The position numbers and the translations under genes are program-made. The notes beneath the pieces were generated by a model. The model ran no database searches, was not told the DNA's origin, and worked only from the letters and a program-made list of their open reading frames with translations. A stretch of 64,000 bases of DNA, taken from positions 3,738,344 through 3,802,343 of the forward strand of contig NZ_JXCJ01000001.1 in NCBI RefSeq assembly GCF_000832015.1, in the 5' to 3' direction. This document shows, piece by piece, positions 1-64,000 of the stretch (within the stretch, counting starts at the first letter, position 1; the number at the start of each line of letters is the position of its first letter). This DNA is from Gilvimarinus agarilyticus. Its GTDB lineage: Bacteria; Pseudomonadota; Gammaproteobacteria; Pseudomonadales; Cellvibrionaceae.

Positions 1-1
1 G

Positions 2-427
2 CTTAGCGAACTGCAAAGCGCGCTAGACGATATGGCCCGTGAAAATGAAGATGGCCACCTCACCTCTGAAGTTGCCGACAGAAAATTTCACACGATCATA
101 GCGAGCTCCACGCAAAACCGGCCTTTGATCAATATGATCCAGCACCTATGGGATATTCAGGCAAATTTGCCTGAAATAAAAACCGCCCACCAATCAATTT
201 GTAAAACAGACGGTGAACGGCGGATCAGAGAGCACCGGGCGATTCTCGAGGCACTAAAAGCCAGAGACCCACACGCCGCCCGGATATCCATGAGAAACCA
301 CTTTTCTCGCTCCCTTGATGCTCTGCACACAACAACCGAGCAGCGCGCCGTAGAGGAAATACAAAAGCAGCTTAGCGAGCGGCGTGAACGCTTCTCTTTA
401 AACCGTATACAATATATGGCCGAGTAG
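2..427 (+). CDS. GntR-family regulator, FCD domain (3' fragment)
   Basis: This is the C-terminal part (141 codons) of a transcription factor whose N-terminal winged helix lies outside the window; the reading frame is open to base 2. What remains resembles the all-helical FCD ligand-binding domain of FadR/UxuR-type GntR regulators. It has a D-x-x-FH pattern followed by an S-x-N segment, then EHRAILEALKARD and a terminal MRNHF helix. The acidic and histidine residues in these motifs usually bind a metal and a small acid ligand such as a sugar acid. With the sugar-uptake genes downstream, control of sugar-acid metabolism is a reasonable inference. The target operator cannot be told from this fragment. 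Confidence 0.85.
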   Translation, partial: LSELQSALDDMARENEDGHLTSEVADRKFHTIIASSTQNRPLINMIQHLWDIQANLPEIKTAHQSICKTDGERRIREHRAILEALKARDPHAARISMRNHFSRSLDALHTTTEQRAVEEIQKQLSERRERFSLNRIQYMAE

Positions 428-780
428 CCCGCCCTGGGAAAGTGCCGATACACCTGTTCAAGGCTGCCGCACTGGCAGCCCCTCCCCCCAACACCTCAAT
501 CACAAAGCAACCCTTCGAGCTTAACCTTTATTGCATAATTGTTTTTATTTAAGGCGTTGTTAACCAATTCTATTTCAGCTCCCGCAACCTCTTTGTCACG
601 ATTTAAATGCTTTCACTGAATTGAGAAAATCGATCAATGGTAAAGCCCGCCCCTTGCATCATCGGCGACCGGAAACGCAACGGGACTGGACTTAGCCTGT
701 ATTTCCACAGCATCGCCCCTAACAAAGAGCTCGACAGAAAAGTGGGGATTGCACCACCCCATGCCCACATAAGTGACATG

Positions 781-1040
781 GCCAAGGTTCTTCGAACCCG
801 GATAATATGGTCTGCAGCCAGAACGTTAGTAAGTTTGCCTCTGGCACCTTTACCAAAAGCTCGGACTGTTCATCGTCGGCATCCACCAAAAAGCGTACAC
901 CGGCCATACAGGCAAGCCGGATGGCAGCGCTTGTACCTTAAAGTTAAAGATTATCGATGAACCCGGACCCTGCTCGCACCTAACAAAACCCCATCCGGGC
1001 AACAGAATACGCCCCCCAAACAAAACACCCAAGAAACCAC
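781..1040 (-). pseudogene. Remnant of a CE2-type esterase N-terminal domain
   Basis: Bases 858-966 align with 12461-12570, part of the intact minus-strand esterase gene, with about 20 mismatches and one gap by hand alignment (roughly 80 percent identity). Translated on the minus strand, one frame reads PGSSIIFNFK, matching PGSSVQFNFN of the intact protein. After a one-base deletion another frame reads GVRFLVDADDEQSELLVKV, matching the intact DIRFMVEVDGEQSELWVKA. A further frame shift near 825-835 ends recognisable similarity. Start codon and catalytic SGNH domain are absent. It is a dead fragment of a paralogue, left by duplication and deletion. Confidence 0.8.
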
Positions 1041-1070
1041 TTGCATTTATGCGCATGGCGACTTAAGTTA

Positions 1071-1084
1071 TGTAACCGATTTCA
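1071..1084. promoter_or_regulatory. LacI-type operator copy (weaker, upstream)
   Basis: TGTAACCGATTTCA matches the perfect palindrome TGTAATCGATTACA found at 10842 at 12 of 14 positions. It lies about 150 bases upstream of the stronger site at 1219, a spacing compatible with DNA looping by a tetrameric LacI-family repressor. Confidence 0.4.
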
Positions 1085-1218
1085 TCTGTATGAGAGTCTC
1101 TTTTAAATAAAAGCGAGTGATAGAGGCCCATACAGATAAAATCCACCATAAAACAAAGCGATACAGAATTTAAATAGGTATTTTTTACTGGTAAACCATA
1201 AAAATAATGGCGAAAAAA

Positions 1219-1232
1219 TGTAACCGATTACC
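1219..1232. promoter_or_regulatory. LacI-type operator before TonB receptor
   Basis: TGTAACCGATTACC is a near-perfect palindrome with a central CG, the usual form of LacI/GalR-family operators. Almost the same word lies upstream of the other large receptor (16054) and the GMC oxidoreductase operon (10842). Confidence 0.65.
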
Positions 1233-1288
1233 GAAAAATCATTTATCAACCACTATCAACCCAAAAATTGTCAAAGCAACAATAAATG

Positions 1289-1300
1289 TTATCGATAACG
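1289..1300. promoter_or_regulatory. Perfect 12-base palindrome GTTATCGATAAC
   Basis: GTTATCGATAAC is its own reverse complement and ends just before the ribosome site AAGGAG of the receptor gene. It may be a second operator related to the TGTAAYCGATTACA family (shared ATCGAT core), or a small hairpin affecting translation. Confidence 0.4.
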
Positions 1301-1315
1301 ATAAGGAGTAACTTG

Positions 1316-4300
1316 ATGAAAAAGAGCCATGATTTTAATAAAAATCTATTAGCCAAGTGTATAACCTCAATTGCCTTTGCCGGACTCAGCCTTCCAGCAT
1401 TAGCCCAGGATACCGATACGCAGATGCTTGAAGAAGTTGTCGTCACCGGCGTGCGAGCAGCCCAAGCCGATGCCGTCAACATTAAGCGCGATGCAAGCTC
1501 AGTGGTCGATGCCATCTCCGCTGAAGATATCGGTAAATTACCCGATGTGACGATTACCGACTCACTGCAGCGCATCAGCGGTGTGCAAATTCGCCGCTCA
1601 GCCGGCGAGGGTACCGCACTTAACATTCGCGGTATGCCGCAAGTACTCACAACACTCAATGGCGAGTCGTACCTGGGCGCCAACTCATTAACCACCGTGC
1701 AACCCAATTTTAGCGATATCCCCTCGCAGCTATTCTCTGGCGCCGAAGTGGCAAAATCGCAAACCGCTAGCTATACCCCCGGCGGCATCACAGGCGTAGT
1801 AGATCTGCAAACTTACCGCCCATTTGATTTTGACGAAGGCTTTACCGTTTCGGGTTCGGTGCAGGCGGCACAAGGTGCAGACACTCAAGAAACAGATCCA
1901 TCCGCGAACATTCTGCTCAACTGGAACAGTGAGCGCATTGGTATTATGGCCGCCGTATCGCGCCAAGAAGCCACTCTCGCTAATTACTACTCAGGTATGG
2001 CTGGTGGCGGTGAAAACGCTGGCTGGAGCGGTTTTGCCACCGAGAGCTGGGCCTACGGCGACCCTACTGACGTTAACGGCGATGGAGACACCGACGACAC
2101 CTTTTGGGCCTACCAAGGCCACCAGGCATTTAACCGTTCTACCGAACGCGAACGCACTGGCGCCAATTTAGCGCTGCAAGTGGACCTAGGGGCAGGCTTT
2201 GAGGTGGTTGCCGAGGCACTCTTTACCGAGCTCGACGACAATGACTACATGATGGGCATTGCCCACTCTGACAAGTGGAACCGTTGGGGCTGGTTTGAAC
2301 CCACTCAGTCTACACCCAAAGATGCCATGGCCGATGGCGCAAACCTTTCGACCGTTCAGGAATACACCGGCAATGGTCGCCGCATCAAAACCTACTCGGC
2401 GGTTCAGTCACAAGATGCAGAGTCGCAAAACTACAATATCGAACTTAACTACGATAACGGCGGTGCGTTTACCAGCTCATTGCGTTTAGTTCACGGTTCG
2501 GCCGAGCAAGAGCGCCTCAACAGCTATATGGACATCGATTTGGCAGACGGTAGCCAATGGGGCGTAAATTGTCAGTACTACCCCACTGGCACGGCGGGTA
2601 CCCAAGGTGACTGCGCCGATGGCCAACTGCAAACCAACCCCGGCGGCTACCACGGTTTCCCCACCCTCAGTGTGGATTACAGCGGTAGCGACCCATCTTG
2701 GGGAGGCTTTGATAACAATGCAAACTTAGACATAGACGGCAACGCGGTAGGCGACGCACGCACCATTAACTCCTACCTCGACGATGTGAACAGCTACGCA
2801 TTGGGCGCCCTCACCTCGGAGAACAACTTTAGCCAGGAGGGTGAGTTAAATGTAGCGCGCTTTGACGGTGAGTATCGCTTTAACGACGGTTTTATTACCT
2901 CGATTGAGTTTGGAGCCCGGTTAAGCGAGCGTAGCATCGACAACGACGTATTCGATCTTCTCTCCCCGATCGGTGACGCGCAATGCGCGGTTAAATGGAA
3001 AGCCACCGATGTTACCTTAAATGGTGGCGGTATCCCCGAGGCGTGCACCTACGGTGACGGCGATAATTTTTACACCGCAGGTGTACCCACTCCGATCAGC
3101 GATCTTAGCGCGACACAAGTCAGCGACTTTGGTGGGGTGTCGGGTATCCCTACCATTTGGTCTGTCGACCCCAAAAGCATGCAAAACGTCGAGAGTTATC
3201 ACAGCAATCTGTACCCGGGAACTTTCCGCTCCAACAACCCTGGTCAGTCCTACCAGGTGGATCTGGACGAGACCAGCTACTACATTCAAGCGAACTTCGC
3301 CACGGGCATCATGAGCGGTAATTTTGGTTTGCGTCAGCTGGAGACCGACCTAACGGTTGTACAAAACCAAGTGGGGGCAGCACAACCTTACGGCGCAGCT
3401 GCAGCAGATACCGGCGACATCGTTACCGAGCGCTCATTTGATGACTTACTGCCATCGTTAAACCTGCGTTTTGATTTGACTGAAAACTTAGTGGTTCGTG
3501 GCTCGTTGACGCGCACCATTGCACCGCTGGATCTGGCACAGTGGGGCGGAGCTCTCACACCGTCTTACACACTCGACGGTGACGCCGATAGCGATACCTT
3601 TGGTAAGTTTATTGTCAACGCCGCCAACTCCACCGGCAACCCAGAGCTAGACCCATGGAAAGCAACCAACTACGACCTCTCGCTCGAATACTATTTAGGT
3701 AGTGCGAGCGCCGTATCGGCAAACTGGTTCTACATCGATGTCGAGAGCTTTATTGAAAGCGGCTCGGTAGAAATGGCACTGCCGGACCAGGATGGTGTAG
3801 TGCGTCGTACGGTCAACGTCAACACCAGCGTACAAGGTGACGGCGGTGTATTAAAAGGTGTCGAACTGGCAGCCAAGCTCGCCTTTGACGACTTCTTAGA
3901 CGTTAACTTTCTAAATGGCTTCGGTGTCGACGCCAACTATACCTACTCGCCTAGCTCCTCGGGCAACGCAGGGCTTAACGGCGACGACCTGCCGTTTCAG
4001 GATAACTCAGAAGATGTCATTAACTTGGTGGGTTGGTATGAGTCTGGTCCCTTCCAGGCGCGCCTGGCCTACAACTTCCGCAGCGAACGCGTCGTTGGTT
4101 TTAACCAGACCTGGGGCAGCGGCACACTTTGGCAGGATTCAACCTCCTACGTTGACGCCTCGGCAAGCTACGACATCAACGACAATGTTAGCGTGTTCGT
4201 AAATGCCTCTAACCTCACGGGCGAAAAAGAAACCTACTACCTGGAGTGGAAGGATCAGTTCGCTTGGCAAAATGAGTACGAGGCTCGTTACACAATGGGC

Positions 4301-4318
4301 GTACGGGCAACCTTCTAG
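1316..4318 (+). CDS. Large TonB-dependent receptor, carbohydrate type
   Basis: A 1000-residue outer-membrane receptor that probably imports oligosaccharides with energy from TonB. The start at 1316 is chosen because AAGGAG lies seven bases upstream; an earlier ATG at 1286 has no such site. A signal peptide ends near ALAQ. The TonB box region reads EEVVVTGVR, followed by a plug with DIGKLPDVTITDSLQRISGVQI and the RGMPQVLTTLNGE segment. The rest is a beta-barrel ending in aromatic Phe (VRATF), as needed for barrel insertion. This plug signature is typical of the long receptors in Caulobacter, Xanthomonas and Cellvibrio polysaccharide loci. The paralogue at 12896-15910 shares it. LacI-type operators upstream point to sugar control. 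The substrate is unknown, but the downstream sulfatase suggests a sulfated glycan. Confidence 0.93.
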   Translation: MKKSHDFNKNLLAKCITSIAFAGLSLPALAQDTDTQMLEEVVVTGVRAAQADAVNIKRDASSVVDAISAEDIGKLPDVTITDSLQRISGVQIRRSAGEGTALNIRGMPQVLTTLNGESYLGANSLTTVQPNFSDIPSQLFSGAEVAKSQTASYTPGGITGVVDLQTYRPFDFDEGFTVSGSVQAAQGADTQETDPSANILLNWNSERIGIMAAVSRQEATLANYYSGMAGGGENAGWSGFATESWAYGDPTDVNGDGDTDDTFWAYQGHQAFNRSTERERTGANLALQVDLGAGFEVVAEALFTELDDNDYMMGIAHSDKWNRWGWFEPTQSTPKDAMADGANLSTVQEYTGNGRRIKTYSAVQSQDAESQNYNIELNYDNGGAFTSSLRLVHGSAEQERLNSYMDIDLADGSQWGVNCQYYPTGTAGTQGDCADGQLQTNPGGYHGFPTLSVDYSGSDPSWGGFDNNANLDIDGNAVGDARTINSYLDDVNSYALGALTSENNFSQEGELNVARFDGEYRFNDGFITSIEFGARLSERSIDNDVFDLLSPIGDAQCAVKWKATDVTLNGGGIPEACTYGDGDNFYTAGVPTPISDLSATQVSDFGGVSGIPTIWSVDPKSMQNVESYHSNLYPGTFRSNNPGQSYQVDLDETSYYIQANFATGIMSGNFGLRQLETDLTVVQNQVGAAQPYGAAAADTGDIVTERSFDDLLPSLNLRFDLTENLVVRGSLTRTIAPLDLAQWGGALTPSYTLDGDADSDTFGKFIVNAANSTGNPELDPWKATNYDLSLEYYLGSASAVSANWFYIDVESFIESGSVEMALPDQDGVVRRTVNVNTSVQGDGGVLKGVELAAKLAFDDFLDVNFLNGFGVDANYTYSPSSSGNAGLNGDDLPFQDNSEDVINLVGWYESGPFQARLAYNFRSERVVGFNQTWGSGTLWQDSTSYVDASASYDINDNVSVFVNASNLTGEKETYYLEWKDQFAWQNEYEARYTMGVRATF

Positions 4319-4330
4319 GTTGCCAACTAG

Positions 4331-4359
4331 ACTAGGGGAGTGTTGGGCAGTCCCCTAGT
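4331..4359 (+). repeat. Stem-loop after receptor gene
   Basis: Arms ACTAGGGGA and TCCCCTAGT pair perfectly over nine bases with an 11-base loop. No T run follows, so it is more likely an mRNA-end protector than a terminator. Confidence 0.5.
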
Positions 4360-4392
4360 TCGCTCGCGCTGTCATAGCATGGGCTCTCCTTT

Positions 4393-4426
4393 GGCGCGCT
4401 AACAGAAGTTAACGCGCCCTTTTTTT
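4393..4426 (+). terminator. Rho-independent terminator between receptor and sulfatase
   Basis: An 11-base stem (GGCGCGCTAAC / GTTAACGCGCC, one mismatch) with an AGAA loop is followed by CTTTTTTT. It ends just before the first possible ATG of the sulfatase. No promoter is obvious between it and that gene, so the sulfatase may be expressed by read-through at a lower level than the receptor. Confidence 0.75.
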
Positions 4427-4447
4427 ATGTCTTTTAACGAAAATACA

Positions 4448-6247
4448 ATGCATATGATTAGACCCCTCGTGTTGATAATTACTCTGATATGGGCACTGGT
4501 AGCGCAGGCCGCCACATCAACCACCCAACAGCCCAATGTACTGCTTATTATGACCGACGATCAGGGCTGGGGAGATGTATCAGCCAATGGTAACACCACC
4601 TTAAAAACCCCCAGCATTGATACCTTAATGAACCAGGGCGTGCGCTTTGACCGCTTTTACGCAAGCCCTGTGTGCTCCCCTACTCGCGCCAGTGTTTTGA
4701 CCGGGCGCCACTCTCTGGCAACTGGCGTTTACAGTGTCACGCGCGGGGGCGAAAAAATGTTTAGCGATGAAGTCACCCTCGCCGAGCACTTTAAACAGGC
4801 AGGCTACCGCACCGGACTATTTGGCAAATGGCATAATGGCTTGCAATACCCCTATAACCCAAACGGGCAAGGGTTTGATGAATTCTACGGCTTTGCCGAC
4901 GGCCATCTGACCGATTACTTTAATGGCACCGTGCTGCACAACCAGCAAACGACAGCCTTCACCGGCTACTTACCCGACCGACTCACCGATAAAACACTGG
5001 CATTTATGGCGCAGGATAACCAACCGTTTTTCGCCATGCTAAGCTTTAATACCCCACACAGCCCCTTCGAGTTACCACAAACATTGTTCGACAAATACGC
5101 AATGATGGGGCTGGATGCGACTGACGCCAGCGTCTACGGTATGGTCGAAAATATCGACAACAATATCGCGCGCCTTTTGTCGGCACTAGAGCAACAACCT
5201 CAACTGGCTAACACCATTGTGGTGTTTATGTCGGATAACGGCCCCGCCTTTCCCGCTGGCAATACCCGATACAACGGCGGTTTTAAGGGGTGGAAGGGTA
5301 AACTGGACGAAGGCGGTGTGCGGGTACCGTTTGCCCTTTACTGGCCACATAAACTAAAGCCTAAAACCACGCAGGTGCCCGGCCAACACATCGATATTCT
5401 ACCCACACTGCTAGCACTTAGCGGCGTAACACCTGCCGCGGGCAAACCCATTCACGGTAGCGATTTAAGTGGGGTACTAGTTTCCAACAACCGCGATCAG
5501 ACACTTTACCAACGCCCGCTGTTTACCCACCACTTCAGAAACACGCGCCGCCCCACCGAAAACCCTGTGCAGATGGCGCCCGGCTCGCTACGCAAGGGTA
5601 AATGGGCAGCCATTGTCGACCATAGCGGTCAATGGCGGCTTTACGATTTAGACAAAGACCCGCAACAAAAGCTTGAGCTAAGCGCACAAAAGCCCAACGT
5701 ACTCAAGAAGCTTAAAGCGGAATATATCGCCTGGTATCAAACCACCCGCTTAGAACGCTACCAGCCTCTGAGTATTCCTCTGGGGCTTGCGCAAGCGCCA
5801 AGGACACAACTTCCCGCGCACGAGGCTGAAATCATTACTGAAGGTGTTGACTACCACTTTAAAGATGGTTGGGCCCACGACTGGCTTACAAGTAAAGCAC
5901 CAGAAGCAGGCGCTGTCCGTTGGCCGGTCGAGGTTACGCGCGCGGGCAGATACCAGATCACACTGCACTACGGCACCCCCGATGGATCGTACACCGGCCA
6001 AGCGCAGCTATTACTGGGCAAAAATTTAGTGCCTCTCGATGAGTTTGCACCTCACCTCGCCAAAGCTCACCCAGGAAAACGGCTAGCAGCCACTGGCGAG
6101 GCCCCTACCAAAATCTGGGCGAACAAAACAGTAACGGCTAACCTAAAACAAGGCAAAGGCGATTTAATTCTGCGTTTTTCGCAAGACACCAAAGGGCGCA
6201 ACCTAGAAATTAAAGGCCTAACTATCAACTACGTGGCGGAGGACTAA
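4448..6247 (+). CDS. Exported family S1 sulfatase
   Basis: A 599-residue formylglycine-dependent sulfatase that removes sulfate esters, probably from a polysaccharide, in the periplasm. The N terminus is a signal peptide (hydrophobic LVLIITLIWALVAQA). The metal site NVLLIMTDDQGWGD follows, then the maturation motif C-S-P-T-R at Cys76, where Cys becomes formylglycine. Later come GKWHNG, the SDNGP metal motif and GQHIDILPTLL. About 120 residues at the C terminus form a further beta-rich domain of unknown role. An ATG at 4427 directly abuts the terminator T run, so I chose the ATG at 4448; one at 4454 is also possible. The next gene starts at the base after the stop, so the two are translationally coupled. 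Confidence 0.9.
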   Translation: MHMIRPLVLIITLIWALVAQAATSTTQQPNVLLIMTDDQGWGDVSANGNTTLKTPSIDTLMNQGVRFDRFYASPVCSPTRASVLTGRHSLATGVYSVTRGGEKMFSDEVTLAEHFKQAGYRTGLFGKWHNGLQYPYNPNGQGFDEFYGFADGHLTDYFNGTVLHNQQTTAFTGYLPDRLTDKTLAFMAQDNQPFFAMLSFNTPHSPFELPQTLFDKYAMMGLDATDASVYGMVENIDNNIARLLSALEQQPQLANTIVVFMSDNGPAFPAGNTRYNGGFKGWKGKLDEGGVRVPFALYWPHKLKPKTTQVPGQHIDILPTLLALSGVTPAAGKPIHGSDLSGVLVSNNRDQTLYQRPLFTHHFRNTRRPTENPVQMAPGSLRKGKWAAIVDHSGQWRLYDLDKDPQQKLELSAQKPNVLKKLKAEYIAWYQTTRLERYQPLSIPLGLAQAPRTQLPAHEAEIITEGVDYHFKDGWAHDWLTSKAPEAGAVRWPVEVTRAGRYQITLHYGTPDGSYTGQAQLLLGKNLVPLDEFAPHLAKAHPGKRLAATGEAPTKIWANKTVTANLKQGKGDLILRFSQDTKGRNLEIKGLTINYVAED

Positions 6248-7222
6248 ATGAAAGCGTTGGTTTATCAGGTCAGTACCGATGATTTTTTAGTACAGGACAT
6301 ACCCGAGCCAGTAGCCTATGGTTATGACGTTAAAGTGAGAGTACTTGCGACTGGTTTAAACCCTGTTGATAGCAAAGTTAACCTCTGGTATCAAAGTGTT
6401 TTCGACCAAACGACACCCTTTGTTGGGGGGCTGGATGTGGCCGGTGAGATCGTTGCGCTGGGTGATAAAGTAACCGGCTGGAACTTGGGCGACAAGGTTC
6501 TATATCACGGCAACATGTTTCGTTCCTGCGGCGGGTTTGCCGAATATACCCTGCACGACTCACGAACCCTTACCCAAATGCCCGCAATAAGTCCATTTGT
6601 GGCTGCGGCTACCCCCTGTGCCGGCTGGACCGCCTTACATGCATTAAAAAACAAACTCAACGTCGATCGGCGAAACTCTATTTTAATCACTGGAGGTGCT
6701 GGCGGGGTTGGCACCTTCGCCATTCAGTTGGCTAAATTTTACGGTGTAAGAGCGATTATCACCACGGCCTCCGCAGCCAAACACGCCTACGTAACGTCAC
6801 TAGGAGCCACGCACGCTATCGACTATCAACATGAAGATGTCGTGACAAAGGTGCGTGAAATAACCGACAACGCCGGTGTAGAAATCGCGCTTGATGCCGC
6901 CGGGGGCGATAATGACGTTTTATGCGCAAACAGCCTGGGCTTTGAAGGTGAACTGTGTGGCTTGGTACGCACCCTACGACCCGAGCAATACGCAAATTCA
7001 TTTAGCCTGGGCCTAAGCTTTCATCAACTTAGCCTGGGTTCAGCGCACACTCATAATCCCAGTTTACTGCTAGAACTTGGCAATGATTTCTCGCATCTTC
7101 TCGAAGCGAAGCACATTGCGTGTACCGAACTCAACAGCGTAGGTTTTACTGAACTAAGTGAAGCGATGCGCGCGCTGCGACAAAAATCGGTACTCGGCAA
7201 GCTGGTTTTCGTACCAAACTAA
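6248..7222 (+). CDS. Zinc-free MDR oxidoreductase (quinone reductase-like)
   Basis: A 324-residue NAD(P)H-dependent medium-chain dehydrogenase/reductase of the quinone-oxidoreductase branch. The N-terminal GroES-like domain has GLNPVDSKVNLW and GLDVAGEIVALG. The Rossmann domain carries the nucleotide motif ITGGAGGVGTFAIQLAK. The zinc-binding Cys cluster of alcohol dehydrogenases is absent, which fits reduction of quinones or enones rather than alcohol oxidation. The ATG follows the sulfatase stop without a gap, with GGAGGA a few bases upstream inside the sulfatase gene, so it is the second gene of that transcript. Its link with sulfated-sugar metabolism is inferred from position only. Confidence 0.85.
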   Translation: MKALVYQVSTDDFLVQDIPEPVAYGYDVKVRVLATGLNPVDSKVNLWYQSVFDQTTPFVGGLDVAGEIVALGDKVTGWNLGDKVLYHGNMFRSCGGFAEYTLHDSRTLTQMPAISPFVAAATPCAGWTALHALKNKLNVDRRNSILITGGAGGVGTFAIQLAKFYGVRAIITTASAAKHAYVTSLGATHAIDYQHEDVVTKVREITDNAGVEIALDAAGGDNDVLCANSLGFEGELCGLVRTLRPEQYANSFSLGLSFHQLSLGSAHTHNPSLLLELGNDFSHLLEAKHIACTELNSVGFTELSEAMRALRQKSVLGKLVFVPN

Positions 7223-7297
7223 TAGCCCCCTAACAAGTGGCAGCAACCGCTGCATTCATTAGGAGCTTTCATATTAAGCTTTACAGGAATTACACCG

Positions 7298-8290
7298 ATG
7301 AATCTTTCCCGACGAAGCTGCTTAAGTTTACTCGCCTCTAGTAGTGTAGCCTTTAGCGCAAGCGCGCGAGCCATTAACACATTAACAACTTTTCGCAGCC
7401 TTACGCCCAAACGCGCATCATTGTCTCAATGGAGCTTCCATCGAGCTATTTTTGGTGACAGCCGCAATAACTACGAGCAGTTTCTGAAGTTGCTAAAAAC
7501 CAGCCCCAATGACGTGCTGCAAGGGAAACTCGCACCCCGCGATATAACGTTGATAGCACGCAACTTTGGTATAGAAGCGATAGACCTGGTCAATTTGTGT
7601 TTTTATGGTCGAGCCCAGGACAGCGCATGGCTTGCCGAATTTAACCGTCTGGCCGATGACACAGGCACCCGGTTTCAGATGTTAATGTGCGACCAAGCAG
7701 GCTACCTGGGGGCAAGCTCCAAAGCAGCACGGCAACACGCTATTGAGCAACACAAAGTGTGGATGCATACCGCCGCCGAACTCGGCTGTAGGCAAGTGCG
7801 AGTGAACGCCTATGGTGATGGCAGCTATCTGGCACAACTAAACCAGTGCGCCGAATCGCTGCACACGCTGGCTGAGATCGGTAAGCCTTTAGAATTAGAG
7901 GTCTTAGTAGAAAACCACGGACACCCTTCCAGCAACGGCGCCTGGCTTGCAATGCTTATAGAGAACGCCAGCCACGATAATATTGGCGTACTCACAGATT
8001 TAGACAACTTTTTTATGGGCGGCTGGAACCTAACGCCAGAGCGCCGTTACGATCGAACCCAAGGTTTGCTAGACCTCGCGCCTTACACCCGTGGCGTGAG
8101 CGTTAAAACATTTGATTTTAACGCCCAGGGAGCAGAGACAACCATAGACGTTCCCGCTTGCTTCAAAATACTGACAGACGCGGGATTTAACGGCTACTAC
8201 AGTGCCGAATACGAAGGGGAGCACTTATCTGAAGCAGACGGAACGCAAGCAACAATCAAATTGATCGACCAAGCCCTCGCAGCGCGTTAA
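7298..8290 (+). CDS. Exported xylose-isomerase-like TIM-barrel protein
   Basis: A 330-residue sugar phosphate isomerase/epimerase-like TIM barrel (AP endonuclease 2 superfamily). A twin-arginine-like N terminus (SRRSCLSLLASS) ending near SARA suggests export in folded form. Metal-site segments LEVLVENHG, GVLTDLDNFF and YYSAEYEGEH are placed as in inosose or 3-keto-sugar enzymes. The convergent neighbouring operon encodes a GMC oxidoreductase plus a gluconate-dehydrogenase-3-like subunit, the combination known for glycoside 3-dehydrogenases. I therefore infer a role on oxidised (3-keto) sugars, perhaps as an isomerase or keto-glycoside-cleaving enzyme. The exact reaction cannot be read from the sequence. 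Confidence 0.8.
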   Translation: MNLSRRSCLSLLASSSVAFSASARAINTLTTFRSLTPKRASLSQWSFHRAIFGDSRNNYEQFLKLLKTSPNDVLQGKLAPRDITLIARNFGIEAIDLVNLCFYGRAQDSAWLAEFNRLADDTGTRFQMLMCDQAGYLGASSKAARQHAIEQHKVWMHTAAELGCRQVRVNAYGDGSYLAQLNQCAESLHTLAEIGKPLELEVLVENHGHPSSNGAWLAMLIENASHDNIGVLTDLDNFFMGGWNLTPERRYDRTQGLLDLAPYTRGVSVKTFDFNAQGAETTIDVPACFKILTDAGFNGYYSAEYEGEHLSEADGTQATIKLIDQALAAR

Positions 8291-8395
8291 CCTGCCTTTG
8301 TGAGCCTTTCAGTTAACGACTGCCGAGGTTAACCTCAACGAAATTTACTTTCGTCAAGCTTCTGTTAAAAGCTTTCCAGTACCCCGCAAAAGATC

Positions 8396-8424
8396 AACCG
8401 GGCGTCCTTGGCGCGCGCCCGGTT
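8396..8424. terminator. Hairpin between convergent genes
   Basis: Arms AACCGGGCG and CGCCCGGTT pair perfectly between the two convergent genes. Only short T runs flank it, so termination in either direction is plausible but weak. Confidence 0.4.
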
Positions 8425-8469
8425 ATTATCCACTGAGGAAACTGTTATAAAGTTCCTGGCAAGCCCGCA

Positions 8470-10185
8470 CTAAAGCTTTCCGGCCGCGAGCTGTTTAACC
8501 GCGTAATCACACGCACGAGCCGTTAATGCCATAAAGGTTAACGAAGGGTTTTGACAGGCGCTAGAGGCGAAGCTTGCGCCATCGGTTACAAACAGGTTGG
8601 GAATATCATGCGCCTGATTAAACCCATTGAGTACTGACGTATTGGGATCGACGCCCATCCGCGCCGTGCCCACCTCATGAATCGCTAAACCAGGCGGGCG
8701 AGGGTTAACATGGGCTTTAACGTTCTTCAGCCCCGCCGCCTGTAGTATCTCAGCGGCGCTCTCTCCCATGTCAGTTATCATTTTCTTTTCGTTGTCACGG
8801 TGCTCGCAGCTCATTATTAACTGCGGAATGCCCCATTTATCGACATTGGTGTCGTCCAATCGAACGTGGTTTTCATAATGAGGTAGCATTTCACCTTGCC
8901 CGCCCAGATAAAAACTCCAGTCACCGGCCGAACGAATTTTATCCTTCAAGGCTTTACCATACAAACCGCTACCGGCCAACGACTGCCAGCTATCACGCTG
9001 GGCACTACCGGCAAATGCATAACCTCGCACATAGTCCATTTCTTGTTTAGCCACATTGCGAAACCGCGGAATATAAATACCGGTGGGGCGGCGACCTTTA
9101 TAGTAGCTGTCGTGAAAGCCCTCCACTTGCGCGGTAGCGCCAACACCATAAATATGATCCATTAAATAATGCCCCAAGGCACCCGAAGAGTTAGCCAACC
9201 CCGTGGGAAACGCCTCACTTTTAGAGTTAAGCATAATTTGGGTGGTGCCCAAGGTAGATGCGCACAAAAAGACAATTTTGGCGTAATACTCCCGCACCTC
9301 AAGGGTTGCGGAATCGATCACTCGTACACCAGTTACCCGATTTTGCTTATCGTCGTAAATCACACTATGCACGACACTGTCGGTAGCAATTTTTAAATTT
9401 CCAGTGTTCATCGCGGCGGGTAACGTCGAGCTTTGAGTTGAGAAGTACGCCCCAAACGAACAGCCTTTTTGACACTCATTTCGGGCCATACACTGCACCC
9501 TACCCTGAGCCAAATGCTGCGCGGACGGTTTCGATAGGTGTGCACATCGCCCCATGATCATTTTTCGATCTTTATAGTGCTTCTCTATGCGTGCTTTAAC
9601 CGTTTTCTCAACCTGATTAAACTCAAAGGCAGGTAGAAACTCGCTATCGGGTAAAACGGCTAAATTTTCTTTACTACCACTAATACCAACGTGCTTTTCA
9701 ACGTAGCTGTACCAGGCCTCTAGATCTTTATAACGAACGGGCCAGTCGACCCCATGACCGTCTGTGGCGTTAGCGTTAAAATCCATTTCGCTAAGGCGAT
9801 AACTCTGGCGGTGCCACAGCAACGATTTACCACCTAGTGCATTGCCGCGAATCCAATCAAATGGCTTTTCTTGCTTATAGGGATATTCCCGATCATTGCC
9901 AAAAAAATCTTTAGTCGCATCGTTAAAGGCATAGCACTTTTTCTGGATATAAAAATCGGTGTCAATGGTATTGGCATCCAGACGACCACGCTGAGGCATC
10001 TCCCAGGCTTTTACGCCCTCGCCAGTGTAATCTTTACGATGCTCTACGGCTTGGCCACGCTCCACCATCAATGTTTTAAGGCCTTTTTCGGTCAGCTCTT
10101 TAGCGGCCCAGCCACCGGTCACACCGGAGCCAACCACAATGGCATCAAATGGCTCTTTCGCCGCTTTAATATAGGGGTAAGACAT
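8470..10185 (-). CDS. GMC-family FAD oxidoreductase, probable glycoside dehydrogenase
   Basis: A 571-residue glucose-methanol-choline oxidoreductase. The FAD-binding motif VVGSGVTGG lies near residue 16 and MVERG closes the first Rossmann unit. The GNALGGKSLLWHRQSYR segment covers the flavin, and the C-terminal catalytic region has HEVGTARMG with His plus QNPSLTFMALTAR with Asn. The protein has no signal peptide of its own. The gene directly upstream encodes a gluconate 2-dehydrogenase subunit 3 homologue with a possible signal, and such partners escort the flavoprotein through the Tat pathway. The pair resembles bacterial glucoside 3-dehydrogenases. A perfect LacI-type palindrome precedes the operon. 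Confidence 0.88.
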   Translation of the reverse strand: MSYPYIKAAKEPFDAIVVGSGVTGGWAAKELTEKGLKTLMVERGQAVEHRKDYTGEGVKAWEMPQRGRLDANTIDTDFYIQKKCYAFNDATKDFFGNDREYPYKQEKPFDWIRGNALGGKSLLWHRQSYRLSEMDFNANATDGHGVDWPVRYKDLEAWYSYVEKHVGISGSKENLAVLPDSEFLPAFEFNQVEKTVKARIEKHYKDRKMIMGRCAHLSKPSAQHLAQGRVQCMARNECQKGCSFGAYFSTQSSTLPAAMNTGNLKIATDSVVHSVIYDDKQNRVTGVRVIDSATLEVREYYAKIVFLCASTLGTTQIMLNSKSEAFPTGLANSSGALGHYLMDHIYGVGATAQVEGFHDSYYKGRRPTGIYIPRFRNVAKQEMDYVRGYAFAGSAQRDSWQSLAGSGLYGKALKDKIRSAGDWSFYLGGQGEMLPHYENHVRLDDTNVDKWGIPQLIMSCEHRDNEKKMITDMGESAAEILQAAGLKNVKAHVNPRPPGLAIHEVGTARMGVDPNTSVLNGFNQAHDIPNLFVTDGASFASSACQNPSLTFMALTARACDYAVKQLAAGKL

Positions 10186-10206
10186 AGCTACACTCAGCTT
10201 TTATAG

Positions 10207-10821
10207 TTAGACAAACGGCGCTAACGACCAAGACCGACCCACGTCGGAAAACGGCACGTCGCCATCGTATCCGCCGGGAATCGCCAGATAACTCAGCTCT
10301 TGGGTGGCACCTACTTCGCTTGTGTAATAGGCAAACGTCACCAGCGATATAAACTGCCGCCACACCTGCGACTCACCCTCACTAAACGGTGTTGTGCCCT
10401 CATGCAAAAGCGCCGTTAACGTCTGCCGCTGGGCTTCGCTGAGCTCTGAAAAACGCTTGCCAAACTCCGCCTGCGACTGCTGGTCAATAGCATCTAGAAA
10501 CCGCAACAAACTCGTCTGTTGTGCAGCCGACGTACACACCTGAACATGATGATCGAGATAAAGATGAACGCCCGCGCCAGTAGCGCCGGGGGTATCGGTG
10601 GCAGGTATCACAATATCGGCTAAGGCGGCCGCGCACAGCAATTGTGCGGCACTGAACAGCCTAGCGTTACCAGAAGCCGAGACCGCTTTGGGCTCAAACT
10701 CAGCCAGAGCATCCATGGCCTGAGCGCTTAGACTTAAGCCCAGAATACCCGCGAGGCTTTTAAGGGTTTTGCGCTTACCGGTGTCACTCGGCAAGTGGGG
10801 AGCTACATTCACGGTTATCAC
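10207..10821 (-). CDS. Gluconate 2-dehydrogenase subunit 3-like protein
   Basis: A 204-residue small subunit of a membrane-associated GMC dehydrogenase. The conserved core reads AAALADIVIPATDTPGATGAGVHLYLDHH, and the C terminus has ELSYLAIPGGYDGDVPFSDVG, both typical of the family. The N terminus KRKTLKSLAGILGLSL is a degenerate twin-arginine-like signal. The reading frame starts at a GTG (10821) with no strong ribosome site, so the first residues are uncertain. It lies 21 bases before the GMC gene and probably forms a complex with that protein. A LacI-type operator lies 21 bases upstream of the start. Confidence 0.82.
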   Translation of the reverse strand: MITVNVAPHLPSDTGKRKTLKSLAGILGLSLSAQAMDALAEFEPKAVSASGNARLFSAAQLLCAAALADIVIPATDTPGATGAGVHLYLDHHVQVCTSAAQQTSLLRFLDAIDQQSQAEFGKRFSELSEAQRQTLTALLHEGTTPFSEGESQVWRQFISLVTFAYYTSEVGATQELSYLAIPGGYDGDVPFSDVGRSWSLAPFV

Positions 10822-10841
10822 CCATTGTTGTTATTGATCGA

Positions 10842-10855
10842 TGTAATCGATTACA
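10842..10855. promoter_or_regulatory. LacI-type operator, perfect palindrome
   Basis: TGTAATCGATTACA is a perfect 14-base palindrome upstream of the GMC operon. Near-identical sites at 1219 and 16054 precede the two large TonB receptors. Confidence 0.7.
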
Positions 10856-11597
10856 ACACTTACGCTATCTATCCGCAAACGCCTTTAACTTGATTAACAT
10901 TTCTTGGCAGTCAGTCAGCAGGCAATTCTACAGGCGCTTGCGCCTCAAGATCGGCACCAGCTCAAGGCTTGATCGCCATTCTTAGCGGCGCGATTGCCAG
11001 AGCTAGCGAACAGCAGCCTATGCTCAGACTTACCGTGATGGAAACATCGCGCCACACGGAAGCTCTTAATCCGTACTCCACCGACTTTTCACAGTGGTAG
11101 ATTGTACAAAAAATGCCTTAATTCCTTGAGTTTGTTCGGATTTCAGGCGAAATAACCAATAAAAAAAGAGACGTGAGTTCGTGTTGTCTAAACGAAATTA
11201 CGCCTACTACGCTGTTATGTGTAAAGCATGATTGAAGTACTACTTTTGATAATATTATTTTTTGCCTCCGGTCAGTTTGGCTGGGCTATTGTTTGTGGCA
11301 TCAATATAAGCCTCTACATAATCTAACTGGCCCTAATCTAGAAATCGAATTCAGAGAGGAGCCCATAAGCTTTATTGGTGTTACGGCAGTTTATCGAGCA
11401 ATGTGGCGTTTTCTTGTTTATCTAACAGCCAATTCAGTAGTAAAGTTTTATAACTTTGTATTTAACGAAACACATAACCGGGCGTTACTCCCACAAGCTA
11501 CACAAAACTCCCTAATCGAGATAGCAATCCGGCTGCCCGCCACAGCAGCGCTAGCCTAAAGCGCCAATCTCGATGCAGCGCTGGGCAAGCTTACGAC
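10856..11597. other. 742-base stretch without a supported gene
   Basis: Only short open frames without ribosome sites are present; the longest (11293-11559) would need a TTG start and resembles nothing I know. It is AT-rich around 11150-11300. Apart from the operator at its edge I see no structure. Confidence 0.5.
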
Positions 11598-11627
11598 AAA
11601 AAATCCGGCAACGTGAGCCGGATTTTT
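11598..11627 (-). terminator. Terminator after CE2-like esterase
   Basis: AAAATCCGGC and GCCGGATTTT form a perfect stem. Read on the minus strand it ends in a T run, as expected downstream of the esterase gene. The flanking A and T runs make it work in both directions. Confidence 0.75.
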
Positions 11628-11676
11628 AAACGTTTCAATCTCGGTCAACAAGATCACCGAATCAAGCTTCGCTCGT

Positions 11677-12735
11677 CTACCAACCCAATTCACGCTCTAA
11701 TATTTGAACTAATGCTTCGCCTAAACGCTGTTGCGTTACCAGGTTGGGGTGGTAGTCACAGCCGTAGCCATCGTCAGGTTCAATTTTACCCAAATCGAGA
11801 ACCCGAACGTCACCCGAGGCAATGGCGGCAAGGTCGGCTCGCTGAGCGGCACGAGCGTCACCTGAGAGCATGGGGCTTACCATTAAATAAATAGGTCGCT
11901 CGGGGTAGTCGGTTTGTACTTGCGACACGAATTCGCCCATCGCCGCGCGGTAGCCCGGAGCACTACCCAGCCAAAAATCGTTGGTGCCAATGGCAATAAT
12001 AATGGCATCGGGGCGGTAGCGAGTGGTATCCCACTCATTGTCAAAGTCGTCACCCAAGGTTAGCAAGCGGCGCTCGGCAATGGTTGGGGCTTGGGGTGTT
12101 TCTTCTCCGTATGAGCGCCATACACCAATACCCGACCAGGCGATCGTATGAACATCAGCACTAAGCCGCTGCGCCGCAACGCCGGCATAGGCACGTAGTG
12201 GTGAGCTGGTTTCCTGAGAGTAGCTACATGCTTTACTGGCACCCTCGACGCCATAACCCGCGGTAATGGAGTCACCAATCACCAGCAGGCGACGCGATGC
12301 GGGGGCCGGAGGCGCCAGCAGTTGACCATCGGTGACTGGGTCGGAGACTAACGCCGTCACCCCCGAGAAGGACTCGGCTAACCGGGTTAATCGCACTTGA
12401 TGAGGCTTGGCTTCGAGGCCGGAGGTGAGTGTGTAATCGGCCTCACCCGCTTTTACCCACAGCTCGGACTGCTCACCATCGACCTCCACCATAAAACGTA
12501 TATCGGCCGCACTGGCAAGCCGGATGGCAGCACTTGTGCCGTTAAAGTTAAACTGCACCGATGAGCCCGGCCAGGTAAACGCCGCGCGCCCATCCGTGCG
12601 CTGATCAAAGCGGCCCACCAGCGTAACAGACTGCCCCGAAAAACCTTGTTCTGTTTGCAGAGCTTGCACGCTGGACGCTGAGGTACACGCAACCACCGAG
12701 CAAAGCGCCAGCGCGGCTATTATTGTTTTGAACAT
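11677..12735 (-). CDS. CE2-like SGNH carbohydrate esterase lipoprotein
   Basis: A 352-residue lipoprotein esterase, probably removing acetyl groups from xylan or another glycan at the cell surface. The start is at 12735, giving MFKTIIAALALCSVVAC with a lipobox Cys17; the longer open frame upstream has no signal. Residues 25-130 form the N-terminal beta-sandwich seen in family CE2. The SGNH hydrolase domain follows: GDSITAG with Ser156, GTND with Asn252, and D-x-H at Asp327/His329. A decayed copy of the N-terminal domain lies at 781-1040. The gene sits between the GMC operon and a large TonB receptor, fitting a role in preparing oligosaccharides for import. Confidence 0.85.
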   Translation of the reverse strand: MFKTIIAALALCSVVACTSASSVQALQTEQGFSGQSVTLVGRFDQRTDGRAAFTWPGSSVQFNFNGTSAAIRLASAADIRFMVEVDGEQSELWVKAGEADYTLTSGLEAKPHQVRLTRLAESFSGVTALVSDPVTDGQLLAPPAPASRRLLVIGDSITAGYGVEGASKACSYSQETSSPLRAYAGVAAQRLSADVHTIAWSGIGVWRSYGEETPQAPTIAERRLLTLGDDFDNEWDTTRYRPDAIIIAIGTNDFWLGSAPGYRAAMGEFVSQVQTDYPERPIYLMVSPMLSGDARAAQRADLAAIASGDVRVLDLGKIEPDDGYGCDYHPNLVTQQRLGEALVQILERELGW

Positions 12736-12821
12736 GATACAGCCCTTAAAAGTGAGTTGTGGTAGCCATACTATAACGCGTTGCCCAAAACACACCTGTG
12801 GGCAGGTGCTGAGAAGCTGAA

Positions 12822-12856
12822 ACAAAAAAGTGGGAGCCGGTTTCCCGGCTCCCACA
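12822..12856 (-). terminator. Strong terminator after second large receptor
   Basis: GTGGGAGCCGG and CCGGCTCCCAC pair perfectly over 11 bases around a short loop. On the minus strand six T residues follow. Confidence 0.85.
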
Positions 12857-12895
12857 AAGCTATGCGCTTGCTACACAAGTTTTTAGGTCAAAGAT

Positions 12896-15800
12896 TTACA
12901 AACGCGCGCGGATGCCCAAAGCCACACGGCGCTCTTGCACGTTCAAAGAACGGAACTGATCTTCAAACTGCGCATAGTTGCGATAGTCGGTCTCGGTTAA
13001 GTTGGTGCCTTGCAGGTAAACCGCGACATTATCGTTAATGTCATAATTAATAGAGGCATCCAGGTACCCGGCCGGCTCGGACCAATTACCCAAACTGATC
13101 GGCGCCTCGTTGGTATTCAAGCCCACCTGCCCCTGGAAGATATCGCTGCGCCAGTTGTAAGCCACCCGGGTGCTCAACTTTTCACCCTGATACCACAGCA
13201 CGAGGTTGGCTTGGTGCTCAGAGTTTGAGTTAAGCGGAAAGCTGTTGCCCTCCAGGTCGACACTACCCGAATCGTTATCGGAATAGGTGTAGTTCGCCTC
13301 GATACCCGTGTTAGACAAAATACCTGGCAAGAAGCTCAGTGCCTGCTTATAACCCAGCTCAAACCCTTTTAGGTCGGAGGCCGGAACATTCTTGGTTGTC
13401 CAGACGTTGGCAGAGCGGCGAACCACACCGTCCGAGTCCGGGTACTGACGCTGCTCTTGCAGTGCTTGTGCGGCGCTCTCGACTTCGATCAGGAACACGC
13501 CGGCGCCCAGGATACCGCCTTCGCCAAAGTACCACTCCGTCGAAATGTTGTAGTTGTTGGCACGCCACGGGTCGATGTATGGGTTACCTTGATCGTTACC
13601 ACCGCCCGGGCTGGTAACCACTTTGTAGGCTTCGCCGTTCTCGTCCACTTGGTTACCGTCCGGGGTATATACGCGATACTCCTGATACCACAGCGACTCA
13701 CCTTCACCCACGTTCATCAAATCATTGCGCGACATGGTTTCGGCATATCCGAAGCGGACGATTACATCTTCGCGTGGGTAAAAGTTAATATTGGCCGATG
13801 GCAAAACATCGGTAAATGAAGTCTCAGTCGTTTCGGTGCCAAGCACTTTGTACATCACCTGCCAACCTTGCGGTTGGCCGTAGGTGGCCGAATAACCGCC
13901 ACCGTAATAGGTGCCCTCTTCGGGCACCGCGCCCTGGTCGTAAACGCTGTTAACGACTTCGCGACTGGTTTCGACCACACGCACACCAATGTTACCGTCA
14001 AAGGGAACGCCGAAAATGCCATCCATATTTTCAAAATTAAACTGAGCGTAACCTGAGGTTTCTTCTTCCACCACCGAGTATGCACGCGATGGGTCGGCAA
14101 ACTTTTGCGCCCCCGGATAAACAAAGTTCATAAACCCGTTCAAATCATCCAGACTCTCAGGGTCTAGCGCGGCAACACCGTCGCCCCAACCACCGAACGG
14201 ACCAAAGTCATTGTAGGAGATAAGCTGTTCGCGCAGCTCATCATAGGGCGCAATACCCAAATCAGCATTGCCTTTAAAGTCGTTCCAGTCTGGGTATTGC
14301 TGCCAAACAAAATCGCCCGGCAGCTGTTCGTACCATAGATCTTCGGGTACGTTAGGATCTGCCCACGTAGAGTAGTACCCCGTTGGTGTCATATAAATAA
14401 AGCGAGTGTGATCGACATCGCGGCGACCGTAGCGAACGCCAAAGTCCACCGAGGTAAAACCGGCAAAGTCAAATTCGTACGAAGCATCGGCACGCACGGC
14501 ATCAAGTGTCGCTTCATCGTCAGTGCCATCGGCAAACGCCTGAAATAAGTTGAGACGATCGGTGCTAGAGAGGTCATCCTCAAACTGGAAGGTAGGGTAA
14601 TCCTCTCGGTAATCAACGGTTACCCAGAAAGGGTCAACCGGATCATCCTGACCATCGCCATCCTCATCGATCCAATACCACTCGGGTGTGCCCTGCTGGA
14701 AGGTTGCATTCGCGTAGTTCTTTTCGGCCTCAGCATGGATATAGCGAACCGAGCCCGTGAATGGCCCACCGTTATCGTAACTAAGCTCTAGGTTAGTATT
14801 GATGGAGTCAGTGTGATTTTGCCGGCTTTGCGTGGTCGCCTGAAAATCGGGCGCTTCAACAACCGCAACTTGTAAGGAGTTAATCACACGCTCGGGGGTA
14901 TCGCCTTCGGCAGGCACCACCGTCTCGAATTGGCTTTGCGTACCGGGGCGCAAAACATCGTAATTGTCACTGTTGCTTCCGTTAAACTGCGTGCGCACAC
15001 CGCGATCATACTGATCCATTTTTGTGTAAAACACATCAGCCGTCAGCTGTACAGCGTCGGTAATATCAAACTGCAATGAACCGGCAAAACCCTCTCGCTC
15101 CCGCTCCATAACAAATGCGCTAACACCATAACCACCGGGCACTAAGTAGCGATCGTTTAAATCGCCATTGCCATTCAGATCCAACGGATCGCCGCCGGCA
15201 TTTACAAAGCCCAGACGGGCATCCTCCCAAATCTGGTAGTTGGCCGCATTAGAGTTGGACTTAAAAGCGCCCAACGTAAAACCAAAGCGGTCGCCGTTAT
15301 AACCCACAAAAGCGTTGGTATTGTAATTGTCGTCTTCGGTAATGGAGCCTTGTGAGACTTCGGCGCTGCCAACGGCCGTCCAGCCCTGCTCTAGGTTGCG
15401 CGGGCGACGCGTTTTTAAATCGATCACGCCTGAAATACCACCAGCCGAAAGCGCTGCGCTTTGTGATTTATACACATCCACACCCGAGATCATTGATGCG
15501 GGAATATCACCGTAATTGGCGCCAACATCGGTAATCGACCAAGGGCTTAAAAACTGCTCGCCATTTAGAGTGGTGAGCACCTGCGGCATACCACGCACAT
15601 TCAGGCTCGTGCCTTCCCCGGCCGTGCGCTGAATTTGCACGCCGGTTACACGCTGTAGCGAATCCGCGATGGTTACGTCGGGCAGCTTACCGATGTCTTC
15701 AGCAACGATGGAGTCGACAATCACTTTGGAGTCGCGCTTTACGTCAACCGCCGCCTCTTGAGAGCTGCGGATACCGCGGACAACGACTTCTTCGAGGAGT

Positions 15801-15910
15801 AATTGATCATCGGACGTTTCTTGGGCATGGACCACACCGGCAGTTGCCGTCAGGGAAAGTGCCGTAATCCAGGTGGACAAAACTCGCTGATTAGGGAGTG
15901 TTTTTCTCAT
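12896..15910 (-). CDS. Large TonB-dependent receptor, carbohydrate type (second copy)
   Basis: A 1004-residue outer-membrane receptor and distant paralogue of the one at 1316. A signal peptide ends at VVHAQ, then comes TonB box LEEVVVRGIR, and the plug again has DIGKLPDVTIADSLQRVTGVQI and NVRGMPQVLTTLNGEQ. The barrel ends in LGIRARL. It starts at the ATG at 15910 behind AGAGG. The shared plug signature and shared operator indicate that both receptors take up related glycans; the adjacent CE2-like esterase suggests acetylated ones. The long interval 15911-16435 upstream holds the promoter and operator. Confidence 0.93.
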   Translation of the reverse strand: MRKTLPNQRVLSTWITALSLTATAGVVHAQETSDDQLLLEEVVVRGIRSSQEAAVDVKRDSKVIVDSIVAEDIGKLPDVTIADSLQRVTGVQIQRTAGEGTSLNVRGMPQVLTTLNGEQFLSPWSITDVGANYGDIPASMISGVDVYKSQSAALSAGGISGVIDLKTRRPRNLEQGWTAVGSAEVSQGSITEDDNYNTNAFVGYNGDRFGFTLGAFKSNSNAANYQIWEDARLGFVNAGGDPLDLNGNGDLNDRYLVPGGYGVSAFVMEREREGFAGSLQFDITDAVQLTADVFYTKMDQYDRGVRTQFNGSNSDNYDVLRPGTQSQFETVVPAEGDTPERVINSLQVAVVEAPDFQATTQSRQNHTDSINTNLELSYDNGGPFTGSVRYIHAEAEKNYANATFQQGTPEWYWIDEDGDGQDDPVDPFWVTVDYREDYPTFQFEDDLSSTDRLNLFQAFADGTDDEATLDAVRADASYEFDFAGFTSVDFGVRYGRRDVDHTRFIYMTPTGYYSTWADPNVPEDLWYEQLPGDFVWQQYPDWNDFKGNADLGIAPYDELREQLISYNDFGPFGGWGDGVAALDPESLDDLNGFMNFVYPGAQKFADPSRAYSVVEEETSGYAQFNFENMDGIFGVPFDGNIGVRVVETSREVVNSVYDQGAVPEEGTYYGGGYSATYGQPQGWQVMYKVLGTETTETSFTDVLPSANINFYPREDVIVRFGYAETMSRNDLMNVGEGESLWYQEYRVYTPDGNQVDENGEAYKVVTSPGGGNDQGNPYIDPWRANNYNISTEWYFGEGGILGAGVFLIEVESAAQALQEQRQYPDSDGVVRRSANVWTTKNVPASDLKGFELGYKQALSFLPGILSNTGIEANYTYSDNDSGSVDLEGNSFPLNSNSEHQANLVLWYQGEKLSTRVAYNWRSDIFQGQVGLNTNEAPISLGNWSEPAGYLDASINYDINDNVAVYLQGTNLTETDYRNYAQFEDQFRSLNVQERRVALGIRARL

Positions 15911-16435
15911 GACTTGCCTCTTTTATATTTTATTGGCTTTTGCTCGCAAGGCCGGCTGAGGAGCAACCAGAGCCGGGAGGGCAAACGGGCATACCAGATT
16001 GTTATCTTTTTATATGACAATTGCCTTTATCGTCACGACATTCTCCACAAATATGTAACCGATTACAACAAAAAATTACGTAGCCTTACGAAAAAACAGT
16101 CAATCTTTAAGCTCGCAAGAGCACCTGAGCATCTTTTAAAGGCCAGAAATGACACCAAAAAAATAATAATTTTGCTTTATTTTCAATGAGATAAAAGAAA
16201 TTTACGGTGAGAACGGTAAACCAGGTTAGCTCTATGGGTAAATTCAACTGCGCAACAGCTGCTCTGTATGAGTGACGAATAGACCGTATCAATGAGAGAA
16301 CGAGAAGCATCAACGACACCAAGAATGTAATCGGCGCTCACAGCCGGCGTAAAGGCGAATTAATGGTTGGCAGCGAATAAGGACGTTATTACAGCGTGAT
16401 TTACGATGTATCCATAGGCAAATAGCCGATGCAGA
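15911..16435. other. 525-base upstream region of the second receptor
   Basis: Holds the LacI-type operator at 16054-16067 and a weak inverted repeat (ATTGTTAT / ATGACAAT, 15998-16021). The small open frames here have no ribosome sites or family resemblance. The rest is AT-rich and unexplained. Confidence 0.55.
16054..16067. promoter_or_regulatory. LacI-type operator before second receptor
   Basis: TGTAACCGATTACA differs from the perfect palindrome at 10842 by one base. It lies 144 bases upstream of the receptor start. Confidence 0.65.
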
Positions 16436-17866
16436 CTAATCCTTCGACGCTCCTATTTCATACACCCCATGTAAGGTTCGGCTGAGCCCTGGCCCGCGCA
16501 ATTTGCTAACCGAGAATATAAAGCTGGAGGGGCCGCTGGCGCTCATCGCAGCTTCGGTGCCGCGCACCGTAACCCCCGCTAAATCCAGCTCGCTATTGTC
16601 GGCAAGGATTCCGTAAGCTCCGATAAGCTGACCATTGGTCATGGTAATCTGGGATTGGTTTACCTGTAGCGCAACCTTGTGCGACAACACATTCACATTG
16701 CGCAACTCTACCTCGGAGCGGTCAATGTAAATCGATTGCGCCTGAACATTTTCGAGCACGGCACCGTCGCAATTGTGCAACTCTATCTCACTAAAAACCC
16801 CGCTAAAATACTGATTTTTTTGCTCGTGGCACACTAACTGACCCTGTGATAGCGACAGAGGCTTTGATTGCTCAGGCACCCTAGTGCTTGCAAGAAACTC
16901 TAACAATAGTGGGTTAAAGGTGTCCCGGTGCGCCATGGGGACATGCCCGGTTTGACTTAGCACCACTCGCTCGGCGTGGCGTAACTGCCCCTCTAGCAGC
17001 ACCCCCGTCCGCGGTGGTGCCACAGGGTCCTGATCACCCCATACAATCAGTGTCGGGGTGCTTATTTGACCGAGCGCCAGAGTAAAATCTTCACCCATTA
17101 AGGCGAGCGCCGCATTGGCATTGGGCTGGTCACCCAATAGCACCGACCAGGCCGTATCGCTGGCGCGCAGTAGCTTTATCGGATCAGGCAGGCGCTCGGC
17201 GAAGCTTAACAACTGCTTGCCCCAGTCACGCAGCTGCTCGCCCGCTATGTCTTTAAACGACTGTGGTATCTGGTCGGTAAGGGGGAGTGCACCACTGCTT
17301 ACCGGTAACGCGCTGGAGTGGGCTAAAAACGCCGAGCGCTGTAACACGCCTGCGACACTCACCACCACTAAGCGATCCAGCGTATCGGGAAAACTGGCCG
17401 CATAACGCAACGCAACCGCGCCACCGAGAGAATGCCCCACCAAAAACACTCGCTGCTGCCCTGTCTGGCTAATAAGCCACTGCAACAGTCGAGCGTATTG
17501 GCTAGGCGAATAACGCCCCTCGGGCTTTTGCGACAACCCAAAGCCCGGTAAATCCATCGCCAGTACATGATAGTGCTGGGCCAGTGCCGGAATAACACCG
17601 CGCCAGTCGCGGTAACCGTTTTGCCCTAAGCCATGTACGAGAATAACCGTGTCTTTGTGTTGCACACCGGCTTCAACCAAATATATGCGGCTATTAAAGA
17701 TCGGCTCGTGCACATAACCCGCATTAGCTATCGCGGTTAAACTCGGGATTACCGGGGGCGTCTGCACACTGGTATCACTGAGCTTTTCGAGCACACGAGC
17801 CTGTGCCAGGTTGCTCAGCCCCGACAGCAACACAAACGCCCAGATTAATAATGTAGCGCAATGCAT
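16436..17866 (-). CDS. Exported alpha/beta hydrolase with beta-helix-like tail
   Basis: A 476-residue secreted or periplasmic hydrolase. After a signal peptide (ending NLAQA) comes an alpha/beta-hydrolase domain, about residues 50-330: oxyanion segment VILVHGLGQNG, nucleophile GHSLGG (Ser146), acid in WGDQDP (Asp278 or 280) and QTGHVP (His308). From about residue 350 the chain changes to short repeated strands (IELHNCDGAVLENVQAQS, YIDRSEVELRNVNVLSHK and similar), which resembles a right-handed parallel beta-helix. That pairing is unusual. The substrate is unknown; an ester or lactone is likely. It starts five bases after the antiporter gene ends, so the two are co-transcribed. Confidence 0.8.
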   Translation of the reverse strand: MHCATLLIWAFVLLSGLSNLAQARVLEKLSDTSVQTPPVIPSLTAIANAGYVHEPIFNSRIYLVEAGVQHKDTVILVHGLGQNGYRDWRGVIPALAQHYHVLAMDLPGFGLSQKPEGRYSPSQYARLLQWLISQTGQQRVFLVGHSLGGAVALRYAASFPDTLDRLVVVSVAGVLQRSAFLAHSSALPVSSGALPLTDQIPQSFKDIAGEQLRDWGKQLLSFAERLPDPIKLLRASDTAWSVLLGDQPNANAALALMGEDFTLALGQISTPTLIVWGDQDPVAPPRTGVLLEGQLRHAERVVLSQTGHVPMAHRDTFNPLLLEFLASTRVPEQSKPLSLSQGQLVCHEQKNQYFSGVFSEIELHNCDGAVLENVQAQSIYIDRSEVELRNVNVLSHKVALQVNQSQITMTNGQLIGAYGILADNSELDLAGVTVRGTEAAMSASGPSSFIFSVSKLRGPGLSRTLHGVYEIGASKD

Positions 17867-17871
17867 AATGC

Positions 17872-19710
17872 CTAACGCTTATCGCTGCCGGGAATGTCGA
17901 TATCCTCAGCTTGGGTTGTACCGGCATCATCCTGCAGCACCCGGCGCAACTCGTCGAGGTTTTTGCGAATCGCACGGCCATAGCTTTTATCGTCGCCCCA
18001 CAGTTTGGCCAGCTTGCGCAGCGATTTTTCATCGTGCTCCTCAAACAACTGCCCCGCCCGCTCGGCGGCCTGTTCGGTTTGTCCCAGTACTTTTAATGCA
18101 TCAACCCCCAGCTCCAGCGCCGAGTGAAATGTCTCCCGTCGCAGCCCCGCCACATCGGCAGCTATCAGCTGGTAAGCATGGCGACGATCGATCGCCCGCA
18201 CCAATATTTTTAAGCGGGGAAAGTGTTTTTGCGCCGTGGTGACGATACGCATGGCCCGATCGGGCTCATCCACGGCAACAATCAACACCGCAGCTTCGTC
18301 GCCACCCGCGGCACGCAGCAAATCAGAGCGGGAGGCATCACCGTAGTAAACCTTATTGCCGAAACGGCGCACCAACTCAACCTGGCCGGGGCTATGATCG
18401 AGAATCGTCAAACGATACCCCTGCGCGCTCAGCAAGCGCCCTACTATTTGGCCGAAACGACCATAGCCGGCAATAATTACATGGTCAGTGGGTGCGATAT
18501 CCGTATCCGCGGCAGGCTCTGGTTTGTTTTGCCCGGCGCGACTAAAAAACCATTCGTAGGCGGCCAGCAACAGCGGCGAGATAAGCATCGACAAAGCCAC
18601 AATAACGGTTACCGTCTGGCCAACCTCTGGGGTAAACACATTCATACCGCCGGCGGCCGAAACGATCACAAAGGCAAATTCACCTCCCTGAGCCAGGGCC
18701 AGCGAGAATAATAAGCCACGCTTAACCCCCATCTTAAAGATTAGCGCCAATAGCATCAGCACGGCCGCTTTGAGAGCGATAAGGCCGATAACCGCCAGCG
18801 CAATCAGCAGTGGTTTATCGAGTAACACGTCAAAATTGACGCTTGCCCCCACCGTAATAAAAAACAGCCCCAACAACAGCCCTTTAAAAGGCTCGATATC
18901 CACCTCGATTTCATGGCGATACTCACAATCGGCTAATACCACGCCCGCCACAAAAGCACCCAGTGCCGGCGACAACCCCACCTCCTGCATCAGCACCGTA
19001 ATAGCCACCACAATAAATAACGCAAAAGCGGTAAAAATCTCGCGGCTATCGGTTTGCGCCAACCAACGAAACACAGGCGCGGCCAAAAATCGTCCCGCTA
19101 AAATAACCAAAGCAATCGTGGCTACACTAACCCCAACCCGCAGCGGCGCCGATAAACGAGCAATAAAATTCGCGTCGGGAGTCATCGCCTCGGGGCTGCC
19201 ACTGGTAGCGCTTAACAGTGGCAACAGCGCCAGAATTGGGATAATAGCCACATCCTGGAACAGCAAGACTGAAAAACTATTGGAGCCGGCTGGCGTTTTT
19301 AACAGCCCCCTTTCGGTCATCGACTGCAACACAATGGCCGTGGACGACAGCGCGAGCGCCAAGCCAATCGCCAATGCGCTCTTCCAGCTGAGATCACTCA
19401 CCACTACCGTAATGACTGTTAGTAGGGCCGCGGTCAAGGTAACCTGCAACCCGCCCAAGCCTAAAATTGGGCGGCGCAGCGCCCAGAGTCGCGCAGGTTG
19501 CAGCTCGAGGCCGATTAAAAAAAGCATCATCACCACGCCAAACTCGGCCACGTGCATCACGTCGGTTTGATCACCCACCAACGTCAGCGCATAGGGGCCT
19601 ATAATGACACCGGCAATTAAATAGCCCAGCACCGAGCCCAGCCCCAATCGCTTTGCCAGAGGCACAGCGATAATGGCCGCACACAAATAAATCAGCGCAT
19701 TGTGTAACAT
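17872..19710 (-). CDS. CPA2-family cation/proton antiporter with RCK domain (KefC-like)
   Basis: A 612-residue inner-membrane antiporter exchanging K+ or Na+ for protons. The start at 19710 (MLHNALIYL) has GGAGAG upstream; the longer frame adds non-membrane sequence. About 12 hydrophobic segments fill residues 1-390, including the CPA2 patterns FLIGLELQP, LSSTAIVLQ and FQDVAIIPILAL. A TrkA-N nucleotide-binding domain follows: HVIIAGYGRFGQIVGRLL, then YGDASRSDLLRAAG. The last 60 residues are charged and probably cytosolic. KefC itself is gated by glutathione adducts; whether this one is cannot be told. Its divergent neighbour is the fuconate-dehydratase-like gene. Confidence 0.9.
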   Translation of the reverse strand: MLHNALIYLCAAIIAVPLAKRLGLGSVLGYLIAGVIIGPYALTLVGDQTDVMHVAEFGVVMMLFLIGLELQPARLWALRRPILGLGGLQVTLTAALLTVITVVVSDLSWKSALAIGLALALSSTAIVLQSMTERGLLKTPAGSNSFSVLLFQDVAIIPILALLPLLSATSGSPEAMTPDANFIARLSAPLRVGVSVATIALVILAGRFLAAPVFRWLAQTDSREIFTAFALFIVVAITVLMQEVGLSPALGAFVAGVVLADCEYRHEIEVDIEPFKGLLLGLFFITVGASVNFDVLLDKPLLIALAVIGLIALKAAVLMLLALIFKMGVKRGLLFSLALAQGGEFAFVIVSAAGGMNVFTPEVGQTVTVIVALSMLISPLLLAAYEWFFSRAGQNKPEPAADTDIAPTDHVIIAGYGRFGQIVGRLLSAQGYRLTILDHSPGQVELVRRFGNKVYYGDASRSDLLRAAGGDEAAVLIVAVDEPDRAMRIVTTAQKHFPRLKILVRAIDRRHAYQLIAADVAGLRRETFHSALELGVDALKVLGQTEQAAERAGQLFEEHDEKSLRKLAKLWGDDKSYGRAIRKNLDELRRVLQDDAGTTQAEDIDIPGSDKR

Positions 19711-19780
19711 GAAACTCTCTCCTTTGATGGCCTTAACGCCGCCCTGCGGGCCAGCTGCTATGCTATTAGACACTATATTC

Positions 19781-19790
19781 GTATTAATAC
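19781..19790. promoter_or_regulatory. Palindrome GTATTAATAC in divergent promoter region
   Basis: GTATTAATAC is a perfect palindrome between the divergent antiporter and dehydratase genes. The GT...AC form fits operators of FCD-type GntR regulators, which often control sugar-acid dehydratases. The regulator itself was not identified. Confidence 0.35.
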
Positions 19791-19833
19791 CGTTAACGCC
19801 AATTATATAGCGACCAGTAGGAGGCACACAGAC

Positions 19834-21414
19834 ATGATCACTGTCCAGTCCGTCCGGGTTACACCCGTTGCGGCGCCGCCAACAGGCTTTGGTGGCGATG
19901 CCCGAAACATCGCGCAAGGCGGCCCAACGTACGCCAACGTTTATTTGCAAATTACCACCAGTGACCATCAACTAAACGGTAGCAGTATCATTTTTACTAA
20001 CGGTCACGGCCTGAAAGAGATGTGTCAGCTAACCGAGCAGTTTGCCACACGTTTTTTACTTGGCGGCGACTCACCTATCAGAGTCGATACTTTGCACGAG
20101 GGCACAAACTTCGGCCGCCTGTGCCAAATGATGCTACAGGACTCTGATTACGGCTGGCTCGGCGCCGTCGGCATGTCGCGCATGGCCATAGGCGCGATCA
20201 TTAACGGCTTGTGGGATCTGCTGGCCAAACAGCAACAAAAGCCTGGGTGGCATGTGTTAGCGCAAATGCAACCTGAGCAACTGATTGCCTGCATCGACTT
20301 TGAGCACATCAGCGATGTTTTAGCCCCCGCCGATGCGCTGGCACTACTGAAGCACGCACAACAAGGCCTACCCCAACGGATTGACCGGGTATATCAGCGC
20401 GGGCTTTTGGCTTACAACACAGCGGGCTGGAGCGGCATCAGTATCGAGCAGCTGCAGGCGCAGACCCGTCTAATGATCGAGCGGCGCTGGCCACAAATTA
20501 AAATAAAAGTAGGGGCTAGTTTTGCACACAGCCGAGCGCAATTAACCGAGCAAGGCAAAGCCGCAAGCCGGCACCAGCTTGATCAGCTCGCCAAAGCTGC
20601 GGCAGACGACGACCTAACCCGTTTACGCGCCGTGTTTGAAACCATTGAGCAGCATGATCACCGGCACCATCCCCTGCAAATTGCGGTGGACAGCAACCAG
20701 GTATTTGATATCCGCTCGGCCACAGTGTATATTGGCCATCTCGCCAAAGAGCTCTACCGGCTTAATCCCGCCTATAAAATCGTGTGGTTTGAAGAGCCCA
20801 CAACACCCCACAGCGCCATGGCACACTTAGCAATACAGCACTCTTTGCAACTGAGCTTTACCGATTACGAGCCGCCTCTCAGTGTGCCTTTATCTACCGG
20901 AGAGCAAGGCGCCTCACCGGTGGTCTTTAAAGACTCACTGTTTGCCAACCTCGGGCGCTTTGAGCACGAGTTAACGTGCGCTATCGACGTTATCCAAATG
21001 GATTACTCGCGCGTGGCTGGTATCGCCGACAATCTGGCGATTTTGTTACTGGCGCAACAGGCCCGCAGCCAGGGGCGTGACGTACGTATCTGCCCTCACA
21101 CGGGGGGTATCGGTTTGTGCGAGGGAATGCGCAATGTACAGGCGCTGCAACACGCCCTGTTTGGTCACACCAACAATAAGGGCACACCCGATATTCTGGA
21201 GTTTGTGGAGGAGCCCGACCGCAGTGTACATGAGGGCGTTTTTAGCAACCCAGCCGTTGTGGTCGATGGCTACTATCAAATGGACAGCTCCCCTGGAGTT
21301 GGGGTCGACTACACAGAAGCGGGTTTAGCACGATACCGCCTACCCGATGGCTCTGCCTGGACGGACAGTGACGAGTGTCGTACGCTGGCCAAACGACTTT
21401 GCGGCAACGCCTAA
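19834..21414 (+). CDS. L-fuconate dehydratase-like enolase-superfamily enzyme
   Basis: A 526-residue Mg-dependent sugar-acid dehydratase resembling L-fuconate dehydratase and human ENOSF1. AGGAGG precedes the start. The enolase-superfamily residues are present: KIKVG (Lys223, Lys225), the metal acid AVDSNQ (Asp286), WFEEP (Glu320), STGEQ (Glu357) and HTGGIGLCE (His422). The chain is longer than the usual 430-440 residues. The excess includes a polar stretch near residues 231-275 between the Lys pair and the first metal ligand. Dehydration of fuconate or a related acid would let the cell use fucose-rich algal glycans. Specificity within the family is uncertain. Confidence 0.87.
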   Translation: MITVQSVRVTPVAAPPTGFGGDARNIAQGGPTYANVYLQITTSDHQLNGSSIIFTNGHGLKEMCQLTEQFATRFLLGGDSPIRVDTLHEGTNFGRLCQMMLQDSDYGWLGAVGMSRMAIGAIINGLWDLLAKQQQKPGWHVLAQMQPEQLIACIDFEHISDVLAPADALALLKHAQQGLPQRIDRVYQRGLLAYNTAGWSGISIEQLQAQTRLMIERRWPQIKIKVGASFAHSRAQLTEQGKAASRHQLDQLAKAAADDDLTRLRAVFETIEQHDHRHHPLQIAVDSNQVFDIRSATVYIGHLAKELYRLNPAYKIVWFEEPTTPHSAMAHLAIQHSLQLSFTDYEPPLSVPLSTGEQGASPVVFKDSLFANLGRFEHELTCAIDVIQMDYSRVAGIADNLAILLLAQQARSQGRDVRICPHTGGIGLCEGMRNVQALQHALFGHTNNKGTPDILEFVEEPDRSVHEGVFSNPAVVVDGYYQMDSSPGVGVDYTEAGLARYRLPDGSAWTDSDECRTLAKRLCGNA

Positions 21415-21449
21415 AGCGTTAGCCCGGCCCAGGCTGGCACGACAGGGGG

Positions 21450-23030
21450 TTAGCGCCCCTCGCCGCCCTCTGAGCCCTCGTCTTCATCATCCTCAGTCGA
21501 TGGTTGTTGGATACCTCGTTTCGAGCTGGGAGAGCGCTTGTGCTCAATTGCCGAACCTGAATCACCCTCCTCCTCTGCCGGCTCGTCATTATCCGCGCTC
21601 TTGTGCAATGCATCATCAGCGTCGGTCATACGCTCAACCATTAAGCGCGCCGGCGGTGCGGTACCATCTTTGTCCTCCCCAAAATACAACGTCTGATGGG
21701 GGAACGGTATTTCAATATTGTGCTCGTCAAAGGCGTATTTCATGCGGCGGTTAAACTCGCGCCCCACCTTCCATTGCTGAATAGGCAGCGTTTTAATACG
21801 CGCTTTAATGACAATCGCGCTGTCGGCAAAGGCATCAACTCCAAGTACTTCGAGCGACTCAAGAATTAAATCTTTGTAGTCTTCGTCTTTTTCCATTTCG
21901 GCGCTAATGCTGTTTAACACATCAATGACTTCGTCGGGGCTTTCGCGATAAGCGATGCCCACGTTAAACATGTAGTAGCTAAAGTGTTTGGTGTAATTCT
22001 CTACCACGGTAATTTCACTAAAAGGCACGGTGTACACCCGGCCATCTAAGTCGCGCAGCTGAACTTTACGCAGGGTGATTTTCTCGACCAGGCCAGTTCT
22101 GCCGCCCACCGCCGCCACATCACCCACCTGTATTAAATCTTCGACAATAATGATAAAGCCATTTAATACATCTTTAATCAGCGCCTGAGCACCAAAGCCA
22201 ACTGCCACACCCACAACACCGGCACCAGCCAGCAGCGGCGTCACATCAATACCTAACTCGGCAATAACGGTGATACCAAAAATAACCAGCACCACGCCAT
22301 ACAATACATTGCGCGCGATGGGCACTAACGTATTAATGCGTGAGCTTCCGCGTTTTTCTAAGCGATAAAAATACCGTTCTAAGGCCGCCGAGATTAGCTC
22401 AAAGAGAATCACCGCAAAAATAAGCGCAATGAGAAAACTAAACAGGCTGTTAAACCAAGAGGCAACCGTCTCACTGATTGTGAGCTTGGTGGAGCCTCCC
22501 CAGCCAACAGCCATCACCGCCAAGCCGGCAAAAATAAAAATAAACAGAAACGCAAGAACATTAATCAAACGGTGATAAAAATTTAATCGTTGGTGGTTAA
22601 AACGAAACCGTTTGCGCGCGGCGTGAAGCTTTTTAAAAAGCTTTTTTACCGACCAGCTGACAAGTAAAAAGACAACAGCTGCCACCAGCAGAATCAACCC
22701 TGTGGCCACCCAGCGGTCCGAAACACTGGACTCGAAGCCAAGTCGATCCATCATCCCCTCAACGCCACTTTCCCAGCTCTCGGTCACCTCATCGACGTTA
22801 ATGACATGGTCCACATCCACCGCCTGTGAGCGCGCTTCGGCGTCTTCTGCCTCGCACTCTTGCCCTTCGCAGTCACTGCTTGACGAACTACTTTCGGCCT
22901 GCTCTGACGACGATGATCCACTGTCTAAATCGAGGCTTAGGCCCGGCATCGCCGATGCCGGGAGCGCGACCGCTACCATCAACAACAGGGTTAGTATTAA
23001 GTGCCATGCTGTACGACAAGCAGACGTCAT
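21450..23030 (-). CDS. MscS-family mechanosensitive channel
   Basis: A 526-residue small-conductance mechanosensitive channel that releases solutes on hypo-osmotic shock. The start at 23030 (MTSACRTAWHL) has AGAGAG upstream and gives a signal peptide ending ASAMPG. A Ser/Glu-rich periplasmic stretch (residues 30-75) follows, then about four membrane segments. The last contains the pore-lining GAGVVGVAVGFGAQALIKDVLNG. The MscS beta domain follows (VGDVAAVGGRTGLVEKITLRKVQLRDLDG), then the mixed C-terminal domain and an acidic tail with EDDEDEGSEG. Confidence 0.92.
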   Translation of the reverse strand: MTSACRTAWHLILTLLLMVAVALPASAMPGLSLDLDSGSSSSEQAESSSSSSDCEGQECEAEDAEARSQAVDVDHVINVDEVTESWESGVEGMMDRLGFESSVSDRWVATGLILLVAAVVFLLVSWSVKKLFKKLHAARKRFRFNHQRLNFYHRLINVLAFLFIFIFAGLAVMAVGWGGSTKLTISETVASWFNSLFSFLIALIFAVILFELISAALERYFYRLEKRGSSRINTLVPIARNVLYGVVLVIFGITVIAELGIDVTPLLAGAGVVGVAVGFGAQALIKDVLNGFIIIVEDLIQVGDVAAVGGRTGLVEKITLRKVQLRDLDGRVYTVPFSEITVVENYTKHFSYYMFNVGIAYRESPDEVIDVLNSISAEMEKDEDYKDLILESLEVLGVDAFADSAIVIKARIKTLPIQQWKVGREFNRRMKYAFDEHNIEIPFPHQTLYFGEDKDGTAPPARLMVERMTDADDALHKSADNDEPAEEEGDSGSAIEHKRSPSSKRGIQQPSTEDDEDEGSEGGEGR

Positions 23031-23142
23031 AACAAATCTCTCTTTGATGTAAGGCAAACGTTGGTTTGAACAAGGAGGACGCTATGCCACAACCGGCCGT
23101 CGCTGTGGCAGTTAAAGGGTTAAAGCTATCTTCTTGGATATA

Positions 23143-23181
23143 AAAAAAGCGGTAGCGCACCTAGAGTACGCCACCGCTTTT
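23143..23181 (-). terminator. Terminator after small lipoprotein gene
   Basis: AAAAGCGGTAGCG and CGCCACCGCTTTT form a 13-base stem with one mismatch. On the minus strand it ends in a long T run, just downstream of the lipoprotein gene. Confidence 0.8.
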
Positions 23182-23223
23182 GGTATCGCGTGATATTGCT
23201 AAGCAATATCGGCAATGGCTAAC

Positions 23224-23430
23224 TTAACAGTTTTCACCTGATACTTCTTCACAGGCGTCTTCCATACCATCGCTTACTTTATCGCCGGCATCTTCCATAG
23301 CATCTTTGGTGTCTTCTGCAGCATTATCTAAGCTTTCGCCCAGCTGCTCGGCACCGCCATCATTTGTATCACACGCCATTAATGGGGCGGTAACCATCAT
23401 CAGTAACAGTAAACGTTTAATTGCGTTCAT
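23224..23430 (-). CDS. Small acidic lipoprotein
   Basis: A 68-residue protein with a lipoprotein signal (LLLLMMVTAPLMAC, lipid on Cys20). The mature part is acidic and helical, made of repeated short A/D/E/K segments (DNAAEDTKDAMEDAGDKVSDGMEDA). It ends with two Cys that could form a disulfide. A good ribosome site (AAGGAG) precedes it, and a -24/-12 candidate lies at 23528-23543. Its role is unknown; size and form recall entericidin-type or envelope-stress lipoproteins. Monocistronic with its own terminator. Confidence 0.75.
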   Translation of the reverse strand: MNAIKRLLLLMMVTAPLMACDTNDGGAEQLGESLDNAAEDTKDAMEDAGDKVSDGMEDACEEVSGENC

Positions 23431-23527
23431 TTTTTGCTCCTTAATATTGGCTGTTTTCTTCGTCGCACCTGTCGTAGGCCTACTCTTGTAACATCAAGCC
23501 TACTTGAACGTTGCGTACTCCTACCTA

Positions 23528-23543
23528 TGCGCGAACCATGCCA
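23528..23543 (-). promoter_or_regulatory. Sigma-54 (-24/-12) promoter candidate
   Basis: On the minus strand TGGCATGGTTCGCGCA has GG and GC separated by exactly 10 bases, as in sigma-54 promoters. It would start the mRNA about 87 bases before the small lipoprotein gene. Confidence 0.45.
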
Positions 23544-23713
23544 ACTTAAACAACGGCCATAATACGCGTGCTACAACGGCGTAACGAGGTATATCTTGAG
23601 GTTTTCTTGCAACTTTTACACGCCAACTCAAGCAAATTACAAATATCACTTAATTATTCCGGCGCCATATTGGTTTTAGCATAAACCCCGGCAATAGCCA
23701 GAAATTTCTATGC

Positions 23714-25669
23714 TCACGCCTGCAGCGCGTTCTCCAAATCTGCCAGCGACAGCGGTTTTAGCAAGCCAGACTCAATGCCACACTGTTTCGCGCGTACCTC
23801 ATCAAGGGGGTCACCACTGGCGAGTACCAACCGGGCACCGGGGTGCAGCATACGACAGCGCTGGGCTAGCTGGTAACCATCCATGTCCGGTAAATTGGCG
23901 TCCAGCAAAATCACCTCAGGCGTTTCTTCGAGCAACAAAGATAGCGCTTCGGCACCGTCTTTGGCGCCGACGACGCGCCACTCGAGCAGCTCGAGCAAGC
24001 CAGTGGTAGCCAACAACGCATCGGCGTTATCTTCCACCAGCATAATCACCGGCGGTTCACCGTTATTCTCTCGCCCACTTAGGGGCTCAGTATTGAGCGC
24101 AGCTGAAACCTCCAAATAGCGCAGCAGCAACGTATGTAACTGGCCCTGATCCACAGGCTTACTCAAATAGGCGTTAAACCCCGAGGCTAGGCACGCATCC
24201 ATATCGCCTTTCATATGGGCGGCCGTCAGGGCTACCAAGGGCGTAGTGTGATCGACTTGCCGCAAGCTTTGTGCCGCCTCGTGCCCCCCCATGACCGGCA
24301 TATGGATATCCATCAAAACCAGGTCGTAGGGCTTGTCTTGCTGCTTTTGCGCACTGATGCGATCGAGAGCCTCGGCGCCGTTTTGCGCATAGCTAACCTC
24401 AGCTCCGGTCATTTTGACAAAATGACCAATCAACATGCGAATATCCCGCAAGTCATCAACCACCAATACCCGACCTTTAAGTTGCGGGACCTCGCTCAAG
24501 GGGCCCCGCTCGGCGTCAACCTCCAGCGAGAACATCTCGCGCCCCTCTACCGGCACAGCGCCGGCATCAATATAAAAGCTGAAGGTACTACCCTCGCCCG
24601 GTGTGCTGCTCACATCAATAGCGCCACCCAGGCGTTCAACCAGTTGCCGACTGATAGCCAGCCCCAAACCGGTGCCCGCTTGCGACTGGGTATAGGAGTC
24701 TTTTGCCTGAACAAACGGTTGGAATATTTCGGCTTGCGACTTCAGCGTAATGCCTACACCAGAGTCGATCACCCAAAAATGCAATTGAGCTGCATCTGGC
24801 TCACCGCTCATTTCCACCCGTATCCTAATGCTACCGGCATCGGTGAATTTAATGGCGTTGCCAATTAAATTTAGCAACACCTGACGCAGGCGTGTAGGGT
24901 CGGTAATAATTTGAGTGGGCAGCGGTGTAGGGGTTTCCATCAACAACTCTAGATTTTTATCCACGGCCGCGCCGCGCATCAAAAAGTAGATATCCGTTAA
25001 AAATGATGACAAATACACCTGCTGAGGCTCTAGCTCGAGCTTACCCGCTTCGATTTTGGACAAATCTAAAATATCGTTTAACAAACCTAGTAGGTGTTTG
25101 CCGTTGCGGTGCACAACCCGTAAATGCCCTGAGGACTCAGCGTCTTGACTGTTGCTAAGCAATAATTCAGTAAAACCCAAAATGGCGGATAATGGTGTGC
25201 GCAATTCGTGGCTAAGATGGGCGAGAAATTCACTTTTCGAGCGGTTTTCCGACTCGGCTTTCAAACGCTCCACTCGCTCGCGTTCCATCTCGCGCCGAGC
25301 CAAGGCGTAGCGAATAGCGCGAGCCAGCTGCTCAGCGGTAAGACTGGCTTTAACCAGATAATCCACAGCACCGGCCTGCAGCGCCTGCATATCGACCTCG
25401 CCCTGATGCATCCCGGTCAGCAGGATGATCGGCCCGGTAAACCCCAGCGACTGCGCCTCAGCCAACAACTCGATACCATCACGGGCACCGAGTTTGTAAT
25501 CCATAAGACACAGGTCGTGTTCATTTTTACTCAGCTGCGCCCGCCCATCCTCGTAACTTGCGGCCCAATCGAGTTGGTAGGGGCCGCGGGTTATCTCATC
25601 CAGCAGGTCTCGTGCGAGTAAAAAATCGTCTTCGTCGTCATCGACGATGAGTAGCTTTACGTTTTGCAT
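23714..25669 (-). CDS. Hybrid histidine kinase with three receiver domains
   Basis: A 651-residue soluble signalling protein. Domain order: receiver (phospho-acceptor Asp57 in LCLMDYKLG), a linker helix, kinase DHp (HLSHELRTPL, His154), and an ATPase domain (N box NLIGNAIKF, DSGVGI, GTGLGLAIS). Two further receivers follow: VLMDIHMP with Asp454, and VILLDANLPDMDG with Asp590. No membrane or sensor domain is present; input therefore probably comes through the N-terminal receiver. It starts six bases after the upstream response-regulator gene and is the last gene of the signalling operon. Confidence 0.93.
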   Translation of the reverse strand: MQNVKLLIVDDDEDDFLLARDLLDEITRGPYQLDWAASYEDGRAQLSKNEHDLCLMDYKLGARDGIELLAEAQSLGFTGPIILLTGMHQGEVDMQALQAGAVDYLVKASLTAEQLARAIRYALARREMERERVERLKAESENRSKSEFLAHLSHELRTPLSAILGFTELLLSNSQDAESSGHLRVVHRNGKHLLGLLNDILDLSKIEAGKLELEPQQVYLSSFLTDIYFLMRGAAVDKNLELLMETPTPLPTQIITDPTRLRQVLLNLIGNAIKFTDAGSIRIRVEMSGEPDAAQLHFWVIDSGVGITLKSQAEIFQPFVQAKDSYTQSQAGTGLGLAISRQLVERLGGAIDVSSTPGEGSTFSFYIDAGAVPVEGREMFSLEVDAERGPLSEVPQLKGRVLVVDDLRDIRMLIGHFVKMTGAEVSYAQNGAEALDRISAQKQQDKPYDLVLMDIHMPVMGGHEAAQSLRQVDHTTPLVALTAAHMKGDMDACLASGFNAYLSKPVDQGQLHTLLLRYLEVSAALNTEPLSGRENNGEPPVIMLVEDNADALLATTGLLELLEWRVVGAKDGAEALSLLLEETPEVILLDANLPDMDGYQLAQRCRMLHPGARLVLASGDPLDEVRAKQCGIESGLLKPLSLADLENALQA

Positions 25670-25675
25670 AACAAC

Positions 25676-26119
25676 TTAAGGCAGCTCGACAAACTCTACC
25701 CAGTATTTACCTAAGGTCCGCATTAAATCGACCAAAGCCTCAAAGGTAACTGGCTTAGAGATATAAGAAGCGGCGCCCAAATCATAGCCTTTAATCATGT
25801 CCTCTTCGGCCTTCGAGGTGGTTAAAATAACCACTGGGATACGGCGTAACGCAGGGTCGGCTTTAAGCTCAGCCAACGCTTCACGACCGTCTTTTTTGGG
25901 CATATTTAAATCAAGCAAAATAAGCCCGGGCAGCGGGTATTTGCTGCGATCGGCGTACTGCCCTTCACCCTTTAGGTACTCGATCAGCTCAACGCCGTCT
26001 TCGGCAAAGTGCAGTTCGTTCAGTACCCGGCTCTCCACTAACGCCTCTTCGGCGAGCAAACGATCGTCCGCATCATCGTCCGCCATCAAAATAATCAAAG
26101 GCTTCTTTTCTACATTCAT
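25676..26119 (-). CDS. Single-domain response regulator (Rcp1-like)
   Basis: A 147-residue stand-alone receiver domain. Acidic pocket ADDDADD, phospho-acceptor Asp70 in LILLDLNMPKKDG, Thr in VVILTTS and Lys in YISKP are all present. The long beta3-alpha insertion (YLKGEGQYADRSKYPLPG) is typical of Rcp1-type regulators paired with phytochrome-like kinases. GAGGAA precedes the start. It lies between two kinases in one operon and may shuttle phosphate between them. Confidence 0.93.
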   Translation of the reverse strand: MNVEKKPLIILMADDDADDRLLAEEALVESRVLNELHFAEDGVELIEYLKGEGQYADRSKYPLPGLILLDLNMPKKDGREALAELKADPALRRIPVVILTTSKAEEDMIKGYDLGAASYISKPVTFEALVDLMRTLGKYWVEFVELP

Positions 26120-26125
26120 GGAAGG

Positions 26126-27622
26126 TTATTCCTCTAAAGTTGCCAACTCAAATTGAGTTTTGGGCAATGTAATAATAAATTTCGTACCGACACCAACCTC
26201 GCTCTCGGCGACGATCGTGCCACCGTGGCGCTCGACAATTTTGCGGCACAGCGCCAAACCAATACCGGTGCCGGCGTATTCATCGCGGCCATGTAAGCGC
26301 TGGAACAGGTTAAATACCCGATCGTTGTACTGGGTATCAAAGCCAATGCCGTTGTCACTAAAAACTAAACGCAGCCACTCGCGCGGCTCCGCGCCCTCTT
26401 CATCGAGGGCATCCTCGCTGGCAACGTCCTCACTGTAAACACGAATCACTGGGGGCACGCCTTCGCGACGAAATTTAAGGCTGTTGCCTATCAGGTTCAT
26501 AAATACCTGACCGATTTGCGATTGATCGGCATCAATTTCCGGCAGATCGGTAAACTCGACACTCGCGCCGGTATCATCGATAGCGTATTCAAGGTCTTCC
26601 AGCACACCCTTCATTACTGAGTTTAACGCTACGGCCTCAAACGGTTTTTGCTGGGTTGTCACCCGGGAGAAACTCAGCAAATCATCGATGAGGTGCGACA
26701 TGCGCTCGGAGGCGGCATGCATTCGACGGATATAATCGGCACCGCTATCACCCAGCTCGGCACTGTACTTCTTTAGCAAGCGATCACCAAACGCACGTAT
26801 TTTACGCAGCGGCTCTTGCAAATCATGGGAGGCGACAAAGGCAAACTCCTCCAACTCGCGGTTACTGCGCTGCAACTCATCAGAGTACTGCTGCAACGCC
26901 AGCGTGCGCTCCTCGACTTTGTCCTCCAGCTCTGCGTTTGCTTGTTCGATCTGTGCGTACAAGACGATTAACCGACGCGAACTGCGATAAACGGCCAAGA
27001 AAATGACCAGTGACAGTACCAAACCTATTACGTTAGTAGCAAATAGCGACTGCAGAATAAATTGACGGTCTTCGCGCGCGACGTGACGGTTTTTATACAG
27101 CAGCATCATTTCGTCCGCTTCCATGTCATCGGTCAGCTCACCGAGCTGGCGCATTAAGCTCACGCCATAATCCGAACGAACCCGGTTCATCGCCTGCTGG
27201 CGCTCACCAGCGTGCACCAACGATACCGTCTCCTGCATCTCATCGATTTTTTGGTTGGTTAACTCAAAAACACTTTTAAAACGGGTTAGCTGCACTGGCA
27301 GCTCGGTAGTTGCACCTGACAATGAGGCCAACAATTCATCGATCTGGGCCAGTGCATTGTGGTAAGGCTCAAGGTATTGGGCATCATTCGTTAACAAATA
27401 GCCGCGCTGGCCGCTCTCGGCGTTAACCAGTTCGGTTTTTAACTCTTTAATAAGCGCCAGCACCTCCAGAGTGTTGGTGATGCTTTGGTTATTCTCGTGC
27501 ATTACGCCAATCGAGCGGTACGCCGTAGCCATGTTAATAATAAAGAACACAACCAATACCAGCAGCACCAACAACCAGGGGCGACCGGGCAGTTTGGTAC
27601 CTTTACTGAATAGGTTAATCAA
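26126..27622 (-). CDS. CHASE3-domain sensor histidine kinase
   Basis: A 498-residue inner-membrane kinase. The first membrane helix is at residues 16-34. A periplasmic CHASE3 domain with ELVNAESGQRGYLLTND spans about 35-190, and the second helix is at 192-213. Then come a coiled coil (ELEDKVEERTLALQQYS), DHp domain ASHDLQEPLRKI with His266, and an ATPase domain with FMNLIGNSLKFR, DNGIGF and GTGIGLAL. The start codon is TTG at 27622, overlapping the TGA stop of the preceding gene (TTGA), with GAGGGG upstream, so translation is coupled. The signal sensed is unknown. Confidence 0.92.
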   Translation of the reverse strand: MINLFSKGTKLPGRPWLLVLLVLVVFFIINMATAYRSIGVMHENNQSITNTLEVLALIKELKTELVNAESGQRGYLLTNDAQYLEPYHNALAQIDELLASLSGATTELPVQLTRFKSVFELTNQKIDEMQETVSLVHAGERQQAMNRVRSDYGVSLMRQLGELTDDMEADEMMLLYKNRHVAREDRQFILQSLFATNVIGLVLSLVIFLAVYRSSRRLIVLYAQIEQANAELEDKVEERTLALQQYSDELQRSNRELEEFAFVASHDLQEPLRKIRAFGDRLLKKYSAELGDSGADYIRRMHAASERMSHLIDDLLSFSRVTTQQKPFEAVALNSVMKGVLEDLEYAIDDTGASVEFTDLPEIDADQSQIGQVFMNLIGNSLKFRREGVPPVIRVYSEDVASEDALDEEGAEPREWLRLVFSDNGIGFDTQYNDRVFNLFQRLHGRDEYAGTGIGLALCRKIVERHGGTIVAESEVGVGTKFIITLPKTQFELATLEE

Positions 27623-27858
27623 TGGTTATCCCCTCGGTTCTCCGAGGCAGCTTCCTGCCCGGTAGACATGTGGTCGCGTAGCTCAGTAAGCACGGTGTCA
27701 CATCGACGACACTCTTGCAGAATTCGCTCAAAAATGGCGCTGGCCTTATCGACATCGCCGGTACGCTCTAGGGTTAACTTACCCAACTCGGCGTTTACCG
27801 ATATATTATTGAGTGGATTTCGCACATCATGGAGCAAGCGTTGTGTGTCACTACTCAT
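27619..27858 (-). CDS. Free-standing DHp-like histidine-phosphotransfer protein
   Basis: A 79-residue protein that is essentially one kinase DHp hairpin: HDVRNPLNNISVNAEL (His10) followed by a second helix (ASAIFERILQECRRCDTVLTEL). There is no ATPase domain. The start at 27858 has AAGG upstream. It could accept phosphate from the neighbouring kinases, compete for their partners, or form mixed dimers. It overlaps the CHASE3 kinase start and follows the sigma-54 activator gene by 70 bases, so it is co-transcribed with both. Confidence 0.75.
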   Translation of the reverse strand: MSSDTQRLLHDVRNPLNNISVNAELGKLTLERTGDVDKASAIFERILQECRRCDTVLTELRDHMSTGQEAASENRGDNH

Positions 27859-27928
27859 ACATAACCTTAAACTAATAGATACGACGGATTTCAATCATTT
27901 AAACGACTGGTAAACTAATAACCCAGGC

Positions 27929-29239
27929 TCACTGCTCAGAGTAACTGTTGAGTCGGTTGTACAGGGTTTTTAAACTTACACCCAGCATCTCGGCGGCCTT
28001 TTTCTTGTCGCCATCTAAGTGCTCCAGTGTCGATTCAATCAACTCGCGCTCAACGTCTTCGACGGTTTTACCCACGGTTATTCCAACGCCTTTATTGTCG
28101 CCCACCTTAGAAAATGGCGACGACAAATCATCGGGCAGCACTAATAACTGAGTCTCAGGGTCGGCCATAATAAAAGCACGGTGAATCGCATGACGCAGCT
28201 CACGCACATTACCCGGCCAATCGTAAGCCTGTAGTCGCGCCAGATCTTTGGGGTCAAGTTTAATGCTTGCCTTATACTGACGATTAAACGCCTGTAAGAA
28301 ATACTCGATAAGCAATGGGATATCGTCGGTTCGCTGACGCAGCGGTGGGATGTGTATCGGAAACACCGCCAACCGAAAGTATAAGTCTTCACGCAAACAG
28401 CCTTGTTCGGCTATCTCAACCTCGGTTCGGTTGGTTGCCGAGACTACCCGACAGTCGATATCCACCGCACTGGTAGCCCCTAACCGGGTTATTTTGTGGG
28501 TCTCCAGCACGCGCAATAGATTGGGCTGCTGGTCGATGGGCATCTCGGTAATTTCATCCAAAAACAGCGTACCCTCGTGAGCCAGCTCAAAGACGCCCGC
28601 TTTACGGTGGGTTGCCCCGGTAAACGCCCCTTTCTCGTGGCCAAACAACTCACTGCTAATCAAATCCCGGGCAAAGGCGCCGCAGTTGGCCGGTACAAAA
28701 CCACCTTTAGGCTTGGTTGCCGTATGAATCGCCGACGCCACAACCTCTTTACCGACGCCACTCTCCCCCATCAGCAATACATTAGCCTTGGTTTGCGAGA
28801 CCCGCTCGATCATTTGATAGAGTTTTTGCATAGGCGCCGACTCCCCCACCAGGTGACCAAAGTGCAGAGCGGTATCCACTTCTCCCACATCGTCGTCATC
28901 TTCAAACAACGACTGCAATTGAGCCAGGTCGATCGGCTTAATAAGATAAGAGATATTCGGCCCGTACAAGTCTTTAACAATGGATTTTACCGACGGGTGG
29001 CCGGTAACCAAGGTAACCTGTGTCTGATCGCGGTTTTTTATCGAATCGAGAACATGCAGACCACTGCCATCGGGCATAATCAGGTCCAGGATGACATGAT
29101 CGAAGGATCTTCCGGCGGCTTTGGCCTGGGCGTCGGCGACCGTGCTTGCCGCTACGACTTTGTGCTGCAACAGCTCCAGCAGCTCGGTAGTCGCGTCTAA
29201 AAATCCTAAATCATCATCAACCAGTAATATTTGCGCCAC
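27929..29239 (-). CDS. NtrC-family sigma-54-dependent response regulator
   Basis: A 436-residue activator of sigma-54 RNA polymerase. Receiver domain with Asp52 (VILDLIMPDGSG). AAA+ domain with Walker A GESGVGKE (158-165), the sigma-54 contact loop GAFTGA (204-209) and Walker B LFLDEITEMP. C-terminal Fis-type helix-turn-helix KKKAAEMLGVSLKTLYNRL. The start is a GTG at 29239 with GAGGAA upstream. It is the first gene of the kinase operon, and several -24/-12 promoter candidates are found on both sides of it (23528, 29418, 31390, 32807, 33063), which makes it their likely regulator. Confidence 0.94.
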   Translation of the reverse strand: MAQILLVDDDLGFLDATTELLELLQHKVVAASTVADAQAKAAGRSFDHVILDLIMPDGSGLHVLDSIKNRDQTQVTLVTGHPSVKSIVKDLYGPNISYLIKPIDLAQLQSLFEDDDDVGEVDTALHFGHLVGESAPMQKLYQMIERVSQTKANVLLMGESGVGKEVVASAIHTATKPKGGFVPANCGAFARDLISSELFGHEKGAFTGATHRKAGVFELAHEGTLFLDEITEMPIDQQPNLLRVLETHKITRLGATSAVDIDCRVVSATNRTEVEIAEQGCLREDLYFRLAVFPIHIPPLRQRTDDIPLLIEYFLQAFNRQYKASIKLDPKDLARLQAYDWPGNVRELRHAIHRAFIMADPETQLLVLPDDLSSPFSKVGDNKGVGITVGKTVEDVERELIESTLEHLDGDKKKAAEMLGVSLKTLYNRLNSYSEQ

Positions 29240-29417
29240 AGACTGTTCCTCGACTCCGTTAATCCAACATTATCTTGATATGGTTTCGGACGACAATGCT
29301 ACACCTTTTTGCAAAATATGCGCAGTGGTTTCGCCTACCAACCGGCAGTATTTGTTAGTTCTGCCTTGTGTGCCCCAATCTCCGTAGCACAGAGCCCCTA
29401 TCGGCCCCACGTTGCCG

Positions 29418-29433
29418 TGGCATAGGGCTTGCT
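29418..29433 (+). promoter_or_regulatory. Sigma-54 (-24/-12) promoter candidate
   Basis: TGGCATAGGGCTTGCT matches the consensus TGGCAC-N5-TTGCW closely, with GG and GC exactly 10 bases apart. The predicted start of transcription is about 50 bases before the small gene at 29495. Confidence 0.6.
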
Positions 29434-29494
29434 AAGGCATTAAGAAACCAACGTCGGCGGTTAGCCCGCCGCCTATATTTAATAGAGGCATAGT

Positions 29495-29704
29495 ATGAAC
29501 AATTCAACCAACAGCCCCGCGAGCGGCAATACGTTAATCTACCTGGCAGGACTCGGCAGTGCGGACTCCTTAGAGGCAGACAACCTATCGCGCCATAACC
29601 GCCAGAACAACCAACCCCAAAGGCAGTCGGAGAGTTCGTCCAGCCTGACGCAACGCCTGCGTGTCTTTTGGCAAAAACACCGTGGCGAGCAACCGCGAGC
29701 TTAA
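29495..29704 (+). CDS. Small hypothetical protein, 69 residues
   Basis: A polar 69-residue protein I do not recognise. The N-terminal part is Asn/Ser-rich, the middle is Gln/Ser-rich (NRQNNQPQRQSESSSS), and the end is basic and amphipathic (LTQRLRVFWQKHRGE). AGAGG lies upstream of the ATG. The well-formed -24/-12 promoter candidate 60 bases upstream is the main reason to accept it. A minus-strand frame of 128 codons overlaps it but has no support. Confidence 0.5.
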   Translation: MNNSTNSPASGNTLIYLAGLGSADSLEADNLSRHNRQNNQPQRQSESSSSLTQRLRVFWQKHRGEQPRA

Positions 29705-30002
29705 AAGCCCCACCTGTAGGCTTGGCGGCGGCCATAAACACCTTATGTTAAGCCGCCCCCTACTCTCCGTCGCTATAATCCGAGCAAGGGCTAAAAGTCA
29801 TTCGTTAACAGACTGGCAGGGGGAAGAGATTAACCGAAGCGGGCCTGCGCCTTTTACGGCGGTATCTTTCATTTGGATCACTCAAGGATAAAAACTAGAA
29901 TCCGCACACAGGCCGTGATAGACAGATGAAATGACTTATTCCGGTATCAATAGCCTCACCCTTACCATCGTCCTACATCGGAAACCTTATTATCTGGCGG
30001 GT

Positions 30003-30245
30003 TTACATCAATAAGCGCCAAGGGCTCAATGTCAGGCCACTGTACCGCAATAACTTGCGTGGGACATTGTGCGTTGGAGCGATGCGCTCGACTAAAAAAC
30101 CCGCCACTACAGCGCTGGCCACGGCGCCCCAAAACAAGGAGCGTCGATCTACTTCACCGTACTCTTGTACCAGTAAATCACCGACCGCTGCCCTGCGGCG
30201 GCTCAGCTCCAGGCTCTTTTGTTGTACTCGTTTCGCTAAACTCAT
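30003..30245 (-). CDS. YqjK-like small membrane protein
   Basis: An 80-residue protein with a charged N-terminal helix (LAKRVQQKSLELSRRRAAV) and one hydrophobic segment (LFWGAVASAVVAGFLVERI). Size, layout and position after a YqjE-like gene match the yqjK slot of the enterobacterial yqjD-yqjE-yqjK operon; sequence resemblance is only general. It overlaps the end of the preceding gene by 68 bases. The function of the family is not known. Confidence 0.6.
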   Translation of the reverse strand: MSLAKRVQQKSLELSRRRAAVGDLLVQEYGEVDRRSLFWGAVASAVVAGFLVERIAPTHNVPRKLLRYSGLTLSPWRLLM

Positions 30246-30720
30246 TGCGAACTCCCTGAATAATCGTTTTTAGCTGTTGCCGCGACTCTGGCAACGTTAA
30301 ACGCCGGCGGTAACGCTTAACGCCAAACCACATGAGCGCCAACAACATTACCTGCATAACAAACAGCACCAAAAAACCAACGACGGGGATATCGCTGACA
30401 CTATACGCAACCCACGCAACGAGGACAGAAAGGCTCAACCAGGTTAACAAAATCGCCGGTAATAGTAGCAACCAGCTGCCAATTAGCGCCGGAATACTCT
30501 TTAATGCCAGACTTACCTCTAACCCCAGTAGCTCAGAGTAACTTTTAAGGCAGCCCATAATGCTGTCGCCAATAGCGACGGCCTGATGAAACTCGTCTGC
30601 CAGACGGCTAGCGGCACTCTCTTCAGGTGACCGCGTTTCGGCAGCATCCGCTGCGCGCTCCTCAGAATCGACTGAGCGGGGCTTACTGGCCCCGCTCTCA
30701 TCTTTTCTCTGCTCGGTCAT
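30178..30720 (-). CDS. YqjE-type phage-holin III family membrane protein
   Basis: A 180-residue protein. The first 60 residues are charged and disordered; two membrane helices follow (IPALIGSWLLLLPAILLTWLSLSVLVAW and VVGFLVLFVMQVMLLALMWFGV), then a basic tail. This is the layout of the holin-superfamily-III/YqjE group, which are host membrane proteins linked to stress and not phage genes here. It follows the DUF883 gene by 11 bases. Confidence 0.75.
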   Translation of the reverse strand: MTEQRKDESGASKPRSVDSEERAADAAETRSPEESAASRLADEFHQAVAIGDSIMGCLKSYSELLGLEVSLALKSIPALIGSWLLLLPAILLTWLSLSVLVAWVAYSVSDIPVVGFLVLFVMQVMLLALMWFGVKRYRRRLTLPESRQQLKTIIQGVRNEFSETSTTKEPGAEPPQGSGR

Positions 30721-30731
30721 TGTCGCCCGCG

Positions 30732-31031
30732 CTACTTAGATGATTTCATCAAGCGGGACACCAACCAACCGGCCGCAAAGGCAACACCCACGGTGACTAA
30801 CGGACGTTCGCGTACGAAGTTTTCAGCCTGGTCGCCGTACTCACGCGCACGAACCTTGCCTTCCTCCACTTTTAAGCGCGCCTCTGCCGCTCCTGCCGAG
30901 CCGATAGAGCCCACGGCGTCGTACACACTTGAGGTTGCTTGCTTAACTTGATCCATTGCTTCAGACATGGAAACTCCTTCTGCATTGGTTGAGTTACGGG
31001 TTTTATCAGACTTACTGCTTTGTGTAGCCAT
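30732..31031 (-). CDS. DUF883 (YqjD/ElaB) family membrane-anchored protein
   Basis: A 99-residue protein starting at 31031 behind AGAGGAA. The amphipathic helical body (MDQVKQATSSVYDAVGS, KVEEGKVRAREYGDQAENFV) leads into the family's C-terminal signature RERPLVTVGVAFAAGWLVSRL, a single membrane helix. E. coli homologues bind ribosomes and anchor them to the membrane in stationary phase. First gene of the yqjDEK-like unit; no promoter of its own was recognised, so it may be read through from the DUF1328 gene 126 bases upstream. Confidence 0.82.
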   Translation of the reverse strand: MATQSSKSDKTRNSTNAEGVSMSEAMDQVKQATSSVYDAVGSIGSAGAAEARLKVEEGKVRAREYGDQAENFVRERPLVTVGVAFAAGWLVSRLMKSSK

Positions 31032-31157
31032 GGTAAATTCCTCTAATCCTTGATCTTCCAAGTTGATGTTGACGCGGCGCCTCGCTAACTATTGTGCAGA
31101 GGGCCGCAGCTGTCAAATACCTTCAATCACATTTGCTTGCTAACGGCTAGTCGACCG

Positions 31158-31319
31158 TTATGGTCGGCGACGCCCGAAAATAAGCGACAATACAAACAAC
31201 ACTAAAAATATAACAAACAGGATTTGTGCAATACCTGATAGCGTGCCTGCGAGCCCACCAAAACCTAATACAGCGGCCACTAATGCGATAATAAAAAATA
31301 AAATTGCGTAACCTAACAT
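31158..31319 (-). CDS. DUF1328 (YtjA) family small membrane protein
   Basis: A 53-residue, almost wholly hydrophobic protein ([19 protein letters not shown] at the start, ending FGRRRP) with two membrane helices around the [13 protein letters not shown] turn. This is the DUF1328/YtjA signature, widespread in bacteria and stress-linked, with no known biochemical role. GGAGAA precedes the ATG. A -24/-12 candidate lies 71-86 bases upstream. Confidence 0.88.
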
Positions 31320-31389
31320 AGCTATTCTCCTTTGCCGTTTATGCCGCCATCATCGCGTTTGCGCTTTTGGCGACTTACGGTATTTATAA

Positions 31390-31405
31390 CTCAAGCAGCG
31401 TGCCA
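31390..31405 (-). promoter_or_regulatory. Sigma-54 promoter candidate before DUF1328 gene
   Basis: The minus strand reads TGGCACGCTGCTTGAG: a perfect TGGCACG half and TTG in place, but GA instead of the -12 GC. Predicted start about 60 bases before the DUF1328 gene. Confidence 0.45.
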
Positions 31406-31529
31406 ACTTTGCAAAACCTTGCTATCACTGGGCTGCGACGAATCCATGTAAAAATCATTGTGGTTTTGGTTAGTATTTTGGTCGCTTTGCTTGAAACATC
31501 TGCACGTAAAAGCGCAGGTTTTACACATG

Positions 31530-31564
31530 CCTTTCGCACTAAGTACGCCGAAGTGTGCGAAAGG
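31530..31564. repeat. Inverted repeat CCTTTCGCAC / GTGCGAAAGG
   Basis: Two 10-base arms pair perfectly with a 15-base spacer, just past the end of the AI-2E transporter gene. It lacks a T run for termination. It sits about 125-175 bases upstream of the -24/-12 candidate at 31390, where an NtrC-type activator would be expected to bind. Confidence 0.45.
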
Positions 31565-31568
31565 TTTA

Positions 31569-32723
31569 TCACCGCTGCGTGTTAGAACTTGCTGCACCAG
31601 ACGCTGGCGGCTCATCGGCGTCCGTCTCATACCCGCCATCGAGCACACCGACCCAGCGACCCATTAGATCAAGGTGAGTGGCCAGTATGCGACCGCAAAC
31701 CAGCAGAGGAATGGCGATCAACATCCCCACGGCGCCCCACAGCCACCCCCAGACAAACATCCAGAGCACAACCAGCAGCGGATTCATATTGAATCGCTGG
31801 CCCAATAGGGTCGGGGTAATAAACTGACATTCGATAAAGTTAAGAATTAAGAACGCCCCGGGAACCATAACCACAGCCTCCCAGGAGGAGAACTCCATAA
31901 ACCCGACCCCCGTCAGGATAACCGCCAACAACATCGGCCCTACATAAGGTGCAAAATTCAGTAAGGTCGCCAGCGCCCCCCACAATAGAGCGTCTTCAAC
32001 TCCTAATAGCTTCATTGCTCCCGCCGTCGCCAAGCCCAGGCCGACATTGATCAAGGAGATCACGAGCACATAGCGGGAGATATCATTCTGAATCGCCTGA
32101 AAAACCACGACGGTCGATTTTTTTGCACTAAACGTACTGCGCGCCTTGACCACGTGGCGCATCAACTCCTCGCCAAACACCAGAAAAAAATAGGTAATAA
32201 CCACGACCGCCCCAACCTGTATAGCAAACAGCGCGGTGGTCTCCGCCAGTACCGACACGGCCGAATGCAAGGTCGAATCCATAGCCTTCTCTATAGAGTC
32301 GCCGCTGTCGCCCGTGGCCGAACCTGACATTACGCTTTCTTTGATTGCCGTAAATGACTTCGACATCTCTCCCATTTCGTTCGCCAGCTTATCGCTCAAG
32401 GTCGGAATAACCTTTAGCCAACGTGTGGCGGGCTCAACCAACAAACCAAATAGATAGCTGATCCCTCCCAGCAGCGCGCCAATAACCATTAATGCCGCGG
32501 CGGGCTTAGGAATATAGATCACCCCTAACGCTCGCACCAAAGGGCTTGAAAACAGCGCAATGAAAGCAGCAACACAAACGGGCACTAGCAAAGTCTGCGA
32601 AAAATATAAGGTATATAGCACCGCCAGGATGGCCAACAGCTTTAGTGCCAGCAAAGCGCCCCGGCTTATTAGGTGGTCACTAGCGGCTGCTACCGCAAGG
32701 TTAGATTTAGGGGTTGTCGACAT
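31569..32723 (-). CDS. AI-2E family transporter
   Basis: A 384-residue inner-membrane protein of the AI-2E/PerM family. Hydrophobic segments lie near residues 25-60, 75-95, 165-190, 215-240, 245-300 and 310-350. The family signature is in the second half: GLGLATAGAMKLLGVEDALLWG, NFAPYVGPM and QRFNMNPLLVVLWMFVWGWLWGAVGMLIAIPLL. Members export autoinducer-2 in some bacteria or act as cation/proton antiporters in others; which applies here is unknown. It lies among stress genes, with a weak -24/-12 candidate at 32807. Confidence 0.88.
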   Translation of the reverse strand: MSTTPKSNLAVAAASDHLISRGALLALKLLAILAVLYTLYFSQTLLVPVCVAAFIALFSSPLVRALGVIYIPKPAAALMVIGALLGGISYLFGLLVEPATRWLKVIPTLSDKLANEMGEMSKSFTAIKESVMSGSATGDSGDSIEKAMDSTLHSAVSVLAETTALFAIQVGAVVVITYFFLVFGEELMRHVVKARSTFSAKKSTVVVFQAIQNDISRYVLVISLINVGLGLATAGAMKLLGVEDALLWGALATLLNFAPYVGPMLLAVILTGVGFMEFSSWEAVVMVPGAFLILNFIECQFITPTLLGQRFNMNPLLVVLWMFVWGWLWGAVGMLIAIPLLVCGRILATHLDLMGRWVGVLDGGYETDADEPPASGAASSNTQR

Positions 32724-32806
32724 ATTTTTAGCCTCTGCTAGTGCCCTAGTGGTAGTAACAAGCGCATGCCTGCCCGATTAGGCTTACACGCAAAGGCGTC
32801 AGATAC

Positions 32807-32822
32807 TGCGAAAACTATACCA
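32807..32822 (-). promoter_or_regulatory. Weak sigma-54 promoter candidate before AI-2E gene
   Basis: TGGTATAGTTTTCGCA keeps GG and GC 10 bases apart but lacks the CAC of the -24 element. Predicted start about 73 bases before the transporter gene. Confidence 0.3.
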
Positions 32823-33062
32823 GCTCGTTAATAAGCTGATGCACCGTAACAAAGGCCTTTATGCGCAATAACCGTAACTCAGGGGCGGAAGGGTCTGTAC
32901 ATTTTTCACAAATTTGAAAATTAAGCCTTTGCAATCACCTCTCGGCAAGCAAGGCCAACTCGCGCATAACCAGAGTAAGAAAGCTCCGACACCCGCCCTA
33001 TCAAGGCAGCTCTGCCGATGAGCGGGAGCTTCGCCGTCTCCAATATTCTGGTGTTAGGCCGC

Positions 33063-33078
33063 TGGCACGATTTACGCA
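33063..33078 (+). promoter_or_regulatory. Sigma-54 promoter candidate before BON gene
   Basis: TGGCACGATTTACGCA has the full TGGCACG -24 element and GC 10 bases downstream. Predicted start about 57 bases before the BON-domain gene. Confidence 0.55.
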
Positions 33079-33144
33079 TAAGCGGACACAACATTGAGTT
33101 TTTGAACCTTACAAGTTGTCACTTTATTTGCGGAGTACTACACG

Positions 33145-33816
33145 ATGAACACCCCGGAAAGACATTCACTGCAACACATGATCGCACCTGTTACCTCCGT
33201 TGCGCTTGTCACCGCTTTCTCAGTCTCGACCGCGATCGGTGCAAACAGCAAAAGTGCTTACGCAGACAAACCCTCTGCCAAAGACTACTGGGCGGAGTTC
33301 AGCCAAGACAGCGGGCAGAGCTGGGAGAGCAGTCAGGAGGCGTTTCGCGACGGCTGGATTGAAGGACGCCTAGATGCCGCCCTGTCGCTTAACGAGCATT
33401 TAAATACGTTTGAGCTACAGGCTAACGTATCCGCCTCAACAGCAACGCTGACCGGCGCCGTGGCCAACGAGATCGACAAAGAGCTGGCCACTAATGTGGC
33501 CATGGGTGTTGAGGGAATTGAAAAGGTCGATAACCAACTAACCGTTGACCAGAGCCTCACCCACGACAGCGACGAAGAATCGGGCCGAAATTTTGCTGAA
33601 TACCTGTCGGATATGTCGACGACCGCCGCCATCAAAACGGAGCTACTGGCCTCGTCTAACATCAACGGCATTGGCATTGATGTCGACACCTACCACAACG
33701 AGGTGACGCTGACCGGCTCAGTGGCGAGCGAAGCTCAGCTAAAACTCGCTGAAGCCCTTGTTACAAAACACCCGGACATAGACAAAGTACACAATAAGCT
33801 TAGTGTTGCGCCGTAA
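33145..33816 (+). CDS. Exported BON-domain protein (OsmY-like)
   Basis: A 223-residue periplasmic protein with two BON domains. A signal-like N terminus precedes a linker, then BON 1 (residues 82-135, with VSASTATLTGAVANEIDKELATNVAMGVEGIEKVDN) and BON 2 (156-223, with DVDTYHNEVTLTGSVASEAQLKLAEAL and DKVHNKLSV). BON domains bind membranes or phospholipid; OsmY is induced by osmotic stress. A -24/-12 promoter candidate lies upstream. The ferritin-like gene follows by 50 bases and is probably on the same mRNA. Confidence 0.88.
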   Translation: MNTPERHSLQHMIAPVTSVALVTAFSVSTAIGANSKSAYADKPSAKDYWAEFSQDSGQSWESSQEAFRDGWIEGRLDAALSLNEHLNTFELQANVSASTATLTGAVANEIDKELATNVAMGVEGIEKVDNQLTVDQSLTHDSDEESGRNFAEYLSDMSTTAAIKTELLASSNINGIGIDVDTYHNEVTLTGSVASEAQLKLAEALVTKHPDIDKVHNKLSVAP

Positions 33817-33866
33817 CAGAACTAGCGCGCTAACCCGTTAACCGTGATCCACCAAGAGGTACACAA

Positions 33867-34412
33867 ATGACAAACACAGCCTTTATCAAAGACCTGGACA
33901 ACCGCCGCGCTCAGGCGCGCAAGCACATGATGAACGGTGCCGTTACCGAGGACTTTACTCAAGACAAAGATCAGATTATCGAGCTGCTTAACGAGGCGCT
34001 CGCCACCGAACTGATTTGCGTATTACGCTACAAAGCACATTACTACACCGCGCACGGACGCGGCGCTAAAGTCGCATCGGCCGAGTTTTGGGAGCACGCG
34101 CAAGAGGAGCAACAACACGCCGACCAATTGGCCGAACGTATTGCGCAACTCGGTGGCACACCCGAGATGAACCCAGACGAGCTAACCAAGCGCTCGCACA
34201 GCGATTACCACACAGGTGGCGATACGCTTGAAATGCTACAAGAGGATTTGGTGGCCGAGCGTATTGCCATTAGCAGCTATCGCGAGATGATTGGCTTTGT
34301 GGGCGAAAAAGACCCGACCACTCGCCGCATCCTGGAGGACCTGTTAGCGCAAGAGGAAGAGCACGCAGACGATCTGGTCGAACTGATTGAGCATATTGAC
34401 GGTGAGCGGTGA
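33867..34412 (+). CDS. Ferritin-like diiron protein (bacterioferritin/DPS group)
   Basis: A 181-residue four-helix protein with two E-x-x-H di-iron half sites. The first is in NEALATELICVLRYK and EHAQEEQQHADQLAERI. The second is in VAERIAISSYREMI and LAQEEEHADDLVEL. It resembles the bacterioferritin-like family found in many environmental bacteria, often in stress clusters. It probably oxidises and binds iron or detoxifies peroxide. AGAGGT precedes the ATG. A hairpin terminator follows immediately. Confidence 0.87.
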   Translation: MTNTAFIKDLDNRRAQARKHMMNGAVTEDFTQDKDQIIELLNEALATELICVLRYKAHYYTAHGRGAKVASAEFWEHAQEEQQHADQLAERIAQLGGTPEMNPDELTKRSHSDYHTGGDTLEMLQEDLVAERIAISSYREMIGFVGEKDPTTRRILEDLLAQEEEHADDLVELIEHIDGER

Positions 34413-34418
34413 ATGAGG

Positions 34419-34454
34419 AGCGGTGAACGGAACCTATATTCGCTCACCGCTTTT
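34419..34454 (+). terminator. Terminator after ferritin-like gene
   Basis: AGCGGTGAACG and CGCTCACCGCT pair with one G-T wobble around a short loop, followed by TTTT. It lies between convergent genes. Confidence 0.65.
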
Positions 34455-34461
34455 GATAACC

Positions 34462-35259
34462 TTACTGACGGGACTTTTTCACCAAATCGTAAGCCGCCTG
34501 AATTTCTTGCGAGCGTTCAGTGGCGGCTTTAACGGCATCTTCAGGCAAACCTTGCCCGGCAAGTTTATCCGGGTGGTACTGGCTCATTAACTTACGGTAA
34601 GCCTTTTTCACCTCCGCATCTGAAGCGCTGGACTCAACACCAAGTGCTTCATAAGCGCTGTTTAAGTCGCCTCCTCGGGGCTGTGCGCCACCGCCGGACT
34701 GATACCCGCCTCCGGCCGAGAACGAGTGCTGCGCTTTAATCATGCGCAGCAATTGCTCAAAGGCAAAACCACTGATTCCCAACGCGGCGGCTACCTCGCG
34801 CAACACACGCTCTTCGCTGGCATCAAACTGGCCATCTGCCAAAGCCAGATTCACCAGATACGACAACAGCATTTGCACCAGATTACGGTTGTTTCCGCAG
34901 CGGGTGCGAAACTGTGCGAAAGTCGCCTCAGGATTAAAGTCGGGCTGAGAGCCCTCTTTGAATAAATTGATGGCTACCCGGCGCTGGTCGGCAGACAAGC
35001 CCATCTGAGTCATGAGTTGCTCGGTTTGAGCGATTTCGTTCTCACTCACACGGCCATCGGCCTTAGCGAGATAACCCAGCAACGTAAAGGTTGTCTCAAA
35101 AAAGCACTGGCGGATGATCGCCTGCTGCTCCGGGGACGCCATACGGGCTTGATTGCGGTAGCCTTTGTCGAACATGTGGCCGATAAACACCCCCAATAAC
35201 GCCAACAAGGGGCCCCCGACCACAAAACCTAAGACACCGCCAATTATCTTACCTATCAT
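34462..35259 (-). CDS. djlA: DjlA-type membrane-anchored J-domain co-chaperone
   Basis: A 265-residue inner-membrane co-chaperone for DnaK. The N-terminal membrane segment is GVLGFVVGGPLLALLGVFIG. A TerB-like helical domain follows (about 50-170, with YLAKADGRVSENEIAQTE and NLALADGQFDASEERVL). The J domain at residues 200-263 carries the HPDK tripeptide (SQYHPDKLAGQG) that stimulates DnaK ATP hydrolysis. The three-part layout and length match E. coli DjlA, which affects capsule synthesis and envelope stress. Divergent from the ebo operon. Confidence 0.93.
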   Translation of the reverse strand: MIGKIIGGVLGFVVGGPLLALLGVFIGHMFDKGYRNQARMASPEQQAIIRQCFFETTFTLLGYLAKADGRVSENEIAQTEQLMTQMGLSADQRRVAINLFKEGSQPDFNPEATFAQFRTRCGNNRNLVQMLLSYLVNLALADGQFDASEERVLREVAAALGISGFAFEQLLRMIKAQHSFSAGGGYQSGGGAQPRGGDLNSAYEALGVESSASDAEVKKAYRKLMSQYHPDKLAGQGLPEDAVKAATERSQEIQAAYDLVKKSRQ

Positions 35260-35388
35260 GCTTCAACCTGCTCCAATACCACTTGTAAGCCGTAAGCTTA
35301 CCATTAATAACAGCGTAAACGTGTGCAACAAATCTTTACAGACCGCGCCCCGCTTGGCGCAACCACGGCCCGCCTGCACGCGGCCAGC

Positions 35389-35417
35389 TCGATAAGCCCA
35401 AGGCGATTCCGTATAAT
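35389..35417 (+). promoter_or_regulatory. Sigma-70 promoter candidate for ebo operon
   Basis: A perfect TATAAT (35412-35417) with TCGATA 17 bases upstream (four of six -35 matches). Predicted start about 30 bases before eboA. Confidence 0.55.
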
Positions 35418-35452
35418 CGCTAAACGCGCCCCTAATAACATAGCGAAACTCT

Positions 35453-36364
35453 ATGAACGAACAAATAACAGCAACACTGGCGCAGCTGCTCGAGCCACGC
35501 CTGAGCGACGCCGCCCTCGATTTTTGGCAAAAAGCCCAGCGGGAAGTAGCCGCCGGTGCCGAGCGCTCGCGCTTTTCAGCGCTTATATCAATGGCCAGCC
35601 GCCACGCCAAGCGCGTACCGCTGGAGCCCACTAAAACCGAATTAGCCGCCTGCCAAAAGGCGGTAACCGGGTGGTCTCCCCAGCGCTGGAACCTGCTAGA
35701 GCTGCTGCGGGTAGCCTTGATTTGCACCCGTGAAGACGTCACTGAGCCGAACTTTGCAGAGGATTTTGAGTCTTTATTCGTCTATGCCGACGAGGGCGAA
35801 ACCTGCGCGCTATACCGCTCGCTTGCTCTATTGCCGGCAGCCGAACGGTTTGTCTGGCGCGCCGGCGAGGGCTGCCGCTCAAACATGCTCAGCGTATTCA
35901 GCGCCATTGCCCTGGATAACCCCTACCCGGTAAAGCATTTTGACGATACCGGCTGGAACCAGCTGGTGATTAAAGCGCTATTTTTAGAGCTGCCTCTTCA
36001 CCGGGTTATCGGCCTGGATGAGCGCCGCAGCGCGGAGCTAACACGCATTGCGCTCGATCTGGCCGACGAGCGCCGCAGCGCCGGGCGCGCCATTGCCCAC
36101 GATTTATGGTTGTGCCTGGACGCCAACCACGCCGAGCGCAGCCGCGCTCTGGCCGAGCAGTTGTGGCCCGAGGCCACGCCCCTAACCCGCTCGGCCATTG
36201 TGCTTGGGCTGGCGCGGGCCGCGCAGCACACAGAGGTACAGCGCCTGGCTGAAACCGAGTCAGACATCGACGTCGCACACGCTATAGATGCGGCGCTGGG
36301 CGGTAAGTTTGATCAACAACAATTTGCCCGCCTAATCACAAATAAAAGCGAGACAGAGCTATGA
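35453..36364 (+). CDS. eboA: EboA family protein
   Basis: A 303-residue, largely helical, cytosolic protein of unknown biochemistry, assigned to EboA by its position at the head of a complete ebo operon and by general resemblance. Segments such as WSPQRWNLLELLRVALI, LYRSLALLPAAERFVWRAGEGCRSN and DNPYPVKHFDDTGWNQLVIKALFLELPLHRVIGLD form the conserved core. Ebo operons help move secondary-metabolite precursors to the periplasm in cyanobacteria and make a nematode repellent in Pseudomonas. The stop overlaps the next start (ATGA). Confidence 0.85.
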   Translation: MNEQITATLAQLLEPRLSDAALDFWQKAQREVAAGAERSRFSALISMASRHAKRVPLEPTKTELAACQKAVTGWSPQRWNLLELLRVALICTREDVTEPNFAEDFESLFVYADEGETCALYRSLALLPAAERFVWRAGEGCRSNMLSVFSAIALDNPYPVKHFDDTGWNQLVIKALFLELPLHRVIGLDERRSAELTRIALDLADERRSAGRAIAHDLWLCLDANHAERSRALAEQLWPEATPLTRSAIVLGLARAAQHTEVQRLAETESDIDVAHAIDAALGGKFDQQQFARLITNKSETEL

Positions 36365-37257
36365 GATTTTTTGACCCGCACATTCATATGGCCAGCCGCA
36401 CGACGGATGACTACCAAAATATGGCCGCGGCCGGCATCCGCGCCATTATCGAGCCCGCCTTTTGGATGGGCCAGCCGCGCACCAACGTGGGCAGCTTTAT
36501 CGACTACTTTTCAAGCCTGGTGGGTTGGGAGCGTTTTCGCGCCTCGCAATTTGGCATAGCCCACTACTGCGCCATCGGCATTAACTCTAAAGAGGCCAAC
36601 AACGAGGGGCTGGCCCGTGAGGCTCTGGAGATTTTACCCAACTTTGCATTAAAAGAAGGGGTGGTCGCCATCGGCGAAATCGGCTATGACGAAATCACTC
36701 CCGCTGAAGAGTTTATCTATCAGGCACAGCTTAAATTTGCCGTCGAGCACGACATGGTGGTTATGGTGCACTCGCCCCACCGCGATAAAAAGAACGGGAT
36801 TATTCGCAGTATCGATGTAGCGCTTGAGATGGGCGTACCACCGCACAAGCTAGTGATCGACCACAACAACGAAGAAACCGTGCAAAGCGTATTGGACGCC
36901 GGCGCCTGGGCCGCCTTTACCATTTACCCCAACACCAAAATGGGCTCCGAGCGCATGGTCGAGATCGTGCGCCAGTACGGCCCCGAGCGCATCATCGTCG
37001 ATAGCTCGGCCGACTGGGGCGTGAGCGACCCGCTGTCGGTACCTAAAACCGCCCATTTAATGAAAGAACGCGGCATCGACCCTGTCGCCATCGAGCTTAC
37101 CTGCTGGGGCAATGCGCTCGAGGCCTACGCCCAATCCGGGCAAATCGATGTGGACGAGCTAATGCAAGATGCGGTGATCGACCAGTCGCTATCCTACAGC
37201 GACAACTCAGTGCTACGCGGGCAACAACCGCGCATAGACGAGCCAGTAAAAAATTAA
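36361..37257 (+). CDS. eboB: TatD-like metal-dependent hydrolase (EboB)
   Basis: A 298-residue amidohydrolase-superfamily TIM barrel related to TatD. Metal ligands are in place: FDPHIHM (His7, His9), GEIGYDE (Glu106), MVHSPH (His137 and His140), VIDHNNE (His168) and VDSSADWG (Asp214 or 218). TatD proteins are Mg-dependent nucleases or hydrolases, but ebo members form a separate group whose substrate is unknown. It overlaps eboA by four bases and precedes eboD by 17. Confidence 0.9.
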   Translation: MRFFDPHIHMASRTTDDYQNMAAAGIRAIIEPAFWMGQPRTNVGSFIDYFSSLVGWERFRASQFGIAHYCAIGINSKEANNEGLAREALEILPNFALKEGVVAIGEIGYDEITPAEEFIYQAQLKFAVEHDMVVMVHSPHRDKKNGIIRSIDVALEMGVPPHKLVIDHNNEETVQSVLDAGAWAAFTIYPNTKMGSERMVEIVRQYGPERIIVDSSADWGVSDPLSVPKTAHLMKERGIDPVAIELTCWGNALEAYAQSGQIDVDELMQDAVIDQSLSYSDNSVLRGQQPRIDEPVKN

Positions 37258-37274
37258 CGATAAGAGCGTGCCAC

Positions 37275-38420
37275 GTGTTGCAGATTGATCAGAGTTTTAC
37301 CATGACCCATCAGTTTCCGGTGTGTTTTGACCGGGACACCCTCGCGCCCGAGAGCCCGCTATTGCGGGACATTCTTGAGCGCGCCGGGCCCGGCCCACAC
37401 CGGGTACTGCCGGTTATCGATCAAAACGTACTGCAGGCTCACCCTGATATCGTCGACCGTTTACAGCTATACGCCGACACCCACGGCGAGGCGTTGGAGC
37501 TGATCGAGCCTCCCTTAATTGTCCGTGGTGGCGAGATTAGCAAATCCGACCCAACCGAGGTGGACGAGTTTTATCAGCGCACGCAAACGCAAAATATTGA
37601 CCGCCACAGCTTTGCCTTAGTCATTGGCGGCGGTGCGGTGATCGATGCCATTGGTTACGCGGCGGCAACCGCTCACCGCGGCATCCGGTTAATTCGTATG
37701 CCCACCACGGTGCTCGCACAAAACGACGCGGGCATCGGGGTAAAAAACGCGATCAACTATCGCGGCCGCAAAAATTATTTGGGCACGTTTACCGCCCCGT
37801 TTGCGGTAATTAACGATTTTGATTTTTTAGCCAGCCTGCCCTCGCGCGATCGTGTATCGGGCATTGCCGAAGCCATCAAAGTAGCGCTAATACGTGACGG
37901 TGACTTTTTTAACTGGCTGCACGATAACCGCCAGGGGCTGGCTGCGTTTAGCGCCGAGCCCACCGAATACATGATTATCCGCTGCGCCGAGCTGCACTTA
38001 AACCACATTCGCACCAGCGGCGATCCGTTTGAACAAGGCAGCGCCCGGCCACTGGATTTTGGTCACTGGTGCGCGCACCGGTTAGAGGAAATCTCGGCCA
38101 GTGAGCTGCGCCATGGTGAGGCCGTCGCCATTGGCATCGCGCTCGACTCGATCTACTCCTACCTTAAAGGCATGATTACGCTCGAGTCGCTCGGCCGTAT
38201 TCGCGCCACACTCGAGGGAGTCGGTTTTAGCCTCACCCACACCGCGCTCGAATCACTCGACATCCACAAAGCGCTGGAAGATTTTCGCGAGCACTTAGGC
38301 GGCAGACTGTGCATCACCCTGCTCACTCGCGAAGGCGCCGCCCAGGAGGTTGACGAAATTGACCACCGTTTAATGGAACGCTGCCGCCAGTACTTACTGG
38401 AGGAAACATGGCCGAGCTGA
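37275..38420 (+). CDS. eboD: 3-dehydroquinate synthase-like cyclase (EboD)
   Basis: A 381-residue sugar-phosphate cyclase homologue. NAD-binding VIGGGAVIDAIGY (residues 117-127) and metal ligands Glu199 (GIAEAIKVALI), His264 (LDFGHWCAHRLE) and His280 (LRHGEAVAIGIALDS) are retained, so it is probably catalytically active. The shikimate-pathway enzyme AroB would be encoded elsewhere; ebo versions are a separate branch that likely cyclises another sugar phosphate. The GTG start is preferred because IDQSFTMTHQFPVCF looks like family sequence; ATG at 37302 is the alternative. The end overlaps eboE by 13 bases. Confidence 0.92.
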   Translation: MLQIDQSFTMTHQFPVCFDRDTLAPESPLLRDILERAGPGPHRVLPVIDQNVLQAHPDIVDRLQLYADTHGEALELIEPPLIVRGGEISKSDPTEVDEFYQRTQTQNIDRHSFALVIGGGAVIDAIGYAAATAHRGIRLIRMPTTVLAQNDAGIGVKNAINYRGRKNYLGTFTAPFAVINDFDFLASLPSRDRVSGIAEAIKVALIRDGDFFNWLHDNRQGLAAFSAEPTEYMIIRCAELHLNHIRTSGDPFEQGSARPLDFGHWCAHRLEEISASELRHGEAVAIGIALDSIYSYLKGMITLESLGRIRATLEGVGFSLTHTALESLDIHKALEDFREHLGGRLCITLLTREGAAQEVDEIDHRLMERCRQYLLEETWPS

Positions 38421-39517
38421 CCTACTGCAGCAACATTCACCCGGGCGAGCATTGGGCGGATGTCATGCACAACCTGGACAGCCACGCCCTGGAAGTTAAA
38501 GCCCGCGTCAACCCCACCGGCGCTTTCCCTCTAGGGCTGCGCATTGCCCAGCAGGCGGTGTTGGAGGCGGACGACAACGCCATCGCCGAGTTTCGCGCCT
38601 GGTGTAAGCGGCACAATTGCTACCTGCTTACCATTAACGGCTTTCCCTACGGCACCTTTCACAATCGCCGGGTAAAAGAGAATGTGTATTTACCCGATTG
38701 GCGCAGCGCTGAACGGGCGAGTTACAGTAAACGCTTAGGTGATTTAGCGGTAAAGCTTGAGCCGGACGCCAAGCGCTTGTCGATCTCGACGGTTCCCATT
38801 GCCTTTAAACCAGCGTTTGATCCCAACGCCGAAGATGAGTGGGAGCTCGCCTGCGGCCACCTGCGCGATGTGGCCGAGCACTATTATCAGCTCTATCAAC
38901 AAACCGGTGTGTTGCTGGTGCTTGCGCTCGAGCCGGAGCCAATGTGCGTACTAGAAACTACCGATGAAGCCATCCAGTTTTTTAAGAGGCTAAATTTACC
39001 CGAGCATTTACGCCGCCACATAGGCCTGTGCTTTGACTGCTGCCACCAGGCCGTAGAGTTTGAAAGTGCCAGCGATTGCCTACAACGAATTAATGAGGCG
39101 GGCATTACCATTGGCAAAGTGCAAGTCTCGAGCGCCCTTAAAGCCACCGGCGATGAGATAAAAAAACTGCTGGAATTTGACGAGCCCGTTTATTTGCACC
39201 AAGCGGTGGCCCGTAGTGAGCACACCAATCAATTGCACCGCTTTACCGACCTCACTGACTTTAAACAGGCTTTGCAACAAGGGCAGCACTTTGACGAGTG
39301 CCGGGTGCACTTTCATATCCCGATTTTTCTTAAGCACCTGGGCGAGTGCGGCACCACGCAGGATTTTTTGCGCGAGCTTTTACCTCAACTGGATAGCCAG
39401 CTACCGCTCGAGGTAGAAACCTACAGTTTTGCGGCCATCCCCGAAAAGTTACGCACCGATACCGTGAGCGAGAGCATTGCCCGAGAACTCTTGTGGGTTA
39501 AAACGCTACTAGACTAG
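38408..39517 (+). CDS. eboE: Xylose-isomerase-like TIM-barrel protein (EboE)
   Basis: A 369-residue TIM barrel of the sugar isomerase/AP-endonuclease-2 fold. Likely metal or substrate segments are LALEPEPMCVLE, GLCFDCCHQAVEFE, KVQVSSALKA and CRVHFHIPIFL, with Glu, His and Asp at the barrel mouth. GGAGG lies inside eboD just before the ATG, so translation is coupled. It presumably acts on the product of EboD, but the reaction is not known. Confidence 0.9.
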   Translation: MAELTYCSNIHPGEHWADVMHNLDSHALEVKARVNPTGAFPLGLRIAQQAVLEADDNAIAEFRAWCKRHNCYLLTINGFPYGTFHNRRVKENVYLPDWRSAERASYSKRLGDLAVKLEPDAKRLSISTVPIAFKPAFDPNAEDEWELACGHLRDVAEHYYQLYQQTGVLLVLALEPEPMCVLETTDEAIQFFKRLNLPEHLRRHIGLCFDCCHQAVEFESASDCLQRINEAGITIGKVQVSSALKATGDEIKKLLEFDEPVYLHQAVARSEHTNQLHRFTDLTDFKQALQQGQHFDECRVHFHIPIFLKHLGECGTTQDFLRELLPQLDSQLPLEVETYSFAAIPEKLRTDTVSESIARELLWVKTLLD

Positions 39518-39552
39518 CGGCGCGCAACACCACCGAATAAACGAGGCCTAAT

Positions 39553-40962
39553 ATGCACAGAACCGTCGTTCTTAATGTGGTCGGACTTACCCGGGCACTG
39601 CTTGGGGAGCACACCCCCAACATCAATCAGCTCGCCGCCCGCAGCACCACGGTTAAACCCGTCACTCCGGCGGTCACTTGCTCGGCCCAGGCGACCTACT
39701 TAACCGGCAAGCAACCCAGCGAGCACGGAATTGTCGCCAACGGCTGGTACTTTCGCGAGCAAAATGAGGTGTGGCTGTGGCGCCAGAGCAACAAGCTGAT
39801 TCAGGCCCCCAAAATCTGGGATATGGCGCGGGCGCGCGATAACAGCTTTACCTGCAGCAACACCTTTTGGTGGTACGCCATGGCCACCGATGCCGACTAC
39901 ACCCTAACGCCCCGGCCTTTGTATTGCGCCGATGGCCGCAAGCTACCCGACTGTTACACCTACCCGCTTGAGCTGCGCGAGACACTGAGTAAAAAACTGG
40001 GCAAGTTTCCGCTGTTTAACTTTTGGGGGCCGGCCACCAGCATTAAGTCATCGCGCTGGATCGCCGACGCCGCCATGCATATCGAGGCAGAGCATCAACC
40101 GACCCTGCAACTGGTGTACCTACCGCACCTCGATTACATCTTGCAAAAAGTCGGGCCCGAAGGCGATATTGCGCAAGATTTAACTGAAATTGATGATTTG
40201 GTGGGCGAGTTACTCACCTATTTTAGCGAGCGCGGCTGCCGGGTGATGCTGTTATCCGAATACGGTATTGTGCCGGTCTCGCGGCCGGTGCACCCCAACC
40301 GAATTTTGCGCGATGCCGGTAAACTATCGCTAAAGGTGGACCTCGGACGAGAGTATCTAGACTTTCACACCAGCCGCGCCTTCGCCATGAGCGACCACCA
40401 GATCGCCCATATTTATGTACAGGCGCACGAGGATATTGCCGAGCTTAAAACGCTGTTTGGCAACACCGAAGGCGTAGCCAAAGTGCTAGAGGGCGCCGAA
40501 CGCGCCGAGTACGGCCTTGACCACGAGCGCGCCGGCGAATTAGTACTGCTAGCTGAGCCGGACAGCTGGTTTACGTACTACTACTGGCAAGATGACACCC
40601 GCGCGCCCGATTTTGCTCATCAGGTAGAGATCCATCGCAAGCCGGGGTTTGATCCGTGTGAGTTGTTTCTCGATCCAAAGCTAAAATTTCCCAAGCTAAA
40701 AGTCGCGCGCCGCTTAGCGCAAAAAAAGATGGGTATGCGCTACGTGCTGGATGTTATCTCTACCGACCCAATGCAAGTAAAAGGCTCGCACGGCATTTAC
40801 GATGGCACGGATTACTCGACGCCGGTACTGATGAGCACGCAAGCAAACTTGATCCCCGAGCATCAAATTCACGCCACCGATGTTTGCGATTTAATCTTGC
40901 AGCATATCTTTAGCGATGAGCCGCAAACAACACCGGAGTCCGAGCATGCCGCTGACGCTTAA
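39553..40962 (+). CDS. eboF: Alkaline-phosphatase-superfamily phosphodiesterase (EboF)
   Basis: A 469-residue member of the nucleotide pyrophosphatase/phosphodiesterase group. The nucleophile region is VTPAVTCSAQATYLTGKQPSEHGI, probably with Thr or Ser as nucleophile. Metal segments include YLPHLDYILQKVGPEG, LLSEYGIV and the later KGSHGIYDGTDYSTPVL. No signal peptide is present, so it is cytosolic. It may release or transfer a phosphate-linked group during maturation of the ebo product. Its last 17 bases overlap the prenyltransferase gene. Confidence 0.9.
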   Translation: MHRTVVLNVVGLTRALLGEHTPNINQLAARSTTVKPVTPAVTCSAQATYLTGKQPSEHGIVANGWYFREQNEVWLWRQSNKLIQAPKIWDMARARDNSFTCSNTFWWYAMATDADYTLTPRPLYCADGRKLPDCYTYPLELRETLSKKLGKFPLFNFWGPATSIKSSRWIADAAMHIEAEHQPTLQLVYLPHLDYILQKVGPEGDIAQDLTEIDDLVGELLTYFSERGCRVMLLSEYGIVPVSRPVHPNRILRDAGKLSLKVDLGREYLDFHTSRAFAMSDHQIAHIYVQAHEDIAELKTLFGNTEGVAKVLEGAERAEYGLDHERAGELVLLAEPDSWFTYYYWQDDTRAPDFAHQVEIHRKPGFDPCELFLDPKLKFPKLKVARRLAQKKMGMRYVLDVISTDPMQVKGSHGIYDGTDYSTPVLMSTQANLIPEHQIHATDVCDLILQHIFSDEPQTTPESEHAADA

Positions 40963-41668
40963 CACTGCCCTTAAACTTGGCCGCGTAAGCAACCTGCCCA
41001 CGGTATGGATGAACGCCGTAGCCAGTATCGCGCTCACCAGCACCGCACTAGGCACTGGGTTTCCGGTGCTGGCCAGCGGTTTAATTTTACTGGCGCTGTC
41101 GTGCTTTTACGCCGGCGGCATGAGCTTTAACGATTACTGCGACCGCCACTGGGATGCCGCACATCAAACCTTCCGCCCTATCCCTAACGGCGACATCAAA
41201 GCTCGCACTGTACTGACCTTGTCACTGGCGCTGTTTAGCGCGGGGCTGGCACTGTTATGGTTTGCACCCAGCAGTCGCGGTATTCTGGCTGCGGCCGGCT
41301 TACTGGCCCTTATTATTGCCTACGATGTGTGGCACAAGCGGCACTGGGCCACCGTGGCCTTAATGGCCTGCACTCGCTTAGGGGTTTATATGGTCGCGGC
41401 CTTCGCACTATCGGGCAGCGCCACTCAAGCAGTGGTTATATTGGGGTTGATTCAGTGTGGTTATACGTTACTGGTTACCGTCGTGGCGCGGCTCGAAAAT
41501 AAACTCGCCAATGGCTATGGGTTTGCGGTCATACCCTGGATGATTGCTCTGATGGGTTTGGTCGATGGCATTGCGTTGGCAGTGCTGCTCTCGCCTATCT
41601 GGCTGCTGGCGGGTATCGCCACGGTGGTATTAACGCGTTGGGGGCAAAAGTACGTGCGCGGTGACTAA
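40946..41668 (+). CDS. eboC: UbiA-family prenyltransferase (EboC)
   Basis: A 240-residue polytopic membrane prenyltransferase with about seven to eight helices. The first Asp motif is NDYCDRHWD (Asn62, Asp63, Asp66, Asp70) and the second, shorter one is DVWHKRH; these bind Mg and the prenyl diphosphate. The start at 40946 (MPLTLNTALKLGR) has GGAGT upstream; the longer frame runs back into eboF. It is likely to attach an isoprenoid to the cyclised sugar-like product, giving a membrane lipid. It closes the operon, an order (A-B-D-E-F-C) with the prenyltransferase last. Confidence 0.92.
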   Translation: MPLTLNTALKLGRVSNLPTVWMNAVASIALTSTALGTGFPVLASGLILLALSCFYAGGMSFNDYCDRHWDAAHQTFRPIPNGDIKARTVLTLSLALFSAGLALLWFAPSSRGILAAAGLLALIIAYDVWHKRHWATVALMACTRLGVYMVAAFALSGSATQAVVILGLIQCGYTLLVTVVARLENKLANGYGFAVIPWMIALMGLVDGIALAVLLSPIWLLAGIATVVLTRWGQKYVRGD

Positions 41669-41680
41669 AACTCGAACCGT

Positions 41681-41715
41681 CACTGCCGGGCCGTGGTAAC
41701 ACCCGCCCGGCAGTG
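41681..41715. terminator. Hairpin between ebo operon and YidB-like gene
   Basis: CACTGCCGGGC and GCCCGGCAGTG pair perfectly over 11 bases between convergent genes. No T run follows, so it may act with Rho or only protect the ends. Confidence 0.5.
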
Positions 41716-41725
41716 GCACACCTAA

Positions 41726-42148
41726 CTAAAATAAGCCTTTTAATAAAGAGCCCGCGCCGGACGAGACTACGCTGCTAAGCAAGTCGCCACCCTCGCTACT
41801 TTTATCCAGTAGTTTAGGCAACATGCCCGCTAAACCTTCGGCGGCAGTGTCGGTTTCCATACCAAGCTGGCTGCCAAATTGCGCTACTTTGTCTTCACCC
41901 AGCAAACGCTTCACATCTTGCGAGCCTAACGATTGGTTGGCACCATCGCCCAACCAAGACTGCGCAGCAGCGGCCAAACCGCCACCTTGCTGGGCCACCA
42001 TGCTTAACAGGGCCGGTATATCCAGATCGCCCCCCTCGGTGGGTAGCAACGATTTTAAGCCGCCCATAACTTTCTGTAAGTCTAGCCCTGCACCTTTACC
42101 GCCCAGCTGATTTAAGAATATGTCAGCGGCCATATTTAATAAGCTCAT
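41726..42148 (-). CDS. DUF937 (YidB-like) protein
   Basis: A 140-residue helical protein of the DUF937/YidB family, marked by DIFLNQLGGKGAGLDLQKVMGGLKSLL, LSMVAQQGGGLAAAAQSWLGDGANQSLG and FGSQLGMETDTAAEGLAGMLPKLLD. The function is unknown. GAGG precedes the ATG. It lies 20 bases after the next gene on the same strand. Confidence 0.85.
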   Translation of the reverse strand: MSLLNMAADIFLNQLGGKGAGLDLQKVMGGLKSLLPTEGGDLDIPALLSMVAQQGGGLAAAAQSWLGDGANQSLGSQDVKRLLGEDKVAQFGSQLGMETDTAAEGLAGMLPKLLDKSSEGGDLLSSVVSSGAGSLLKGLF

Positions 42149-42168
42149 CGTTTTGCTACCTCAGGTAA

Positions 42169-42414
42169 TTACAAGCTGGCGATTTCTTTATCAAACAGAG
42201 TCGCGGCGGCATCGGTAAACGGAAAATGCGTGCGAATGTACTGCAGGGTTTTTAACTCTGTGTCGGTAACGCCGGGGCCATCTTTGGCGGATTTCATTAA
42301 ATCCAGCACCTCGTCTTTTGACAAGTTACCCTCGTTGCGGCCGGTAGTGTGTTGCTTGGCCAGCTCCAGTAACTCTTTCTCGTAAGTTTCACCTTCAATT
42401 GTGACGTACGCCAT
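42169..42414 (-). CDS. Hypothetical small protein, 81 residues
   Basis: An 81-residue soluble protein I do not recognise. It is charged and mainly helical (EGETYEKELLELAKQHTTGRNE, SKDEVLDLMKSAKD, DTELKTLQYIRTHFPFTDAAATLFDKEI). The spacing of the helix pairs recalls a TerB- or EF-like bundle but no binding motif is visible. GAGGG precedes the ATG, and it is co-transcribed with the YidB-like gene. Confidence 0.7.
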   Translation of the reverse strand: MAYVTIEGETYEKELLELAKQHTTGRNEGNLSKDEVLDLMKSAKDGPGVTDTELKTLQYIRTHFPFTDAAATLFDKEIASL

Positions 42415-42572
42415 ATGCTTTCCCTCTATCTAATTCCTTTGGTTAGCTTCATTAAAGCCGTCAACGGCATCGTTAACCTATCGGCAACAATGCCACCGTT
42501 TTAGAGAATAGACCGCAATTGGCTAAACGGCCATTGCCTGTACTGTTTTTGCTATGACATTTTCATGACGCC

Positions 42573-44558
<1,986 letters not shown>

Positions 44559-44792
44559 CTACTCGCGACGCAACCGCATAGAGCTGTCGACGCCTGTGAC
44601 TCCTACCGGCCAAACAATAATTATATGGAATAGAAAATTAAAAAACCGAGAATTTCAGTAATTAAAAGGTAATTTTCATGCCAGTGCTGATGCTTTTTTG
44701 ATCTAAAGTGCTTATTTCTTTTACAATTTTTAACAAGGTCACAATTTAGCCTATCCATCGTTGACCCGGGCATAGGGTGACACGGCAGAATA

Positions 44793-44806
44793 AGACAACG
44801 TTGTCT
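44793..44806. promoter_or_regulatory. Perfect 14-base palindrome AGACAACGTTGTCT
   Basis: AGACAACGTTGTCT is its own reverse complement and sits about 170 bases before the chitinase start, just upstream of the structured leader. It is a likely operator for a dimeric regulator of the chitinase gene. Confidence 0.5.
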
Positions 44807-44813
44807 GACCAAG

Positions 44814-44899
44814 GACGCACAACCCCGTAACGGGGGCAACGCCGAAGAGTGCCATGTGTTGCTGCAGGATGAGTAATGCATGGCCAGCGGTTGTGTGTC
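44814..44899 (+). ncRNA. Structured 5' leader of chitinase mRNA (possible riboswitch)
   Basis: A closing helix pairs GACGCACAACC (44814-44824) with GGTTGTGTGTC (44889-44899): 11 pairs, one a G-U. Inside it lie a short hairpin around CCGTAACGG (44825-44833) and a 10-pair hairpin, GCCATGTGTT (44851-44860) with AGTAATGCATGGC pairing from 44875 to 44884. A conserved-looking single-stranded joiner (GGGCAACGCCGAAGAGT) lies between them. I cannot match it to a known class; a c-di-GMP (GEMM-I) switch was considered, but its hallmark segments are missing. Confidence 0.5.
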
Positions 44900-44972
44900 G
44901 AGCCCTGTTGGTGTTGGGAGCGATTTAAAGCAGCCGCCCCAAAAAACATAAACACGATAGCAGGGATACTCC

Positions 44973-47342
44973 ATGAAACTTATACACACGTTTAGCTTGT
45001 GCTCGGTAGCGGCGCTTGCCGCACACAGCGTACAGGCAACCGACTGCACCAATCTCGATAACTGGAACGCCCAGGCGGTTTATACCGGCGGCACGCAGGT
45101 GCAGCACAGCGGGCAGGCCTATCAGGCAAACTGGTGGACTCAGGGCAACGACCCCAGCACCAACTCCGGCCAATACCAGCAATGGTCTGCGCTCGGCGCT
45201 TGTGACGGCTCTGGCCCAAACAATAATCAGGCCCCGACGGCCAATATTAATGGCCCTTACAGTGGACTGCCCGGTAGTGCCATTGCGTTTGACAGCGCGG
45301 GCTCTAACGACCCGGATGGCAACATTGCCCGCTATGCGTGGGACTTTGGCGATGGCGCCAGCAGCACCCAGGCATCGCCCAGTCACAGCTACACCAACGA
45401 GGGTAGCTACAGCGTTACCCTCACCGTAACCGACAACGACGGCGCCAGCGCTACGGCCAGCACCAGCGCCGCTATCAGTGCCGACTCGGGTGAGCCCAGC
45501 GACTGTAACGCCGCCCTCTATAACGCCGGTACACAATACGCGGCGGGCGATTTGGTACAGAACGCCGGGCAAGTGTATCGCTGTGATATCGCCGGTTGGT
45601 GTTCATCATCGGCCAGCTGGGCCTACGAGCCGGGCAATGGCGCCCACTGGCAAGAGGCCTGGAGCCAAACCGATAGCTGCAGCGAGTCGGGCAATCTGGC
45701 TCCAACGGCTAATGCCAACGGGCCATACTCCGGCAGTGCCGGAAGTGCCATCACCTTTAGCAGCGCAGGCAGCAGTGACCCAGACGGTACGGTTAACGCC
45801 TACCTGTGGGAGTTTGGTGACAACAACACCAGCACCGAAGCAAACCCGTCGCACAGCTACGCCAATGCCGGTACCTACCAGGCGACTCTCACGGTTACTG
45901 ACAATCTCGGTGCAAACCACTCCACGACCGCCAATGTCACCGTGGTTATGGCCGATCAAAACCAACCCCCGGTAGCACAGGTTAATGGCCCCTTTACCAC
46001 GGAGGCCAACAGCAGCATTAGCCTTTCCAGCGCCGGAAGCTCGGACCCGGATGGCAACGTTGTCAGCTACGACTGGAGCTTTGGCGATGGCAACAGCAGC
46101 TCTCAGGCTAACCCCAGCCATAGTTACAGTAGCGACGGCCAATACACCGTCACCTTAACCGTTACCGACGACGAAGGCGCCACCGATAGCGTCACCACCA
46201 CGGTTACTGTGGGCACAGTGGATACCACTTACGGCGATAAAGTCATCGGTTACTTCACCAACTGGGGTGTGTACGATCGCAACTACCACGTTAAAAATAT
46301 CCACACCAGCGGCTCGGCCGAAAAGCTGACCCACATTGTCTACGCCTTTGGTAATGTGAAAAACGGCAAGTGTGTGGTAGGCGACGCCTACGCCGATTAC
46401 CAAAAAACCTACAGTGCGGCCGACAGTGTTGACGGTGTTGCCGATGTTTGGGGCACCAGCGAAGTGGATGGTAACTTCGGTCAGCTGCGCCGGCTAAAAG
46501 CCATGTACCCACAGATTAAAGTGGTGTGGTCGTTTGGTGGCTGGACCTGGTCCGGTGGTTTTGGCCAGGCAGCGGCTAACCCTCAGCAGTTTGCTCAGTC
46601 CTGTCACGATCTGGTCGAAGACCCGCGCTGGGCCGATGTGTTTGACGGTATCGACATCGATTGGGAGTACCCCAACGAGTGCGGCTTGAGCTGCGACAAC
46701 AGCGGTTTTAGCGGTTACCGCGATTTAATGCAGGCGCTGCGTCAGGAGTTTGGCCAAGACGCTTTGGTCACCTCGGCCATTGGCGCGGGCGAGGCCAAAA
46801 TCAACGCGGCCGATTATGGTGGTGCGGCTCAGTATCTGGATTTTTATATGCTCATGACCTACGACTTCTTCGGTGCGTGGGCCAAACAGGGCCCCACTGC
46901 ACCGCACTCACCGCTTTATACCTACGATGGCATTCCGCAGCAGGGGTTTACCACCAATCACGGTATTGAAGTACTTAAAAGCAAAGGGGTTCCCGCCGAG
47001 AAGATCATGCTGGGTATTGGTTTTTATGGTCGCGGCTGGACGGGCGTAACTCAGGCGACACCGGGCGGCACGGCCACCGGTGCGGCGAGCGGCACCTATG
47101 AAGCGGGCATTGAAGACTACAAGGTGCTTAAAAACACCTGCCCGGCTACCGGGGCAATTGCCGGCACAGCCTACGCCAAGTGTGGCAATAACTGGTGGAG
47201 CTACGACACCCCGGCAACCATTAACAGTAAGATGCAATACCTTAAACAACAAGGGTTAGGCGGCGCATTCTTCTGGGAGCTAAACGGCGATACCGCCAAT
47301 GGCGAGCTGATTAAAGCCATTGATAGCGGTTTGCAAAACTAA
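44973..47342 (+). CDS. Secreted multidomain GH18 chitinase
   Basis: A 789-residue secreted endochitinase. Signal peptide to about residue 23. CBM5/12 chitin-binding domain 1 (25-78, with WNAQAVYTGGTQVQHSGQAYQANWW), PKD 1 (88-170), CBM5/12 domain 2 (178-236), PKD 2 (243-325) and PKD 3 (331-413) follow. The catalytic GH18 barrel (420-789) has FDGIDIDWEYP, with catalytic Glu565 and Asp561/563, plus SFGGWTWSGGF and MTYDFFGAW. Surface-binding modules fit attack on insoluble chitin. The gene stands alone, with a palindrome and structured leader upstream and a strong terminator downstream. Confidence 0.95.
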   Translation: MKLIHTFSLCSVAALAAHSVQATDCTNLDNWNAQAVYTGGTQVQHSGQAYQANWWTQGNDPSTNSGQYQQWSALGACDGSGPNNNQAPTANINGPYSGLPGSAIAFDSAGSNDPDGNIARYAWDFGDGASSTQASPSHSYTNEGSYSVTLTVTDNDGASATASTSAAISADSGEPSDCNAALYNAGTQYAAGDLVQNAGQVYRCDIAGWCSSSASWAYEPGNGAHWQEAWSQTDSCSESGNLAPTANANGPYSGSAGSAITFSSAGSSDPDGTVNAYLWEFGDNNTSTEANPSHSYANAGTYQATLTVTDNLGANHSTTANVTVVMADQNQPPVAQVNGPFTTEANSSISLSSAGSSDPDGNVVSYDWSFGDGNSSSQANPSHSYSSDGQYTVTLTVTDDEGATDSVTTTVTVGTVDTTYGDKVIGYFTNWGVYDRNYHVKNIHTSGSAEKLTHIVYAFGNVKNGKCVVGDAYADYQKTYSAADSVDGVADVWGTSEVDGNFGQLRRLKAMYPQIKVVWSFGGWTWSGGFGQAAANPQQFAQSCHDLVEDPRWADVFDGIDIDWEYPNECGLSCDNSGFSGYRDLMQALRQEFGQDALVTSAIGAGEAKINAADYGGAAQYLDFYMLMTYDFFGAWAKQGPTAPHSPLYTYDGIPQQGFTTNHGIEVLKSKGVPAEKIMLGIGFYGRGWTGVTQATPGGTATGAASGTYEAGIEDYKVLKNTCPATGAIAGTAYAKCGNNWWSYDTPATINSKMQYLKQQGLGGAFFWELNGDTANGELIKAIDSGLQN

Positions 47343-47350
47343 AACCCATC

Positions 47351-47382
47351 AAAAAAACGGCGGTTTCGACCGCCGTTTTTTT
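47351..47382. terminator. Bidirectional terminator between chitinase and xylanase
   Basis: AACGGCGGT and ACCGCCGTT with flanking A7 and T7 runs form a symmetric stem that serves both convergent genes. Confidence 0.9.
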
Positions 47383-47392
47383 ACCCGCTTAA

Positions 47393-49351
47393 TTAAGGCG
47401 CAAGCTTGAGAGTAAATGCGCTGTCGCCATCAGGCAGTAACATTACACTTTGCGACTGCTCTTGCCCATCGCGGCTCACTGTCACTGTGTATTTTCCGTA
47501 AAATCCCCGATTCACATACTCACCAACTTCGTTGGTAGTACCGCTAAAATCATTCCACCAAGTATCATAAATAGCTTTTTTCCAGGCTTGGGCATTGGGC
47601 TTTTCTTGCCAGTTTTGGGTGTACATAGCCGCATTGGGGTTCCAGTGTGCGCCGGCCCAAAATCCCCAGTTTTGCACTCCAACGGTAGCCGGGTGGCTAA
47701 AGAAAATCGTGAGAAAATCCCGGGTAAAATCCGCCTGCAAGTCTTCGTCTGCGGTGTTGACATCAAACTCTGTCGAGCGGATTTTTAAATCGGGAAACGC
47801 CTGATGAAAGCGCTCGATAATATCGTAAATACGGCTAATTGAGGTTGGCGAGTTGCCAAAGTGGCTCTGTAAACCAATACCATCGATCGGCGCATCATTA
47901 TCCTTTAAGTACTGTATCGTCTGTTGGTAGTGATCTTGATGGGAAAAGTTACGCCCACCGCCAGACAAAATCGAATAATCATTAATATAAAGTTTATGGG
48001 CTGGCAGGTTTGCGCGCGCCTGCTCAAACCAGTCCACCATTACCTCATCACCAAAGGCGTCCATTAAGTAGTGATTATCGTAAGGCTCGTTGAGCACATC
48101 CCACTCATCCAATACCGCAGCCGTGGCGCTGGTAATGTCATCGATATGATCAAGTACCTTCTGTTTAGCCTCGGGGTCTGCAGCGGCGGGGTTACCTTCG
48201 GGCAAGTAACGCTGCATTAACTCGGGCAGGTTTCTTTTTGAAGGCCACACCAACACATGACCGCGGGTGTAAAAGTCGTGATCTTTAAGCCACTGTAGTG
48301 CCGCGATGGTCGTGGTTGGGTTAAAGCTTGTGCCCCACTCGCCCGCCCACGGCGCCCATTTTAAATCGTTTTCCGGGCCGCTTTGGTTAAACAGCTCAAG
48401 CACTTTTTCACGGTAGGTGTCGCTATCGCTGCCCTCACCCATTAATAGGTGGCCAACCGTTACCGAGCCAAAGTGGTAGGCGTGTTGCTCAAACTCTACC
48501 TTAACGTCCGCGCCACTAACGGCCGCGCCATCGGCATCAAGCACCGTAACGGTAAAGTCACCTTTACGGTACTGTTCGATACGCGTATTTGCCTCTGCTC
48601 GCCAGCTGGCATCTTGCTCGCGGCCTACATAGCTCAGTTTGGTAATGGGCAAGTCGTCCACGCTTAGCGTATTGCTAAAGTTAAGCAACTGCACACCGCC
48701 CACCTCAAATACCTGGGCGCGGTCGCCGTCACCAAAACCGATTTTGACAATCGTTTCACCCGCCGCCTCGGTGCGCGGCATTTGCAACGGAATAAAGTAC
48801 TCCTGCCACTCGCCAGTACTGTTTAATTCGTGCTGTACATACTTGGTGTAATCGGGCGTCTCCATAAATACAGTGGCAAAGCCGGCACCGGTTTCGTAAG
48901 TGTTCTCCACCGAGCGGAAATACAAATGCAGTAGCAGCACGTCGTCTTCATTTAACGCGGCGGTGGTTGGGTACTGCAACTGGCCATTGTAAAACTCACC
49001 CGACGGGTTAGTAACCGAGACGCGCACCGCCTGGGAAAACTGCTCGTGATTGGCACTGACAGTTTCCACCGAGCCTACAGGGCCGTTGTTATCGCCCTGC
49101 CAAAATGCGTAACCAGTTGCCGGGGCCGAGGTAATCACCGAGACACCGCCGGCGGGAATATCCGTCACAGGTTCGGGCTGTGGTTCGGGTTCAGGATCGG
49201 GTTCTGGCTCGGGCTCAGGTTGCGGCGAGGGGGTAACCGGTGGCGCGCTGCTGGCACCACCGCCACCGCTCCCGCAGGCGGTGCTAAGCAAGACAACAGA
49301 CAATATCAATAGCAAGGCGGCTAAGGGGCTACGGATTACACGTGTGTACAT
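47393..49351 (-). CDS. GH10 endo-xylanase lipoprotein with CBM
   Basis: A 652-residue lipoprotein xylanase for beta-1,4-xylan. Lipobox Cys26 in LLSTAC is followed by a Gly/Ser and P-E-P-E linker (29-62). A beta-sandwich of the CBM4/9/22 type spans about 68-228, with NPSGEFYNGQLQYPTTAAL and FGDGDRAQVFEVGGVQLLN. The GH10 barrel starts near 250: acid/base Glu422 in WDVLNEP, nucleophile Glu528 in RSTEFD. A late acidic region (KWAPWAGEWG, SHFGN) is family-typical. It is probably held on the outer surface. An inverted repeat (49370-49390) overlaps the promoter region just upstream. Confidence 0.93.
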   Translation of the reverse strand: MYTRVIRSPLAALLLILSVVLLSTACGSGGGGASSAPPVTPSPQPEPEPEPDPEPEPQPEPVTDIPAGGVSVITSAPATGYAFWQGDNNGPVGSVETVSANHEQFSQAVRVSVTNPSGEFYNGQLQYPTTAALNEDDVLLLHLYFRSVENTYETGAGFATVFMETPDYTKYVQHELNSTGEWQEYFIPLQMPRTEAAGETIVKIGFGDGDRAQVFEVGGVQLLNFSNTLSVDDLPITKLSYVGREQDASWRAEANTRIEQYRKGDFTVTVLDADGAAVSGADVKVEFEQHAYHFGSVTVGHLLMGEGSDSDTYREKVLELFNQSGPENDLKWAPWAGEWGTSFNPTTTIAALQWLKDHDFYTRGHVLVWPSKRNLPELMQRYLPEGNPAAADPEAKQKVLDHIDDITSATAAVLDEWDVLNEPYDNHYLMDAFGDEVMVDWFEQARANLPAHKLYINDYSILSGGGRNFSHQDHYQQTIQYLKDNDAPIDGIGLQSHFGNSPTSISRIYDIIERFHQAFPDLKIRSTEFDVNTADEDLQADFTRDFLTIFFSHPATVGVQNWGFWAGAHWNPNAAMYTQNWQEKPNAQAWKKAIYDTWWNDFSGTTNEVGEYVNRGFYGKYTVTVSRDGQEQSQSVMLLPDGDSAFTLKLAP

Positions 49352-49369
49352 GGTGACTCCTAACTTTTA

Positions 49370-49390
49370 TTATAGTTAATGTAACTATAA
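49370..49390. promoter_or_regulatory. Inverted-repeat operator before xylanase
   Basis: Perfect 9-base arms TTATAGTTA and TAACTATAA with a three-base spacer lie 19 bases upstream of the xylanase start. The form is a dimer-binding operator and differs from the TGTAAYCGATTACA sites, so another regulator is likely. Confidence 0.6.
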
Positions 49391-49439
49391 GCTAGGTCGC
49401 CACTCAGGTAAATAACCTCGATAGCGCCTTACCGCTAAA

Positions 49440-50786
49440 TTAGGCCGGCTTAGCAAGGCCCAGCCAATCCCGGATGGCGCGAAACCGGCGCAAAATCAGC
49501 CACTCCAGCACTAACACGGCAAGTAACGACATGCCCACCAGCGGTAGTGCAATACCCAGTGCAAGTATGATTAGCGAGACGACCACTCCAGCACGACCAG
49601 CCGGCACCGAAGCCGGTGCCCCTAGCTTTTTAGCGGGCTTGCGACGCCACCAGAGCACGGTGCCGCTGACGCACAGCAACACCAACCCCAAGGCGGTAAT
49701 AACGCCCAGTACTTGGTTAAACCAGCCAAACAGCTGCCCCTCGTGAGCAGCAATGCCAAACCCAATCACTCGGTCTAACGTGCCTTTTTGTTCAAAGTTT
49801 GACGTCCGCTGCACGTTACCCGTCTGACCGTCGAGCCACACGGTGGCGCGACTGGGACGATTTTGCGTCAGCGAGCTGACTTTGATTAGTAAGGGCTCAC
49901 TGGCCGCCACCGATAGTTCTACCGGCGGCGCCAGATTTAATTCGCGCGCGGCACTAACCACATGCCCCGATAGATTCACCTGATCAACCGTGAGTGGCCG
50001 CCACGCCGGTGCCGCCTTAACCGCTCCGCTGCTCCAGCTTTGCTCTACCGGAGCCGCATTCCACTGGCGTACTTCTTTAAACGCCGCGCCCCACACCGTC
50101 GTCCAGGGCAGCCCCGAGATCAATAAAAACAAGGTGAAGCTTGCCAGCCAAAAGCCGGTAACTCCGTGAATGTCTCGCCAAAAAATGCGCCTTCCCTGGC
50201 GCAATCGAGGATATAACACGCCAGCGAATCCTTTCGACGTGCGTGGCCACCAGAGGTATAAGCCGGTAACCACCAGGATGACTGCCCAACAGGCGGCGAG
50301 CTCGACAATTACCGAGCCCACCGTACCGGCCAATAGCGCGCCATGAAACGCTTTGACCTGCTGCATAAATTGATCGTTATAGGCGATTTGTTTCAATACG
50401 GTATTTTGATACGGGTCCACATACACCAAGGTACGCACGCCCGCATCACTTACGCTGATAATGGCCGCGCTCGCCTCACTGGCCGGCAACTGATAGGTCA
50501 TAAACTGCGAGCCCGGCACCGCGGCTCGCGCGGTGGCGATCTGCTGGTTTACCGGTACTGCCTGCCCCGTAACGGCCAGTTGGTTATAGGGCCGGTCCAC
50601 CCAGCCTTCAAATTGTGGCTTAAACAGGTAAATAGCCCCGGACAGCGCCAAAATAATCACAAACGGAATGCAGCACACACCCGCGTAAAAATGCCAGCGC
50701 CAGAGCGTTCGGTAAAGCCGCTGGCGGCGGGACTTAAGTGGTTCGGCGTGGGCGGCGGGTACAGCTTGATTAACGGCTTGATTCAT
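49440..50786 (-). CDS. PepSY-associated transmembrane protein (ferric-reductase-like)
   Basis: A 448-residue inner-membrane protein. Membrane segments lie at about residues 28-52 (HFYAGVCCIPFVIILALSGAIYLF), 155-180, 205-230, 365-390 and 405-440, with PepSY-type periplasmic loops between. Conserved His in LWRWHFYAG, AFHGALLAG and DIHGVTGFW may hold heme. Such proteins accompany siderophore receptors and help reduce iron in the periplasm. It starts 12 bases after the TonB receptor gene and forms one operon with it. Confidence 0.88.
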   Translation of the reverse strand: MNQAVNQAVPAAHAEPLKSRRQRLYRTLWRWHFYAGVCCIPFVIILALSGAIYLFKPQFEGWVDRPYNQLAVTGQAVPVNQQIATARAAVPGSQFMTYQLPASEASAAIISVSDAGVRTLVYVDPYQNTVLKQIAYNDQFMQQVKAFHGALLAGTVGSVIVELAACWAVILVVTGLYLWWPRTSKGFAGVLYPRLRQGRRIFWRDIHGVTGFWLASFTLFLLISGLPWTTVWGAAFKEVRQWNAAPVEQSWSSGAVKAAPAWRPLTVDQVNLSGHVVSAARELNLAPPVELSVAASEPLLIKVSSLTQNRPSRATVWLDGQTGNVQRTSNFEQKGTLDRVIGFGIAAHEGQLFGWFNQVLGVITALGLVLLCVSGTVLWWRRKPAKKLGAPASVPAGRAGVVVSLIILALGIALPLVGMSLLAVLVLEWLILRRFRAIRDWLGLAKPA

Positions 50787-50798
50787 CGCTTTATCCGC

Positions 50799-53087
50799 TT
50801 ACAGGTCGTAGGAAAAGTTAAGATAAAGCGTGCGCCCGGGCCATGGGTGAGCCACGTAGGCAACTTCGTCAGTTAGGTTATCCACCCCCACGCCCGCCTT
50901 AAAGTGTTTTGAAAACTGGTAGCTGCTTTTTAACCCCAGGCGGGTGTAGCTGTCTTGTGCGCCGTAAACATTCTCGGCTGTGTCAGTATTATCCAGCCGG
51001 CCGTAGCTGTTGCTGGCGTACTGCACACTGGCGCCAATATCCCAGCGATCACTTAAATGATAAGTTGCCAGCAAGTTGCTGCGCCACTTGGGCGTTCGCG
51101 GAAATTCGTTTCCTTCAAGTGCGGGGTCGGCGTCATTTTTGCGAATCTCGGCATCCGTATAAGCAACATTAAACCGCACATCTAACGCATCCAACCACAA
51201 ACCATAAGCGTTGGCGATAAACTCTACGCCACGGGTACGGACATTATCGATAGGAATAAAAGTACGAATGGATGTGCCGCCAGGCAAAGTGGTCGATTGT
51301 GACTCAATCGTGTCATCCACATCGTCTTGATAAACATTCAATCGCAAATAGCCATTTTCCAGGTCGCGCTGAAGCATTAAGTTTTGGTGAAAACCATCCT
51401 CCGGCTTTAACTCGGGATTGGCTTCACTCACCGTGTTGTAAGCTTGGTATTGGCTAAACAGCTCTTCGACTATGGGAAAACGGTACGCTTGCGCAATCGA
51501 GTAACGTAGCTGCCACTGAGGAGCCGGCGCATAGCCCAGCGAGAACTTTGGCGAGAAACGCGCTATATCATTGCCCGGCACCTGCTCCAGATCAAACTCA
51601 GGGGTCGCCGCATCATCGTCCGAGTAATAGCCATCATCACTGCGCCAATCTTCATAGCGCCCGCCAAAGCTCACATCCCACTGATCGGACAGCTGCCAGT
51701 TAAACTGAGCAAAGACAGCGGCAATCTCGGTCGTACCACCACTACGGCTGGTGTATTGATCTTTACTCGACGCCAGATAATTATCCGAGGCGTAGACGTT
51801 GTAGTTAAGCTCGTAAGCTTCGTATCGGGCCCCGGTAATAAAATCGAGCCCGGGAGTCGCCCAGTCGCGAACCGTTAATTTAACATCGGCGGTTTGCCAA
51901 CCGGTATCCTCGTAATCAGACACCTGACCCGACAAATCATAATCCGGATGCATGGGGTTGGTAGCAGAGCTGCGGCTTATATCCTCTAGGATATCGAACT
52001 GACTTGCGTTTGCCTCGATCGTGGTGCGATCCGATAATTCACCCCGCAGACGCAACCCGACCGATAAACTCCGCCGGTCGGCATTGGCAACGTTTAGGCG
52101 ACTACCGGGTACACTGTAATAGTTGCCATCCTGCTCAATGGTGCCACCCCAAAACGGCTCACCGGTAGCGGTGGTTAAATAGCTATTAGCATCAAAAGTG
52201 TCTGAGTGCCGATCTTCGTAAGCCACGTTAAGTAGCGTTGAGAAACGTCCGAATTCATAACCGGTTTTAAATTTGAAATTATCGGTCGTGGTGTTAATAA
52301 CGCCGGTATCGCCAAAGTATAAGCGCTCCACCTCTTGCGAGTCTGGCCCCATAATGCCACCGGTTACAGTTGTGGCAGAGCTGTCCGCCGGGGCGTTGCC
52401 CGCATAGTAAAACGACTGGGGTTGCGAGTCGTTGTCCAAATGGTTATAGGATAGGTAAACACTCAAATCGCCAAACTTATCACCGTAGGATGCAAAGCCT
52501 TTGTAGCCGCTAACATCGTCATCAAAACCGTAATCGTTAAAGCTCTGGGTAAAAAACGAGCCATCGATATGAACCTGTCGCTCTTGCGGAATGGCGGTTT
52601 CAATTTGCACCACACCGCCCATAGCGTTACCGCTGTACTCGGCCGAAAAAGGCCCATAAATCACGTCGACCCGGGCAATCTCGCTCGCCGAAACCATGGT
52701 CCAACGCGGCGCGCCACTCCAGCGTGACTGCAACAAATAATGCAGCGGTACGCCATCGGCAAACACCATCGAACGCGAGGTTTGAAACATATTGGCACTG
52801 CGAATACCCAAAGTGCCGTTTGAGTCGCCGATAAACCGGCGGCGAATCACCAGGCTTGGCTCGTACTTGACCACATCCTCGGTGGTAGCGACATTAATAC
52901 TGGTTAGATCTTGTGGGTGCAGTACGCTGGTAGGGCCCACGCGCTCAGCGCTGGTTGCCTCGTTTTGTGTGCCCCACACGGTAATTTCTTCAACGGCTGG
53001 CTTGTTTGCCTGGCCGCTTTGCGCCATTGCCGGCGTTGCAGCCAAGGCCGCGAAACTCAGTGATATTATTTTGTTAGTTGTTTTCAT
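50799..53087 (-). CDS. TonB-dependent receptor, metal/siderophore type
   Basis: A 762-residue outer-membrane receptor. A signal peptide ends near PAMAQ, then comes TonB box EEITVWGTQ. The plug (about 50-165) is of the ordinary siderophore/vitamin type (VEYGPFSAEYSG-like segment VIYGPFSAEYSGNAMGGVVQIET). The 22-strand barrel ends in LYLNFSYDL. It lacks the DIGKLPDVT plug signature of the two carbohydrate receptors. With the PepSY membrane protein downstream, iron or copper complex uptake is likely. No Fur box was seen; a GACAAATTGTC palindrome lies at 53143-53153. Confidence 0.9.
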   Translation of the reverse strand: MKTTNKIISLSFAALAATPAMAQSGQANKPAVEEITVWGTQNEATSAERVGPTSVLHPQDLTSINVATTEDVVKYEPSLVIRRRFIGDSNGTLGIRSANMFQTSRSMVFADGVPLHYLLQSRWSGAPRWTMVSASEIARVDVIYGPFSAEYSGNAMGGVVQIETAIPQERQVHIDGSFFTQSFNDYGFDDDVSGYKGFASYGDKFGDLSVYLSYNHLDNDSQPQSFYYAGNAPADSSATTVTGGIMGPDSQEVERLYFGDTGVINTTTDNFKFKTGYEFGRFSTLLNVAYEDRHSDTFDANSYLTTATGEPFWGGTIEQDGNYYSVPGSRLNVANADRRSLSVGLRLRGELSDRTTIEANASQFDILEDISRSSATNPMHPDYDLSGQVSDYEDTGWQTADVKLTVRDWATPGLDFITGARYEAYELNYNVYASDNYLASSKDQYTSRSGGTTEIAAVFAQFNWQLSDQWDVSFGGRYEDWRSDDGYYSDDDAATPEFDLEQVPGNDIARFSPKFSLGYAPAPQWQLRYSIAQAYRFPIVEELFSQYQAYNTVSEANPELKPEDGFHQNLMLQRDLENGYLRLNVYQDDVDDTIESQSTTLPGGTSIRTFIPIDNVRTRGVEFIANAYGLWLDALDVRFNVAYTDAEIRKNDADPALEGNEFPRTPKWRSNLLATYHLSDRWDIGASVQYASNSYGRLDNTDTAENVYGAQDSYTRLGLKSSYQFSKHFKAGVGVDNLTDEVAYVAHPWPGRTLYLNFSYDL

Positions 53088-53196
53088 GTTTCTCCCCCAA
53101 TGTGGCGAGAAACTTTAAGCTATCGATCTATTAGCGCCCAGTGACAAATTGTCGCACCTGCCTGTCGCAGGCAAAACGCCATCACAGATTACCTGC

Positions 53197-53526
53197 TTAA
53201 TGGCTCACGGTCTTGGAAAACACATTGATAATAACGACCCCAGTCACGATTAACCCCAGCCCTAACAGGGCGGCGGCATCGAGCTTTTGATCAAACACCA
53301 ACCAGCCGACCACCGCAATCAGAGCCACTCCTACACCTGACCAAATGGCGTAAGTCACCCCCAGCGGCAAAGTTTTTACCACCTCCGACAAACAGTAAAA
53401 CGCCACACCATAACCCAGCACAACGATGACTGAGGGCCAGAGACGGGAAAAACCCTCGGCCGATTTCAATGCCGAGGTGGCGATAACCTCACAGACGATA
53501 GCCGTTACCAATAACACCCAGACCAT
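53197..53526 (-). CDS. SMR-family multidrug/guanidinium exporter
   Basis: A 109-residue four-helix membrane protein of the small multidrug resistance family. The start at 53526 has GGGGGAG upstream. The essential Glu13 is in VTAIVCEVIATSALK. GVTYAIWSGVGVALIAVVGWLVF is the conserved loop and helix 3. Members work as antiparallel dimers driven by protons; drug and guanidinium branches are hard to separate by eye. It starts directly after the TauE gene. Confidence 0.92.
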   Translation of the reverse strand: MVWVLLVTAIVCEVIATSALKSAEGFSRLWPSVIVVLGYGVAFYCLSEVVKTLPLGVTYAIWSGVGVALIAVVGWLVFDQKLDAAALLGLGLIVTGVVIINVFSKTVSH

Positions 53527-53528
53527 AA

Positions 53529-54296
53529 TTACGCTCCCCCCCAAGCAATGACCGACTCAGTAACCAACTTAACGCCGGCCACTCCCAGCAACAGGTAGCA
53601 AACACCGTAAAACCATTTGTCGCTCACCCGATGGTGCAAAAAAACGCCTAGCCACACACCCAAAGGCGCCAGTGGCAGTAATACCAGCGACGTGGTAAAG
53701 GCACTGAGATTTAACTGCCCCATCGCCACATAGGGCACCAACTTAATAAAATTAACCACACTAAAAAATAGCACCGTCGTGCCAACAAACAGGGTGCGAG
53801 GCAAATGCTGGGGCAGTAGGTAAATTGAAATAGGCGGGCCGCCCGCGTGAGCAATATAACTGACAAAGCCGGCAATGGTGCTCCAAAAACTACCGCGCAC
53901 CACACTCGCTTGCTGCACAGCCACCCGCTGCAGAATATGGCGTCCCCACAAATAGTGTCCGACAAAATACAACGCCATTAGCCCCACCATAAAGCGAATC
54001 TTAGTGGCATCCATATAGGTAAACATGGCGGCACCTAAGGCGAGGCCGATCATGGCAGCCGGAAACATAATTTTCAGGTTGCGTTTATCCCACTGGCCGC
54101 GAAAGCTCCAGAGGCTAACCACATCCATGCTGCACAGAATAGGTAGTAACACCGCCGCCGCGAGGCGCGGGTCAACCGCGAGGGAAAGTACTGGCACGGC
54201 AAGCAACCCTGCGCCGCCACCAAAACCACCCTTCGATAACCCCACCAGCAGTACCACCGGTACTGCTAGCAGGTAAAACATCCATTGATCTATCAT
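53529..54296 (-). CDS. TauE/SafE family permease
   Basis: A 255-residue inner-membrane protein with about eight helices. Hallmarks are GLSKGGFGGGAGLLAVPVLSL in the first half and the repeated SYIAHAGGPPISIYLLP in the second. The family exports sulfite, sulfoacetate or related organosulfur anions. A role in getting rid of sulfite or sulfate from desulfated glycans is possible but unproven. Confidence 0.9.
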   Translation of the reverse strand: MIDQWMFYLLAVPVVLLVGLSKGGFGGGAGLLAVPVLSLAVDPRLAAAVLLPILCSMDVVSLWSFRGQWDKRNLKIMFPAAMIGLALGAAMFTYMDATKIRFMVGLMALYFVGHYLWGRHILQRVAVQQASVVRGSFWSTIAGFVSYIAHAGGPPISIYLLPQHLPRTLFVGTTVLFFSVVNFIKLVPYVAMGQLNLSAFTTSLVLLPLAPLGVWLGVFLHHRVSDKWFYGVCYLLLGVAGVKLVTESVIAWGGA

Positions 54297-54362
54297 TTGC
54301 GCGCCTGAGTAACTGCCAAAGGCGCAATTTTACACCAATGCCGAGCGAGTCTATACGGCCAC

Positions 54363-55433
54363 TTACTGAGGCGCTATCTCATAGGGGTTGCCGCCCAGCG
54401 CATTAGAGATGTCGGCGATGGCCTTTTGCGCGCGCACACTGTTGCCCGCGGCATCCAATGGCGGTGAGATAACGGCAATACCGAACTTACCTGGCGATAC
54501 CGCCACAATACCGCCGCCAACGCCGCTCTTAGCTGGTAGGCCGGTTTTATAAAGCCATTTACCGGCGTCGTCGTACAAGCCAGCGGTGGCCATTACCGCG
54601 AGAACTTCGGGTACGTTTTCAGTGTGAGTGACTTGTACACCGGTTACCGGATTCTTGCCGCCATTGGCAAGGGTAGCGGCCATCATGCCTAGGTCTTTGG
54701 CGTTAACGCCCACCGAGCACTGCCGGGTGTAGATATCCGTCGCCCGTAAGAAATTATCGTCGATATGACCGTAGGCATGCATCAGCGAGGCAATGGCCTG
54801 GTTGCGCTGATTGGTGGCGGCCTCAGACTCATAGATATCATTTAGCACCGTTAACTCGCGGCCGGCAAACTGCTCGTACTTAGCCAAAATTTTGCCCCAA
54901 ATGACATCATAATCGCGGCCTTCAACTAAACCGGTGGTGGCTATGGCGCCGGCGTTGACTAACGGGTTCATTTCAGCGCCCTGATACTGCTCGATAGCCA
55001 CAATCGAGTTAAACACCTGGCCGGTGGCATCAACCCCCATGTTATCTAAAAAGGTTTTTGGCCCCTGCTCGTCCATCACCAAGGCCATTGTATAAACCTT
55101 GGAGATTGACTGAATAGAGACCTCTGAGCTGATATCGCCCACGGTATAAAGCTCGCCGTCGGTGGTCACTAAGGCGATGCCGTAAATGTCCGGGTCCACC
55201 TTTGCCAGCGCCGGAATATAATCGGCGTTAGCACCTTCGTCGAGATTTTTATATTTTTCGTAAGCCGCCTTTAATGCACTCTCAATAGCTTTTTTGCTCA
55301 AATCGACATCGGCTGCCTGCACTGGTGCGATTGACGCCACGGTTAAGGCCACCCCCATCACCCAACCACACACAGCCTCCATCGCGCTACGGCCAGTTTT
55401 GTTACGGGTTTTATCTGCGATCCACTGATTCAT
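54363..55433 (-). CDS. glsA: Exported glutaminase
   Basis: A 356-residue beta-lactamase-fold glutaminase that converts glutamine to glutamate and ammonia. The catalytic Ser-x-x-Lys is in VSIQSISKVYTMA (Ser109, Lys112). Further family segments are NPLVNAGAIATT, ESEAATNQRNQAIA and SGVGGGIVAVSPGKFGIAV. Unlike the cytosolic E. coli enzymes it has an N-terminal signal (AMEAVCGWVMGVALTVASIAPVQAAD), so it should act in the periplasm. GGGAG precedes the ATG. It is followed by no gene on this transcript and preceded by a porin gene. Confidence 0.93.
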   Translation of the reverse strand: MNQWIADKTRNKTGRSAMEAVCGWVMGVALTVASIAPVQAADVDLSKKAIESALKAAYEKYKNLDEGANADYIPALAKVDPDIYGIALVTTDGELYTVGDISSEVSIQSISKVYTMALVMDEQGPKTFLDNMGVDATGQVFNSIVAIEQYQGAEMNPLVNAGAIATTGLVEGRDYDVIWGKILAKYEQFAGRELTVLNDIYESEAATNQRNQAIASLMHAYGHIDDNFLRATDIYTRQCSVGVNAKDLGMMAATLANGGKNPVTGVQVTHTENVPEVLAVMATAGLYDDAGKWLYKTGLPAKSGVGGGIVAVSPGKFGIAVISPPLDAAGNSVRAQKAIADISNALGGNPYEIAPQ

Positions 55434-55499
55434 CGTTAACTCCCTGCCATTCTGGGCGCTCGCCCATTCAATAAAGGCCCGATCGGATTCACGAGCGGG

Positions 55500-56756
55500 T
55501 TAAAAATCCTGTGTCGAGAAAGTGTACTTAAGCGATAACTGCACCCTATTATCAGTGCCCGATGCACCGCCAAAGTCAGTGCGCTGCCCCCATAGGTACT
55601 CCACCCCCATTAGCAAATTTTTGCGGGGCGTATACAACAGGTTGGCCGAGAGATACTCACCTTTTTTAAAGGCGTCTGGTAATTGATACGCTTGGTTATC
55701 CACTTCAGTAAAGCTGTAGCCAAACGATGTGCTGTAACGCTCGCTCCACTGATGATCGTAGTAGGCGATCATACCCAGTAGTGGTACCGAGCTTAGCGAG
55801 TCGGCATTCGGGCCCTCGGGTGCCATATCCATACCGCCGTCATTCATGTAGCTGGCAATCCCTTCTCCGTACACGGTACCCAGGCGCAGGGTATCGTCGC
55901 CAAAGGCAAGCGTGCCGGTAACGTTTAACCCCCACCCTATGTCATTGCCCGAGGGCTCGTTGTTGTCGGCTTGAACTGATTCGTAGGCGACATCGCGCAG
56001 AATACCCGCCACTTGAACATGTCCCCAATGGCCGGTGTTGCGGTAGTGCATGGTGACATCCGGCAGGGGTTGGTCACCGCTAATGTCAAAGCCATCCACC
56101 CCTAACATGCCATTATCGACATCGTTGCCGGGACTTTCGATCGCCACAGCAAAGGTGTTAGTACCCTTTATGGGCGTCCAGCGAATTTGTGGGTTGCGCA
56201 AAAACACCATGCCCGCCGGGCCCCAGTAGTCAATAACATTGGGGAAAACATTGCCGTCCATAAACAGCGAATTGGTTTGCCCGGCGAGAATAGACTTCCA
56301 TTCGCCGTAGGCATGGCGCACGCGCATGGTGGTTTGACCTTCATCGGCACCAACGCCATACAAATCAAATTCAAATACGGTATGAATCGTGTCCTCGCCT
56401 ACCGGCAAGTTGGCCTCAACACCCAACCGGCTCTGGCGCACGCTGGCAATGGTTTGTCCGTCGCTGCCATACTGGCCATCTTGCGTAGGGATACGAGAGG
56501 GGCGCAGAGTCGCCTCCCAGTTGGGGTTAACACGTTCGAAATCCTGAATCATATCCAGCTGTGCAAAGCCGTACACGACAAAGTTTTTATGTCGCGACTC
56601 GCTAGCCGCTCCGCTCTCGGTTACCCGTGTTTGCAGTGCGTCGAGTTGCGCGCGGGTGGCATCCAACTCACGTTGCAACTCATCGAGCTCGGCACTCCAT
56701 ACCATCGAGCTGCAGGCCAATCCCGCCAGTAATGGCGCTTGAACAATCAATTTCAC
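55500..56756 (-). CDS. DcaP-like outer-membrane porin
   Basis: A 418-residue porin. The GTG at 56756 is chosen: AGAGGAAAG lies upstream and it opens a normal signal peptide (LIVQAPLLAGLACSSMVWSAEL); the longer frame adds 12 residues before it. After the signal is a coiled coil (ELDELQRELDATRAQLDALQTRV), a trimerisation feature of DcaP-type porins. The barrel has FVVYGFAQLDMIQDF and ends in SLKYTFSTQDF. Members carry small acids or peptides. It sits 66 bases before the glutaminase gene and may bring in its substrate. Confidence 0.85.
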   Translation of the reverse strand: MKLIVQAPLLAGLACSSMVWSAELDELQRELDATRAQLDALQTRVTESGAASESRHKNFVVYGFAQLDMIQDFERVNPNWEATLRPSRIPTQDGQYGSDGQTIASVRQSRLGVEANLPVGEDTIHTVFEFDLYGVGADEGQTTMRVRHAYGEWKSILAGQTNSLFMDGNVFPNVIDYWGPAGMVFLRNPQIRWTPIKGTNTFAVAIESPGNDVDNGMLGVDGFDISGDQPLPDVTMHYRNTGHWGHVQVAGILRDVAYESVQADNNEPSGNDIGWGLNVTGTLAFGDDTLRLGTVYGEGIASYMNDGGMDMAPEGPNADSLSSVPLLGMIAYYDHQWSERYSTSFGYSFTEVDNQAYQLPDAFKKGEYLSANLLYTPRKNLLMGVEYLWGQRTDFGGASGTDNRVQLSLKYTFSTQDF

Positions 56757-56893
56757 AATGACTTTCCTCTGTCCGATAACCCCTAACGCCACCCTCCATA
56801 ACCCGGTAACGCGCTGACTTAGACTATAGAGTCAATTGCAGAAATGAACAATGTATTACCAGAGGTGTTTACGCGGCTGGGGCAAACGCAGGG

Positions 56894-58120
56894 CTAGGAC
56901 ATTACACGAAAGATCAGCGAGGTGTTAATACCGCCAAAAGCAAAATTATTACTCATTACTGTATTGCCATTAGTGGCGCGGGGAGCCCCGGTAATATAGT
57001 CCAGCGGCGCGCATTGGGGGTCGAGGTGAGATAAATTTAACGTCGGCGCCAACCAGCGCTCGCGCATCATCCCGATCGACGCCCAGGCTTCGATCGCGCC
57101 GCTAGCTCCTAACGTGTGGCCTAAATGACCTTTTAAACTGCTCACCGGCACTGTGCGGCCAAACACCCGTGCCGTGGCCAAACTCTCGGCCACATCGCCC
57201 CAGGGAGTGGCGGTGCCGTGAGCATTAATGTAAGCAATATCCTGAGGCTGACAAGCGGCATCGCTTAGCGCTAGCTCCATGGCCGTTTGCATACTGTCCG
57301 CATCGGGCTGAGTTATATGAGCGCCATCGGCGTTAGTGCCAAAACCAATCACCTCGGCGTACACCGTGGCGCCGCGCGCTTGCGCGTGCTCAAACGATTC
57401 GAGTATCAGCGTGCCGGCCCCTTCGCCAATCACTAAGCCGTCGCGGTGTTCGTCAAACGGGCTGGGCGTGATGGCGGGTGTTGAGTTTTTGGTGCTGGCC
57501 GCACCAAAGGCATCAAACACCGCTGCCTCGGAGGGGCACAACTCCTCAGCGCCGCCAGCAATCATCAACGTTTGCCGGCCGCTTTTAATGGCCTCGTAGG
57601 CGTAACCAATGCCCTGACTACCCGAGGTGCACGCCGATGAAGTGGTGTATACCCGCCCTTTAGCACCAAAAAAAATGCTTAAATTAACCGCAGTGGTGTG
57701 GCTCATCATCTGCACATAGGTGGTGGCGGTCATGCGGCTTAAATCGTGATGCGCCAGCTGCTCGGCAAACTGACAAGTGGCCAACGTGCTACCGGTCGAC
57801 GACCCGTACGCGACCCCGCATTGGCCACTGCCAACAATCGGCGAGCCCAACAGCCCAGCATCGAGTAAAGCAAGCTCGGTGGCTCGCGTGGCCAGCAGCG
57901 CGACCCGACCCATACCGCGCACTTTTTTGCGCGGATAGTCGCTGGGCATAACAAAGTCATCGATCGGGCCGGCCACAAGGGAGTGCAACCCTTTGTATGT
58001 GGCCCATTCAGGCATGGCGCGAATACCACTGCGCCCACTTTTTAATGCTGCCGAAAAATCTGCCCAGCCAGCGCCCAGCGAGGTGACGCCAGACATACCC
58101 GTAACCACCACGCGGTTCAT
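56894..58120 (-). CDS. Ketosynthase II (second tandem KS of polyene operon)
   Basis: A 408-residue beta-ketoacyl-ACP synthase of the FabF/ApeR type. The catalytic triad is intact: Cys164 in SSACTSGSQG, His301 in NAHGTATPWGD, His335 with Lys330 in KGHLGHTLGA. It is closely related to the KS encoded directly upstream (ACTSGSQGxGYAYEAIK shared), with which it overlaps by four bases, so a duplication is likely. It may work as a homodimer or pair with that enzyme. Last gene of the operon. Confidence 0.92.
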   Translation of the reverse strand: MNRVVVTGMSGVTSLGAGWADFSAALKSGRSGIRAMPEWATYKGLHSLVAGPIDDFVMPSDYPRKKVRGMGRVALLATRATELALLDAGLLGSPIVGSGQCGVAYGSSTGSTLATCQFAEQLAHHDLSRMTATTYVQMMSHTTAVNLSIFFGAKGRVYTTSSACTSGSQGIGYAYEAIKSGRQTLMIAGGAEELCPSEAAVFDAFGAASTKNSTPAITPSPFDEHRDGLVIGEGAGTLILESFEHAQARGATVYAEVIGFGTNADGAHITQPDADSMQTAMELALSDAACQPQDIAYINAHGTATPWGDVAESLATARVFGRTVPVSSLKGHLGHTLGASGAIEAWASIGMMRERWLAPTLNLSHLDPQCAPLDYITGAPRATNGNTVMSNNFAFGGINTSLIFRVMS

Positions 58121-59340
58121 GGGTAACGCTTAATAATTAACGACGTGTTTACCCCGCCAAAGGCGAAGTTATTGCTCATCACATAGTCGCAATTGATAGT
58201 GCGACCAGCGCCCTGAATGTAATCCAACTCGCCACACTCTGGGTCAACTTGTTCGAGATTAATGGTGGGCGCAAACCAGTCACTGCGCATCATCTCTAAG
58301 CTCATCCAGGCCTCCAACGCACCACAGGCGCCCAACGTGTGGCCGATATAACTTTTTAGCGAGCTGATAGGTTTCCCCTCGCCCAGCGCGGCGACGGTGG
58401 CGCGGCTTTCGGCGATATCACCTTTCGCCGTGGCCGTGCCGTGAGCATTAACATAACCGATGGCCTCGGGCCCGATGTTGGCATCCGCCAGTGCTAACTG
58501 CATAGCCGCCGTCATAGTCGCGGCGCTTGGTTCGGTAACGTGAGCACCATCGGAGTTAGTGCCGTAGCCGACGATCTCCCCCAGAATAGTCGCCCCCCGG
58601 GCGCGAGCGTGTTCATATTCTTCCAAAATAAGAGAGCACGCCCCCTCGCCAATCACTAAACCATCGCGCTTTGCATCAAACGGGCGCGGCGTCAGGTTGG
58701 GCTCATGGTTGCGGGTACTGGTGGCAAACAGCGTATCAAATACAGCGATAGGGGTTACATGAAACTCCTCGGCACCGCCGGCTACCATCACGTCTTGCAT
58801 GCCGTATTTAATCGCCTCGTAGGCGTATCCCACGCCCTGACTACCAGAGGTACAGGCGGAGGCGGTGGGGATAATCCGGCCCTTCATATTAAAAAACAAA
58901 CCGATATTCACGGTGGCCGTGTGCGTCATGGTGCGCAGGTACGTCGATGCCGTTAAATCGATGGTGGTTTTATCGGTGACTACGCGCGTTAACGCCGGCA
59001 CATCGGCCGGCGTCCCGATGCACGAGCCGTAGGAGACGCCGGTACTGCCATTGGTTATGCAGGGATCATCCTCCAGCCCCGCCTGAGCCAACGCTTGCTC
59101 GGTAGCGCTAACCGCCATTACCGACACCCGCCCCATACTGCGCAGCTTTTTGCGTGGGTAATGGGTGGGGGTCGAAAATTCAACCGGCGCCCCTAAACGC
59201 GTGTTAAGCCCTTCAATGTCATCCCACTCATCAAATCGCTGAATTTTATTCTGACCGGCGGCGAGCGCGGTTTGCACATCGGCCCAGTTGTTGCCCAAGG
59301 CGCTAACAGCGCCCACACCGGTAATAACGACTCTGCGCAT
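58117..59340 (-). CDS. Ketosynthase I of tandem pair (ApeR-like)
   Basis: A 407-residue beta-ketoacyl-ACP synthase. Active-site Cys163 (ASACTSGSQG), His300 (NAHGTATAKGD), and Lys329/His334 (KSYIGHTLGA) are present. In the E. coli and Vibrio aryl-polyene cluster, the enzymes ApeO/ApeP/ApeQ/ApeR occur in the order KS-dehydratase-ketoreductase-KS; this gene holds the ApeR place. Start overlaps the ketoreductase stop by one base. Confidence 0.92.
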   Translation of the reverse strand: MRRVVITGVGAVSALGNNWADVQTALAAGQNKIQRFDEWDDIEGLNTRLGAPVEFSTPTHYPRKKLRSMGRVSVMAVSATEQALAQAGLEDDPCITNGSTGVSYGSCIGTPADVPALTRVVTDKTTIDLTASTYLRTMTHTATVNIGLFFNMKGRIIPTASACTSGSQGVGYAYEAIKYGMQDVMVAGGAEEFHVTPIAVFDTLFATSTRNHEPNLTPRPFDAKRDGLVIGEGACSLILEEYEHARARGATILGEIVGYGTNSDGAHVTEPSAATMTAAMQLALADANIGPEAIGYVNAHGTATAKGDIAESRATVAALGEGKPISSLKSYIGHTLGACGALEAWMSLEMMRSDWFAPTINLEQVDPECGELDYIQGAGRTINCDYVMSNNFAFGGVNTSLIIKRYP

Positions 59341-60065
59341 TAGAGCATCCCACCATTAACAGAGATGACTTGCCGGGTGATATAGCTGGCTGAGTCACTC
59401 ATTAAATACCCGACCAAACTGGCTACTTCACGCGCCTCACCAAAGCGTTTAAGAGGAATCATTTTTTTAGCTTCATCGGCAAACACTTCATCGATCATGT
59501 CGGTTTCGATAATGCCTGGGGCAACGCAATTAACGGTGATTTTACGTTTGCCAAGCTCCAGAGCTAACGCTTTCGTGGCGCCGATTAACCCGGCCTTGGT
59601 CGCGCTGTAGTTTACCTGCCCACGGTTGCCAGCCAACCCGGCAACGGACGAGAGCGTAACGATTCGCCCGCCACTGCGCGCCTGTACCATGGGCATAACC
59701 AGCGGCTGCACGACGTTGTAAAAACCGTCCAGATTAGTATGAATCACACTGTCCCAATCGTCATCGCTCATGGCAGGAAATGCATTGTCGCGAGTAATAC
59801 CCGCATTGCAGACGACACCGTAAAAGGCGCCGTGCTCCGCCACCACGGCCTCGAGTACCGCGCGGGTCTCGGTGCGATTGGCGACATCAAAGCTCAATAG
59901 CTCGGCATCGACACCGAGCGCGCGAACCTCTTCTGCAACCGCCTCCCCCTGGGCGCGATTGGTGCGACAATGCACAGCGATAGCAAAGCCCTGTCGCGCT
60001 AACTCCAGCGCAATCTCGCGACCGATGCCACGGCTCGATCCGGTAACCAGTACCCGGCGATTCAT
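59340..60065 (-). CDS. 3-ketoacyl-ACP reductase (FabG/ApeQ-like)
   Basis: A 241-residue short-chain dehydrogenase reducing 3-ketoacyl-ACP with NADPH. Nucleotide motif TGSSRGIG (8-15), CNAGITRDN, and catalytic Ser140, Tyr153 and Lys157 (YSATK). The start overlaps the dehydratase stop by four bases. In aryl-polyene synthesis this reduces each keto group added by the ketosynthase. Confidence 0.94.
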   Translation of the reverse strand: MNRRVLVTGSSRGIGREIALELARQGFAIAVHCRTNRAQGEAVAEEVRALGVDAELLSFDVANRTETRAVLEAVVAEHGAFYGVVCNAGITRDNAFPAMSDDDWDSVIHTNLDGFYNVVQPLVMPMVQARSGGRIVTLSSVAGLAGNRGQVNYSATKAGLIGATKALALELGKRKITVNCVAPGIIETDMIDEVFADEAKKMIPLKRFGEAREVASLVGYLMSDSASYITRQVISVNGGML

Positions 60066-60556
60066 GGTTTACTCCTTACATTATTCATTCGATCACCCGT
60101 GCTCTGCAGAGCCGGCTCCGTTGCCGCCATATAGGCGGCAACATCGTCAGGCCGATAAGCGGTGAAAACCGCTTCGGCCATTAATTCGGTGCCATGGTAA
60201 ATGCAGCCTGTAAAAGCCACCAAAGAACCATCGATTAAATCAGCATGCACGACAACACGCAGTGTTGTGTTAAGCACAAACAGCGGCTGGTGTGCGGTAT
60301 ATTGCCGCGAGCTGATTAAAAACGCCGGGTCAATGGCGCGACCGGCCTGGGTATCCTCCAAGCCCACCCAAGCCGCCGCTGCCTGAGCCATATATTCGAT
60401 GCCCGCCCAGGCGGGTACGCCACCGCGCACCGCATCGTAAAACACATTGTCGCTGTTAATATGGGCTAGTACTTCGACGTCGCGATGAGAGTTGTTAACG
60501 AGTGTATCAATCAAGCGCATCGGAGGTTGATGGGGCAGATAATCGGCCAGACTCAC
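60062..60556 (-). CDS. Hotdog-fold 3-hydroxyacyl-ACP dehydratase (ApeP-like)
   Basis: A 164-residue hotdog-fold protein. PHQPPMRLIDTLV matches the N-terminal strand-and-loop of FabA/FabZ-like ApeP dehydratases, and AWAGIEYMAQAAAAWVGLEDTQ is the central helix carrying a Glu. It should dehydrate 3-hydroxyacyl-ACP to conjugated double bonds. Overlaps both neighbours by four bases. Confidence 0.9.
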   Translation of the reverse strand: MSLADYLPHQPPMRLIDTLVNNSHRDVEVLAHINSDNVFYDAVRGGVPAWAGIEYMAQAAAAWVGLEDTQAGRAIDPAFLISSRQYTAHQPLFVLNTTLRVVVHADLIDGSLVAFTGCIYHGTELMAEAVFTAYRPDDVAAYMAATEPALQSTGDRMNNVRSKP

Positions 60557-61731
60557 GAGCGAGAATCTCCCAAAAGTACGGCCGCATTGTTGCCACCAAA
60601 CGCAAACGAATTGCTCAGTACAACCCGGGGCGAAGCGGGCAGCAATAAACTGTTGCGCGGGGCAAAATACAACTCGGGCAACGCTGGATCGGGTTGCTTA
60701 TCCCACACATGGGGCGGTGTACAGCTCTCGGTTAAGGCCAACCAACACAGTGCCGTTTCGGTGGCACCCGCCGCACCTAAGGTATGCCCTAATTGACCTT
60801 TACTGCTACTGCACAGGGGTTGGTGGCTAAACAGTCGCGCTACTACCGCCGCTTCCATTGCATCGTTCAGCGGGGTGCCCGTGCCGTGCAGGTTAATGTA
60901 ATCCACCTCGTCGGGCTCACAGCGGGCACTGGATAGTGCCGCGCGAATGGCCGCTTCGGCGCCGGCCCCGGTAGGGTCGGGTGCCGAAATATGATGCGCG
61001 TCGGAGGACGCACCTACCCCCAGCAACTCAATATCGTGAATTAATGGCTCGCGGGTGACCAGAAAAAAAGCCGCCGCCTCGCCAATATTGATGCCCGAGC
61101 GATTGACACTAAAAGGTAAGCAGGGCTCTGCGCTCACAGACTCAAGTGCGGCAAAACCGTTGACGGTTAGTCGGCACAGGCTGTCGGCACCGCCGGCAAT
61201 AACTGCATCGGCCAAGCCTGCATCCAGTAAGCGCTTTGCCGAGCCCAACGCATGGGCGCTGGACGAACAGGCGGTGGACAAGGTGTAGGATGGCCCGGTG
61301 GCACCGGTTAACTTGGTTACTAAAGCGCAGAGGTTGCCGATTTCCTGCTGGCTATAGTGATATTGGGCGGGTAATTTACCCGTTTCCATAAGCGATTTAA
61401 TCGCCGCCTCACCCTCGGCAATACCTGAGGTGCTGGTACCGGCCACCACCGCCACACGGTGAGCACCATAACGCTCCAGCGCCAGCTCGAGCGTAGGGCT
61501 AATTTGCTCTAAGGCGGTGGCCGCCAGGCGCGCATTACGGCAATCAAGCACTTGCAATTCTGGCGGTAACGACGTCAAGTTGGCGGTTACCGGCGCCGTA
61601 TAGGTCGTGCGGCCAGGCACCCAATCGCATAGCGTAAGCGCCCGCTCGCCGGCGAACAGCGCCTGGCTGACGGCCGCTTGCCCTGCCCCCAGCGCGTTCA
61701 CCAAACCTAAATCTGTTAAATATACCGCCAT
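60553..61731 (-). CDS. Ketosynthase (ApeO-like)
   Basis: A 392-residue ketosynthase more distant from the tandem pair. Cys155 in STACSSSAH, His282 in NLHGTGTPLND and KGQLGHTLGA are intact. The GTGTPLND form differs from the GTATxxGD of the pair. It lies in the ApeO position of aryl-polyene operons, where such an enzyme starts or controls chain length. The upstream DUF3261 stop is two bases away. Confidence 0.92.
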   Translation of the reverse strand: MAVYLTDLGLVNALGAGQAAVSQALFAGERALTLCDWVPGRTTYTAPVTANLTSLPPELQVLDCRNARLAATALEQISPTLELALERYGAHRVAVVAGTSTSGIAEGEAAIKSLMETGKLPAQYHYSQQEIGNLCALVTKLTGATGPSYTLSTACSSSAHALGSAKRLLDAGLADAVIAGGADSLCRLTVNGFAALESVSAEPCLPFSVNRSGINIGEAAAFFLVTREPLIHDIELLGVGASSDAHHISAPDPTGAGAEAAIRAALSSARCEPDEVDYINLHGTGTPLNDAMEAAVVARLFSHQPLCSSSKGQLGHTLGAAGATETALCWLALTESCTPPHVWDKQPDPALPELYFAPRNSLLLPASPRVVLSNSFAFGGNNAAVLLGDSRS

Positions 61732-61733
61732 GA

Positions 61734-62243
61734 CTATCTCTTAAGAGGCACAACACTGACGGAACCGCCCTGTTGTGGCAATTGGTATTGTTGTTCCTGC
61801 TGCGGGCTCCAGCGCCATACACTGCGGCCGCCCTGCGCCAAGGTTATCCTGCTATCGGTTTGCTGTAACTGCAAGCCGGTGCTCTGCGCACAATCTTTGC
61901 GCGCTTGATCGGGTAAGCTCCACCAATAGTAACCCCACACCAGCGCCTGCGGATCTAACCCCCGGTACCAAGGCGAAACATCAAGCTGCAGCTGCCCGGC
62001 GCTAAGTGTGGCGCTAAATTGTGGCGAGCCAATCGTATCCAGCGCCACAAACACGGTGTGAGTGCTATGCCCTTCGATACGCAGCAGCAGTGGCTGCTCG
62101 CGTTTGTCGTGGTTCACTATTAAGCGCACAGTACGATCACCGGTAGGTGCACAAGCCGGGCTTTCACTAAAGGGCGGCACGCTGGCGCAAGCGCTCAGCA
62201 GCGTTGCAGACGTTATCATACCTAGCCGCTGGCCAATACGCAT
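61734..62243 (-). CDS. DUF3261 lipoprotein of polyene operon
   Basis: A 169-residue lipoprotein (ATLLSAC lipobox, Cys19) of the DUF3261 family found in aryl-polyene clusters. It has alternating strands (LLLRIEGHSTHTVFVALDTIG, SATLSAGQLQLDVSPWYRGLD) and the VWGYYWWSLPDQ segment. It probably helps move the product to the outer membrane, together with the MMPL exporter. GAGG precedes the ATG; it begins three bases after the flavoprotein stop. Confidence 0.85.
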   Translation of the reverse strand: MRIGQRLGMITSATLLSACASVPPFSESPACAPTGDRTVRLIVNHDKREQPLLLRIEGHSTHTVFVALDTIGSPQFSATLSAGQLQLDVSPWYRGLDPQALVWGYYWWSLPDQARKDCAQSTGLQLQQTDSRITLAQGGRSVWRWSPQQEQQYQLPQQGGSVSVVPLKR

Positions 62244-62246
62244 GGG

Positions 62247-63494
62247 TTAAGCCTCTTCCGGCCGGCAAAATTGGGCTAATGCGCTCATGCGGCGGACGGG
62301 GTCGGCCACAAACGGATTGCTTTTGTCCCACGCGTAGCCGGCCAATACCGACGAGATCATATCGCGCACGCTGGCCACTTGGCCCGGAAAGAAGATAATG
62401 TCCTGAAACAGCCCTTCGTACCACGCCTCGACAAATACCCGAAACGTATCCACACCCTCGCGCAGTGGCTGCTCGTAATCTCGGTACCAATCGACCGGCT
62501 CGCCCTCTAGCTGGCGCGTCAGAGTTGCCACCGCCGTACTGGCCGAGCGCATAGCAATGGTAATGCCCGAAGAGAAAATAGGGTCGAGAAACTCCCCGGC
62601 ATTGCCTAGCAGCGCATAGCGCTCTGTGGCTAAGTGCTTAACACTGCGCGAGTAGCCAGAGAGTGTATTGACCGCTACCGGCCACTGAGCATTTTTGAGT
62701 AAATCAGCTAATACAGGCGCCTCGGCAATCAGCTCGTGCAGCAACTGCTCGGGAGTTTCACTTCGGCGCTGAGCAAGCTTGGCCTCATCAATAATAACGC
62801 CGCAAGAACATTTACTGTCACTCAGTGGAATTAACCAGTACCAAATATCCCGCTCGGTGGGATGTACCGTCACTAAAATTTTATCGCGATCGAATTTGTC
62901 GGAGGTAATGCCATCCATTACATGGGTAAAAAATGCTTGGCGCACCGGGAAATCAGAGGGTGTTTCTAACTCGAGTAAACGCGGCAACACCCGACCAAAA
63001 CCACTGGCATCTAGCACAAAACGACAGCCAATATGGCTCACGCTGCCATCTTCGGCGGTAACGGTTAATTGCGAGCCGGCATCGGTATCGGCGAAGCCCG
63101 TGATCGACTGACCAAAGCGAATATCCACACCGCGAGCGGCAGCCTCATCGGCCAGTAATTTATCAAAGTGTGCGCGCTCTACCTGAAAAGTAGTACCGGG
63201 GCCGGGGGTAAACTTTTCTTCAAAGTTAAACCAAGTGTAACGCTCGCCCCAACCAAAGGCCGCGCCATTTTTAAAGCGGAACCCTGCATGATTTACCACA
63301 TCGGTGAAACCCGCTTCTTCGAGATACACCATACACTGGGGCAGCAAGCTTTCGCCTATCGAGAAGCGCGGAAAATGCTGCCGCTCCAGCACCCGCACGC
63401 GGTAGCCTTTTTGCTGCAGTAACGTAGCCGCCACCACCCCCGACGGGCCGGCACCGATAACCACAACATCTAACTGCTCATTAGGCTCTACCAT
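62247..63494 (-). CDS. FAD-dependent oxidoreductase of the halogenase-like family
   Basis: A 415-residue flavoprotein with the FAD motif GAGPSGV (residues 13-19), the RQHFPRFSIGESLLP active loop, DASGFGRVLPR, and GNAGEFLDPIFSSGITIAM. It resembles tryptophan-halogenase-like and geranylgeranyl-reductase-like enzymes common in aryl-polyene clusters. The halogenase WxWxIP is only approximated by WYWLIP, so halogenation is doubtful; a reductase or hydroxylase role on the aryl head group or lipid is more likely. Confidence 0.87.
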   Translation of the reverse strand: MVEPNEQLDVVVIGAGPSGVVAATLLQQKGYRVRVLERQHFPRFSIGESLLPQCMVYLEEAGFTDVVNHAGFRFKNGAAFGWGERYTWFNFEEKFTPGPGTTFQVERAHFDKLLADEAAARGVDIRFGQSITGFADTDAGSQLTVTAEDGSVSHIGCRFVLDASGFGRVLPRLLELETPSDFPVRQAFFTHVMDGITSDKFDRDKILVTVHPTERDIWYWLIPLSDSKCSCGVIIDEAKLAQRRSETPEQLLHELIAEAPVLADLLKNAQWPVAVNTLSGYSRSVKHLATERYALLGNAGEFLDPIFSSGITIAMRSASTAVATLTRQLEGEPVDWYRDYEQPLREGVDTFRVFVEAWYEGLFQDIIFFPGQVASVRDMISSVLAGYAWDKSNPFVADPVRRMSALAQFCRPEEA

Positions 63495-63504
63495 AGTTTT
63501 CCCA

Positions 63505-64000
63505 TTACACTTGTTGCTTAGTTTCTGCCAAATTCACCAGCGGTGCCAATAAATAGGCCATCACAATACCCAGTAAAACCGTTAAGCCAAAACTGTGAAT
63601 TGCCGCCGTGGCCGAAAGAGCCAAAAGGCCAAACGATAACACGGTGGTTAAAGTGGATAAACCAATGGCCAACCGCGTACCTACCTGCTCCGAATGGGCC
63701 TCGCGTAAAAACAAGGTGTAATCAATACCAATACCCAGTACCAACAACAACGCCATTAGGTGAAACACATTTAATGCGTAACCCAACACACTAATAATGG
63801 CCAGCGCCAAAGTGCTAGCCAATGCCGGCGGCAAAATAACCCCCAGCGCCCCGCGCATTGTGTAACGACGCGCCAGCAAGACACCAATAATGACGTACGC
63901 AAGCAACAGCAAACCGGCGGCACTGTGTCGATAATGCGCTAGCAGTTGATCGGTGCGCGCTACCGGGTCCACCAGGCTCACCCCGTCAAGGCCCGCTAAA
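63505..64000 (-). CDS. MMPL-family exporter (C-terminal part)
   Basis: The last 165 residues of an RND/MMPL transporter, cut by the window edge; the frame remains open upstream of 63981. Five membrane helices are visible, including LALAIISVLGYALNVFHLMALLLVLGIGIDYTLFLRE, where the GIGIDY motif is the proton-relay signature. In aryl-polyene operons this protein exports the lipid product to the outer membrane together with LolA- and DUF3261-type proteins. Confidence 0.9.
   Translation of the reverse strand, partial: LAGLDGVSLVDPVARTDQLLAHYRHSAAGLLLLAYVIIGVLLARRYTMRGALGVILPPALASTLALAIISVLGYALNVFHLMALLLVLGIGIDYTLFLREAHSEQVGTRLAIGLSTLTTVLSFGLLALSATAAIHSFGLTVLLGIVMAYLLAPLVNLAETKQQV

Follow-up and report, generated by a model that had tools for sequence, protein, structure and literature searches.

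The ebo operon of Gilvimarinus

The window, a stretch of 64,000 nucleotides from Gilvimarinus agarilyticus, contains six co-directional open reading frames that overlap or abut one another and lie in the order eboA-B-D-E-F-C between positions 35453 and 41668 (Table 1), with overlaps of 4, 13 and 17 bp and gaps of 17 and 35 bp at their junctions. By content, this is an ordinary ebo operon, a complete copy of the six-gene kind known from other bacteria and algae. ORF calls and family scans confirmed the complete gene set and the order of the original prediction, and the gammaproteobacterial origin that it had assigned was borne out, the named close relatives being Gilvimarinus. EboB, EboD, EboF and EboC all score above their Pfam cut-offs, and family scans matched none of the six Ebo proteins to a transporter family. 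The predicted end of the operon at 41668 stands, but its predicted beginning at 35389 is non-coding and coincides with a promoter-like hexamer pair 5' of eboA; sigma-70-like sites (3 found versus 4.6 expected from shuffles) are no commoner than chance. No Rfam match above the gathering score was found in 30000-46000, and the G+C content across the operon (0.55-0.575) lies within the 0.50-0.58 range of 29000-49000.

Table 1. Features of the ebo locus (positions in the window).
Feature	Position	Strand	Description
Possible weak sigma-70-type promoter	35389..35417	+	TCGATA-17-TATAAT, 10/12; 5' of eboA
eboA	35453..36364	+	303 aa; all-helical; NF035938 145.8 bits (cut-off 50)
eboB	36361..37257	+	298 aa; TatD/amidohydrolase-like metal hydrolase; PF01026 42.8 bits
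eboD	37275..38420	+	381 aa; putative sugar phosphate cyclase, not dehydroquinate synthase; PF01761 and PF24621
eboE	38408..39517	+	369 aa; xylose-isomerase-like TIM barrel; NF035939 416 bits (cut-off 250)
eboF	39553..40962	+	469 aa; alkaline-phosphatase/NPP superfamily, altered metal site; PF01663 192.6 bits
eboC	40946..41668	+	240 aa; short UbiA-superfamily prenyltransferase (predicted), end YVRGD; PF01040 55.3 bits (cut-off 34.2)

The identical gene order recurs in all six loci fetched from other Gilvimarinus genomes, and within the genus all six genes are under purifying selection (pN/pS 0.04-0.46; DjlA control 0.12-0.29). Together with the family scores, these observations exclude a chance assembly. 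The ABDEFC order was found in 25 loci, the window counted in, one of which (L047) has a broken eboC. Seven of the eight Gilvimarinus genomes carry ebo, and the eighth (G006) has the same neighbourhood minus ebo. Eleven other window genes from around ebo had no match in the flanks (about 4-7 kb) of five ABDEFC loci from other genera, a result in keeping with ebo as a self-sufficient unit.

Residues and folds of the six Ebo proteins

The original prediction held that the catalytic residues of EboB, EboD and EboC are retained, which proved right for EboB. We take the metal site of TatD/amidohydrolase enzymes to be HxH, E, H, H, D; all of these are present in EboB as H7, H9, E106, H137, H168 and D218, each in at least 95% of 40 sequences. 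The closest solved sequence is AF_1765 (3guw, E 1.3e-21), and on the TatD-family model TIGR00010 EboB reaches just 29.4 bits (cut-off 206). EboE has E175, E177, D210, H213 and H264 in 57/57 sequences, and E335 and E337 in at least 95%.

For EboD, the prediction stood in part. Among sugar phosphate cyclases, we take E194, H271 and H287 (Aspergillus DHQS numbering) to be the metal ligands, and R130, K152, N162, H275 and also K356 to lie on the phosphate side; K250 and R264 are presumably the carboxylate-binding residues of dehydroquinate synthase. EboD keeps R130, D146, K152, N162, E194, K197, E260, H271, H275 and H287, that is, all three metal ligands and the phosphate-side residues other than K356, but has lost four others (K250 to H241, R264 to A257, N268 to D261 and K356 to E). 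Across 78 EboD rows, 49 of them distinct, the three metal ligands and R130, K152, N162 and H275 are present throughout, as in the superfamily, with H at position 250, A or S at 264 and E, Q or A at 356 in every row; EboD of another genus has H at 250 in 20/21 and G at 264 in 21/21. The carboxylate-binding pair is thus absent from EboD, whereas both the AroB of the same genome and 3okf carry K and R at 250/264. That AroB is encoded elsewhere in the genome (402.7 bits, cut-off 305), and EboD forms its own clade apart from AroB (support 100/98). In a plain sequence comparison, EboD comes closest among solved structures to dehydroquinate synthases (6lk2, E 2.6e-41), with ValA behind them (4p53, 7.3e-34), and NCBI PRK06203 would label it '3-dehydroquinate synthase' (525 bits, cut-off 333). 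The EboD pattern also differs from that of ValA, a heptulose cyclase, which retains K356 as well as R at 264 and carries P in place of H275. By its residues, EboD is thus a putative sugar phosphate cyclase that lacks the carboxylate grip usual in dehydroquinate synthases. Placement in ordinary AroB, TatD and UbiA families had been named beforehand as the outcome that would speak against the original prediction; what we found is an EboD clade of its own and an EboB far below the TIGR00010 cut-off.

For EboC, whose start at 40946 was chosen over 40916 from start sites in relatives, the predicted retention of catalytic residues holds for the first Asp-rich motif (N62, D63, D66 and D70), which is invariant in 20 aligned sequences. 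R182xE184 stands at the place of the second Asp-rich motif in short and long EboC alike, and the AlphaFold2 model (pLDDT 93.2) has eight membrane-length helices. EboC therefore lacks both the second motif and the nine helices, which we take to be typical of the UbiA superfamily, not defining. The Pfam score, the first Asp-rich motif and the top PDB fold (6m31, Foldseek E 4.3e-5, TM 0.65, rmsd 8.0) place EboC in this superfamily, sequence and model together showing a predicted UbiA fold. The NCBI model prenyl_rel_EboC (NF035940) gives 69.8 bits, below its cut-off of 250, and SCO3242_trans gives more (87.8 bits), still under its cut-off of 260; the NF035940 cut-off is also missed by an EboC of DECABF type (119.3) and by one of Pseudomonadales type (84.2), and is passed by one ABCDEF-type EboC (393.2 bits). 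Two other UbiA-family genes occur in the Gilvimarinus genome. The short length and a [V/I][R/K]GD end were seen in 22/22 named loci with an eboC; 30 named loci had been fetched, and tblastn found no eboC in L061, L062 and L064-L069. This recurrence, together with the constraint on the gene, rules out a broken eboC. A C-terminal truncation was first suspected and was replaced by an internal hairpin loss, favoured by 279/435 pairs in a pairwise test that is weak in this form. EboC belongs to a short (~240 aa) UbiA subfamily from which one internal membrane hairpin has probably gone and whose members end in VRGD or a close variant.

The zinc ligands of a two-zinc NPP-type phosphodiesterase are presumably D54, D210, H214, D257, H258 and H363, acting with Thr90; these positions agree with the printed alignment to 2gsn, on which the EboF residues were mapped. 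EboF retains D210, H363 and T90, but D54 is replaced by V10, H214 by Q198, D257 by E236 (a conservative change) and H258 by Y237 in 45/45 distinct sequences. The same four replacements occur in 17/17 usable rows from 21 further loci, so that four of the six zinc ligands are replaced in all 62 readable copies and the two-zinc NPP pattern is absent. The label 'phosphodiesterase' is therefore doubtful, and the earlier suggestion that EboF modifies the cyclitol is weakened.

The EboA-domain score (Table 1) identifies EboA rather than the EboG variant, although the protein misses the stricter EboA_family cut-off (188.5 versus 320 bits). Its AlphaFold2 model (pLDDT 92.8) consists of helices only, and no PDB fold matched it at E<=0.001; the top, insignificant matches are helical-repeat proteins, so EboA may still be a TPR-type scaffold. 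Ten charged or polar residues (R50, R86, D113, E116, R142, Q170, K174, R191, E206 and R212) are unchanged in 37 aligned EboA sequences. Usable further rows came from 14 of 21 loci, and in the 10 of these 14 that have letters at the positions, the ten residues are again unchanged. Such conservation suits a ligand site better than a scaffold.

Genomic neighbourhood and partner pathways

VioB-like genes adjoin ebo in 21/21 loci of one Pseudomonadales genus, where the ebo order is DCABEF, and in 8/8 Burkholderiaceae loci (7 genomes). Because the NCBI VioB model matches these neighbours weakly (46.2, 21.8 and 35 bits, cut-off 1250) or, for one Burkholderiaceae gene (L055), not at all, their function is unsure; a named relative presumably joins indole-3-pyruvate imines. 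A VioB-like partner in Gilvimarinus was rejected: PF12902 is found in 0/8 genomes of the genus, the genome studied here has no VioB-like match, and the sole weak match (E 3.7e-7, in G004) lies on a contig other than that of ebo. Pfam scans recognised no scytonemin-type gene among 27 other window proteins.

In six of the eight genus genomes, ebo and the ketosynthase of an aryl-polyene-like cluster lie within about 11-21 kb on one contig; in G003 they are on different contigs, and G006 is the genome without ebo. Since the fetched ebo flanks of 10 other family genomes gave no ketosynthase match (E<=1e-20), we read this closeness as genus-level synteny and rejected a functional tie of ebo to the cluster, 15 kb off in the window.

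A proposed route and known ebo systems

We know of no product or enzyme activity for any ABDEFC operon. Our tentative preference, to which we give somewhat less than an even chance, is that the stand-alone ebo operon encodes a self-contained route whose product is a membrane helper lipid, prenylated and probably of cyclitol type. EboD would turn a ketose phosphate, perhaps sedoheptulose 7-phosphate or similar, into a cyclitol-like ring that EboB, EboE and EboA may reshape; membrane-embedded EboC would add a prenyl chain, and EboF may handle a phosphate-bearing ligand by non-classical rather than two-zinc chemistry, or merely bind it. The product would be a small prenylated head-group lipid, retained in the membrane, that aids in moving or finishing other, often aromatic, metabolites; as no partner pathway is recognised alongside, its role in Gilvimarinus would be generic and not tied to a co-encoded metabolite. 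We count in favour of this proposal the operon structure and families, the EboD residues, the EboC fold, Ubi-297, the Nostoc knockouts and the unshared flanks. Counted against it are the dehydroquinate synthases among the nearest solved relatives of EboD, together with PRK06203, an EboD pattern unlike that of ValA, VioB-like neighbours in other lineages, which may point to an indole pathway instead of a general role, and the fact that the only EboC-type enzyme tested, Ubi-297, took quinolines, not cyclitols (extracts of PMC9235831).

A prenylated aromatic product, with EboC farnesylating a quinoline- or indole-type acceptor that the other Ebo proteins supply or trim, seems unlikely although credible. 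Ubi-297, a Flavobacteria EboC, farnesylates small acceptors in vitro, 8-hydroxyquinoline-2-carboxylic acid among them (PMC9235831, in part), indoles were obtained from the EDB cluster expressed in E. coli (PMC9655573, in part), and the adjoining VioB-like genes point the same way. However, those genes are themselves of unsure function and have no counterpart in the genome studied here, the acceptor may differ for an EboC of 240 aa versus 299 aa in Ubi-297, and EboD is left without explanation. We consider it similarly improbable that the Ebo proteins assemble into a membrane complex which itself translocates small aromatic metabolites, its enzyme folds having been recruited for transport, a role already suggested for the export of scytonemin monomer. 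The scytonemin monomer does stay in the cytoplasm of Nostoc ebo knockouts (excerpts of PMC6282210), and the loss of most EboF zinc ligands would suit a recruited non-enzyme; yet EboB, EboD and EboE keep conserved metal- and substrate-type residues that a pure scaffold would not need, and none of the six proteins matches a transporter family. That ordinary housekeeping AroB, TatD nuclease and UbiA genes lie adjacent by accident, as the PRK06203 name might suggest, is highly improbable given the true AroB and two UbiA-family genes elsewhere, the residues and tree position of EboD and an order repeated in 25 loci.

Returning to the helper-lipid proposal, a more far-reaching version that we regard as doubtful takes ABDEFC ebo as a chemically distinct pathway. 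The hairpin-deleted, eight-helix EboC would have a more open membrane side and accept another prenyl substrate, either longer or with a head group already attached. EboF, in every ebo operon, would be no zinc phosphodiesterase but an alkaline-phosphatase fold put to new use in transferring or carrying a phosphorylated intermediate. EboA would be catalytic, and the prenylated cyclitol produced would represent a new class of membrane lipid that serves as a general helper when aromatic metabolites are moved.

The hairpin missing from EboC, the altered EboF zinc site and an EboD that is not a shikimate enzyme are three oddities by which the ebo product might be narrowed down. The EboD residue changes point to ketose phosphates rather than DAHP as substrates worth assaying, the EboF changes mean that zinc phosphodiesterase activity should not be assumed, and EboC raises the choice of prenyl chain in short versus long forms. 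With no recognised partner pathway and ebo present in seven of eight genomes, a lipid comparison could reveal the product free of other pathways.

The earlier interpretation of the Gilvimarinus operon is the literature's own and not new: that EboD makes a cyclitol and EboC prenylates it is a proposal published, with the order ABDEFC, by Yurchenko et al. in 2016 (PMC5133447, in the sections compared), and the six genes, their order and the isoprenoid-cyclitol logic are common to both. The short EboC and the altered EboF metal site are features of which the main-text sections compared make no mention. In Nostoc, the scytonemin operon contains EboA, B, C, E and F homologues with EboD nearby (Klicki et al. 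2018, parts of PMC6282210), whereas Gilvimarinus has all six genes in a single operon and no recognised partner pathway. According to the same parts, Nostoc EboC has seven transmembrane domains, versus eight modelled membrane helices here, and the Nostoc knockouts, eboD not among them, all stop at one intermediate in the cytoplasm, an outcome that the authors would rather ascribe to an ancillary product, for instance a prenylated carrier. The EDB cluster of Pseudomonas fluorescens NZI7 has the full ebo set, as Gilvimarinus does (passages of PMC6282210 and PMC9655573). The Pseudomonadales-genus loci combine DCABEF with a VioB-like gene, whereas Gilvimarinus combines ABDEFC with a short EboC and no adjoining VioB-like gene. 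Like Gilvimarinus EboC, Ubi-297 is an EboC-type UbiA enzyme within an ebo cluster, but it has ten modelled helices (PMC9235831, portions considered) versus eight membrane helices in Gilvimarinus.

The ebo operon and its distribution

Six adjoining ORFs were assigned by Pfam and NCBIfam to eboA, B, D, E, F and C (see table), with overlaps of 4, 13 and 17 bp and gaps of 17 and 35 bp at their junctions. This bears out the six-gene set of the original prediction, whose start at 35389 precedes the eboA start codon by 64 bp. The host genome comprises 4.19 Mb in two contigs (the window is on contig C1); among named species, it is close to Gilvimarinus polysaccharolyticus, G. algae and G. gilvus.

Features of the ebo region and its surroundings
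Feature	Position	Strand	Remark
eboA, B, D, E, F, C	35453-41668	+	six ORFs
eboA		+	EboA domain (Pfam / NCBIfam)
eboB		+	TatD-like (Pfam / NCBIfam)
eboD		+	DHQ-synthase-like (Pfam / NCBIfam)
eboE		+	EboE (Pfam / NCBIfam)
eboF		+	Type I phosphodiesterase-like (Pfam / NCBIfam)
eboC		+	UbiA-like (Pfam / NCBIfam)
Pectate-lyase-like protein	42573-44504	-	long Pro-Glu repeat
GH18 chitinase	44973-47342		three PKD domains; adjoins pectate-lyase-like gene
GH10 enzyme	47393-49351		
Aryl-polyene/xanthomonadin-like cluster (presumed label)	56894-63981	-	near window end

EboE scored above its cut-off in 7 of 8 genomes of the genus, in 35 of 144 genomes of the Cellvibrionaceae (the seven included) and in 2 of 398 genomes sampled from the phylum, of which one is the genome that holds the window. 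The ABDEFC gene order and the upstream DjlA gene are preserved in all six other Gilvimarinus loci, and Dps-like, BON and AI-2E genes lie near ebo in five of the six; against six genomes, pN/pS was 0.04-0.46 for all six ebo genes and 0.12-0.29 for DjlA. In G006, the single genus genome without EboE, two lipoprotein genes start 342 bp after DjlA. These genes adjoin eboC in two loci (L034, L039), lie 0.7-4 kb past it in three (L035, L037, L038) and are absent near ebo in the window and L036. A search of a 19.5 kb stretch of G006 for ebo genes gave zero matches; because this genome has the flanking neighbourhood without any ebo gene, the operon is gained or lost as one unit. In the EboD tree, ABDEFC forms one group (94/83) and DECABF another (98/100), DCABEF falls in two places and the placement of ABCDEF is weak; ebo may have been acquired more than once in the Cellvibrionaceae. 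A literature search found no paper on Gilvimarinus and ebo together.

Active-site changes and a short EboC

The original prediction could have failed had EboD been an ordinary AroB, and NCBI's PRK06203 would label it a dehydroquinate synthase (525 bits, cut-off 333), as are its closest solved relatives by sequence; NF004852 / PRK06203 gives it the name '3-dehydroquinate synthase'. The genome, however, encodes a separate AroB (402.7 bits on the aroB model, cut-off 305, against 198.3 for EboD), and EboD differs in residues and tree. Aligned with this AroB, 3okf and the heptulose cyclase ValA (4p53), using residue numbers and roles that we assume, EboD retains R130, D146, K152, N162, E194, K197, E260, H271, H275 and H287 and has K250 replaced by H, R264 by A, N268 by D and K356 by E. 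In all 78 rows (49 distinct), position 250 is H, 264 A or S, 268 D, and 356 E, Q or A. ValA has M, R, D and K at these four positions and P for H275, so the EboD pattern is neither AroB's nor ValA's. In a second Pseudomonadales genus, 250 is H in 20/21 rows, 264 G in 21/21 and 268 D in 20/21, with one row, seemingly broken or misaligned, off at several sites. When 45 distinct EboD were put into one tree with AroB, 3okf and ValA, EboD stood apart (100/98); the outgroup branches are very long, so the nearest cyclase is not readable from this tree. We read EboD as a sugar phosphate cyclase whose substrate would lack the DAHP carboxylate.

A profile of 16 EboF was aligned with Xanthomonas NPP (2gsn), whose zinc ligands we take to be D54, H214, D257, H258, D210 and H363; these numbers fit the printed 2gsn residues with a constant offset of 39. 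EboF has V10, Q198, E236 and Y237 at D54, H214, D257 and H258, and retains T90, D210 and H363 as T42, D194 and H413. This pattern is identical in 45/45 distinct EboF across the sampled gene orders and in 17/17 usable rows of another genus. Because the substitutes are themselves invariant, the zinc site appears altered rather than decaying. The change of D257 to E is conservative, and residue 8, which precedes V10 by two positions and is either N or D, might supply a shifted ligand; the further invariant residues H192, D281, H282, H286, H324 and H361 could form a new site.

EboA consists of helices, and no solved structure is significantly related to it. Ten charged or polar positions are identical in 37 aligned sequences and also in every further row with letters at these sites (10 of 14 rows), which would suit ligand binding more than a scaffold role; W79, N144 and R207 vary in the second Pseudomonadales genus. 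Metal-type residues are retained in EboB and EboE.

The Cellvibrionaceae, a single family, hold four different ebo gene orders. EboC of the window has 240 aa, and an EboC match lies near EboE in 35/35 EboE-positive family genomes. The short EboC model matched to its end in 19 (in two pieces in G031); in the other 16, whose open frames are 294-388 aa long, the match ends between positions 186 and 236 of the 241. Among fetched loci, ABDEFC goes with the short EboC, and DECABF, DCABEF and ABCDEF with an EboC of 288-318 aa (eboA was not found in L074, nor eboA and eboB in L080). The short form is also present in Burkholderiaceae and in four Myxococcota/Desulfuromonadaceae loci with partly altered order. 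MAFFT places the ~60 missing residues internally, between R182xE184 and the final two helices. This is supported by profile comparison of 29 short and 15 long tails, in which the short tail fits the final hairpin of the long form (P 2.9e-6) but is not aligned with the preceding one (P 0.07); single-pair comparison is less clear, 279/435 favouring internal loss. The structural model of the short form has eight membrane helices (pLDDT 93). Among solved folds it fits the archaeal lipid synthase 6m31 best; at E 4.3e-5, TM 0.65 by query and rmsd 8.0, EboC is UbiA-like, in loose superposition. NCBI's EboC cut-off (NF035940) was missed by EboC of the window, one DECABF locus and one Pseudomonadales locus. 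None of the papers listed by the literature searches was about the short form, judged by titles and abstract starts.

Genes accompanying ebo

In five ABDEFC loci from other genera, none of the 11 other window genes around ebo had a match. In Burkholderiaceae, tblastn with L052 proteins found genes of VioB-like N-domain and PF12902 type adjoining ABDEFC in 8/8 loci (L050-L056 and L063, from seven genomes); in L050, L052 and L053, ebo has VioB-like genes on either flank. When Pfam and NCBIfam were applied to the L052 neighbours and one L055 gene, L052 gave 190 and 170.8 bits for PF12902 and only 46.2 and 21.8 bits for the VioB model (cut-off 1250), which the L055 gene did not match. The second Pseudomonadales genus has EboE in 37/298 genomes and a VioB-like gene beside ebo in 21/21 loci (L098, L104-L123): the L098 protein scores 35 bits on the VioB model, and a gene that matches it comes after DCABEF in 20/20 further fetched loci. 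Pfam showed no PF12902 in five L098 neighbours besides EboC and a dehydrogenase. Two ebo lineages unlike in order and EboC type thus both adjoin VioB-like genes, which points to repeated pairing of ebo with an indole-type pathway; in the consulted parts of the literature, ebo accompanies scytonemin, an indole pigment. No VioB-like or PF12902 genes were found in the window's genome.

The aryl-polyene/xanthomonadin-like cluster contains two PRK09116 ketosynthases, FabG2, an ApeP-like dehydratase, a third ketosynthase and a tryptophan-halogenase-like flavoprotein. Such a cluster and ebo share a contig, ~11-21 kb apart, in 6/8 Gilvimarinus genomes. DECABF-type operons (L072, L087-L089) have flanking genes in common, which in L087 are, by Pfam, DUF1552, a DUF1587/1588/1592/1595 cytochrome-type protein and Lcl_C.

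Relation to the known ebo set

Given the missed EboC cut-off and the PRK06203 name for EboD, database annotation of ebo genes may have gaps or errors. The consulted sections of PMC5133447, PMC6282210 and PMC9235831 make no mention of a short EboC or a changed EboF site. An isoprenoid-cyclitol product was proposed in section 3.7 of the first, a lipid-carrier version appears in the Discussion of the second, and farnesylation by an EboC is described in the third. The operon of the window is a further member of this known ebo set.
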